Assembly: GCA_001797365.1 (NCBI GenBank)
Contig: MGPH01000045.1
Span: 1 to 35,841, forward strand
Direction: 5' to 3'
Length of the DNA: 35,841 nucleotides
Origin: Deltaproteobacteria bacterium GWA2_45_12
GTDB taxonomy: Bacteria; UBA10199
Made by a program: the position numbers and the translations under genes. This document shows, piece by piece, positions 1-35,841 of the stretch (position 1 is its first letter; each line of letters starts with the position of its first letter). The notes below the pieces were generated by a model. It ran no database searches. It was given only the letters and a program-made list of their open reading frames with translations, and had not been told where the DNA came from.

Positions 1-2121
1 CCTATCCATTCCCTCCAGTGTCAGGGGCGCATATCAAACAGTCTCAAACTTGCCAATAGGCCCTTGGTTCGCCCGGGAGTTATAACAATCACATCACTCC
101 ATCAAATGCCGAAGGATTATACCCGATACGCTGTAGGCGAGTTGGAAGATGGAAGTCTTGTCATAAGAGTCCAAGATCCAGTATCTAAACTAAATCATCA
201 CAACCTGCTTGGACCACGCGAAAAAATGGTGGGGGCGGGATATCTGGAGGTTGTCAGTGAATTGCCAACGGATCTTCAATTCAGTCATGTGATCACCCTG
301 ACGGATGGAAGATTCATTGTATACAATGGGGGAAGTAGCGGATATTCCACTTTAAACGATAAGGTTGTTGTAGATGGGTGGCTTCCTTACAAGCGCCCCT
401 TGGCTGAAGGTGCCAACATCCGTCGCGTTGACGAAGCGTTTCGCGCTTTGGCCAAAGAGAGCGCCATTCCGGGAAGGAGTTTTTTCACGAATCGGAATCT
501 TACCGTGCCCGATCTTCCTCCCGTCGATTCCCAAAAAGGAACTGAAGGAATCCCCTTTACCTTTTCTGAGAGTATGCGCGGTTATCCAGCCCTAGCCCAT
601 GGAGGGGCCATTTATTCTGTTTTGCAAGCTGTGATACAAAAATTAAATGGACGCTTTACAGAAAATGTTTTGACCATCCGTTACGAAGCGCCAGTGCTTC
701 TGGGGCAAGAATGCCGCATTTTTTGGAAACGCCGTGAAAGAGGATGGCATCTTGACCTTGTTTCTTCTTCAGGAAAGAAACTGGCTTCCCTGGATTCAGA
801 AGAGGGGACCGTCCTTCCTACGACTTTTGAAGAGATTCCTTTTCAAAAGCTTCTGGCCGGCGAGGTTCTTTCGGGGCTTCCTTATCCCTTTGTGAACGGA
901 AAGGAAAATCCAACAGGCCTTCATTTGGAATATTTTTTCAACAGGGATGAAAGTTTGATCGGAGCCGTAATTGATTCTCCTGCAGATCCGATGACTGCAC
1001 TCTTGGCTGCTGCTGATGCTGTGGGGGTTATGGCCAGCATGCGTGTGGCGCGTTCTTTTGGGATTACTTCATCGCTTACTTTTAACCCCGAGAAATCGAT
1101 TCCTAAAGATCAAACCCTCTATCTTGTCGCTGATTTAAGTAGAGCCAATCTTATCAATAACGGCGGGCGCCATTGCCAGCTTCCCCTTTATTTGTACAAT
1201 GCGAAAGGCGAAAGACTGGGAACTTTTGCCTTTGATTTTTATTGCGTTGCTGTTGATGATTTTGCTCGTTTGGAAAGAATCCATGATATTCCCAATTTAT
1301 CCGCATCCATCCGCCAGGAGACGAGGGAATTGACACTAAAAAAAGACCCCGCATCGCAAAACACTGTTCGCTTTATGGAAGAGAGTTTGGGGGATGAGTG
1401 GACAAAGGTTTTGGCTTTGCCCAGTCAAGAAATCTATCAAGGAGCTTCTGATGAACTTCCAAGATTAGATATAAGGCCCACTACTCTAAAGCCAACCCCC
1501 CCCGCACTGCCCGCTATTTATAGAACGATAAATATGAATCTGATTTGTCAAGCCGCCGAGGAGGCTTTGGAAATGTTGAAGGGAAGGGGAGGTGATCCAC
1601 GCTGGGTTGAACATCAATTGGCGTTTCAAGATGGTATTTCTGTGGCGATGAAAATCATTGAATTGGCAAAGACTCATTTAACTCCGACAACTCAAAAGAC
1701 ACTTTATTATTTATTGGGACGAGCCAAAGAAGGGGTTCATTTTTATCCTGCCCAAGTCCGGGTTTTTGGGCGGGCTCATGACCTTTTAAAACCCTCTTTT
1801 GATGAACATGCGCGGCAAGTGGCAGGGCATCGTTTGGCTTTACAAGAGCTCGAGCCTCCCATTTCCCAAGGCTTGGGGGCTGGAGATGGGAATGGTCTTG
1901 TCTTGGAACCACACGCAAGTTTACCGGCAGATACTCCTGTTACTCCCAAGGGAGCCTCTGAACCACCTTTGGCATCAAAAGCCAAAATGAGGCCTCCCAA
2001 GCAGGTGCCTTTTTCGCCTCCATCACGTCATGGATCGGCTCGAGCCTGGAATAGAGGCTTGCCACCCCATGTTTTAAGTCGGTTGGGCCGGGGAATTACA
2101 GGCCTTAGGCCCCTTAAGTAA
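1..2121 (+). CDS. Large protein with probable double hotdog (thioesterase-like) fold, 5' end open
   Basis: The frame is open from base 1. The first candidate start is TTG at 64, with no convincing ribosome site, so the gene may begin outside the window. Numbering from that TTG, residues 1-150 resemble nothing I recognise. Residues about 171-247 look like a hotdog half, with a HGGAIYSV helix start followed by strands ending in YEAPVLLGQ. Residues about 297-396 look like a second half, with an ADAVGVMAS helix and long strands ending in a GTFAFDFYCVA strand. Such double hotdogs occur in acyl-CoA thioesterases and dehydratases. The last 180 residues include a helical stretch and an Arg/Pro/Gly-rich, probably disordered tail. 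No signal peptide or membrane segment is visible. Substrate and pathway are unknown. The fold call is moderate; a thioesterase function is inference only. Confidence 0.6.
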   Translation, partial: PIHSLQCQGRISNSLKLANRPLVRPGVITITSLHQMPKDYTRYAVGELEDGSLVIRVQDPVSKLNHHNLLGPREKMVGAGYLEVVSELPTDLQFSHVITLTDGRFIVYNGGSSGYSTLNDKVVVDGWLPYKRPLAEGANIRRVDEAFRALAKESAIPGRSFFTNRNLTVPDLPPVDSQKGTEGIPFTFSESMRGYPALAHGGAIYSVLQAVIQKLNGRFTENVLTIRYEAPVLLGQECRIFWKRRERGWHLDLVSSSGKKLASLDSEEGTVLPTTFEEIPFQKLLAGEVLSGLPYPFVNGKENPTGLHLEYFFNRDESLIGAVIDSPADPMTALLAAADAVGVMASMRVARSFGITSSLTFNPEKSIPKDQTLYLVADLSRANLINNGGRHCQLPLYLYNAKGERLGTFAFDFYCVAVDDFARLERIHDIPNLSASIRQETRELTLKKDPASQNTVRFMEESLGDEWTKVLALPSQEIYQGASDELPRLDIRPTTLKPTPPALPAIYRTINMNLICQAAEEALEMLKGRGGDPRWVEHQLAFQDGISVAMKIIELAKTHLTPTTQKTLYYLLGRAKEGVHFYPAQVRVFGRAHDLLKPSFDEHARQVAGHRLALQELEPPISQGLGAGDGNGLVLEPHASLPADTPVTPKGASEPPLASKAKMRPPKQVPFSPPSRHGSARAWNRGLPPHVLSRLGRGITGLRPLK

Positions 2122-2138
2122 TAGGCCCAATTAACCCC

Positions 2139-2167
2139 TTTACAAAATTTTCTTAACCATGTAAAAA
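2139..2167 (+). promoter_or_regulatory. Putative sigma-70 promoter of rpsO
   Basis: TTTACA at 2139-2144 and TAAAAA at 2162-2167 are separated by 17 nt. The -10 element ends only 9 nt before the rpsO ATG, and no Shine-Dalgarno lies between them, so a transcript from here would have almost no leader. The -10 matches consensus at four of six positions. Confidence 0.4.
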
Positions 2168-2176
2168 CTCGCCCCT

Positions 2177-2443
2177 ATGTTGTTTGGAGAACAAAAACAA
2201 GAAATCATCTCTAAGTTCCGTGTGCATGAAAAGGATACGGGTTCAAGTGAAGTTCAGATAGCCATTCTTTCCAAAAAGATTGAGGAGCTGACTAAGCATT
2301 TTGATACCCATAAAAAAGATTTTTCAAGCCGTCGTGGTCTTTTGCAGATGGTCGGTCGACGACGCAAGTTGTTGGATTACATTAAAGATACCAACACGGC
2401 TCGTTATTCAAAACTTATTGGAGAGCTTGGCATTCGAAAATAA
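2177..2443 (+). CDS. rpsO: 30S ribosomal protein S15
   Basis: The 88-residue product is full length for S15 (usually 88-89). It shows the family signature: an N-terminal helix, the [12 protein letters not shown] segment at residues about 20-31, and [20 protein letters not shown] near the middle, which binds the 16S rRNA three-way junction in the small-subunit platform. S15 is a primary binder in 30S assembly. It lies directly upstream of pnp, the classical rpsO-pnp order. The ATG is preceded by a pyrimidine-rich CGCCCCT and has no Shine-Dalgarno, which is unusual for a ribosomal protein gene; the promoter-like hexamers just upstream suggest a very short or absent leader. Identity is certain. 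Confidence 0.98.
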
Positions 2444-2479
2444 GGGGTTTTTTAGGCTTCATCTGTTTGGAGGGTTTGG

Positions 2480-2530
2480 CTGATAATTTAACAATCTAAA
2501 AAAAGTTTTTTTAAATTGTTAGATTATCAG
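2480..2530 (+). promoter_or_regulatory. Long hairpin between rpsO and pnp
   Basis: Arms 2481-2504 and 2506-2529 are 24 nt each around a central G, with only one mismatch and one G-U wobble when folded as RNA, and 2480/2530 add a C-G pair. The stem is AT-rich with an A7/T7 apex. It occupies the position of the RNase III-cleaved leader stem through which PNPase represses pnp in E. coli. It could also end rpsO messages, although no separate U-run follows it. The structure is certain; the role is inferred from position. Confidence 0.7.
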
Positions 2531-2609
2531 TGAGTTAAAGATACCTTCCTTTCAAAAGCAAAGCCTCCCCCTTAATTTCACAAGCTACCCAAATATTAGA
2601 GGAGTATTT

Positions 2610-4715
2610 ATGTCCAACCCCGTAAGTGTTTCGGTACAATTTGGAGGTAAGGAAATTATTATTGAAACAGGCAAGCTGGCCAAACAGGCTGGTGGATCTG
2701 CTGTCATCCGTTGTGGAGATACAGTTGTTTTGGTGGCAGCGACCGCTGCTGTGTCCCCCAAGGAAGGCATTGATTTTTTGCCTTTGACTGTTGATTACAT
2801 CGAAAAAACATTTGCTGCCGGAAAAATTCCCGGCGGGTTTTTTAAACGGGAAGGTCGCCCGACTGAAAGGGAAACACTGACCTCCCGCTTTATTGATCGT
2901 CCCATCCGTCCTTTATTTCCTGAAGGTTATAATTATGAAACGCAAGTGATTGCGATGGTGCTTTCCTATGACCGCATTAATGAATCAGACATGCTGGCCA
3001 TTACAGGCACATCAGTGGCCTTGATGGTTTCTGACATTCCCTTTGTCAAACCCATTGCCGGTTGCCGCTTGGGTCGCATTAATGGGCAGTTTGTCTTGAA
3101 TCCTTCCCTTGTTGACATGGAAGAAAGTGATATCGACCTTATTGTGGCCGCCAGCGAAGATGCCGTGGTCATGGTTGAAGGTGGTGCCAAAGAAGTCAGC
3201 GAAAAGGACATGATTGATGCCATTCAATATGCCCACGAATCACTCAAACCCATCATTGCCTTGCAAAAGGAATTGGCCGCAAAAATTGGAAAAGCCAAAA
3301 GAGCAGTGGCCCCTCCTGTCAAAGATGCCGCTATCACGGCTGCTGCCCAAGCCCTTGAAGCCAGGGTGAGTCAGGCCATGGTTTTACCGGTAAAACAAGA
3401 GCGTTACCAGCTTCTTTCTGAACTCAAAAAAGAGCTTGTAGAAAAATTATATCCCAATAAAGCGGACAGAACGCCGGAACGTCTTTTGCAAATTGGTGGT
3501 GACTACGAAAACGTAAAGGCCACGGTTATGCGTACCATGATCCTTAAGGACAAAAAGCGTATCGATGCTCGTGGGCTTAAAGAGATTCGTCCCATTACTT
3601 GTGAAGTAGGTATTCTTCCCCGAACCCACGGTTCGGCCCTTTTTACTCGTGGTGAAACCCAGGCCCTTGTTGTGGTAACGCTGGGGGGCTCGGATGACAG
3701 CCAAACAATCGATTCCATTTCAGGGAATACGGAAAAATCATTCATGCTTCATTATAATTTCCCGGCCTTTTCAGTGGGCGAAGTAAAACCCCTTCGTTCT
3801 CCTGGACGTCGTGAAGTGGGGCATGGGGCTTTAGCTGAAAGATCTTTGGCCAAAGTGATGCCTACAAAAGAAGAATTTCCATATACGGTTCGGATTGTTT
3901 CTGAAATTCTTGAATCCAACGGTTCATCCTCGATGGCTACAGTGTGCGGCGGATCGCTCGCCTTGATGGATGCCGGTGTCCCCGTGAAAGCCCCTGTGGC
4001 CGGTATTGCCATGGGCCTTATTAAAGAAGGCAATGGTGTGGCCATTCTTTCAGATATTTTGGGCGATGAAGATCATTTGGGAGATATGGATTTTAAAGTG
4101 ACAGGGACAGCCAATGGTGTCACGGCCCTTCAAATGGACATCAAAATTGAAGGAGTTACTTCTGAGATTTTGACGACAGCTTTGGAGCAGGCGCGTGAAG
4201 GTCGTTTGCATATTTTGGGCAAGATGAAAGAAGCCCTGCATGTGCATCGCGAAGAGTTATCTGCGCATGCTCCCAAAATCCACAGTCTTACGGTTCGTAA
4301 AGAAAAAATCAAAGACGTCATCGGTAGTGGTGGAAAAAATATCCGCGGTATTATTGAGGCCACCGGTGTGAAGATTGATATTAATGATGATGGATTGGTG
4401 CAAATTTATTCATCCGACATCGAAGCCATTGAACGCGCCAAACAAATGGTGAAGGATTTGGTGGCTGAGGCTGAAGTTGGAAAAATCTATGATGGTAAGG
4501 TCAGAAAAATCATGGAATTCGGGGCCTTTGTTGAAATTTTGCCAAAGACCGATGGTTTGGTTCATATTTCCGAATTGGCTGACCACCGTGTGAAGTTTGT
4601 CGATGACATTGTCAAAGAAGGCGACCGTGTGAAGGTAAAATGCATTGGTGTCGATGAACGTGGAAAAATCAAGCTTTCAATGAAGCAAGTGCCAAAGGAT
4701 GAAGTGCAGAATTAA
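2610..4715 (+). CDS. pnp: Polynucleotide phosphorylase (PNPase)
   Basis: A 701-residue 3'-5' phosphorolytic exoribonuclease, full length for the family. Two RNase PH domains are visible, the first beginning near residue 5 and including [12 protein letters not shown] and the [16 protein letters not shown] motif. The second includes [16 protein letters not shown] and the core [16 protein letters not shown], whose Asp residues belong to the metal/phosphate site. A KH domain follows ([15 protein letters not shown], about 571-585), then an S1 domain (about 625-695, with [19 protein letters not shown]). The trimeric enzyme acts in mRNA decay in the cytoplasm. The start has a strong GAGGAG 5 nt upstream of the ATG. 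It follows rpsO and is 9 nt upstream of uppP, so the three are probably co-transcribed. The upstream hairpin is a likely autoregulation site. Confidence 0.98.
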
Positions 4716-4724
4716 GGATATTCC

Positions 4725-5588
4725 ATGACCTATGCCGAAGCGGCGCTTTTAGGTTTTGTGCAAGGGGCTACCGAATTTTTGCCGGTTTCAAGTTCGGCTC
4801 ATTTGGTGTTAGCCCCTTGGTTCTTTCGTTTTGAAGATCCCGGCCTTACCTTTGATGTTGCCCTCCACTTTGGGACTTTACTCGCCATTGTTGGTTATTT
4901 TTGGAAGGATTGGTTTCATATCCTTTCGGGATCTTTTCACCTTATCGCTCGTTGCTCGTCGCTCGTCGCTCGAGGGAAGGGTGTTGCTCATGAGCTCGAG
5001 GGCTCGCGAACCCGTATTACGAGCGACGAGTCCGCGAGCTTCAATCTTTTTCTCTGGATCATCATCGGCACCATCCCGGCCATGATTGCCGGATTACTCT
5101 TAGATGAGTGGGCAGAAACCACCTTTAGAAATCCCCTGCTTATTGCCTTTAATATGGCGGCGATGGGTTTTGTGTTGATGGTAGCTGGCAGAAAAGGAAA
5201 GGGACATCGCCATATAAATCATGTGAATATGAAAGATGGTTTATGGATTGGTTTATCCCAATGCCTGGCTTTGGTGCCGGGGGTTTCGCGGTCGGGGGTG
5301 ACGATTACGGCTGGTTTGTTCCGCCACATGGACCGTGTCACCGCAGCGCGTTTTTCATTTTTATTGGCAACCCCGATTACTTTTGGGGCGTGCTTACTCA
5401 AACTGCCTGATTTTATTGATCAGGGAGTTTCGCCCCCTGCCTTGGTGGGGATGGGTGTTTCAGCCCTCACAGGTTTTTTGTGCATTAAATATCTTCTCCG
5501 CTTTGTTCAAAAATATTCCTTCGACATTTTTGCCTATTACCGATTCGTGGTGGCCTTGGTGATTTTAGGGGTTTGGTTTATTCAATGA
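4725..5588 (+). CDS. uppP: Undecaprenyl-diphosphatase
   Basis: An integral membrane protein of the UppP/BacA family that dephosphorylates undecaprenyl pyrophosphate to recycle the lipid carrier of peptidoglycan and other envelope polymers. Motif 1 is QGATEFLPVSSSAHL at residues 13-27, carrying the catalytic Glu and Ser residues. Motif 2 is PGVSRSG at 185-191. Several hydrophobic helices are apparent. The protein is 287 residues against about 265-275 usually. The excess is a hydrophilic stretch at residues about 74-106, encoded by a palindromic repeat between the early helices, while both catalytic motifs are intact. It starts 9 nt after pnp with an AAGGA site, and it converges on a toxin gene 16 nt downstream. 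The identity is secure; whether the insertion affects activity is unknown. Confidence 0.96.
   Translation: MTYAEAALLGFVQGATEFLPVSSSAHLVLAPWFFRFEDPGLTFDVALHFGTLLAIVGYFWKDWFHILSGSFHLIARCSSLVARGKGVAHELEGSRTRITSDESASFNLFLWIIIGTIPAMIAGLLLDEWAETTFRNPLLIAFNMAAMGFVLMVAGRKGKGHRHINHVNMKDGLWIGLSQCLALVPGVSRSGVTITAGLFRHMDRVTAARFSFLLATPITFGACLLKLPDFIDQGVSPPALVGMGVSALTGFLCIKYLLRFVQKYSFDIFAYYRFVVALVILGVWFIQ
4945..5040. repeat. Palindromic/tandem CTCG-rich repeat inside uppP
   Basis: Tandem copies of a GCTCGT-type unit (4946-4975) are followed by an inverted copy: CTCGTCGCTCGT at 4955-4966 is the exact reverse complement of 5019-5030. A second GCTCGAG lies at 4994-5000. The base composition differs sharply from the flanking gene. 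The block keeps the uppP frame open and adds roughly 30 hydrophilic residues in an inter-helix loop. It looks like an inserted dispersed element. Confidence 0.75.
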
Positions 5589-5604
5589 TTAAAACTGATC
5601 AAAT

Positions 5605-5982
5605 TTAGACGGTATGTGAATAATGTTTTTTGATCATGGTATCGCAGGTTCCTAAAGGAATGTTTCGTACTTGGCTATGGGCGACAAGAAGTCTATCAAA
5701 GGGGTCCCTTGTCCAAGGGAAAGAGAAAGCAGCCGTGCACACCTCATCAAAACTAATGTCATCAATGTGAAACGCCGTATCTTTTTTGAGTTTTCCGATC
5801 AGTTCATCGAATTCAAGATCTATTCTCCCACATTCCTTTAAAAATTTTATTTCAAGTAAAGAAATGGGGGATAAAGTTAAGTAATTAAACTCCTTGATCC
5901 AGGGGACATCTTTTAGTTTTTTTGACTTGGAAAGAATCCACAGTAAAATATGGGTATCAATTAGAACAGAGGTGGGCTTCAT
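5605..5982 (-). CDS. PIN-domain toxin, VapC-like ribonuclease
   Basis: A 125-residue PIN-domain protein. The acidic residues expected for the metal-dependent RNase site are visible: Asp9 in LIDTHILLW, Glu44 in SLLEI, Asp93 and Asp96 in RDPFDRLLVAHS, and Asp114 in GTCD. Its start overlaps the stop of the upstream antitoxin gene by 4 nt, the usual coupling of toxin-antitoxin pairs. PIN toxins of this type cleave tRNA or rRNA when the antitoxin is degraded; the target here cannot be read from sequence. The gene converges on uppP with 16 nt between them. All catalytic acids are present, so it is probably active. Confidence 0.9.
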   Translation of the reverse strand: MKPTSVLIDTHILLWILSKSKKLKDVPWIKEFNYLTLSPISLLEIKFLKECGRIDLEFDELIGKLKKDTAFHIDDISFDEVCTAAFSFPWTRDPFDRLLVAHSQVRNIPLGTCDTMIKKHYSHTV

Positions 5983-6233
5983 GATTCTTTCTTATTTTTT
6001 CTTAATGTGAGTTCTTTGTTGGGCTCCCATTCCCATGACCAAGTCTCGGCATCATCGACTTTGCTATGAATGAGAGAGGAGTAATCCGTCTTCTTTGCCC
6101 TTTTCTTTTTGGGGTGGGGAACCAAGTGGATAGGGATGCCGTTTCTTTCGATAATAACGGTTTCCCCCTGGACGGAAAGGTCTAAAATCTTAAAAAAATT
6201 AACTCTGGCCTCGGTGGCTGAAAACCGTTTCAT
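5979..6233 (-). CDS. Phd/YefM-type antitoxin
   Basis: An 84-residue antitoxin partner of the adjacent PIN toxin. The N-terminus (SATEARVNFFKILDLSVQGE, then TVIIERNGIPIHLVP) follows the Phd/YefM fold pattern, which dimerises and binds operator DNA. The C-terminal half is charged and rich in Trp/Glu/Lys, as expected for a flexible toxin-neutralising tail. The ATG overlaps nothing upstream and has no Shine-Dalgarno. A 15-nt palindrome sits 7 nt before the start, consistent with autorepression by the toxin-antitoxin complex. Phd antitoxins paired with PIN toxins are well known. Confidence 0.88.
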   Translation of the reverse strand: MKRFSATEARVNFFKILDLSVQGETVIIERNGIPIHLVPHPKKKRAKKTDYSSLIHSKVDDAETWSWEWEPNKELTLRKNKKES

Positions 6234-6239
6234 GATTTT

Positions 6240-6267
6240 AATGTACAGTGTACATCTTATTTGTCAA
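6240..6267 (-). promoter_or_regulatory. Putative promoter of the toxin-antitoxin operon
   Basis: On the minus strand TTGACA (6262-6267) and TACATT (6240-6245) are 16 nt apart. The -10 ends 6 nt before the antitoxin ATG, which predicts a transcript starting at or within a base or two of the start codon. The first hexamer is a perfect -35 consensus. Confidence 0.5.
6241..6255. promoter_or_regulatory. Operator-like palindrome upstream of the antitoxin gene
   Basis: ATGTACA-G-TGTACAT is a perfect 7-nt inverted repeat around one base. It overlaps the -10 hexamer and its upstream spacer. Binding of the antitoxin or toxin-antitoxin complex here would block transcription, the usual arrangement of such operons. 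Confidence 0.65.
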
Positions 6268-6283
6268 TGAGCAAATCAGAGCA

Positions 6284-6300
6284 ACTCTTTCCTAAAGAGT
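6284..6300. repeat. Short inverted repeat upstream of the toxin-antitoxin promoter
   Basis: ACTCTTT at 6284-6290 and AAAGAGT at 6294-6300 are perfect arms around CCT, midway between the divergent antitoxin and phosphoribosyltransferase genes. There is no T-run on either side, so it is not an obvious terminator. It could be a second operator. The rest of the 6256-6359 gap shows nothing else. Confidence 0.4.
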
Positions 6301-6359
6301 GCGATAAGAATGCAAACAGATCAGGTTAAAAATTACAATAATATTGATAGTTTAAATCT

Positions 6360-8465
6360 ATGTTTCAAAGTTTTCGTCCATTATCGGGAATAGGGCGTTA
6401 TCAGATGCCGCGGATGGCTACGCCTTTCTTAAGGCCAGTTCGTGCCCCGAGAGGGCTGCGGCCATTGCCTCCTTCTCCTTTGCCTTTGAGGATGGCAGCG
6501 CCTCAATCGGGGCGGAGCAGTTATTCTTCGGCTTTGCCCATTGGGACTAATTTAGAAAATGTAAGAGTGAAGCCGAATATTTTTGGAGCTGTACCCGAGT
6601 ATTTGTCGGCAATGATGGGACCTAAAAATGAAGATAAATTGAGACCTGTAACTGGATTTTCATTTGAGGAATGCTATGGCCGTCTGGCTAGAGGGCCCTA
6701 TGATGAAAATGACTTTGATATATATGACTTGCGTAAAAGATTGCTCGATGAAGTAAAGAGGACTCCCTTTCCCACCAAGGAGCAGAAACGCCAGCTTATA
6801 AAGTTATGCAAATTATTTTTTGATAAGGACGACAATTTTTTTCAGGCACGAAAAATTCTTGAACCCCTTCATGATTATTCCGGACTTCGTCGGCTTGTGG
6901 AGCTTTATATGCAGCGTTATCCGCTGAATCGTTATTCCTACGATGCCCCTGTTGTTCTTATGGCACTTGAAGAATATGAAAAAGTTTTGGCAGTTTATAA
7001 GAAAAGGGAGGATTTTGTTTTTGACTTGCTTGACTCTTCTGATGAATTGGTTGCTGCTTCTGACTGCGGTTTTGAGAGATATGTCGCCGGATATGGTGAC
7101 AAGACCCCACCGGCTCAAAGTTTGTGGGAAGCACCTCGTTTATTCGCGATTTCAAAAGAGTATGACATTTGCATCGCTATTGCCAAGGGAGGCCTGTACT
7201 CTGGTTTTATTGCTCAAACGCTTGGCATCCCCACTTTAATTGTCGAGATCCATGCTCATGGTCGGAGTAAGCCTGTGTCCCATTGGGTTACTCCTGTGGC
7301 TCTTGGAGATATTCAGGGGAAAAGAGTGTTGCTTCTTGATAAGGATGCGGTAACAGGCGCTAGCATCGCAGAAGCGGTAAGATTGTTGTTACCGTATAAT
7401 CCACAGCGCATTGGCGTTTATTTCAATCATTCTCCATGGCTCGACCCTGATATGGGTATTAGTATTTTACAGCCCGAGACTGTGGATCGAATCGAAGGTT
7501 TGGGGGTGAAGATTCATCATCCCCAAAATACACCTTCTCATATTCCCAATACTCTGTTCTTTGAACTCCATGAACGGTTTGGAACAAATTTGGGGCGCCT
7601 TTTAAAGGTGGATCGAAGATTTAAAGACATCCTGCCAGAAGCTCAGCGCAACTCTCCCGATCTTGCCTCTGTTTTGAAAAAAAAATGGGAAGCGCTCATC
7701 GAATTATGGAATTCATTTAATCCCCTTTTGCCCGGTGTGTTTGAATTGAGAGCCCGTCTTCTAACGCATTTGGAAGGAGTCTTGCGTTCCTTTCAAAGCG
7801 GACAAGAGATAGCAAGGCGGATGGGTGACCTATTGAAAGTGAATCCTTATGAAAGCTTGCTGAACTCTTTGTCATCCCCTTCCTCATTTTTAGTGTTGTA
7901 TGCGGAGGAATTGGCCGTGGGCCGCTATCGCGATAGAGGTTTGACCCTTGCTAAAAAAAGAGATGTGGAGAATACACGTCTTCCCCATTCCTATCTGGCT
8001 TCTTTTTGCGTAGCAGAGCGTGCGGTGCGTGAAGGCAATTATGATGTGGCCCTCATTGTTGGTCCGGAAGGATTTGCTTTTGAACCAATTTTTGAAGACC
8101 TTGGGCTGCCCACCGTTGCAGTCAATATTCCCGAGGATGATTATGGAGGGAAGCGATCCTTGCAAGCCTTCGATGATCTTTCTTCATTGAAAGGGAAAAG
8201 GGTGCTTGTCGTTGAAGATGATCTGCAATCCGGAGCCACTGTTGTTAAATTACTTGCGGCCCTCCCGAAGGAGGTGGCTGGTTTGGATCTTTATCTTGGC
8301 AATGGGAGTGGTTTCCAGCGGTTGGAAAATGTTCCTTCAGGGATTCAAAAGATATATGTTTCAAATGGAGCTACTCAACCGGAAGAGGATGGCGAAATTT
8401 TTCTACGGCATCTTGCTGAGCGAGAAATGATTTTTAAAGAGGAAAAACTTCCCGATTGGTTTTAA
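6360..8465 (+). CDS. Tandem phosphoribosyltransferase-like protein
   Basis: A 701-residue protein. Residues 1-60 are Arg/Pro-rich and probably disordered. Residues about 90-235 are mostly helical and unrecognised. A first PRTase-like domain spans about 255-400: a hydrophobic strand and AKGGLYSGFIAQTLGIP, then the PRPP-loop-like VLLLDKDAVTGAS (about 323-335). A second copy at about 525-690 repeats the pattern: GPEGFAFEPIFEDLGLP, then VLVVEDDLQSGAT (about 615-627). Both retain the acidic pair and the T/S-G-A/x turn of PRPP-binding loops. PRTases transfer a base or amine to PRPP, or serve as regulatory PRPP sensors; which applies here cannot be told. No Shine-Dalgarno precedes the ATG, and later ATGs at residues 16, 19 or 45 are possible starts. 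The stop overlaps that of coaX by 4 nt on the opposite strand. Confidence 0.75.
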   Translation: MFQSFRPLSGIGRYQMPRMATPFLRPVRAPRGLRPLPPSPLPLRMAAPQSGRSSYSSALPIGTNLENVRVKPNIFGAVPEYLSAMMGPKNEDKLRPVTGFSFEECYGRLARGPYDENDFDIYDLRKRLLDEVKRTPFPTKEQKRQLIKLCKLFFDKDDNFFQARKILEPLHDYSGLRRLVELYMQRYPLNRYSYDAPVVLMALEEYEKVLAVYKKREDFVFDLLDSSDELVAASDCGFERYVAGYGDKTPPAQSLWEAPRLFAISKEYDICIAIAKGGLYSGFIAQTLGIPTLIVEIHAHGRSKPVSHWVTPVALGDIQGKRVLLLDKDAVTGASIAEAVRLLLPYNPQRIGVYFNHSPWLDPDMGISILQPETVDRIEGLGVKIHHPQNTPSHIPNTLFFELHERFGTNLGRLLKVDRRFKDILPEAQRNSPDLASVLKKKWEALIELWNSFNPLLPGVFELRARLLTHLEGVLRSFQSGQEIARRMGDLLKVNPYESLLNSLSSPSSFLVLYAEELAVGRYRDRGLTLAKKRDVENTRLPHSYLASFCVAERAVREGNYDVALIVGPEGFAFEPIFEDLGLPTVAVNIPEDDYGGKRSLQAFDDLSSLKGKRVLVVEDDLQSGATVVKLLAALPKEVAGLDLYLGNGSGFQRLENVPSGIQKIYVSNGATQPEEDGEIFLRHLAEREMIFKEEKLPDWF

Positions 8466-9235
8466 GGCCCCGGGCAGTTCCAATCGTAAATTAACTTCAA
8501 TCCTTCGAGAGTGATGAATTCATCCACCGCGTCAATGCGTTTGGAATCCTGCGCGATTAAGTGCGCCAGGCCACCGGTGGCGAGTACCTTGGCTTTATGG
8601 CCGATTTCTTTTTCCATTTTTTCGATCACGCCATCCACCAAACACACATAACCGTAATAAATGCCGGATTGCATGCACTCGACGGTGTTCTTGCCGACGA
8701 CCTTCTTAGGCTTGGCGATGTCCACGCGGGGGAGTTGGGAAGCTCTTGTAAAGAGGGCTTCCGCGGAGATGCCCACTCCGGGGACGATCAAGCCGCCGCA
8801 GTATTCGCCCTCGGCTGAAACATAATCAAACGTGGTGGCGGTTCCAAAATCCACGATGATCAAGTGTGTTTTAAAACGGTGGAAGGCCGCGACCGCATTT
8901 ACAATGCGGTCGGCTCCCACTTCGCTGGGATTGTCCGTTTCGATCGGCATGTCGATCTTGATTTCAGGGCCGACGATGAGTGGATTTTTTTTGATGTAGC
9001 GGCTGCACATCTCGGTGATGGCGCGCTGCATGGAGGGAACCACATTGGAGATGACGACGTCGGTGATTTCGGAGAATTGTTTTTTCTCGAATTGGAGAAG
9101 TTCTTTTAAAAAAATGGCCCATTCATCAGCCGTGCGTTCTTTTTTTGTTTCCAAACGCCAATGATGGACGAGATTGTCCTTGTGATACAAGCCCAGAACG
9201 GTATTGGTGTTTCCAATGTCTATGGCAAGAAGCAT
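8462..9235 (-). CDS. coaX: Type III pantothenate kinase
   Basis: A 257-residue ASKHA-fold kinase that phosphorylates pantothenate, the first step of coenzyme A synthesis. Visible motifs are the phosphate-1 loop DIGNTNT (6-12), the substrate-site GADR (107-110), the phosphate-2 loop DFGTATTFD (129-137), and a GGLIVPG segment (147-153). Length is typical. It lies 19 nt downstream of birA, a common pairing of biotin ligase and CoaX, and is probably co-transcribed with it. An AGG about 8 nt upstream of the ATG could serve as ribosome site. The gene converges on the tandem PRTase gene and shares its last bases. Confidence 0.96.
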   Translation of the reverse strand: MLLAIDIGNTNTVLGLYHKDNLVHHWRLETKKERTADEWAIFLKELLQFEKKQFSEITDVVISNVVPSMQRAITEMCSRYIKKNPLIVGPEIKIDMPIETDNPSEVGADRIVNAVAAFHRFKTHLIIVDFGTATTFDYVSAEGEYCGGLIVPGVGISAEALFTRASQLPRVDIAKPKKVVGKNTVECMQSGIYYGYVCLVDGVIEKMEKEIGHKAKVLATGGLAHLIAQDSKRIDAVDEFITLEGLKLIYDWNCPGP

Positions 9236-9239
9236 AATT

Positions 9240-9262
9240 GTTACCTAAAAATGGTTACCTAA
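9240..9262. repeat. 14-nt direct duplication between birA and coaX
   Basis: GTTACCTAA occurs at 9240-9248 and again at 9254-9262 (period 14). On the coding strand each copy reads TTAGGTAAC; one contains the birA stop and the other the AGG in front of coaX. It looks like a small tandem duplication that created the gap between the genes. Confidence 0.6.
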
Positions 9263-10025
9263 GCGAAACATCGGCTGAAATCAATGTGATTGTTTGTTCC
9301 CCGGTTTCCACCACAAGGAAGCCTTCTTTGGTTAAATGCTTGGCAATAGCCTCATAGGACTTTCCATTTTCTGTGACGGTTACTTTTTGTCCCAGAATGG
9401 CTGAATATCGGTTCCAGGCATCAATCACAGGGGAGAGACCCTTGGTATCATAAATCTGGCGCCAACGCTCATAACTCTTAAAACAGGCGGCAATGATTTC
9501 TTCGCGTGATTGGGGTTTGCTGGTTTCCAAAAGAAGGGACGTGGCCACATCTTTAATTTCAGGGCTGAAATCATTTTTGTCCACGTTGACATTGAGTCCA
9601 AACCCGATAACGGCATAGGGATGGCTTGATATTTTTTCGCATAAAATGCCCCCCAGCTTTTTGCCATTTACCAAAATATCATTGGGCCATTTAAGTTCAA
9701 ACTTGATTCCACGGATCCGGTTTTCTAACGCCTCCAAAATGGCCACGCCTGCCACCAAAGTGAGTTGATAGGTGTGCTCGGGTTGGGCTGTTTGGCTATC
9801 AATAAAACTTACAAGGATGTTCTTGTCTTTGGGGGATTCCCAAGTGCGTTTGAGACGCCCGTGACCCTTGGTTTGAAAATGAGTCAGAAAAACCTCTCCA
9901 GGTCTGGCCCCTTTTTGCAGGCTTTGCAGGGCCCAACCATTGGTTGAGTCAGTGGTTTCTTCAAAGTGGATGGTCTTTCCCAGCCATTTGGTTTTCAGGT
10001 TCTGTTTTATGAGTTGAATATCCAT
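9255..10025 (-). CDS. birA: Biotin--[acetyl-CoA-carboxylase] ligase, no HTH domain
   Basis: A 256-residue class I biotin protein ligase that makes biotinyl-AMP and attaches biotin to the carrier domain of acetyl-CoA carboxylase. I start it at ATG 10025 (MDIQLIKQNL); the frame continues 43 residues upstream, but that hydrophobic stretch runs into the divergent trpD gene and is not family-like. DSTN (26-29) contacts biotin. The usual GRGRxGRxW loop appears as KGHGRLKRTW (53-62), so two positions deviate. KWPNDILVNGKKLGGIL is the conserved ATP/biotin core, followed by an SH3-like C-terminal domain. It lacks the N-terminal DNA-binding domain, so it is not a BirA-type repressor. It heads the birA-coaX operon. 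Confidence 0.93.
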   Translation of the reverse strand: MDIQLIKQNLKTKWLGKTIHFEETTDSTNGWALQSLQKGARPGEVFLTHFQTKGHGRLKRTWESPKDKNILVSFIDSQTAQPEHTYQLTLVAGVAILEALENRIRGIKFELKWPNDILVNGKKLGGILCEKISSHPYAVIGFGLNVNVDKNDFSPEIKDVATSLLLETSKPQSREEIIAACFKSYERWRQIYDTKGLSPVIDAWNRYSAILGQKVTVTENGKSYEAIAKHLTKEGFLVVETGEQTITLISADVSLR

Positions 10026-10089
10026 GAAAGGAATTTGTAACTGAACTTGGTTTATTCTCAAAGCATAATTTGACAAGGCTTTGGGAGTA

Positions 10090-11121
10090 ATGAGAAAGTT
10101 AAAAAATATGATTGGCGAAATTATTAAACAGCTCAAAGAGGGGAAAAGTCTCAATCAAAAAGAGGCAGAAAATATTTTTTCATTGATGATTCATGGGAAA
10201 ATGCATCCGCAAGATGTTGAAGCGTTTTTATGCGCCTTGCGTGACAAGGGAGAGGTTTTAGATGAGGTTGTAGGGGCTGTACGTGTCCTCAAAGCCAAAG
10301 CCACTTCCATTCATTTAAGAAATCCTGACGCCATTGATGTTTGTGGCACGGGAGGGGATCAAAAAGGCACGTTTAATATTTCAAGTGCCGTGGCTTTTGT
10401 AGTGGCGGGGGCCGGTGTCTGTGTGGCCAAGCATGGAAACAGGGCGGTCAGCTCGCAATCCGGCAGTGCGGATATTCTGAAAGCATTGGGGGTGAAACTG
10501 GATCTTTCTTCGGATGCAGCCGCAAGATGTATTGATGAAGTGGGGATCGGTTTTTTGTTTGCGCCCCAATTCCATCCGGTTTTAAGAGAATTGGCGCCCA
10601 TTCGAAAAAAAATCGGGACCAAAACCATTTTTAATCTCTTGGGCCCCTTGCTCAACCCGGCCTCTGTTAAAAAACAGGTGGTGGGTGTTTATTCCAAAAA
10701 TCTGCTTCCACTGATGGTGAGTGTTTTGAAAAATCTGGGAAGCCAGTCCGTAGGTGCCGTTTGGGGGCACGATGGCCTTGATGAGCTTACTTTAACGGGG
10801 CCTTCCTCCCTCTGCTTCCTGCATAAGGGAAATATTTTTGAGGAAATTTTTGATCCAAAAACAGTCGGGTATTCTTATTGCAAGCTTTCAGATTTGGGGG
10901 GAGGCACCCCTGATGAAAATGCCAAACGTTTAAAACAGGTACTTAAAGGACATTCCATGCCGCTAGATCATTGTGTGCATTTGAATGCCGCCCTGGCGTT
11001 AAGAGTGGCGGGCAAGGCCAGTGATATGAAAGAAGGATTGCTTTTGGCTCAAGCATCTATTTCGTCAGGAAAGGCTTATCAGAAGCTGGAAGAGTTGGTG
11101 GAGTGGACGAATAAGCATTAA
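10090..11121 (+). CDS. trpD: Anthranilate phosphoribosyltransferase
   Basis: Joins anthranilate and PRPP to give phosphoribosyl-anthranilate in tryptophan synthesis. The frame opens at TTG 10081; I use ATG 10090, and ATG 10108 (MIGEIIKQLKEGKSL) is an equally good family-based start. None has a well-spaced Shine-Dalgarno. Motifs are CGTGGDQKGTFNISS (PRPP loop), KHGNRAVSSQSGSADILKALG (metal/anthranilate channel), and the KIGTKTIFNLLGPLLNP segment. Length is normal and there is no fused glutamine amidotransferase. It is the first gene of trpDCFBA here; trpE and trpG are absent from the window. It diverges from birA across about 65 nt that must hold both promoters; no trp leader peptide or attenuator is visible. 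Confidence 0.96.
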   Translation: MRKLKNMIGEIIKQLKEGKSLNQKEAENIFSLMIHGKMHPQDVEAFLCALRDKGEVLDEVVGAVRVLKAKATSIHLRNPDAIDVCGTGGDQKGTFNISSAVAFVVAGAGVCVAKHGNRAVSSQSGSADILKALGVKLDLSSDAAARCIDEVGIGFLFAPQFHPVLRELAPIRKKIGTKTIFNLLGPLLNPASVKKQVVGVYSKNLLPLMVSVLKNLGSQSVGAVWGHDGLDELTLTGPSSLCFLHKGNIFEEIFDPKTVGYSYCKLSDLGGGTPDENAKRLKQVLKGHSMPLDHCVHLNAALALRVAGKASDMKEGLLLAQASISSGKAYQKLEELVEWTNKH

Positions 11122-11137
11122 CTTTTTAGGAGATTGT

Positions 11138-11917
11138 TTGGTTACCCATCTCGACAAAATCATCGAATACAAAAAAGAAGAGTTGGCATTAAATAAACGC
11201 CAAATTTCTTTGGCTGATATCCAGAAACGGGCTGTGGATGCTGCGCCGGCACGCCCGTTTATGGGAACTTTTGCCAACTATGATGCCATCAACATCATTG
11301 CCGAAATCAAAAAAGCATCTCCGTCAGCGGGGATTATTTGTGCTGATTTCAAACCCGTGGATATAGCTCTTTCTTATGAAGAAGGCGGAGCGAAAGCCCT
11401 TTCAGTTTTAACCGATGAATTTTTTTTTCAGGGTTCCTTAAATTATTTGGGAGCCATCAAAAAACACGTCAAACTTCCCTGTTTGCGCAAGGATTTTACC
11501 ATTCATGAATACCATCTTTATCAGGCCCGCGCTTATGATGCGGACGCCGTGTTGCTGATTGCTGCTTGTTTGGATGACGCCCAGCTTAAGGATTATCAGG
11601 CCCTTGCTTTTGAACTGGGCATGGCCTGTTTAGTTGAAGTCCACGATGGCAAAGAATTGGAACGGGTTTTAAAAATAAAGCCGAAGATAGTTGGGGTGAA
11701 CAACCGGAATTTAAAAACTTTTGATGTATCTTTAAAAACTTCTCTCGATCTTATTCCGTCGATTCCAAAAGGGGTAGTGGCTATCAGTGAATCCGGGCTC
11801 AAAACGCGGGAAGATCTTGTCAAACTTAAGGAAGCGGGTTATGCCGGTTTTTTAATTGGGGAAATGTTGATGAGGGAAGGGAATGTGGTAAAGAAATTGA
11901 AGGAATTGATTCGGTAG
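11138..11917 (+). CDS. trpC: Indole-3-glycerol phosphate synthase
   Basis: A 259-residue TIM-barrel enzyme that closes the indole ring from CdRP, the fourth step of tryptophan synthesis. Signatures are IIAEIKKASPSAG (phosphate/catalytic Lys), SVLTDEFFFQGS, PCLRKDFTIHEYHLYQARAYDADAVL shortened here to its core PCLRKDF, VEVHDGKEL, GVNNRNLKTF and ISESGL. The start is TTG at 11138, with AGGAG 5 nt upstream; no in-frame ATG fits. It is separate from trpF, unlike the enterobacterial fusion. Its TAG stop lies inside the foot of a REP-like element: bases 11914-11917 read GTAG, and the element fills the space to trpF. Confidence 0.96.
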   Translation: MVTHLDKIIEYKKEELALNKRQISLADIQKRAVDAAPARPFMGTFANYDAINIIAEIKKASPSAGIICADFKPVDIALSYEEGGAKALSVLTDEFFFQGSLNYLGAIKKHVKLPCLRKDFTIHEYHLYQARAYDADAVLLIAACLDDAQLKDYQALAFELGMACLVEVHDGKELERVLKIKPKIVGVNNRNLKTFDVSLKTSLDLIPSIPKGVVAISESGLKTREDLVKLKEAGYAGFLIGEMLMREGNVVKKLKELIR

Positions 11918-11978
11918 GGGCGCCCCTTGGTGCGCCCCACACGCCGGCAGAGAAGGGCGCAGCAAGCGGCGCCCGTAC
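11914..11978. repeat. REP/BIME-like palindromic element A (trpC-trpF)
   Basis: It begins with GTAG, followed by hairpin GGGGCGC...GCGCCCC, a short linker, and a second hairpin GGGCGC...GCGCCC ending in GTAC. The TAG stop of trpC is part of the foot, and trpF starts 6 nt after the element. The two-hairpin form with opposed feet resembles a BIME. Confidence 0.8.
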
Positions 11979-11984
11979 AAACAT

Positions 11985-12626
11985 ATGTCAGTTCTTGTTA
12001 AAATCTGCGGTTTGACCAATTTAGACGATGCCATGGATGCCCTTGATTGCGGAGCTGATTTGTTGGGATTTAATTTTTATCCGGATTCACCGCGTTATAT
12101 CGACCCCGAACTTGCTTTTGATATTTTTGAGGAAATTCCGGGGAATGTGGAAAAGGTGGGTATTTTCGTTAATCGCGATCTTAAAGAAGTCTTGGATATT
12201 GCTGTTGAGTTCAATCTTGATTTCCTGCAATTTCACGGTGATGAAACGCCGGAATACTGCAATCAGGTGGGGCGTCCGTGGTTTAAGGCATTTAGATTGA
12301 AGGCGGAACAGGATTTGATTGAAATCCCCAAGTATGAAAGCCGGTGGCTTTTAGTGGATGCCCATGTTGAAAAAGCGTTTGGAGGAACCGGAGTTATTTC
12401 TGACTGGCATTTGGCGCGCGAGGCTAAAAAATTTGGTCAACTTTTTTTATCCGGTGGGTTAAAGCCTGATAATATTGAAATGGCCCTAGACGCTGTCAAA
12501 CCCTATGCTGTCGATGTAGCTAGTGGAGTGGAAGAATCTCCGGGGATCAAAGATAAACAGAAAATGGAAGAGTTTGTGGCCCGTGTAAGAGCGTGGTCGA
12601 CGAAGAATTGTAAGGGTAATCCGTAA
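11985..12626 (+). CDS. trpF: Phosphoribosylanthranilate isomerase
   Basis: A 213-residue TIM-barrel isomerase converting PRA to CdRP, the third step of tryptophan synthesis. Visible are VKICGLT (5-11, catalytic Cys8), LGFNFYPDSPRYI, GIFVN, LDFLQFHGDE, the catalytic-Asp strand LLVDAH, GGTG, and FLSGGLKPDN near the C-terminus. There is no Shine-Dalgarno: the ATG is 6 nt after a REP-like element. The TAA stop at 12624-12626 is part of the GTAAGGG foot of the next element, and the last residues (KNCKGNP) come from a region containing a second GTAAGGG at 12610, so the C-terminus appears to have been rewritten by repeat sequence. Confidence 0.95.
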   Translation: MSVLVKICGLTNLDDAMDALDCGADLLGFNFYPDSPRYIDPELAFDIFEEIPGNVEKVGIFVNRDLKEVLDIAVEFNLDFLQFHGDETPEYCNQVGRPWFKAFRLKAEQDLIEIPKYESRWLLVDAHVEKAFGGTGVISDWHLAREAKKFGQLFLSGGLKPDNIEMALDAVKPYAVDVASGVEESPGIKDKQKMEEFVARVRAWSTKNCKGNP

Positions 12627-12650
12627 GGGCAATTCATGAATTGCCCCTAC
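12623..12650. repeat. REP-like palindrome B (trpF-trpB)
   Basis: Foot GTAA, perfect 9-nt arms GGGCAATTC (12627-12635) and GAATTGCCC (12638-12646), then CCTAC. A single-hairpin member. It carries the trpF stop in its foot and lies 7 nt before the trpB ATG. Confidence 0.8.
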
Positions 12651-12657
12651 CTGTAAC

Positions 12658-13851
12658 ATGAAACACAATCCCGACAAATCAGGGCATTTTGGAATTTTTG
12701 GCGGAAAATACGTCTCTGAAACACTCATGCCCGCCCTCGATGAATTGGAAAAGGCCTACAAGCTTATTGCCAAGACGCCTGCCTTTAAAAAAGAGTTTGC
12801 AACTTATGCCAAGCATTACATTGGGCGTCCCACGCCTTTGTATTTTGCCCAAAAACTCACTGAAAAATTGGGTGGGGCCAAAATTTTCTTTAAACGTGAA
12901 GATCTGTGTCATACAGGCGCGCACAAGGTGAACAACACCTTGGGGCAGTGCTTATTGGCCAAAAAAATGGGCAAACCACGCGTGATTGCCGAAACAGGGG
13001 CCGGTCAACATGGGGTGGCAACCGCAACCATGTGTGCTCTTTTGGATCTTCAATGTGAAGTTTATATGGGTGAGGAAGATGTTCATCGCCAGTCGCTCAA
13101 TGTTTTTCGGATGAAGCTTTTAGGGGCCCAGGTTCATCCCGTGACTTCAGGAACTCAAACCTTAAAAGATGCCATGAACGAGGCCCTTCGTGACTGGGTA
13201 AGCCATGTAAGAAATACCTTCTATTGTATTGGCACTGTTGCAGGCCCGCATCCGTATCCAACAATTGTGCGCGATTTTCAGTCGATTATCGGACATGAAA
13301 CCAAAAAACAAATTAAAGAATATGGTTACGCAAAACCCGACTATGTGGTGGCCTGTATCGGGGGGGGCTCCAATGCGATGGGACTTTTTTATCCCTACTA
13401 TAAAGAGGCCTCTGTCAAAATGATCGGAGTGGAAGCCGCAGGTTCTGGAATCCGCAGTGGCAAGCATGCCGCTTCCATTTCAGCAGGCAGCGTGGGTGTT
13501 TTGCATGGGAATAAAACCTATTTGTTGCAAGATAAACAGGGACAGATTCTGCCCACTCATTCCATTTCAGCAGGGCTTGATTATCCGGGTGTTGGGCCAG
13601 AACACGCTTTTTTCCATGAGTCAGGTCGGTGCCGCTATGTTTCAGTGACTGATGACCAGGCCATGGAGGGATTTACCTTATTAAGCAGAACGGAAGGGAT
13701 TATTCCTGCTCTTGAATCGGCCCATGCTGTGGGATATTTGCCACAATTTATTCCCCAGACAAAAAAAGAAGAGATTGTGGTGGTGAATCTTTCAGGACGC
13801 GGCGATAAAGATATGGGGACTGTGGCCAAGGTGATGGGGGTGAAATTGTAG
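12658..13851 (+). CDS. trpB: Tryptophan synthase beta chain
   Basis: A 397-residue PLP enzyme, full length, that condenses indole and serine to tryptophan. The PLP lysine is Lys90 in [21 protein letters not shown] is the substrate loop with the catalytic Glu, GGGSNAMG (about 235-242) binds the PLP phosphate, and the C-terminus carries LSGRGDKDM. It is a typical TrpB1 that would form the alpha2beta2 complex with the neighbouring TrpA. The ATG follows a REP-like palindrome with no Shine-Dalgarno. The TAG stop lies within the foot (GTAGGGG) of the next element. Confidence 0.98.
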
Positions 13852-13902
13852 GGGCGGGTCTGTGGCCCGCCCAAAAAGGGCAGGTTACAAACCTGCCCGT
13901 AC
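13848..13902. repeat. REP/BIME-like element C (trpB-trpA)
   Basis: GTAG foot, then hairpin GGGCGGG (13852-13858)/CCCGCCC (13866-13872), then hairpin GGGCAGGTT (13878-13886)/AACCTGCCC (13890-13898), ending in GTAC. It contains the trpB stop and ends 9 nt before trpA. Confidence 0.82.
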
Positions 13903-13911
13903 CAATCCATT

Positions 13912-14706
13912 ATGTCTCGAATCTCAAAAACATTCCGCCAATTAAAAAAAGAAGGACGAAAAGCCCTGATACCTTTCATTACGGCGGGAGATCCTTCTTT
14001 AAAAGAAACGGAGAAACTCATCTTTACCCTTGAAAAAGCCGGCGTGGATATTATCGAGCTGGGAGTTCCATTTTCTGATCCCATGGCTGACGGGGCTGTC
14101 ATTCAGGCGGCTTCAGAGCGCGCCTTGAAAAAGAAAGTCACTTTATCCGATATTTTAAATTTGGTGGCCCGTGTTCGTAAAAAGACCCAGATTCCTATCT
14201 TGCTCATGGGTTACTACAATCCCATTTTTGTTATGGGGGAAGAGACATTTGCCCAAAAAGCGGCCCAATCGGGTGTGGATGCCCTTCTTATTGTGGATTG
14301 TCCCCCTGAAGAATCGCATAGCCTTCGAAAGGCTTTAAGAATTCATTCTATTGATTTGGTTTATTTGTTGGCTCCCACCTCGGATGAAAAACGTATCAAG
14401 CTCGCCACTCAAAATGCCTCCGGATTCATTTATTATGTTTCATTAACCGGAGTGACGGGGGCCAAACTTCAAGTTACCGATGAAATAAAAGCCCAGGTAG
14501 ACAAGATTCGGGCTGTGAAGAAAATTCCTGTGTGTGTAGGTTTTGGGATTTCAACTCCCAATCAGGCAGCTCAAATTGCCCCCTTAGCCGATGGTGTTGT
14601 GATAGGTTCCGTCTTGGTGAATCTTATTTTTCACAAGACTCATGGCTCTCAAACCAACCATACCAAGGTCCATCAGTTTATATCAAAGTTTAGACACTTA
14701 TTTTAA
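13912..14706 (+). CDS. trpA: Tryptophan synthase alpha chain
   Basis: A 264-residue TIM barrel that cleaves indole-3-glycerol phosphate and passes indole to TrpB. The N-terminal helix is followed by ALIPFITAGDPS. Catalytic Glu49 lies in IIELGVPFSDPMADG and Asp60 in the same motif. LLMGYYNPI, YVSLTGVTGA and VGFGIS are the conserved loops that bind the substrate phosphate. The last gene of the trp operon. Its start has no Shine-Dalgarno and follows the REP-like element C. The 180-nt gap downstream shows no clear terminator. Confidence 0.97.
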   Translation: MSRISKTFRQLKKEGRKALIPFITAGDPSLKETEKLIFTLEKAGVDIIELGVPFSDPMADGAVIQAASERALKKKVTLSDILNLVARVRKKTQIPILLMGYYNPIFVMGEETFAQKAAQSGVDALLIVDCPPEESHSLRKALRIHSIDLVYLLAPTSDEKRIKLATQNASGFIYYVSLTGVTGAKLQVTDEIKAQVDKIRAVKKIPVCVGFGISTPNQAAQIAPLADGVVIGSVLVNLIFHKTHGSQTNHTKVHQFISKFRHLF

Positions 14707-14834
14707 ATAGCCAAAAAACAGACATCATTAATTTAAATAAAAACATAGTAATTACAGTAAGTTAATAAGTTGCTGATTACTTCCTCCTGTTTTTCTGTCA
14801 AAATTTCTTAAATCAAGCTTTTCATCTTCAAAAT

Positions 14835-14857
14835 AACCGTGTTAAAATAACACAGTT
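14835..14857. promoter_or_regulatory. Inverted repeat upstream of the NtrC-family gene
   Basis: GTGTTA (14839-14844) and TAACAC (14848-14853) are perfect arms around AAA; flanking AAC and GTT extend the symmetry with one mismatch. It lies about 30 nt before the regulator's start in an AT-rich gap (14707-14886) that holds no gene. It is a candidate operator; I found no GG/GC-type sigma-54 promoter. Confidence 0.4.
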
Positions 14858-14886
14858 TTCATTTAAAAATTGGGTCATTAAGAAAC

Positions 14887-16242
14887 ATGCAAGAAAAAGA
14901 AGTCATTTTGCTGGTCGAGCCTAATCCTTTTGAGTCCCAACTCATTGTTGAGGTTCTTAAGAGGGAGGGCTTTGATTGTGTTGATTGGTATCCCAAATTT
15001 GAGGAAGTACCTAACCCAACAGACTATTCCGTTGTTCTTATGGGGTTCCATGCGGCCAATATCAATGGTCGTGACATGCTTTCCGAACTTTTGATTCAAA
15101 AGCCTGAAATGCCCGTCATCGTTCTTATTGACACCCACGTGGTGGATCAAGCTCTTTGGGCCATGAAATGTGGTGCTTTTGATGTTTTAGAAAAACCCAT
15201 CCATCCTGAACGTCTTTTATTGTTGGTCCATAAAAGTATGGAATTTGGATTTGTACGTACAGAAATTGTCAGGCTTCATCAACAGGCGCCTCAAGGAGAT
15301 ATTTATTATGGCATGGTGGGGCGGTCGATGGACATGAAGCGTATTTTTGATCTGATTGAACGTATCAAGGATAGTTCGGTCAATGTTCTCATTACCGGTC
15401 CTAGTGGGTCGGGAAAGGAAATGGTGGCTCGTGCGTTACATGCCACTTCCAGCCGTGCCAATAAAAAATTTGTCGCCATTAATTGTTCAGCGATTCCGGA
15501 TGCCCTTTTGGAAGGGGAATTGTTTGGTTATAAAAAAGGGGCTTTCACCGATGCTCGCACCGATAAAATCGGGCTTTTCCAGGAAGCTGACAATGGAACT
15601 ATTTTCTTAGATGAAATTGGGGATATGCCCATTAATGTTCAGCCAAAAATTTTGAGAGCCTTGCAGGAAAAGGAAATAAGACCCTTGGGCTCCTTAAATA
15701 GCGTCAAAGTCAATGTTCGTATTATTGCTGCCACAAATCAGAACCTGGAAGAAAAAATACAGCAGAAGCAGTTTCGAGAGGATCTTTATTATCGCCTGAA
15801 TGCCATGCAGTTTGAAATTGCTCCATTAAAAAACAGGGAGGAAGATATTCCCCTGCTTATCGATCATTTTTTGGCAAGAATGAAAAAAACACACGCTCAT
15901 GCAATCAAGGGAGTTTCCCAAAAAGCCATGAAAATACTCATCGATTATTCATGGCCGGGCAATGTGCGTGAATTGGAAAATGTGATTGAACGTGCCACCC
16001 TGTTTTCAAAAAATGAATGGATTCTTCCCGAAGATCTTCTTTTCTCCAAGGAAGAGGATGATGTGCTCCCCATGTCTGAGTGGGCTCGTCGTAAAAAGCC
16101 TTTGGCCGATATTGAAAAAGAATACATTCTTGAAGTCCTGCAGCACGTTTCCGGAAACCGCTCAGAAACGGCCAATATTTTGGGGATAGGGCGGAAGACC
16201 TTGTACAATAAACTGGCTAAATATGGCGTTGGGAATTCCTGA
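14887..16242 (+). CDS. NtrC-family sigma-54 activator with degenerate receiver
   Basis: A 451-residue protein in the order receiver (1-120), AAA+ (about 141-375), Fis-type HTH (about 412-448). The AAA+ domain has Walker A GPSGSGKE (171-178), Walker B GTIFLDEIGD (237-246), the sigma-54 contact loop as GAFTDA (218-223, consensus GAFTGA), and the arginine-finger region REDLYYRLN. The HTH reads NRSETANILGIGRKTLYNKL. The receiver keeps Lys103 but has Glu-Pro at 11-12 in place of the acidic pair, Gly53 at the phosphoacceptor Asp position and Ile where Thr/Ser is usual, so it should not be phosphorylated in the normal way. It is the first gene of an operon with a receiver/Hpt-like protein (9-nt gap) and PtsP. 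Signal input is therefore unclear. Confidence 0.9.
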   Translation: MQEKEVILLVEPNPFESQLIVEVLKREGFDCVDWYPKFEEVPNPTDYSVVLMGFHAANINGRDMLSELLIQKPEMPVIVLIDTHVVDQALWAMKCGAFDVLEKPIHPERLLLLVHKSMEFGFVRTEIVRLHQQAPQGDIYYGMVGRSMDMKRIFDLIERIKDSSVNVLITGPSGSGKEMVARALHATSSRANKKFVAINCSAIPDALLEGELFGYKKGAFTDARTDKIGLFQEADNGTIFLDEIGDMPINVQPKILRALQEKEIRPLGSLNSVKVNVRIIAATNQNLEEKIQQKQFREDLYYRLNAMQFEIAPLKNREEDIPLLIDHFLARMKKTHAHAIKGVSQKAMKILIDYSWPGNVRELENVIERATLFSKNEWILPEDLLFSKEEDDVLPMSEWARRKKPLADIEKEYILEVLQHVSGNRSETANILGIGRKTLYNKLAKYGVGNS

Positions 16243-16251
16243 AAAAATTCT

Positions 16252-16956
16252 ATGCAAGTCTGGATTGTTGATGATGATGCAGGTTTTGCCTACCAACTAA
16301 AGCATGCGATAGGGGCCCATACACTTTTTCAGAAAAAAGACTCTTCTTCAAAAATATCTGTTTATCTTTCAGGTTCTGAATTTTTAGAAGCGCTTTCCAA
16401 GAAGGATGCCGGGCCCGATCTTGTTTTTTTGGATTGTTATCTGGGAAATGATTTTGGACCCGAAATTTATTTGTCTTTGGATGCCCCAACCCGGGAAAAA
16501 GTCTGTTTTTGTTCGTCGATGAGCTACGGTTTGTTCCAGGAATTTTTCACTTCACAAAATGAGGCTGTTCCGCCCTTTGTCCCCAAACGTTTTGCGGAGC
16601 AAAAGTGGAAAGAAATTGTGGAGGCTGCTTCTAACAAGGGGAAGGCCGTTCCCCAAAAAAACGGACCCAGTCCAAAAAGCCCCTTTTATTTGAAAACGGT
16701 TGCCGATATTGGTCGTTTAGTGGAGGGGATTGAAAAAACTTATTATGGTGAAAATAAAAATGAAAATTCTCCCGATATTCTTTCCCAGGTACAAAGTATT
16801 CGTCTGAAAGCATCCACTTTTGGGGTGGACGTGGTGTTGCCTGCGTGTGATCGCCTGCTTGCTTATCTTGACCCGGCAAAGAAAACGGGGGCCATGAGGC
16901 TTAAAAAAGAGATCCGCGACTTTATTTCAAGTATAAAAAAAGCAGTCGAATCATGA
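16252..16956 (+). CDS. Response-regulator receiver with C-terminal Hpt-like domain
   Basis: A 234-residue protein. Residues 1-120 form a receiver: WIVDDD with the acidic pair (Asp7, Asp8), phosphoacceptor Asp61 in LVFLDCYLG, and Lys112 in FVPKRF. After a Lys/Pro-rich linker, residues about 175-232 are helical and read like an Hpt domain (SIRLKASTFG, then LPACDRLLAYL), but the phosphorylatable His and the following Gly of HxxKG are replaced (Ile and Ala). It has no DNA-binding or enzymatic output domain. It may dock with other phosphotransfer proteins, perhaps its neighbours. The start ATG has no Shine-Dalgarno and lies 9 nt after the preceding stop. The Hpt assignment is tentative. Confidence 0.75.
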   Translation: MQVWIVDDDAGFAYQLKHAIGAHTLFQKKDSSSKISVYLSGSEFLEALSKKDAGPDLVFLDCYLGNDFGPEIYLSLDAPTREKVCFCSSMSYGLFQEFFTSQNEAVPPFVPKRFAEQKWKEIVEAASNKGKAVPQKNGPSPKSPFYLKTVADIGRLVEGIEKTYYGENKNENSPDILSQVQSIRLKASTFGVDVVLPACDRLLAYLDPAKKTGAMRLKKEIRDFISSIKKAVES

Positions 16957-16984
16957 ACCAATATAAGGTACATTCAATAAACCA

Positions 16985-19360
16985 ATGAAGATTCGGCCTG
17001 CTATTTATGATTTTACTTCCACCGATGTAATGACTGACATTCTTGAATTGGGGCATTTGTGCCATGGCAAAGAGGATGTCAAAAAAGTTCTGGATATGCT
17101 TGTTGAGAAAATTGCCCGTATCATGCAGGTGGATGTTTGCTCTCTTTATCTTTTAGACCCTCATAATAAAATTTTGGAATTAAAAGCGACGAAGGGGTTG
17201 AACCAATTAGCCATTGGTGTGGTTAAAATGAAGGTGGGTGAGGGCTTGGTGGGAAAAACTCTTGAATGGATGAAGCCCGTTTCCATGTCTACAGGCAAGC
17301 GCAGTAAGCAATTCAAATATTTCCCTGAAACAGGGGAAGAAAAGTTTTCATCCTTTTTGTCAGTGCCGCTTATTTATAATCGTCAACCCATTGGTGTCTT
17401 GGTGGTTCAAAATGAAAAGAAGGTCAAGTTTTCTTCCCAGGCCGCCCATCTATTGATGACGTTGGCCATTCCCGCTATCAGCGTTGTCGAAAAAGCAAAA
17501 CTTCTCGATTCTTTCGTGAAAATTTCCTCCCGATTGGATTTTCAAACACAAGGGAATGAAGAGCTGCAGCCCAAAAAGACCGAAGGCATGGTCCATGTGG
17601 GGATTGGTGCGGCTCCCGGCATTGCCATTGGCAAGATCAAGATTGTGGGGAATCACCACCAGGATTTAAAACCGATAACCAAGGAAGCTCCCATCCACAA
17701 GGATGTTGAAAAAATGCGTGTCTTGGAAGCTTTTCGTTGGGTCCAGGAAGAAATTTTGGATGTCCAAAAAAAGGCCGAGAAAAAATTCGGCATGGAAGAA
17801 CTTTCCATTTTTGATGCCTATAGCATGGTGCTCGAAAGCGAGCCTTTTAAGGAAGAAATCCTGACTGAAATTGACAAGGGGAAATCGGCCTTGATGGCTG
17901 TGGAAAATGTGGTTGGCCGTTATGCCGAAGAGCTTTCCCATGCGGATGACGAATATATTCGTGAACGTGTTTTTGATATTCATGATGTGGGAAGAAAAAT
18001 CATCGATCGCCTTCTTTATGGAAGTGAAGTGCCTCGCTCGGCTTTTCATCTTACCCAGGAGGCTATTTTGATTTCAGATTCATGGAGTGTCTCCGATTTT
18101 GTTGAGCTTGATCCTGAAAAAACAAAGGGCATTCTTTCTCCCGTGGGAGGGGCCTCTTCCCATATTGCCATTCTGGCTGAGTCCATGGGCATTCCCGCTG
18201 TTTTGGGGTTGTCTTCTTTTGCTGATTTTATTCATGAAGATGATGAAGTGGTTATGGATGGGACTTCAGGGGTTGTGGTGCTCAACCCCACCAATGAAGT
18301 GCGTGAGATGTATCGCAAAGAAAGCACCAAAGAAGCCCAGGCCCAGGAAATTTACAGCCAGTATGCCCACAAACAAGCTTCTCCACGCGGTGGGAAAAGA
18401 ATTTTTATTGGTGCCAACATGGGTATGGCGGCCAATATGGGGAATGCCCTTGAGCAAGGGGCCGAACATATTGGGCTTTATCGTACGGAGATGCCGTTTT
18501 TGATCCGGCGTAATTTGCCTACGGAGGAAGAGCAGTTTCTTTTGTATAGCAAAGTGCTTTCCACCATGGGGGGAAAACCGGTGACAATTCGTATTCTGGA
18601 TATTGGTGGTGATAAATATGTTCCGTATTTAAATCTTCCCAAAGAGACCAACCCTTTTTTGGGATGGCGTTCCATCCGTATTTTGCTTGAACGCGAAGAC
18701 CTGTTCCGTATTCAATTACGCGCTTTGCTTCGTGCTTCCGTTAAGGGGAAGCTGCGCCTGCTTTTCCCCATGGTGACTTCGATGGAAGAAATTCTTAAGG
18801 TCAAAGAGATACTTTCGAACATCAAAAAAGAGCTTAAATCAAAAAATATTGCTTATGCTCCCAATATTCCCCTGGGGATCATGATTGAAGTGCCTTCTGC
18901 TGTTGAAATAGCGGACCGTCTTATTCGTGAAGTGAACTTTTTTTCTATTGGGACCAATGATCTGGTTCAATACACGTTGGCTGTTGATCGCAACAATCCC
19001 AAGGTGGCCTTCTTGTACAGTTATCTTCATCCCGCTGTCTTAAGGATGATTTCAAGAACCATTCAGGTCGTGCATAAAGCCAAAAAATCAATCAGTGTGT
19101 GCGGTGAAATGGCGGGTCAGGCTGAAGGAGCGTTGCTCTTGGTGGGGATGGGTATCGATGAACTAAGCATGAGTACCCCCTTAATTCCCAAAATGAAGCA
19201 TCTGATCAATCAAGTGTCATTACCCAAGCTTAAAAAACTGGTACATCAGGTTTTCAAGGCAGATACCACAGCCCAAGTAGAACAAATCATGACCCAGTTT
19301 ATGGTGGAAGAAGGGTTAAACCAGTTTTTGACAACATGCAAAGTGGCAATGACCCCTTAA
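16985..19360 (+). CDS. ptsP: PtsP, GAF-domain phosphoenolpyruvate-protein phosphotransferase (enzyme I Ntr)
   Basis: A 791-residue protein in the PtsP order: GAF domain (about 17-170), swivelling and helical enzyme I N-terminal region (about 203-440), and PEP-binding TIM barrel (about 470-760). The phosphohistidine is His393 in GGASSHIAI. The barrel has LYRTEMPF (Arg500), RILDIGGDK, MIEVPSAV, FFSIGTNDLVQYTLAVDR and the catalytic Cys706 in VCGEMAG. PtsP autophosphorylates from PEP and passes phosphate to an NPr/HPr protein, a regulatory rather than sugar-transport pathway; no NPr or EIIA gene is in the window. It closes an operon with an NtrC-family activator and a receiver/Hpt-like protein, suggesting regulatory coupling. 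Identity is secure; the partners are inferred. Confidence 0.94.
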   Translation: MKIRPAIYDFTSTDVMTDILELGHLCHGKEDVKKVLDMLVEKIARIMQVDVCSLYLLDPHNKILELKATKGLNQLAIGVVKMKVGEGLVGKTLEWMKPVSMSTGKRSKQFKYFPETGEEKFSSFLSVPLIYNRQPIGVLVVQNEKKVKFSSQAAHLLMTLAIPAISVVEKAKLLDSFVKISSRLDFQTQGNEELQPKKTEGMVHVGIGAAPGIAIGKIKIVGNHHQDLKPITKEAPIHKDVEKMRVLEAFRWVQEEILDVQKKAEKKFGMEELSIFDAYSMVLESEPFKEEILTEIDKGKSALMAVENVVGRYAEELSHADDEYIRERVFDIHDVGRKIIDRLLYGSEVPRSAFHLTQEAILISDSWSVSDFVELDPEKTKGILSPVGGASSHIAILAESMGIPAVLGLSSFADFIHEDDEVVMDGTSGVVVLNPTNEVREMYRKESTKEAQAQEIYSQYAHKQASPRGGKRIFIGANMGMAANMGNALEQGAEHIGLYRTEMPFLIRRNLPTEEEQFLLYSKVLSTMGGKPVTIRILDIGGDKYVPYLNLPKETNPFLGWRSIRILLEREDLFRIQLRALLRASVKGKLRLLFPMVTSMEEILKVKEILSNIKKELKSKNIAYAPNIPLGIMIEVPSAVEIADRLIREVNFFSIGTNDLVQYTLAVDRNNPKVAFLYSYLHPAVLRMISRTIQVVHKAKKSISVCGEMAGQAEGALLLVGMGIDELSMSTPLIPKMKHLINQVSLPKLKKLVHQVFKADTTAQVEQIMTQFMVEEGLNQFLTTCKVAMTP

Positions 19361-19417
19361 GCTTGATCAAGAGATCTTAAATAATTATCTTCCAATGACT
19401 TTTCCCCCAGAATTAAT

Positions 19418-19446
19418 TTGATACACCTCTTTCAATCTGCTATTTT
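19418..19446 (+). promoter_or_regulatory. Putative promoter of the gsp operon
   Basis: TTGATA (19418-19423) and TATTTT (19441-19446) lie 17 nt apart. A perfect palindrome AACAATTGTT (19451-19460) falls at the expected transcription start and could be an operator. The predicted leader to gspC is about 70 nt. The 19361-19521 gap also has palindrome CTTGATCAAG at 19362-19371 but no clear terminator. Confidence 0.45.
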
Positions 19447-19521
19447 ACCCAACAATTGTTCAGATTTCATTTTTTCATTCGTCCCGTTAATGCATTTTAA
19501 TTGATGACCTTGTGAAGCAAC

Positions 19522-20466
19522 GTGAGTTTTTATCTCAAAAAGTACATCTGGGTGGCCAGTTTGCTGGCTGTGGTTTTGTGCTCTTATTTTTTGGCCAAAA
19601 TGGTGGCCAATGGGCTTAGTTTTAAATTTGGTGCGTTTATTTCCGGCCCTTTAACGGTGGCTGAGAACCCGCCCATTGTGATCTCTGAAAAAAAGGAAGC
19701 AACGGCTGAAGAACTCAAGCCCATTTTGGATCGCAATATTTTTGATTCCAAAGACACCGGTGTGGACCAAGGTCCGGTTTCAACCGAAACAGTTGAAGAA
19801 GAGGTTGTTGATCTTACCGGGGAAGCGGTGCCCACAAGTTTGGGAATAAAACTTGTTTCCACTTTTTCGGTAGGCAATGGAGAAGATGGCCGGTCATCAT
19901 CTATTATTTCATCGGGCAAGGGTGCAGCCGATGTTTATACGGTGGGGGATGCCAAGAGTTTTGCCCCCGAAACAAAGATTGTGCGCATCCTGTTTAACCG
20001 TGTCGAGTTTAGCAACAAGGGGCGGCTTGAATATGTTGAGTTGGAAGATTTCGCCAAGGGAGTCAAGATGAATGTCCCTCCACCGAGAGACGAAGGTGAG
20101 CCTGAAGGGCCAAAAGAAGATAAGGAAGTCAAAATTGAAAAGAAGGGGGAAAGTAATTTTGTCATTGACCGCTCTGAAATTGAAGATGCCATTAACAACT
20201 TGGACAAGCTTTATACGCAGGTGCGCGCCGTTCCCAATTTCAAGGATGGCAAACCCAATGGCTTGAAACTTTTATCGGTCAGGGCGGGAAGTATTTTTAG
20301 TAAACTTGGCTTGCAACGAGGAGATATCCTGAAAAGTATTAACGGGATGGAAATGGATATAAAAAGAGGTTTGGATATTTTTAACAAGCTAAAAAGTGAA
20401 AATCATATTACAATCGATCTCGAAAGAAGAGATGCGACACAAACTTTTGAATACGAAATCAGGTAA
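19522..20466 (+). CDS. gspC: T2SS protein GspC with PDZ domain
   Basis: A 314-residue inner-membrane T2SS component linking the inner-membrane platform to the secretin. It starts at GTG 19522; an in-frame TGA 9 nt upstream rules out longer versions. A single membrane helix is at about 9-28. The periplasmic homology region begins with LKPILDRNIFDS (about 66-77), the typical GspC motif that contacts GspD. A Lys/Glu-rich linker leads to a PDZ domain (about 240-314) with AGSIFSKLGLQRGDILKSING. It is the first gene of the gsp cluster and ends 4 nt before the chosen gspD start. Confidence 0.92.
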   Translation: MSFYLKKYIWVASLLAVVLCSYFLAKMVANGLSFKFGAFISGPLTVAENPPIVISEKKEATAEELKPILDRNIFDSKDTGVDQGPVSTETVEEEVVDLTGEAVPTSLGIKLVSTFSVGNGEDGRSSSIISSGKGAADVYTVGDAKSFAPETKIVRILFNRVEFSNKGRLEYVELEDFAKGVKMNVPPPRDEGEPEGPKEDKEVKIEKKGESNFVIDRSEIEDAINNLDKLYTQVRAVPNFKDGKPNGLKLLSVRAGSIFSKLGLQRGDILKSINGMEMDIKRGLDIFNKLKSENHITIDLERRDATQTFEYEIR

Positions 20467-20470
20467 AAAC

Positions 20471-22891
20471 ATGTTTCTTCTGGGGGCACGGCATGCCATG
20501 CCCCTCCTGGTATTTATTTTTGCTTCTTTAGCCTTTGCCCAAGAAGCCCCGCCCCCTCTCGAAAACAAAGAAACTCAGGCAGTTCCCAGTGTCGATGCGC
20601 CCCAGGCCGCTTTTGAAAATAAAACTTCTCCTTCAAGCGGCAACCAAACAGCAAAGACAACCGTAGTCGATGAAAAGTTTGGTGTGGCTGAAACGCCAGT
20701 CACTCCTTCCTCAAATCAAGGAACATCTAAAACCTCTTTTTCCGAAGAAGAGGCCACAGGTACCGACGATGAACTTATTTACTTAAATGCCACCGATGTT
20801 GATGTCAAAGACATGATCAAGCAGATTTCAAAGGCTACCGGTTCCAATTTTCTTATTGATGACAAAGTACGCGGCAAGGTCACCATTATTTCAGAAAAAC
20901 CCATGACCAAGGAAATGGCTTATCAGGCGTTTTTATCAGCCTTGGAAGTGATGGGTTATACCACGGTTAAATCACCGGGGGGGCTGATCAAAATTGTTCA
21001 AACCAAAGAGGCTGTCAGCAAGCCGATTGATCTTTACAAGGAAGATTCTCCCAATACCGATGGTTTTATCACCCGCATTATTCAGGTGAAGAATATTTCC
21101 GCCAACGACCTTTCAACGGTTGTCAAAAGCCTGGTCTCAAAAGACGGCAATTTGTTTGCTTATCCACAAACCAATTCTCTTATTTTAACAGACGCGGGGT
21201 CCAATATTGACCGCATCCTCAAAATCATTCGCGAGCTTGACCAAGAAGGTCCCCAAGAGGTTATTGAAATTATTCCCATTGTGAATGCCGATGCCAAAGA
21301 CATCACCGAAAAAGTATTGCAACTTTACGAGGGAGCGGGAGCTCAAACTTCTGGACGTGGTGGAACTGCGGCTCGAAGGGCCAACAGGGGAGCCCCTGAA
21401 TTGGAAGACACTCCATCCATTTCCAAGGTGATTTCCGATGACCGTACAAATTCGATCATTGTCTTGGGAAGCAAACGGTCCATTGTTAAACTACGGGCTC
21501 TTATTGAACGGCTTGATACAGCCATCACCGGCGTTGAGGGGACCATTCATGTTTATTATTTGAAACATGCGACTGCGTCAGAACTTTCTGAAGTTTTATC
21601 CTCGCTTGTGGGAGGGGCCAAAATCAAAAGCTCCAAGGAAAAAGGTGCCGGCGGTGCTGCTGAGGCCAGACAGGGAGCCGTTGAGCTGGAAGGGGGAGTC
21701 AAGGTCACTGCTGATGAAGGAACAAACTCGCTTGTGATCACGGCTTCCCCAAAGGATTATGAAACCCTTATTGAGCGCGTTATTTCAAAACTCGATATTC
21801 CACGCAGGCAGGTTTATCTGGAAGCCGTGATCATGGAGTTGAGGATTGATAAAACCAAAAACATCGGACTTAACGGCAATTTCGGGCTTAATTTTAATGT
21901 GAGCGGGCGTGACATGACGGGGTTTGGTTCCCTACTTCCCACATTTCCTACGGCATTGAACAGCATTGCCACAGCCGCTGGCGGTTTGGCCGGAGGTGGA
22001 TTTTCCGCTGATTCCATCGATTTTACTTTAAGCGACGGAACTTCGCTCTCTATTCCTGCTGTCAGCACCATTCTTCAGGCCCTTCAAACAGACAGCAATG
22101 CCAATGTGCTTTCAACGCCCAGTATTTTAACGTTGGACAACGAAGAAGCCAAAATCCAGGTAGGACAAGAAGTGCCCACACCGGGGCAAAGTTCGATATC
22201 TTCGGGGGTGGCGACAACCAGTGTTACACGTGAGGACACGGGTATTATTCTAAAAGTGACACCGCAAATTTCGGAGAGTTCCACTGTGAGGCTTAAAATC
22301 GAACAAGAAATCACCAATGTTCGTTCCTCCGATCCAGTCTTGGGCCCCACCTTTGACAAAAGTTCAGTGACAACCGTGGTTGTGGCCAATGACAAGCAAA
22401 CCATTGTGATTGGGGGTTTGCTTGAAGACCGCGACACGGCTTCCATCGGCAAGGTGCCCCTTTTGGGGGATGTGCCTATTTTGGGGAATCTTTTTAAAAC
22501 CACGCGCAGGGATCGTAAAAAAGCCGATCTCTTGGTGTTTATTACCCCTTACATCATTAAAGACCGTGCCGATTATCTTGAAATTTTGCAGAAGAAAATA
22601 GAAGAACGGAACATGTTTATTGAACACAATTACGGCAGCTACCAACGCAAACAAATTCGTCAGGCCATTAAAGAACATGCGAAAGATCTTTTGGAATATA
22701 GTACCGCTGTTCGTACTATTTATGATGAGAACCCCAACTCTTCATCAACATCTAAAACACCTTATGTGACTCCCACTACTTCCAATACGTCCACAGGGTA
22801 TGAAACATCGACAAGTACATCTTCTGAGAAGAAAAATGAATCTACTGAAGAGGGATACGTACATCCAACACGTCGGGTTCGTGGCCATTGA
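20471..22891 (+). CDS. gspD: T2SS secretin GspD
   Basis: The outer-membrane secretin of the T2SS, 806 residues from ATG 20471, which has AGG at 7 nt and gives a signal peptide ending LAFAQEA. The frame opens at 20396 and ATG 20432 is an alternative inside gspC. After a Ser/Thr/Pro-rich linker come N0 (about 100-180), then N1, N2 and N3 repeats (FITRIIQVKNISANDLS, IEIIPIVNADAKDITEKV, IHVYYLKHATASELSEVL). The secretin core (about 500-710) has STPSILTLDNEEAKIQVGQE, VTPQIS and the C-terminal VPLLGDVPILGNLFK. It ends in a Ser/Thr-rich tail of about 60 residues, in the place of the pilotin-binding S domain. No pilotin gene is present. Confidence 0.97.
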   Translation: MFLLGARHAMPLLVFIFASLAFAQEAPPPLENKETQAVPSVDAPQAAFENKTSPSSGNQTAKTTVVDEKFGVAETPVTPSSNQGTSKTSFSEEEATGTDDELIYLNATDVDVKDMIKQISKATGSNFLIDDKVRGKVTIISEKPMTKEMAYQAFLSALEVMGYTTVKSPGGLIKIVQTKEAVSKPIDLYKEDSPNTDGFITRIIQVKNISANDLSTVVKSLVSKDGNLFAYPQTNSLILTDAGSNIDRILKIIRELDQEGPQEVIEIIPIVNADAKDITEKVLQLYEGAGAQTSGRGGTAARRANRGAPELEDTPSISKVISDDRTNSIIVLGSKRSIVKLRALIERLDTAITGVEGTIHVYYLKHATASELSEVLSSLVGGAKIKSSKEKGAGGAAEARQGAVELEGGVKVTADEGTNSLVITASPKDYETLIERVISKLDIPRRQVYLEAVIMELRIDKTKNIGLNGNFGLNFNVSGRDMTGFGSLLPTFPTALNSIATAAGGLAGGGFSADSIDFTLSDGTSLSIPAVSTILQALQTDSNANVLSTPSILTLDNEEAKIQVGQEVPTPGQSSISSGVATTSVTREDTGIILKVTPQISESSTVRLKIEQEITNVRSSDPVLGPTFDKSSVTTVVVANDKQTIVIGGLLEDRDTASIGKVPLLGDVPILGNLFKTTRRDRKKADLLVFITPYIIKDRADYLEILQKKIEERNMFIEHNYGSYQRKQIRQAIKEHAKDLLEYSTAVRTIYDENPNSSSTSKTPYVTPTTSNTSTGYETSTSTSSEKKNESTEEGYVHPTRRVRGH

Positions 22892-22903
22892 TGATGTAAT
22901 CTG

Positions 22904-22932
22904 GTAGGGACCCCGTAACGCGGGGTCCCTAC
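22904..22932. repeat. REP-like palindrome E (gspD-gspE)
   Basis: GTAGGGACCCCG (22904-22915) and CGGGGTCCCTAC (22921-22932) are perfect 12-nt arms around TAACG. It shows the same GTAG/CTAC feet as the trp-operon elements, but lies 12 nt after the gspD stop and does not form it. Confidence 0.82.
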
Positions 22933-22971
22933 AAATATAAAACCCTTCTGGCAAATACCCTGACAATCGGT

Positions 22972-22977
22972 TACAAT
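22972..22977 (+). promoter_or_regulatory. -10-like hexamer just upstream of gspE
   Basis: TACAAT ends 8 nt before the gspE ATG, with no Shine-Dalgarno in the gap (TTTCGCCT). No good -35 is seen at 16-18 nt (the best is TGGCAA). If used, the gspE message would be leaderless. Confidence 0.3.
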
Positions 22978-22985
22978 TTTCGCCT

Positions 22986-24695
22986 ATGGATGATCGCAGT
23001 CTTGGTCAAATTCTATTAGAAAATACTCCCCTTACTCCTGAACAGCTTAATGAAGCTCTTATAGTGCACCGTGAAAAGGGGCTTAAAATGGGAGAGGCCC
23101 TTTTACAGCTTCGATTTTTAAGGCCCGAGGATGTTTTAAAAGCCCTTTCATTGCAGGTAGGCATTCCTTTTGTAACCGATATTGTCGCCGAAGATATTCC
23201 TGTTGAACTTGTCAATAAAGTGCCCATTAATTTTGCCAAACGTAATGAGCTCATTCCCCTAAAACGTGAGGAAGGCAGTATTGTTGTGGCCCTGGCAGAC
23301 CCGGTCAATCATGCCGCCCTGGATGATCTGTCCCTTATTTTTGACCAACCCATCAAGCCTGTGATTGCTTCTTCCCAAAAAATCATGGATGCCATCAATG
23401 CCTGTTATAACCGGCAAGTGGGGTCTGATCAGACCGTGATGAGCGACTTGGATGAAGAAAACCTCGATCAGGTGGCGCAAGAACTTGAGGAAGTGCAGGA
23501 CCTTCTTGATGCCGCCGATGAAGCCCCCATTATTCGTTTGGTCAATCAACTTTTATTTCGTTCCGTAAAGCAAAATGCTTCCGATATTCATCTTGAGCCT
23601 TTTGAAAAGGAATTAGTCGTTCGTTTTAGAATCGATGGTGTTTTGTATGATGTGATGCATCCGCCCAAAAAAGCCCAAAACAGTATTTTGTCGCGCATTA
23701 AAATCATGGCCAATCTGAATATTGCCGAAAAAAGACTTCCTCAAGATGGGCGTATTCGTATCAAACTGGCAGGAAAAGACATTGATATCCGCGTTTCAAC
23801 CTTACCCACTTCCTTTGGAGAAAGTGTGGTCATGCGTTTACTTGACAGAAGCAAAGTGCTCTTAAATCTTGATTCCATTGGAATGAAGGGAGGAAATTTA
23901 AAAACCATTCGTGATCTCATTCATAAAAGTCACGGGATCATCCTGGTGACAGGGCCCACGGGTTCCGGTAAAACAACAACCCTTTATGCGGCCCTTACCG
24001 AAATCAATTCTTCCGATGTAAAAATTATTACGGTGGAAGACCCCGTGGAATATCAGATTCCAGGGATCAACCAGACGCAGGTCAATCCAAAAATAAATCT
24101 TACCTTTGCCGCCGGCTTGCGGGCCATTTTGCGCCAGGACCCCGACATTGTGATGATCGGTGAAATTCGTGACAAAGAGACGGCGGAAATCGCCATCCAG
24201 GCTTCCTTGACCGGCCATTTGGTTCTTTCAACCTTGCACACAAATGATTCCGCTTCTGCGGCCACTCGTCTTATCGACATGGGTGTCGAGCCTTTCCTGG
24301 TGGCCAGTTCCCTTGTGGGTGTGGTGGCCCAAAGATTGGTGCGTACCTTGTGTAAAACATGTGCCGAAATTTATGAACCGACGGAAGCTGAATTGGAGCA
24401 GTTGGGGCTTTCACATCAGGTGTTGCAAGGGCATGTTATTTATAAACCCGTGGGTTGTCCGCAATGTTTAAATACGGGCTACAGCGGCCGTACGGCCATT
24501 CATGAAATTTTATTGATCGATGATGAGGTGCGTTCTTCCATCATCAAGTCTGTTGATGCCATCACCATCAAAAAAGTGGCGATGCGAAAGGGGCTGCTTA
24601 CCTTAAGAGAAACAGCAATCAATCTCTTGGTGGAAGGGATGACAAGCATTCAAGAAGTTTTAGCCATTACACAGGAAGATACAGTAAGAGAGTAG
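22986..24695 (+). CDS. gspE: T2SS ATPase GspE
   Basis: The cytoplasmic hexameric ATPase that powers pseudopilus assembly, 569 residues. The N1E-type N-terminal domain (about 1-145) begins with LGQILLENTPLTPEQLNEAL. The N2E and ATPase domains follow, with Walker A GPTGSGKT (323-330), Asp box near IITVEDPVEY (347-356), Walker B RQDPDIVMIGEIRD (383-396) and His box LSTLHTNDS (414-422). A zinc-binding tetracysteine is at Cys456, 459, 491 and 494 (CKTC and CPQC). It contacts GspL and GspF. The ATG lacks a Shine-Dalgarno. The TAG stop is part of the foot of REP-like element D. Confidence 0.98.
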   Translation: MDDRSLGQILLENTPLTPEQLNEALIVHREKGLKMGEALLQLRFLRPEDVLKALSLQVGIPFVTDIVAEDIPVELVNKVPINFAKRNELIPLKREEGSIVVALADPVNHAALDDLSLIFDQPIKPVIASSQKIMDAINACYNRQVGSDQTVMSDLDEENLDQVAQELEEVQDLLDAADEAPIIRLVNQLLFRSVKQNASDIHLEPFEKELVVRFRIDGVLYDVMHPPKKAQNSILSRIKIMANLNIAEKRLPQDGRIRIKLAGKDIDIRVSTLPTSFGESVVMRLLDRSKVLLNLDSIGMKGGNLKTIRDLIHKSHGIILVTGPTGSGKTTTLYAALTEINSSDVKIITVEDPVEYQIPGINQTQVNPKINLTFAAGLRAILRQDPDIVMIGEIRDKETAEIAIQASLTGHLVLSTLHTNDSASAATRLIDMGVEPFLVASSLVGVVAQRLVRTLCKTCAEIYEPTEAELEQLGLSHQVLQGHVIYKPVGCPQCLNTGYSGRTAIHEILLIDDEVRSSIIKSVDAITIKKVAMRKGLLTLRETAINLLVEGMTSIQEVLAITQEDTVRE

Positions 24696-24755
24696 GGGCG
24701 CCGCTTGCCGCGCCCATAATTGGCCCATACAGGGCGCAGCAAGCGGCGCCCCTAC
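24692..24755. repeat. REP/BIME-like element D (gspE-gspF)
   Basis: The outer 16-nt arms are perfect: GTAGGGGCGCCGCTTG at 24692-24707 against CAAGCGGCGCCCCTAC at 24740-24755. Each half also folds alone (GGGCGC...GCGCCC). This is the clearest two-unit BIME-like copy. It contains the gspE stop and ends 7 nt before the gspF ATG. Confidence 0.88.
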
Positions 24756-24762
24756 CTAATCC

Positions 24763-25983
24763 ATGCCCGTCTACGAATACAAAGGAATCGATTCCAAGGG
24801 AAAAAATGTGGCTGGTATCATCGATGCTGAAAACGAAAGGGCGGGTCGTTTAAAACTGCGTCGTAATGGCATTTACACTACCGACATCACTCTAGAAGGC
24901 TCCAAAAAAGGTTTTTCGGTTACGGGGAATCTGCAGTCCATGCCCATCTTCCAGAGAGTGAAGATTTCCGAGCTGGCCCATTTAACCAGGCAGATGGCGA
25001 CCCTTTTAGGAGCCAATATTCCGCTGGTGGATGCCTTGGGGGCTCTTCAAGATCAGGTTGAAAATCCTCTTTTAAAAAAATCGATGTCCCAAATAAAAGA
25101 AAAGGTGGTGGGTGGGCAACGATTGGCCGATGCCATGAAGGCTTTTCCGAAAATTTATGGGGACTTGTATATTTCGATGATTCAAGCCGGTGAAGCTTCC
25201 GGGGCGTTGGAACTGGTATTGCAACGTCTGGCCGACTTTACTGAAAGTCAGGCCAAACTCAAAAGCAAGATAACAAGTGCTCTTATGTATCCTGTAATCA
25301 TGGGCTTGGTAGGCACAGCCCTGATGCTTTATTTGTTGGTGAGTGTGGTCCCCAAAATTGTTTCCATTTTTGAGGATGCCAAAGCCATTTTACCCTTACC
25401 TACACGTATTTTGATGGCGGTTTCTTCTTTTGCCCAGAATTATTGGTATTTTTTAATCCTGATTGCCGTTGTTGGGGGTTTTCTTTTTAAACGGTACATC
25501 AATACAGAAGCAGGCCGTTTACGCTTGGATCGTTTTTCACTTAAAATGCCCATTTTTGGGGAGCTGTTTCGCAAAGTGGCCGTGTCGCGGTTTAGCCGTA
25601 CTTTGGCTACTTTGTTGCATAGTGGTGTACAGCTTCTTCCCTCGCTTGATATTGTCAAAAATGTGGTGGGCAACAAGGTTTTGAGTCAAGCCATTGAAAC
25701 GACCAAATTAAGTGTGAAGGAAGGGGAGTCCATTGCCGAACCTCTTCGCCGCAGTGGAGAGTTTCCTCCCATGGTTCTTCACATGATTGCAGTGGGGGAA
25801 AAAACGGGTGCGTTGGAAAGCATGCTTGAGAAGGTGGCTGATAGTTATGATGGGGAAATCGATACGACAGTGGGCACCTTAACAACCTTGCTTGAACCGT
25901 TGCTTATTTTGGTGATGGGCGGAGTGGTTTCATTTATTGTGTTGTCAATTTTGTTGCCGATTCTTAAAATGTCGGAATTGTAA
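24763..25983 (+). CDS. gspF: T2SS inner-membrane platform protein GspF
   Basis: A 406-residue polytopic platform protein. The N-terminal MPVYEYKGIDSKGK leads into a cytoplasmic domain, then two GspF/PilC repeats: FTRQMATLL-like LTRQMATLLGANIPL at about 74-88 and FSRTLATLLHSGVQL at about 274-288. Membrane helices are near 171-196, 223-244 and 375-400. It links the GspE motor to pseudopilin polymerisation. There is no Shine-Dalgarno before the ATG, which is 7 nt after the REP-like element D. Confidence 0.97.
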   Translation: MPVYEYKGIDSKGKNVAGIIDAENERAGRLKLRRNGIYTTDITLEGSKKGFSVTGNLQSMPIFQRVKISELAHLTRQMATLLGANIPLVDALGALQDQVENPLLKKSMSQIKEKVVGGQRLADAMKAFPKIYGDLYISMIQAGEASGALELVLQRLADFTESQAKLKSKITSALMYPVIMGLVGTALMLYLLVSVVPKIVSIFEDAKAILPLPTRILMAVSSFAQNYWYFLILIAVVGGFLFKRYINTEAGRLRLDRFSLKMPIFGELFRKVAVSRFSRTLATLLHSGVQLLPSLDIVKNVVGNKVLSQAIETTKLSVKEGESIAEPLRRSGEFPPMVLHMIAVGEKTGALESMLEKVADSYDGEIDTTVGTLTTLLEPLLILVMGGVVSFIVLSILLPILKMSEL

Positions 25984-25988
25984 TTTTT

Positions 25989-26002
25989 AGTTATGAGTTA
26001 TG
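25989..26002. repeat. Two tandem AGTTATG units
   Basis: Two copies of AGTTATG followed by a third degenerate one (AGTATT) between gspF and gspG. It is a short tandem repeat with no evident function. Confidence 0.4.
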
Positions 26003-26066
26003 AGTTATGAGTATTAAAGTTCATTACTTATCACGCATATTCATTATCTTAAAAAAAAGGAGAAAT

Positions 26067-26504
26067 ATGAAAAAATGGTTTAAAAATGAATCAGGGATGA
26101 CCCTTATTGAAATCATGGTGGTGGTGGCCATTATTGCCGGCATTACTGGTCTTATTGCGGTCAATGTGGTGGGGCGGCGTGAAAAAGCAAATATCCAGTT
26201 GACCCAAACCCAGATTTCAAACCTCATGAATGCTCTCGACCAGTACAAATTAGACAATCATTTTTATCCTTCAAGTGAGCAGGGGTTGCAGGCCCTTGTT
26301 GAAAAACCCGGTGTTGGAAGAACTCCTCAAAACTATCCCGAAGATGGCTATCTTAAAAAAGTTCCCAAGGATGCTTGGGGGCAAGGATTTGAATATGCGG
26401 CTCCCGGATCCCACGGAAATGCTGTTGAAATCTGGTCCATGGGACCGGATGGCCAGGAAGGAAACGAAGACGATATTAAAAGTTGGGATTCGGAGGGAGA
26501 ATGA
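26067..26504 (+). CDS. gspG: T2SS major pseudopilin GspG
   Basis: A 145-residue major pseudopilin. ATG 26067 has AAGGAG 4 nt upstream; the longer frame from 26007 lacks both a ribosome site and a family-like leader. The class III leader is MKKWFKNESG, cleaved before MTLIEIMVVV, with Glu5 present and Met rather than Phe at +1. A long hydrophobic helix follows. The C-terminal half has the GspG pattern: LDNHFYPSSEQGLQALVEKP and a calcium-loop-like GPDGQEGNEDDIKSW at the end. It forms the shaft of the pseudopilus. Confidence 0.96.
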   Translation: MKKWFKNESGMTLIEIMVVVAIIAGITGLIAVNVVGRREKANIQLTQTQISNLMNALDQYKLDNHFYPSSEQGLQALVEKPGVGRTPQNYPEDGYLKKVPKDAWGQGFEYAAPGSHGNAVEIWSMGPDGQEGNEDDIKSWDSEGE

Positions 26505-27215
26505 TTGATATACAAAACAACAGCTTCACGGGATGAAAAAGGTTTCAGCCTTCTTGAAATCATGGTGGTCATTGCCATTGCTGCGGGCATGACGGGGTTG
26601 GTCGTATCCATGATGGGGGCTTCCTTCCAGTCGCAGGCCAAGAAAGAAATCTCCCGGCTTATCAGCAACATCAATTTTGCCTACAACCAGGCCATTATTC
26701 GTGGCGTTAGTCTACGGCTGGTTTTTGATTTGACCAACCAAAAATACTGGCTGGAAGAAGGATCTGAAGTCAGCCTTGTTTCCATTGAAAATGAAAATGA
26801 CATAGAAAATAAACGCGACAAGAAAGATTTGGACAAAAGGAAGGAAGAAAAGGAAAAACAAAAAGAAGAAGAGACTTCTTTGTTTGATGAAGAAAGCGAC
26901 ACCAAGATTGAAAAAATCGATGAATCAAAAAATATCACACTGGAGGCCCAGTATAGTTTAAGTGACGAAATGGTGAAGACAGTCACCTTTGATAAAGAAG
27001 TCAGAATAAGGGATGTTTTTGTGGCCCATCAAAAAGAACCGCTTGTCCAGGAATTGGCCTATCTTTATTTTTTTCCCCGCGGATTGACCGAAAAAGCCGT
27101 TATTCATTTTTCCAATGAAGAAGACACCTCGCATTATACAGTCATTGTAAATCCGGTAACAGGACGATGCCGTGTGGAGACCGAGGATATTGAATATGAC
27201 AAGGTGGATGAATAG
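26505..27215 (+). CDS. gspH: T2SS minor pseudopilin GspH
   Basis: A 236-residue pseudopilin-like protein starting at TTG 26505, with GGAGGGAG ending 5 nt upstream; the ATG at 26501 is in another frame and stops quickly. The 13-residue leader ends DEKG, cleaved before FSLLEIMVVI. The globular domain includes a strand RGVSLRLVFDLTNQKYWLE and a C-terminal YTVIVNPVTGRCRVE as in GspH. Between them, residues about 95-141 form a very charged Lys/Glu/Asp-rich segment that lengthens the protein well beyond the usual 150-190. It lies directly after gspG and overlaps gspI by 20 nt. Confidence 0.88.
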   Translation: MIYKTTASRDEKGFSLLEIMVVIAIAAGMTGLVVSMMGASFQSQAKKEISRLISNINFAYNQAIIRGVSLRLVFDLTNQKYWLEEGSEVSLVSIENENDIENKRDKKDLDKRKEEKEKQKEEETSLFDEESDTKIEKIDESKNITLEAQYSLSDEMVKTVTFDKEVRIRDVFVAHQKEPLVQELAYLYFFPRGLTEKAVIHFSNEEDTSHYTVIVNPVTGRCRVETEDIEYDKVDE

Positions 27216-27702
27216 AAAAACAGATTTTCGTAATGGTTTCACCCTTCTTGAAATCCTGATTGCCGTTTCCATTTTGGCCACTGCGTTTACGATTTTGCTG
27301 GCATCCCAAGGAAGTAATTTTTTGTCCAGTGAACGGGCTGACTATTTGACCACAGCCACTTTTTTGGCGCGCCAAAAAATGGTGGAACTGGAAATGGATT
27401 TTGAAAAAGACATGGCCCGCGGCAAATTTCCGGATGAAAAAGAGGAAGAAGGGACCTTTGAGGACAAATTTGAAGATTTTCGATGGAAGGTTAAGATTAA
27501 AAAAGTTGAGATTCCCACAGTGATTCCTGAAACCGAGGAAACAAAAAACAATCTTGTAGCAACTTACTTAAAACAAATCACGGATCAGCTTTCAAAAGCT
27601 GTGCGTGAGATCAGCCTGACGGTGTACTGGGGAGATAAAGATAAACCCCTTAAAGATCAGCCGCACATGACGGTGACGACACATATTGTGAATTTAAAAT
27701 GA
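27196..27702 (+). CDS. gspI: T2SS minor pseudopilin GspI
   Basis: 168 residues from ATG 27196, which has GAGGA 8 nt upstream; the frame extends to GTG 27172 but that part lies deep in gspH. The leader MTRWMNRKTDFRNG is cleaved before FTLLEILIAVSILA. ATFLARQKMVELEMDF matches the GspI helix region, and the C-terminal strand ISLTVYWGDKDKPL is typical. GspI is the core of the pseudopilus tip complex with J and K. Its stop overlaps the gspJ start (ATGA). Confidence 0.93.
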   Translation: MTRWMNRKTDFRNGFTLLEILIAVSILATAFTILLASQGSNFLSSERADYLTTATFLARQKMVELEMDFEKDMARGKFPDEKEEEGTFEDKFEDFRWKVKIKKVEIPTVIPETEETKNNLVATYLKQITDQLSKAVREISLTVYWGDKDKPLKDQPHMTVTTHIVNLK

Positions 27703-28439
27703 AATTAACTATTATAAAGTTTGTGTCTGGCCGTTGGGAAATCCCCCTTCGTCCCCCTTTATTAAAGGGGGACGAAGGGGGATTTAGACGAAATGGTTTC
27801 ACACTGATGGAAGTCCTTGTCAGTGTTTCTATTTTGGCAGGGATGAGTCTGCTTATATACAGCACCATGAATCGGTCGCTTAACTCCAAGGAAATAGTGC
27901 AACAAAAAGATGAATTGCTCCATTCCGTTCGTTTGGGAATGGGAAAAATGGCTGAAGACTTAAACCAGGCTTTTTTGGCCCAAAGCTCCATGCATGGACG
28001 TGAAAGTCACTATTTGAGCGGATTTAAAGGGAAGGCAGACGATCTTACTTTTACGACCATGAATCATTTTCATTATGTCAAAGATGCCAAAGACACCGAC
28101 CAGGTACTGGTTCATTATTTTCTTAAAAAAAATGATGCCGGTTTTTTTGATTTGATGCGTTTTGAAAATCCAAGATTGACCGACAAGCTGGACATAGAAG
28201 AAAACGGTTTTGTCCTTATTCCCAATGTGAAGTCGTTGGCCCTTTCCTATTTTGATTCAAATGAGGATGTCTGGAAGGAAGATTGGGAGGCTGACAAATT
28301 AAGCAGTCTGGGCAAATTGCCCCGGGCTGTCAAAATGGAGCTTGTTGTTGTGGAAGGGAATGAAGAAGAAAAGCCACGGGAATATTTTTTTACAACAATG
28401 GCAGGCGTTGAATTGTATCAAAATGCGATCAATCTTTAA
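27699..28439 (+). CDS. gspJ: T2SS minor pseudopilin GspJ with repeat-extended leader
   Basis: 246 residues. The prepilin motif RRNG, cleaved before FTLMEVLVSVSILAGM, follows an unusually long 33-residue leader. Residues 14-29 of that leader are encoded by a 47-nt perfect palindrome; without it the leader would be about 17 residues, a normal length. The mature part has the GspJ-like MAEDLNQAFL and long beta strands. The ATG overlaps the gspI stop by 4 nt, supporting this start. GspJ joins the tip complex. Whether the leader still allows normal peptidase processing is unknown; the cleavage site itself is intact. Confidence 0.92.
   Translation: MKLTIIKFVSGRWEIPLRPPLLKGDEGGFRRNGFTLMEVLVSVSILAGMSLLIYSTMNRSLNSKEIVQQKDELLHSVRLGMGKMAEDLNQAFLAQSSMHGRESHYLSGFKGKADDLTFTTMNHFHYVKDAKDTDQVLVHYFLKKNDAGFFDLMRFENPRLTDKLDIEENGFVLIPNVKSLALSYFDSNEDVWKEDWEADKLSSLGKLPRAVKMELVVVEGNEEEKPREYFFTTMAGVELYQNAINL
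27739..27785. repeat. Perfect 47-nt palindrome inside gspJ
   Basis: Arms of 23 nt (27739-27761 and 27763-27785) are exact reverse complements around one T. They are rich in CCCCC/GGGGG and read through in frame (IPLRPPLLKGDEGG in part). The composition is unlike the flanking gsp genes. It is a dispersed palindromic element, distinct from the GTAG family. Confidence 0.85.
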
Positions 28440-29760
28440 GAAAATATTTAATCCTTGGAAAAGGATTAATAATAGAGGCGTTGCCCTTCTTATGGTGCTG
28501 GCCGCGATCACGGTCTTGACAACCGTCCTTGTGCAGTTTGCCTATCATTCCCATGTTAATTATCGGTTAGTTGTAAATAATAAAGAGCGTTTGCAGGCTT
28601 ATTATCTGGCCAAATCGGCGGTCAATTTCTCAAAACTGCTTCTTCGTTTTAATAAGGAAGCCCAGGGAAAATTAGAAGAAGTTCACAGTAAACTGGGAGA
28701 TGATCAGGGCGCCCTCGGAAACCTGCAGTTTGAGCCCTTGTATAAAATGTTTCCCTTATCTTCAGAGCTTTTGCGGGGTGTTTTGGGTGGGGATGCTTCC
28801 ACGTTGGAGTCATTGACAGGGGGAGGGGCCGAAGAAAACGAGGCCCCCAAGGAAGAAGAAAAGGATGATGCTGAAATATCTTCGGATGATGTGGGGATTA
28901 TGGAAAAGGAGGAAATAGAAAAATTTCTGGATTTTGAGGGAGATTTTGACACCGAAATTTCAGAAGAACAAAACAAATATGATTTAAACAAAATCAACAC
29001 CACCGAATCAACCAGCCCCGCTTATGATTTACGTAAAAAACTTCTTTACTCCATTTTAATGCTTCCTCTTTTTGACGAATTTTTTTTGGACCACACCCAG
29101 GAAGCTTCAAAATTGACCCATGCTTTGACAGATTGGGTGGATGTCAATGACAGTATCAATGAATTTGAAGGGGTTCAGCGTGGACGTGAAGACAGTATTT
29201 ATACTGACCGTGATATTAAGGTGAAAGACGGAAAATTTTTAACCCTTTCAGAAATACGTCTGGTAGCGGGGATGAATGATGTCCTGTATGCTTACCTAAC
29301 CCCTTACCTCACAGTTTATAGTGGCATTGATAAAATCAATGCCTGTTTGGCCGATGACAACATGATCAAGGCCCTTATTTACCACTATACCAATCATTCA
29401 GGATGTACGGCCCCCATCAGTTATGAAGACAAAAAAAAGATGGATGAGCTTGTGGAACTTGTGCGTGGGGCTTGTCCCGACCCCGAAGGGATTTCCCAAA
29501 CCCTCAACTCAGCCCTGGGATTGACTGACTTGCAGCAGGAAGCCACTGGTACAGAAGATGCAGGGACAGAGACAGGGACGGGAGAAAAAGTGGTAGGGTG
29601 TAAATTCCAATTTCTTGACCTTGTTACCGATGAAAACAATGTATTCCGTATCAAAGCCTCCGGTGTTGTGGGCCAAACACGTGTGACCATTACCGAAGTC
29701 ATTGCCAGCACGGGGACAGATCCTACCAAATGGCCCGTGCATTATTTTAGAATTGATTAA
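28423..29760 (+). CDS. gspK: T2SS minor pseudopilin GspK
   Basis: 445 residues from ATG 28423 (MRSIFKKIFN); the longer frame from 28342 lies within gspJ and gives no proper leader. The leader ends INNRG, cleaved before VALLMVLAAITVLTTV; the Glu5 of other pseudopilins is absent (Met), as is usual for GspK. The large globular domain has ALTDWVDVNDSINEFEG (the saposin-like/calcium region) and LTLSEIRLVAGM. Residues about 136-183 are very acidic and probably flexible. It caps the pseudopilus. The start overlaps gspJ by 17 nt. Confidence 0.93.
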   Translation: MRSIFKKIFNPWKRINNRGVALLMVLAAITVLTTVLVQFAYHSHVNYRLVVNNKERLQAYYLAKSAVNFSKLLLRFNKEAQGKLEEVHSKLGDDQGALGNLQFEPLYKMFPLSSELLRGVLGGDASTLESLTGGGAEENEAPKEEEKDDAEISSDDVGIMEKEEIEKFLDFEGDFDTEISEEQNKYDLNKINTTESTSPAYDLRKKLLYSILMLPLFDEFFLDHTQEASKLTHALTDWVDVNDSINEFEGVQRGREDSIYTDRDIKVKDGKFLTLSEIRLVAGMNDVLYAYLTPYLTVYSGIDKINACLADDNMIKALIYHYTNHSGCTAPISYEDKKKMDELVELVRGACPDPEGISQTLNSALGLTDLQQEATGTEDAGTETGTGEKVVGCKFQFLDLVTDENNVFRIKASGVVGQTRVTITEVIASTGTDPTKWPVHYFRID

Positions 29761-29770
29761 CTCTATGTCA

Positions 29771-29851
29771 CCCCCGCCACGTTAATCCCGCATAGCGGGA
29801 TTTCTAAGGGCGGGGGCCAATAATAGATCCCCGACAAAAACACTCGGGGAT
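29771..29851. repeat. Nested and adjacent hairpins between gspK and gspL
   Basis: Outer arms CCCCCGCC (29771-29778) and GGCGGGGG (29809-29816) enclose a perfect inner hairpin AATCCCGC/GCGGGATT (29784-29791, 29795-29802). A separate hairpin ATCCCCGA (29827-29834)/TCGGGGAT (29844-29851) follows. These look like two further dispersed palindromes, or a strong attenuator separating gspC-K from gspL-N. There is no U-run. Confidence 0.65.
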
Positions 29852-29881
29852 GACAATGGTAGTTTAAATTCATACAATACA

Positions 29882-29910
29882 TTGCTCCTCACCCCAAAAA
29901 TGGGTAATAT
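29882..29910 (+). promoter_or_regulatory. Putative promoter of gspL-M-N
   Basis: TTGCTC (29882-29887) and TAATAT (29905-29910) are 17 nt apart, giving a leader of roughly 14 nt before the gspL ATG, without a Shine-Dalgarno. It follows strong hairpins, so gspL-M-N may have its own start. Confidence 0.35.
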
Positions 29911-29930
29911 GACGGGAATTTCAAACCTTT

Positions 29931-31529
29931 ATGGCCCAAACAATTTTAGGCATTGATATTGGTAGTTATTCCGTCAAGGTCAGCCAGATTTCCCGTACTT
30001 TGCGTGACTATGAATTGGTGCGTTTTGTCGAACATCCCTTAAGTCAGAATGTTCGTCTTACTTTTGAGGAAGCGGTAGCGGCAACCTTACGCACCATGGT
30101 TGAAAAATATGACCTGCAGGCCGATGTTATTTCGGTAAGCCTGCCTTCCAATCAGCTATCTTTAAGGGTTGTCGAACTTCCCTTCACCAATCTCAAAAAA
30201 ATTGAACAAACGGTGGAATATGAACTGGAAAGTTTTGTGCCCGTTCCGGTGGAAGACTTGCAGGTGGATTATCATATTCTCTCGGTTGAACAAAACCGTT
30301 CTACGGTGCTAACAGCCTATGTGCCCAGGGCCCGGTTTGTTAAATTTCTCGATCTTTTTCAGGTGTCCGGTTTGGATCCAAAATTTGTGGGGGTTGATCT
30401 CATCGATTTTTCCCACATTGCGCAGGTGGCCATGGTTCCCCAAGAGGCTGTCTATGTACTCTTAGACATTGGGCACCAAAAAACAAACCTGTGCGTCATG
30501 AAGGGAACCAAGCTTCAGTATGCCCGAAGTCTTGGTGTGGGGGGGCTTCATTTTACCAAGGCGATTCAGAAGGCATTCAAACTTAATTATGAGAAAGCCG
30601 AATCTTTAAAACTTGATCGTGGAAGAGTCAGTTTTAAGGAAGATCATTTAGACCAGATTAGCCGCATTTGCCAAAAAGTGGCCGAAGAACTTGTGGTCGA
30701 TATTCGCCAAACGTACTTGGGTTATCAACAATTGTATCCGGGGGATCTATGGACGGGGCTTTATATCACCGGCGGGGGCGCCCGTTTGACGGGGGTGCAG
30801 GAACTTTTGTCCATGGCTCTTAAAATAAATGTCCATCAGCTAGACGTTCTTGATTTCATTGATCACAAACTGGACCGTCCTGAAATCTGTGCGGATATTA
30901 TTGCCCCTTCACTGGCCCAGACCCTGAAGGTTATTTTTTCAAACAAGGCCGTTAAAATCAATTTCAGGAAAGCAGAGTTTGCCTTTCAAAGGGATTTCAA
31001 ATCGTTTGGAAGTGAAATTAAACAGATTGGACTGTGGTTTTCGGCTGTTTTTCTTTTGGGGCTCATTCATTTTTTTGTTTCGTACACCATGCTTAATAAC
31101 AAGGCCAAAAAAATGAATCAGGTTTTTGTGCAGCAGGCCACCAAAATCATCCCTGATTTAAAAGGGCAAAAAGACACAAAGAAACTGCTTCAAACCATCA
31201 ATAATCGTATTGCCGAAATCGAGCCCCAGTTGGAAGCCTTGCAGGGAACGGGAATAGTGCGTACACCGTCACTAATTTTACTTGAGATTTCAAAGCTTAT
31301 TCCACCCAAGGAAGAAGTGATGTTGGATGTGGATGATCTTAATTACACCGGTGATGTGATCCGTCTGGATGGACGGACCACTTCCTTTGATGCCGTGGAT
31401 AAGCTGAAAAGCTCTTTAAGTGGTTCAAAACTTTTCAAAAACGTGACCACACGCAATGTGTCCAAGGGGCTTAACGATGAAATCAAATTTTCACTTTCGA
31501 TGGATGTGAAAGCAGAAGGGGACGGTTAA
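29931..31529 (+). CDS. gspL: T2SS protein GspL (PilM-like domain fused to PilN-like domain)
   Basis: 532 residues. The cytoplasmic part (1-345) is an actin-like fold of the PilM type, with DIGSYSVK (9-16), LLDIGHQKTNL (177-187) and TGGGARLTG (280-288), the nucleotide-binding loops. A membrane helix is at about 367-386. The periplasmic part (about 390-532) has a coiled coil and ferredoxin-like fold as in GspL/PilN. It recruits GspE and pairs with GspM. The actin-fold motifs look more complete than in classical GspL, resembling a PilM-PilN fusion. Its stop overlaps the gspM ATG (TAATG). The ATG has no Shine-Dalgarno. Confidence 0.9.
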   Translation: MAQTILGIDIGSYSVKVSQISRTLRDYELVRFVEHPLSQNVRLTFEEAVAATLRTMVEKYDLQADVISVSLPSNQLSLRVVELPFTNLKKIEQTVEYELESFVPVPVEDLQVDYHILSVEQNRSTVLTAYVPRARFVKFLDLFQVSGLDPKFVGVDLIDFSHIAQVAMVPQEAVYVLLDIGHQKTNLCVMKGTKLQYARSLGVGGLHFTKAIQKAFKLNYEKAESLKLDRGRVSFKEDHLDQISRICQKVAEELVVDIRQTYLGYQQLYPGDLWTGLYITGGGARLTGVQELLSMALKINVHQLDVLDFIDHKLDRPEICADIIAPSLAQTLKVIFSNKAVKINFRKAEFAFQRDFKSFGSEIKQIGLWFSAVFLLGLIHFFVSYTMLNNKAKKMNQVFVQQATKIIPDLKGQKDTKKLLQTINNRIAEIEPQLEALQGTGIVRTPSLILLEISKLIPPKEEVMLDVDDLNYTGDVIRLDGRTTSFDAVDKLKSSLSGSKLFKNVTTRNVSKGLNDEIKFSLSMDVKAEGDG

Positions 31530-32125
31530 TGGCAACAAGCACTTCAAAATACGGCATCTTGGGAAGACTCAATCCGGAAGATTTATATAATGCCTTTTTG
31601 GGTTTGGAGCAACGCCAGCAGGTTTTCATGGCCATTGGACTTTTTATTCTTTTGGTGTGCCTGATTGTCCTTCCCATTTCGTGCGCTTCTTCCAAGCTTT
31701 CAGAGCTGGAACAAACGGTCAAAAAGGGAGACCAGGGGCAAAAAGAAATTATCGATAAAATAGCCAAGTATCAGGGCATGAAAGCCGGTTTTGAAACCTT
31801 GAAAAAATCATTTGCCAAAGGTGGGTCACTGACCACCGCTGTTGAATCGATAGCCAACCAGGTTGGAATTGGTTCAAATATTGAACAGCTAAAACCTATT
31901 ACCCTGGCCTCCTCTGATTATTATGACGAAGAGGGTGTTGATATTGTCATGAATGCCGTTTCTCTTTCGCAGCTGGTTGATTTTTTAAACAAGCTGGAAC
32001 ATTACCAGTCAATCCCCATCAAAATAACCAAATTTCAGATAAAACCACGCTACCGACGCCGTCAGGAACTAACGGCCACCCTCCAGGCTTCAACCATCAA
32101 GCTTAAGGAGGTGGCCAGTGAATAA
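31529..32125 (+). CDS. gspM: T2SS protein GspM
   Basis: 198 residues. A short cytoplasmic N-terminus is followed by one membrane helix at about 32-50, a coiled coil (about 55-95) and a periplasmic ferredoxin-like domain, the GspM/PilO pattern. It forms a heterodimer with GspL in the inner membrane. Its start overlaps the gspL stop, and its end overlaps gspN by 8 nt, so translation is probably coupled. Sequence similarity of this family is low; the assignment rests on topology and position. Confidence 0.85.
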   Translation: MATSTSKYGILGRLNPEDLYNAFLGLEQRQQVFMAIGLFILLVCLIVLPISCASSKLSELEQTVKKGDQGQKEIIDKIAKYQGMKAGFETLKKSFAKGGSLTTAVESIANQVGIGSNIEQLKPITLASSDYYDEEGVDIVMNAVSLSQLVDFLNKLEHYQSIPIKITKFQIKPRYRRRQELTATLQASTIKLKEVASE

Positions 32126-33032
32126 TAAAATACTTTCCTGGATGCTGCACATTATGGTGGGGGTGTTTGCCTTTTTCTTTTTTCTGGTTCTTTTTTTCCC
32201 TTTTGAAACCCTTGTCCGTTATTTTTTGTCGCAGGTTGAAATCCAATCCAAGGGGGCCTACAAAATCAATGTCGGGGAAATCGATCCCAGTTTTTTCTTT
32301 AAAACGTCGTTGAAAGATTTTGAACTGGTCCTTTCCAAACCCACAGGGGACGTTGTTTTGCTTAAAACGCCCGAGCTGAAAATTGGGGTGAGTTATCTTC
32401 CCTTACTTGCCAGCCACGTGGATGCCTCGTTTGAATTAAAAAGTAAAAAAGGGGGCATGGAAGGAAACATGTTTCTGTCCCAAACCATGCAACGCTTTGA
32501 TGTCGATTTAAACCAGATGGATTTTGCCGAATTCCCCCTCCTGGCGGGCTGGCTCAAAATACCTTTAAGCGGGGAGATCAACGGAAATATCATGGCTGAA
32601 ATTTATCCAGAACAGGTCGGAAAAAATGAGGGGGAAATAAATTTAAAGCTTAAAGACCTAAAAATTGCGGCCGGAAAAATGGATTTGTACCAGGGTTTTG
32701 AATTGGAGATTCCAGATACTGTTTTGTCTGCAAATGATCCTGCTGTTCTCAAGGCCACTCTGTCTAAAGGCAGGCTTGATGTTAAAGAGCTGAATATTCC
32801 CGGCCCGGACATGGCCTTAAAGGCAGCCGGACGTGTGCAGATTAACCGTAAACTGAGCTTTGCCCATCTTTCAGTCAATGGTTCCTTTCAATTTTCCCAA
32901 AAACTCCAGGAAGTCCTTTCCATTTTGGTCCTTATTGAAAAACAAAAAAATGAACAGGGTTGGTACCCTTTCAACCTTTCCGGCCAGGTTTCCCGTCCCA
33001 AGCTTCAAGTAGGCACGATCCAGGTATTATAA
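32118..33032 (+). CDS. gspN: T2SS protein GspN
   Basis: 304 residues starting at GTG 32118 with AAGGAGG 6 nt upstream. One N-terminal membrane helix (about 8-30) is followed by a beta-rich periplasmic domain of AsmA-like appearance, with repeated strands such as NQMDFAEFPLLAGWLK, GEINGNIMAEI and the C-terminal GWYPFNLSGQVSRPKL. This matches the GspN type found at the end of gsp clusters in delta- and spirochaete-type systems. It is the last gsp gene. The 93-nt gap after it holds a small palindrome TCCTCC-A-GGAGGA and no gene. Confidence 0.82.
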   Translation: MNNKILSWMLHIMVGVFAFFFFLVLFFPFETLVRYFLSQVEIQSKGAYKINVGEIDPSFFFKTSLKDFELVLSKPTGDVVLLKTPELKIGVSYLPLLASHVDASFELKSKKGGMEGNMFLSQTMQRFDVDLNQMDFAEFPLLAGWLKIPLSGEINGNIMAEIYPEQVGKNEGEINLKLKDLKIAAGKMDLYQGFELEIPDTVLSANDPAVLKATLSKGRLDVKELNIPGPDMALKAAGRVQINRKLSFAHLSVNGSFQFSQKLQEVLSILVLIEKQKNEQGWYPFNLSGQVSRPKLQVGTIQVL

Positions 33033-33125
33033 TTTTTTCATTTCTCATGAGTTCTTCCTCCAGGAGGAGAGGGAATAAAATCAGGGCCACAACTTTCTCT
33101 TATTTTTCTCGATAATAAGGGGGTT

Positions 33126-34175
33126 ATGAGTTTCTCCTGCACTCCTCCAAAAGATCTTCCCCAAGCCCTTGAGGGATCCTATAAATATTTATTAAAATTA
33201 AGTACTTATATACTAAATAAAGAGGTTTCTCTTGAATGTTTCAGTCCCGAGGCGGCCTATGCTGTTTTTAACCAAACCGATGACGGTGAGATAGCTCCTG
33301 GAGCCGAAGTGACCGTCGATGATTACCAAGCCCTTATACACCAAGGGTTTTTCAACGATACCAATCACCCTTTTCCCGTGAATCAGTTCTTTGATTTAGC
33401 CAAAATTTTAAAACGCCATGGAGTGCTTGCATGTCCCATCGATAAGACAGGCATGGATCAATATCCTTCGGCTTCGATGATTTTAAGAGCGGATGATTTT
33501 AAGGATTCGCAGGATCAGCACATGTATCAGGCTGTGCTTGCTTTTTGGTCGATTGAAAATAGGGAAGAGACTTCCGTCCTCACGCCACAAATGGCAGATG
33601 GAATTTTAAATTCCGAGGCGGATGGAGATAGAATCAACCGTTGGGAATTTGATCATTTTAAAGAAGTTTTGAAGGAAAGACCGGAATTTTCAAAATTGAA
33701 TTTCGCCCAGTTCAGGCATTTTGTGAACAGCTTGAAAAGAAAAGAGGGCTATCAGTTTTTACCTCCTGTTTATGACGATTATTCGAGGAGGGCTACCGGG
33801 GGAATTCTCCAATCTTTATCTCGAGAAGAAGTTAAAGTTCTTCCCGATCCGGAAATGGCGGAAAGAATGGAAACTTTAAGATACTGTTTCGGGGCGCTTG
33901 GATTGTTGGATAGCGATGAATGGGAAGTCATGAGTGAAGTGCTTTTAAATTCCCATTCCACTTACCTTCTAGATGGGGTAATCGATATTTTAAAAACAGA
34001 TGGAACGGATTTAACCAGAGAAATGATACTTCCGGCCTATGCTCGAGGGCAAAATCCTTTTTTAAAAGCAGACGACCCACAAAAAGAGGATAAGGTTTGG
34101 GTAGTTATGGCTTTGATTTCAGAATATAAAGTCAAACAAATCATGAAAAAGTATGACGAAACTTCATCCCCCTAG
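33126..34175 (+). CDS. Protein of unknown function with EF-hand-like loops
   Basis: A 349-residue protein I do not recognise. It is largely helical, with no signal peptide or membrane segment. Three acidic loops resemble EF-hand calcium loops: NQTDDGEIAPG (49-59, then a VTVDDY helix start), NSEADGDRINRWEF (162-175), and KTDGTDLTREM (290-300). The spacing is imperfect, so calcium binding is only suggested. Cys5, Cys38 and Cys103 show no motif. The start ATG has AAGGGGG ending 2 nt upstream, closer than usual. It stands alone between gspN and rlmN with gaps on both sides; whether it belongs to the secretion system is unknown. Confidence 0.75.
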   Translation: MSFSCTPPKDLPQALEGSYKYLLKLSTYILNKEVSLECFSPEAAYAVFNQTDDGEIAPGAEVTVDDYQALIHQGFFNDTNHPFPVNQFFDLAKILKRHGVLACPIDKTGMDQYPSASMILRADDFKDSQDQHMYQAVLAFWSIENREETSVLTPQMADGILNSEADGDRINRWEFDHFKEVLKERPEFSKLNFAQFRHFVNSLKRKEGYQFLPPVYDDYSRRATGGILQSLSREEVKVLPDPEMAERMETLRYCFGALGLLDSDEWEVMSEVLLNSHSTYLLDGVIDILKTDGTDLTREMILPAYARGQNPFLKADDPQKEDKVWVVMALISEYKVKQIMKKYDETSSP

Positions 34176-34235
34176 CTTTTAAGAGGAATTCTCTAGAAAA
34201 TTCTTTCATTTTTTTATAAAACCCCTCTAGATTCT

Positions 34236-35288
34236 ATGATGAACCAAAAGATCAATATTAAATCCCTAAGCCTCAATGATTTAAGTGAAAAACTTAAAGA
34301 ATTTGGGATGGAAGGCTATCGGGCCACTCAGGTGAAGCAATGGCTTTATCAAAAGCAGGCAGCTTCTTTTGCCGAGATGACCAATATTGCCAAAGAATGC
34401 CGCGTTATTTTGGAGGAGAATTTTGAAATCAAGAGGCTTCCCGTTGTGACTTCCCAGCTTTCAGAAGATGGCACTCGTAAATACTTGTTGGGCTTGGAGG
34501 ATGGAAAAAATATCGAATGCGTTTTTATCCCGGCCGAGGGGCGCAACACGCTCTGTGTTTCTTCCCAAGTGGGATGTGCCATGGATTGCGATTTTTGCTT
34601 AACGGCGACGATGGGGCTTTTTCGCAATTTGAGCATTTATGAAATCGTCGATCAGGTGGGGGCGGTGATTCGCGACATGAAGGAGAGGGGTGACGACCGC
34701 CGCTTGAGCAATCTTGTGTTCATGGGCATGGGCGAGCCCTTGGCTAACCATAAAAACCTGTATGCGGCCCTTGAAATTTTGCTTGATCAGCTCTGTTACA
34801 ATTTTTCACGAAATCACATTACTGTTTCGACATCGGGGTTGGCCCCCGAAATTGAAAAATTTGGGGACAAGACCGGTGTCAAGCTTGCCATCTCGCTTAA
34901 TGCGACAACCGATGAAGTGCGCGATGGGATCATGCCCATCAACAAAAAATATCCGCTTGAAAGACTTTTTGAAGCTTGCCGCAAAATGCATTTGCCCAAT
35001 AGAAACAAGATTACTTTTGAATATGTCATGCTTCATGGGGTCAATGACACGATGGAGGATGCCAAGCGGTTGATCAAGATTCTTTCCACATTGAAGGCCA
35101 AGGTGAATCTGATTCCCTTTAATGAGTTTTCGGGTTCAAAATATAAAAGACCCCCGGATGAGTGGGTATACAGTTTTCAAAAAATACTTTTAGACAAGGG
35201 CTTTATTGCCGTCGTTCGCCGCTCCCGTGGGCGCGATATCCTAGGAGCTTGCGGTCAATTGGCCAATGCCAGCGTGAAGGCGGCCTGA
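34236..35288 (+). CDS. rlmN: Dual-specificity 23S rRNA/tRNA adenine-C2 methyltransferase RlmN
   Basis: A 350-residue radical SAM enzyme that methylates C2 of A2503 in 23S rRNA and A37 of some tRNAs. The cluster motif is Cys114, Cys118 and Cys121 (CAMDCDFC), with SQVGC before it. FMGMGEPL is the SAM-binding GGE-like motif, SLNATTDEVRDGIMPINKKYP the substrate region, and VRRSRGRDILGACGQL ends with Cys339, the methyl-carrying cysteine. The N-terminal helical domain starts near residue 12. Two ATGs are adjacent; no Shine-Dalgarno is visible. TATAAA at 34215-34220 ends 15 nt before the start as a possible -10, without a clear -35. Confidence 0.97.
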   Translation: MMNQKINIKSLSLNDLSEKLKEFGMEGYRATQVKQWLYQKQAASFAEMTNIAKECRVILEENFEIKRLPVVTSQLSEDGTRKYLLGLEDGKNIECVFIPAEGRNTLCVSSQVGCAMDCDFCLTATMGLFRNLSIYEIVDQVGAVIRDMKERGDDRRLSNLVFMGMGEPLANHKNLYAALEILLDQLCYNFSRNHITVSTSGLAPEIEKFGDKTGVKLAISLNATTDEVRDGIMPINKKYPLERLFEACRKMHLPNRNKITFEYVMLHGVNDTMEDAKRLIKILSTLKAKVNLIPFNEFSGSKYKRPPDEWVYSFQKILLDKGFIAVVRRSRGRDILGACGQLANASVKAA

Positions 35289-35325
35289 AAATTTTCTAGC
35301 AACCTTCCCCCTCATCCCTCGATAA

Positions 35326-35349
35326 GTAGGGACAATCCTGGGATTGTCC
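35326..35349. repeat. REP-like half element F after rlmN
   Basis: GTAG foot with hairpin GGACAATC/GATTGTCC (35330-35337, 35342-35349) around CTGG. It continues into AAATC rather than CTAC, so one foot is missing. Otherwise 35289-35436 contains no gene I can support. Confidence 0.65.
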
Positions 35350-35436
35350 AAATCTAAAAAAATTACATGCCTTTTTTTACACCTTTTATAGCCAGGCCCT
35401 ATGCGGCTGGCGGGCTTGCTTTGGGGCGTTCCTAAT

Positions 35437-35784
35437 ATGAAAAATCGGCAGCACAGAATTTGGCAACTCAAACAGGATTTACAAACCAAAAAAACATTAA
35501 GGGAAAGCGCTGCCCATGATAAATATGACCTCCAGAGGCAGGGAAAACATCGAGAAGCCGGTGGTCAGTAAAAAATAATAGAACGATTGGATCGTGAGAT
35601 TGGACATATTGAAGGGGATTTGGATCAAGTTGAGCGCATGGATGCCTCTGACCAGCTTGAAATAGACCGTTTTCTTGAGGGAGAGATTGAACGTTTAAGA
35701 AATGACAAGTTTGATATTGATAAAGGATGGTTCTGGGAACCCCATGTTGTGCCTCCTAGGAGCCTGTCGGGGAAACATTTTTAG
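35437..35784 (+). pseudogene. Small coiled-coil reading frame interrupted by one stop
   Basis: The frame runs from ATG 35437 to TAG at 35782-35784 and is broken only by TAA at 35569-35571. The first part (44 residues, MKNRQHRIWQLKQDLQ...) and the second (from KIIERLDREIGHIEG) are both rich in Lys/Glu/Arg/Gln, look like one helical coiled-coil protein of about 115 residues, and share one frame. TAA could arise from CAA by a single change. The second part has only a TTG (35587) without ribosome site. It may be a decayed gene, a recent nonsense mutation, a sequencing error, or two small genes. No function is recognised. Confidence 0.45.
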
Positions 35785-35820
35785 TAATTCATGATCGGCA
35801 ACAGCCCCGGTTTTTGATAT

Positions 35821-35841
35821 AAGGAGGCATGAAAACATTTA
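35821..35841 (+). other. Possible ribosome site and start of a gene running off the right edge
   Basis: AAGGAGG at 35821-35827 is followed by ATG at 35829, then AAAACATTTA to the end. The spacing is only 1 nt, too short for a normal start, so either a later codon is used or this is chance. Nothing else supports a gene here. Confidence 0.25.

Follow-up and report, generated by a model that had tools for sequence, protein, structure and literature searches.

Insertion sequences of the IS200/IS605 type have hairpin ends and an HUH/Y1 enzyme, and one of them, IS608, inserts 3' of a fixed tetranucleotide that is kept as its left flank. Among the REP sequences associated with RAYT (TnpA-REP) transposases, those of RAYT subclass 2.4 (group 4) have two feet, a GTAG and a CTAC at the ends of the hairpin; the corresponding RAYTs carry NHxH and WQ motifs, a YIxNP-type tyrosine motif and in-frame REPs within the gene, and are scattered over many phyla (PMC6006769). 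Di Nocera et al. (2013, PMC3733652) described palindromic repeats with a GTAG tag, which form dimers and lie mostly downstream of genes, some of them inside genes, and stated that flanking ORFs often take their TAG stop from the GTAG termini. REPINs, described in Pseudomonas together with RAYTs of other groups, are inverted pairs of REPs that move as a unit (Bertels and Rainey 2011, PMC3116915). RAYTs of groups other than group 4 are reported to cleave in vitro at CT/CA next to the REP; in the RAYT literature we found in vitro cleavage preferences of this kind and no rule for the genomic target of insertion.

The window analysed here, a stretch of 35,841 nucleotides from Deltaproteobacteria bacterium GWA2_45_12, contains six elements on the plus strand between 11914 and 35349. 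They had been predicted to be REP/BIME-like palindromes that fill the stop-to-start gaps of the trp and gsp operons, and their positions, feet, hairpins and right ends were verified in the sequence. Three are inverted hairpin pairs of the BIME type on inspection of the sequence. E1 (11914-11978), delimited by folding and by a second copy on contig C64, consists of two inverted REPs with the spacer CCACACGCCGGCAGAGAA; its left foot GTAG holds the trpC stop TAG (11915-11917), its right end is GTAC and the trpF ATG follows at 11985. E3 (13848-13902) likewise has a left foot GTAG, which holds the trpB stop TAG (13849-13851), and a right end GTAC, with the trpA ATG at 13912. E5 (24692-24755), of subfamily A, runs from a left foot GTAG, holding the gspE stop TAG (24693-24695), to a right foot CTAC, and the gspF ATG is at 24763. 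E2 (12623-12650) is a palindromic double-foot REP of 28 nt and subfamily B, in which the left foot GTAA holds the trpF stop TAA (12624-12626), the right foot is CTAC and the trpB ATG is at 12658. Four feet thus are stops, as predicted, and the next ATG follows the end of E1, E2, E3 and E5 after 6, 7, 9 and 7 nt. The fifth element, E4 (22904-22932), is a perfect palindromic double-foot REP of 29 nt and subfamily D in the gspD-gspE gap; it overlaps no stop, starting 12 nt past the gspD TGA and ending 53 nt before the gspE ATG. E6 (35326-35349) is a decayed half copy of subfamily C that has lost its right foot. Gap-filling is limited to four junctions, because E4 lies off any stop and the trpD-trpC junction in the window has no element. 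The identities of the trp and gsp genes at the elements agree with Pfam. Against shuffled controls the folding z-scores are -3.9, -3.7, -5.6, -6.1 and -7.9 for E1 to E5 and a marginal -2.1 for the half copy. The window has 12 copies of the hexamer GTAGGG against 7.7 expected, which is no enrichment of the hexamer by itself; the signal lies in foot, hairpin and position together.

The window holds other repeats besides these. A perfect 23-bp palindrome, AAATCCCCCTTCGTCCCCCTTTA, lies at 27739-27785 in the frame of a pilin-like gsp gene (27699-28439), where it encodes PLRPPLLKGDEGGF; its core, TAAAGGGGGA, is another dispersed repeat, with 66 copies in 1.17 Mb. At 4955-5030 an inverted repeat of CTCGTCGCTCGT lies inside an uppP-like gene (4725-5588); the 1.17 Mb contain 8 copies of this 12-mer, which is absent from the parts of two relatives that were sampled.

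Across the genome, a draft assembly of 68 contigs, the elements occur elsewhere as families. Genome counts refer to 1.17 Mb of 2.46 Mb (48%), with genes predicted by a simple custom script and families detected by scans for a pattern plus a hairpin, with control hexamers. In the first 782 kb, a hairpin of 7 bp or longer follows 122 of 348 GTAGGG and 67 of 322 GTAAGG hexamers, whereas most control hexamers reach 0.7-3%; the scan also gives a raised value for GTACGGG, in line with the elements that end in GTAC. Several subfamilies, A (GGGCGCnGCTTGCnGCGCCC), B (GGGCAATTCATGAATTGCCC), C (GGGACAATCCTAGGATTGTCCC) and D (GGGACCCCG...), coexist in this one genome, and throughout them the foot is a nearly invariant GTA followed by G, A or C. 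Double-foot elements number 124 in 1.17 Mb, 67 of them exactly 28 nt long. The E1 unit recurs at about 40992 on G000:C64, with the two hairpins and the spacer identical and the flanks different; the identity is bounded by GTAG and GTAC, and each copy sits on a TAG stop. These are the traits of the GTAG super-family of REPs and BIMEs, that is, a short palindrome with a foot, present in many copies, mostly extragenic, with dispersed inverted pairs, and the assignment to REP/BIME-like repeats is borne out by the families, the double feet and the recurrence of one BIME unit at two unrelated loci. An Rfam search of the elements gave no match. The core of subfamily A occurs 60 times in this genome and is patchy in its own phylum (9 of 46 genomes), and it is also found in Chloroflexi, Acidiferrales, Armatimonadetes, Geobacter-like and other genomes.

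While 94 of the 124 double-foot elements in the 1.17 Mb lie outside predicted genes, 30 lie inside them; with that many copies inside genes, the suggestion that gene ends are the only tolerated sites does not hold. Some are in apparently conserved enzymes, and the host genes include what we take, from their motifs, to be valyl-tRNA-synthetase-like and phosphoglycerate-mutase-like genes. At G000:C4:32392, C7:3350, C64:50278-51151 and other places double-foot elements lie in frame in genes that look intact, and one gene of 732 codons contains three.

A transposase that would be expected for such elements is present. One complete RAYT-like protein, of 202 aa, is encoded at L330:1366-1974, with the HUH motif NHFH, WQRNYYEHII and YIRTNP, and with an internal in-frame REP pair; it has no Pfam match at E<=1e-5, and its assignment is by these motifs and by homology to a second copy (L030/L318). 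The second copy, of 154 aa, is truncated at the N-terminus, and a REP pair lies immediately upstream of it. In-frame REPs occur inside the RAYT gene in both copies and in nearly all relatives. As to flanking of the HUH transposase gene by the same feet, neither copy is cleanly bracketed by a pair; the complete one has an element about 200 nt upstream. Clean flanking on both sides is seen in Geobacter, where a complete RAYT (L150, a REPtron) carries REP pairs both within the gene and upstream of it, and its own TAG stop is the start of the subfamily A core. In the phylum, three more RAYTs (L328, L331 and L333) end on a REP foot. The Geobacter gene, together with the complete RAYT of the genome itself, speaks for the RAYT-type identity of the elements. 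The traits support a probable assignment of the system to subclass 2.4 (group 4), and the association suggests that the RAYT moves these REPs. Two additional Y1 proteins, L028 and L029, look like members of other subclasses.

The relatives compared here belong to different families within the order and were covered in part; their trp and gsp junctions consist of overlapping genes, gaps of a few nucleotides or unrelated sequence, and the elements are absent from them. The same sequences were thus not found in the same places in distant relatives, and the comparison supports elements that are probably mobile rather than conserved. In one relative, G001 (L054), a CGTC-type repeat (ACGTCATTGC...GAAGCAATCC) begins right after the trpC stop, so that this repeat and the GTAG BIME of the present genome share the trpC-trpF junction.

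The coincidence of elements with stop codons extends well beyond the window. Genes ending on an element-like foot number 66 of 1068 in the 1.17 Mb, while two relatives have 9 of 660 and 2 of 352. The pattern behind this count is loose and lets in a few genes whose hairpin is not clear; 54 of the 66 have a definable element. For elements that lie downstream of a gene on its own strand and have a hairpin of 7 bp or more, uniform random placement of each in its own gap would put 6.0 exactly on the stop; the observed number is 38. The original prediction that insertion favours gene ends thus gains statistical support. GGG follows 37 of 151 TAG stops and 4 of 198 TGA stops, and GTAG is accompanied by a hairpin in 2.8% of coding, 21.5% of intergenic and 40% of stop occurrences. 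The coincidence also holds at foreign loci of subfamily A, where 8 of the 37 elements downstream of a gene are exactly at its stop and none is 1-6 nt off. The genes that precede the elements at stops are unrelated and of many kinds. A further repeat, CCCTTCGACTCCGCTCAGGGACC, adjoins TAG stops followed by GGG at G000:C13:13875 and 15436, C27:33745 and C11:19901.

In the prediction, TAG was also taken to be reused as the stop. Foot and stop do coincide; the stop, however, seems to be the older of the two and to be a docking site rather than something supplied by the element. We regard as the likelier course, short of an established one, that the TAG or TAA predates the element, which docked on a pre-existing GTA(G/A). 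The competing order, in which the element brings its own GTAG as a new stop, truncating the protein slightly, and only in-frame insertions survive, we consider unlikely, albeit the most serious of the alternatives. An element that supplies the stop should leave the old in-frame stop downstream. When element and foot are deleted, 23 of 54 cases show an in-frame stop in the next 12 codons, and chance alone gives 0.41-0.44; the next gene usually starts within about 10-20 nt of the removed element. Directly behind the right foot, remnants of an earlier stop are not enriched. The lack of any displaced stop above chance argues that the stop was there first. Out-of-frame insertions, moreover, should be about twice as common under that order, yet a single gene reads into an element, against the 38 exact stops.

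The bases before the stop point the same way. In element-free genes G occupies the last codon position in 18.7%, against 28.2% one codon earlier; with the element genes included the last-position figure is 24.5%, and two relatives, whose GC content is lower than that of this genome, have no such dip. G before TGA is also low in the same count; this, like the difference in GC, weighs against docking. A shortage of G before the stops of element-free genes is contrary to an element-supplied stop and would arise if G-preceded stops are used as docking sites. We speculate, tentatively and with less assurance than on the order itself, that elements of group-4 RAYTs target GTA(G/A) and dock on G-preceded stops throughout the genome, of which a sizeable share, perhaps a third, has been used in this lineage, hence the G shortage.

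Evidence that bears the other way comes from the stop codons themselves and from protein length. TAG makes up 21.2% of stops here and about 17% in relatives, and the TAG share of element-free genes is close to that of the relatives; this excess favours a stop brought in by the element and argues against pure targeting of existing TAG stops. The GTA of the foot is, in addition, nearly invariant in copies away from stops, which again speaks for the element as the source of the stop. Some proteins, for example C11|17 and C28|34, are shorter than their orthologs, and element-ended proteins are slightly shorter on average, 8 of 21 by at least 3 residues, against 18% of others (p=0.08), in an ortholog comparison of C-terminal length that is weak and split between two relatives. 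If the target were GTA and the fourth base came from the element, the TAG excess and most of this contrary evidence would fit with docking on a stop already in place. At individual loci, and in favour of docking, TrpB has its end at the same position as in two relatives, and GspE at the same position as in G004. The best single case, with a relative that is not close, is C13:38976, where the stop is at the same position in G004, TAA there and TAG here, and the downstream flank AACTACTTATTCAT is conserved. A clean empty site was not found among the relatives compared, which, like the cleavage at CT/CA reported for other RAYT groups, counts against docking; an all-against-all comparison of 80 foreign loci gave no sister pair close enough; sites of insertion within genes lie in variable regions, where alignments to relatives are ambiguous. 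A comparison meant to show missing ribosome-binding sites after elements gave 13 of 48 against 35.5% overall, which is unconvincing as a sign of coupling.

Another possibility is that the hairpins are not mobile repeats at all and instead are selected regulatory structures, such as terminators, attenuators or translation brakes. In E. coli, REPs lying up to 15 nt from a stop have been reported to lower translation (cited in PMC12306157), and the gspE-gspF gap of six relatives holds unrelated, repeat-like and mostly palindromic sequence. In the relatives, however, the trp and gspD-gspE junctions are often without any hairpin, and the variety of the genes followed by elements and the lack of an Rfam match also count against regulation, which we judge improbable. 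Between genomes, hairpins at orthologous junctions correlate weakly (p=0.018 and 0.32). As to the gspE-gspF junction itself (window 24696-24762), the inserts after the gspE stop in G007, G006, G001, G005, G004 and G003 (loci L199, L200, L201, L202, L203 and L204) are unrelated in sequence, which may mark the junction as a hot spot or reflect selection for a hairpin there. Random insertion with survival in gaps and no target sequence, to which the strong under-representation of GTAG hairpins in coding DNA would lend itself, is very improbable, as positions just past the stop should be equally acceptable and only 18 elements start within several bases past it, against the 38 exactly at it.

Taken as a whole, the observations are probably best explained by double-foot REP/BIME elements of a RAYT system of subclass 2.4 (group 4) that dock on GTA(G/A). 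The element would be a short non-autonomous hairpin, or an inverted pair of hairpins, with a GTA(G/A) foot recognised by a single-strand-specific HUH/Y1 transposase. Insertion would most likely proceed as in IS200/IS605, beside a GTA or GTA(G/A) already present in the target, so that the GTA would be of host origin. In a gene-dense genome G-TAG and G-TAA stops would be common, harmless copies of that target, and many elements would therefore start at a stop with the protein left intact. If true, the docking rule would explain how REPs pile up at gene ends without damage to genes and would address how RAYTs choose the positions of REPs. The result is a hairpin right at the stop of up to about 6% of genes (about 1 in 16), including those of the trp and type II secretion operons, and such stop-docked hairpins may alter the translation of neighbouring genes.

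These elements are therefore most like the REPs of subclass 2.4 (PMC6006769), with which they share the GTAG and CTAC at the hairpin ends, the RAYT motifs, the in-frame REPs in the RAYT gene and the scatter over many phyla; they differ in that several subfamilies, GTAA-footed ones included, occur in one genome and in that the tie to stops is quantified. The E1 unit and its C64 copy resemble REPINs (PMC3116915) in that an inverted pair appears to move as a unit, and the foot falls on stops much more often here than in those Pseudomonas repeats. The likeness to IS608 lies in the hairpin ends and the HUH/Y1 enzyme, while the present elements are tiny and non-autonomous, with a target rule that we infer from their positions. 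With the GTAG palindromic repeats they share tag, dimers and location. The part of that account considered here (PMC3733652) contains no test of whether stop or element came first; the stop coincidence is already published, and what is new is the evidence on order, which leans towards the stop having come before the element.

Follow-up and report, generated by a model that had tools for sequence, protein, structure and literature searches.

Approximately 2.0% of the receiver domains of family PF00072 are without the Asp and approximately 0.9% of Hpt domains without the His, and how pseudo-receivers originate and are switched has been described as an open question (PMC12632262). In the ALR regulators RitR, ChxR, FrzS and FleQ the receiver fold is present without the phospho-Asp. 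The same applies to the NtrC-type activator described here, which also keeps an acidic first position and the Lys and has lost the second acidic position, the commonest pattern among ALRs (PMC4395418). Unlike these regulators, its ortholog group forms a ladder from intact over dead to absent receivers, and a new receiver/Hpt-like protein is encoded next to it. DctD of Vibrio vulnificus is likewise an NtrC-type activator and works unphosphorylated via a bound protein, IIA-Glc (PMC11077940). In DctD, however, the Asp is retained and phosphorylation is possible as well, and the partner is a PTS EIIA. The neighbouring protein of the present locus resembles receiver-Hpt and His-less Hpt proteins in that a receiver precedes an Hpt-like helical bundle, but this bundle escapes the Pfam Hpt profile and no member of the group carries the His. 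The third protein, PtsP, belongs to a PTS-Ntr of the common type, in which HPr and EIIA-Ntr are encoded apart from the GAF-EI protein in an rpoN cluster, as in other proteobacteria (PMC13104625); only the neighbourhood of PtsP is unusual here.

Results

The window analysed is the complete 35,841 bp contig C45 (MGPH01000045.1) of Deltaproteobacteria bacterium GWA2_45_12 (genome G000, 2.46 Mb, 95% complete). It harbors a trp operon (10081-14706), followed by the activator, the receiver/Hpt-like protein, PtsP and a T2SS operon. The features of the three central genes are:

14887..16242, + strand: NtrC-type sigma-54 activator, 451 aa (receiver, sigma-54 AAA+ and Fis-type HTH by Pfam)
14887..15240, + strand: pseudo-receiver domain of the activator, aa 1-118 (E11/P12, G53, I81; K103 kept)
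15538..15555, + strand: GAFTDA codons of the activator (sigma-54 contact loop), common to all full-length orthologs
16252..16956, + strand: receiver + Hpt-like protein, 234 aa (in five of eight genomes of the order, with an incomplete copy in a sixth)
16252..16635, + strand: receiver domain of this protein, aa 1-128, pocket intact (D7/D8, D61, S88, K112)
16672..16953, + strand: its predicted Hpt-like four-helix domain without His (AlphaFold2, Foldseek)
16985..19360, + strand: PtsP (EI-Ntr: GAF + PEP-protein phosphotransferase), 791 aa, catalytic residues present

All three ORFs are complete, co-directional and spaced by 9 and 28 bp, so that the tight gene order described in an earlier note on this DNA is real, and the three genes may be transcribed together. 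The activator starts 180 bp behind trpA, and 161 bp separate PtsP from gspC (GspC_delta, 221 bits), with which the T2SS operon opens at 19522, directly behind the three genes as the same note had stated. No promoter or terminator signal around the three genes was above chance or clearly placed, the frequency of promoter-like sites did not exceed that in shuffled sequences, and an Rfam search gave no match at the gathering score. For sigma-54 promoters, 16 matches with at most two mismatches were obtained in the window versus 20 expected by chance; thus no target of the activator was identified, and naming the T2SS or the trp operon as targets amounts to guesses from position. The T2SS ATPase GspE of the window (22986-24695) contains an MshE-related c-di-GMP-binding domain (NF053729, 45.6 bits; cut-off 38), which suggests control of secretion by c-di-GMP. 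A 701-aa ORF at 6360-8465 had no NCBIfam match at E 1e-10.

In Pfam analysis the activator was recognized by the profiles for the receiver (PF00072, 40 bits; cut-off 30.2), the AAA+ domain (PF00158, 233 bits) and the HTH (PF02954, 62 bits). In its receiver pocket E11/P12 stand at the acidic pair, Gly53 replaces the Asp and Ile81 the Thr/Ser, and Lys103 is retained, while most other proteins of a 75-protein NtrC-type alignment have D/E, D, D, T/S and K at these positions. A receiver profile above cut-off combined with a missing phospho-Asp makes this domain a pseudo-receiver (ALR), and the acidic pair, Asp, Thr/Ser and Lys that mark phosphorylated response regulators are not all present. The earlier note had listed the Asp, the acidic pair and the Thr/Ser as lost, which is correct for the Asp, the second acidic residue and the Thr/Ser but not for the first acidic position, which is still acidic. 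Since both Asp and Thr are missing, normal NtrC-style phospho-switching would be impossible and the activator is predicted to be phosphorylation-independent. In the AAA+ domain Walker A (GPSGSGKE, 171), Walker B (GTIFLDEIGD, 237), the sigma-54 loop (218) and a DLYYRL stretch are present, which together with the C-terminal Fis-type HTH assign the protein to the NtrC-type enhancer-binding proteins. The loop reads GAFTDA instead of GAFTGA. GAFTDA is among the variants expected to stay functional and is also present in Desulfovibrio DVU2106 (PMC4641369), which makes an active AAA+ ring probable.

A comparison with the other contigs of the same genome revealed only distant NtrC-type paralogs of the activator (33-45% identity). 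Contig C37 of this genome (L125, 4120-8411) encodes three NtrC-type regulators in a row, the last of which has a dead, Asp-less receiver; next come a STAS-like protein and a possible GHKL/HATPase protein. This pseudo-receiver regulator is also encoded in G012 (L080) and G032 (L112) and looks like a better conserved case than the activator of the window.

Comparison of the locus drew on eight genomes from the order, G000 among them, and on 46 from the class. Activator orthologs were obtained from G003 (61% identity), G006 (56%), G004 (49%, AAA+ and HTH only), G010 (46%) and G026 (46%), and form one clade in the tree (support 100/99). The Asp-to-Gly change, whose conservation in relatives the earlier note had proposed as a check, is not conserved: the pocket is intact, with the normal Asp that the note had listed as refuting, in G003, G006, G010 and G026, and in G004 the entire receiver is missing. 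Because four orthologs keep the Asp pocket and one has lost the whole domain, the change is, on this comparison, specific to the lineage of the window. A sequencing error behind Gly53 was rejected, as the ORF is uninterrupted, several pocket positions are changed and 46% identity to the G003 receiver is retained. Relaxed decay of the receiver was judged unlikely: window and G003 activators share 46% identity in the receiver and 70% in the AAA+ domain, and the G003 and G006 proteins, both with intact pockets, share 38% and 66%, respectively, which is normal divergence. By these values the pseudo-receiver is a kept domain from which the chemistry was removed, with a rate of change no higher than in the orthologs' intact receivers.

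Gene order around the activator is partly maintained. In G003 the order is trpA, activator, receiver/Hpt-like protein, short genes, RarA (opposite strand), PtsP and gspC, and in G004 trpA, activator, receiver/Hpt-like protein, SDR and RarA (both on the opposite strand), PtsP and gspC. Behind trpA and the activator, G006 has a receiver protein, a second NtrC-type regulator and a TonB receptor; its PtsP and receiver/Hpt-like protein are encoded on other contigs. The activator and the receiver/Hpt-like protein are thus adjacent in three families (G000, G003 and G004, in each case after trpA). In contrast, the adjacent trio with PtsP was found in none of the seven relatives within the order; PtsP is unlinked or separated in every relative examined, the second outcome that the earlier note had named as refuting, and the conserved three-gene cassette is not upheld. 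RarA, which lies between the receiver/Hpt-like protein and PtsP in G003 and G004, is encoded on another contig (C7) of G000, and in the simplest reading departure of the RarA block made PtsP adjacent.

PtsP itself corresponds to its earlier description as a PEP phosphotransferase with a GAF sensor. It contains GAF and a complete EI module (PF01590, PF05524, PF00391 and PF02896; that is, GAF with PEP-utiliser N, mobile and C domains and the active-site His, as in EI-Ntr), scores above cut-off with TIGR01417 (553 bits) and slightly under the cut-off of 583 with NF008283 (581.2), and looks catalytically intact, with the phospho-His motif GGASSH (H393) and C706 in VCGE. A search for NPr and EIIA-Ntr genes, as suggested in the earlier note, led to HPr and EIIA-Ntr in a rpoN-EIIA-HprK-EIIA(Man)-HPr-EI cluster of the usual arrangement on contig C18 of the same genome. 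PtsP is present in all eight genomes of the order, including G001 and G005, which have neither activator nor receiver/Hpt-like protein. In G001, G002, G005 and G006 PtsP has a different genomic location. RarA and further genes, partly in opposite orientation, split it from the pair in G003 and G004. Resolution of the PtsP tree was insufficient for an ordering of the families. From its distribution, PtsP is probably a chance neighbour of the regulatory pair.

For the receiver/Hpt-like protein, hereafter the partner, Pfam gave a weak receiver match alone (19 bits, under the Pfam cut-off) and no Hpt match. Since receiver matches dominated the fold search with the full-length protein, the C-terminal domain was folded separately. 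AlphaFold2 predicted four helices for these 94 residues (pLDDT 87), and Hpt/phosphotransfer proteins lead the Foldseek results (3myf and 8pbw, with CheA P1, 1tqg, close behind). Most of these Hpt matches have TM values of 0.67-0.78 at E 0.04-0.2, none is below 0.001, and the scores of designed four-helix bundles are similar. Beyond residue 23 the protein contains no His, none is conserved among relatives and an HxxKG phospho-His motif is absent. The earlier picture of an intact receiver joined to an Hpt domain without His agrees with these data, with the Hpt-like fold predicted below significance, and "Hpt-like, His-less" is a fair description of the modelled fold. With a sequence too divergent for the Pfam Hpt profile and no His in any member, the domain may be unrelated to Hpt by descent. 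The receiver of the partner varies among relatives: G004 and G002 have E instead of D at the phospho-site, and G003 lacks the acidic pair. Partner genes away from the activator occur in G002 and G007.

No histidine kinase is encoded in the neighbourhood, as claimed earlier, but the claim reaches no further than that. Genes for a dCache-HAMP histidine kinase, an ABC ATPase and a FetB-like (UPF0014) permease immediately precede the partner gene in G006 and G007. Operons of this kinase, ATPase and permease were located at:

L110, 60-3702
L089, 1269-4529
L124, 4317-7416

Among the eight genomes of the order, the kinase, FetB and the second NtrC-type regulator were found in exactly G003, G006 and G007. 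In G003 the kinase-ABC-FetB genes lie near a TonB receptor and the second NtrC-type regulator, and in G006 the latter two lie near the activator. In G007 the activator is gone and a receiver-HisKA-HATPase hybrid occupies the slot after trpA (L144, 3693-4916; contig C57); the corresponding slot of G006 holds just a 187 aa receiver protein, possibly a truncated copy of the G007-type hybrid. In G026 a HisKA protein is encoded immediately upstream of the activator. From these associations kinase, ABC/FetB, second NtrC-type regulator, TonB receptor and activator/partner look like one system, which, given the FetB and TonB families, perhaps serves metal uptake or export. In the order (n = 4 genomes), the activator receiver is intact where the kinase/ABC/FetB operon is present (G003 and G006) and dead (window) or missing (G004) where it is not. 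Absence of the kinase could be an artefact of incomplete assemblies.

Discussion

We give an even chance to the reading that the activator was orphaned from its kinase, is now phosphorylation-independent and is probably controlled by the neighbouring receiver/Hpt-like protein. The ancestral activator would have been a conventional NtrC-type response regulator, as suggested by the orthologs with intact pockets and by the kinase gene upstream of it in G026. In the order it would then have become linked to the new receiver/Hpt-like protein, apparently within the wider Cache-kinase/ABC-FetB/second-regulator/TonB system. In the lineage of the window, in which neither the kinase/transporter operon nor the second regulator was found, the activator's receiver has lost the chemistry and kept the fold. 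The AAA+ ring would most likely be gated by protein contact, with the adjacent receiver/Hpt-like protein as likeliest partner, whose intact receiver could carry a phospho-signal in trans. By gene order, PtsP was presumably brought beside the pair when the RarA-containing block left the locus. By analogy with described activators, docking between activator and partner is a reasonable assumption; their adjacency may also reflect co-expression alone.

It is somewhat unlikely, in our estimate, that the pseudo-receiver activator is constitutive or set by its expression level alone, with the partner gene as an unrelated co-transcribed neighbour. G004 has lost the receiver outright while AAA+ and HTH persist, in G002 and G007 the partner gene stands at another locus unaccompanied by the activator, and constitutive roles have been proposed for Asp-less receivers in the ALR survey (PMC4395418); however, the normal divergence of the window receiver, with no decay, and the side-by-side position of the two genes in three families speak against it. 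A stricter form of partner control, in which the phospho-input moved to the neighbour and the receiver/Hpt-like protein docks on the dead receiver and switches the activator in trans, seems distinctly unlikely. The activator is dead and the partner intact in the window, the activator intact and the partner without its acidic pair in G003, and the receiver gone and the partner Asp replaced by Glu in G004; with the same Glu in G002, an in-trans phospho-signal is not a general rule.

We consider it very unlikely that PtsP, reporting PEP/nitrogen state and a GAF signal, docks to control the activator directly or via HPr/EIIA as part of a three-protein cassette. The tight co-directional spacing in this genome, the active-site residues of PtsP, the encoded HPr/EIIA-Ntr and the activation of Vibrio vulnificus DctD by bound dephospho-IIA-Glc (PMC11077940) fit such a cassette, but in every relative examined PtsP is unlinked or behind opposite-strand genes, G001 and G005 have PtsP without activator or partner, and orthologs with an intact receiver do without PtsP as neighbour. 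Of the control model put forward in the earlier note, two elements are retained: on account of the dead pocket the activator is no normal phospho-switch, and protein docking is reasonable for the activator and its receiver/Hpt-like neighbour. The PEP/nitrogen input is without comparative support. Least probable of all appears binding of a small molecule or second messenger by the activator, in the manner of FleQ, whose AAA+ domain binds c-di-GMP. FleQ is among its closest solved relatives and the adjoining T2SS ATPase has the MshE-type c-di-GMP domain, yet LFRSLVG of FleQ aligns with IYYGMVG in the activator and the Arg of the motif, which we take to be the c-di-GMP contact, is missing.

A PEP/nitrogen cassette would matter more, but the comparison gives it no support. 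Within one ortholog group, the activator family shows intact, dead-but-folded and lost receivers, and within the order the last two occur only where the candidate kinase operon is missing. The new, order-specific receiver/Hpt-like protein is a natural candidate partner for a pseudo-receiver activator, and both proteins of the pair are small and easily expressed. If the in-trans switch were true, it would represent a new route from response regulator to pseudo-receiver.
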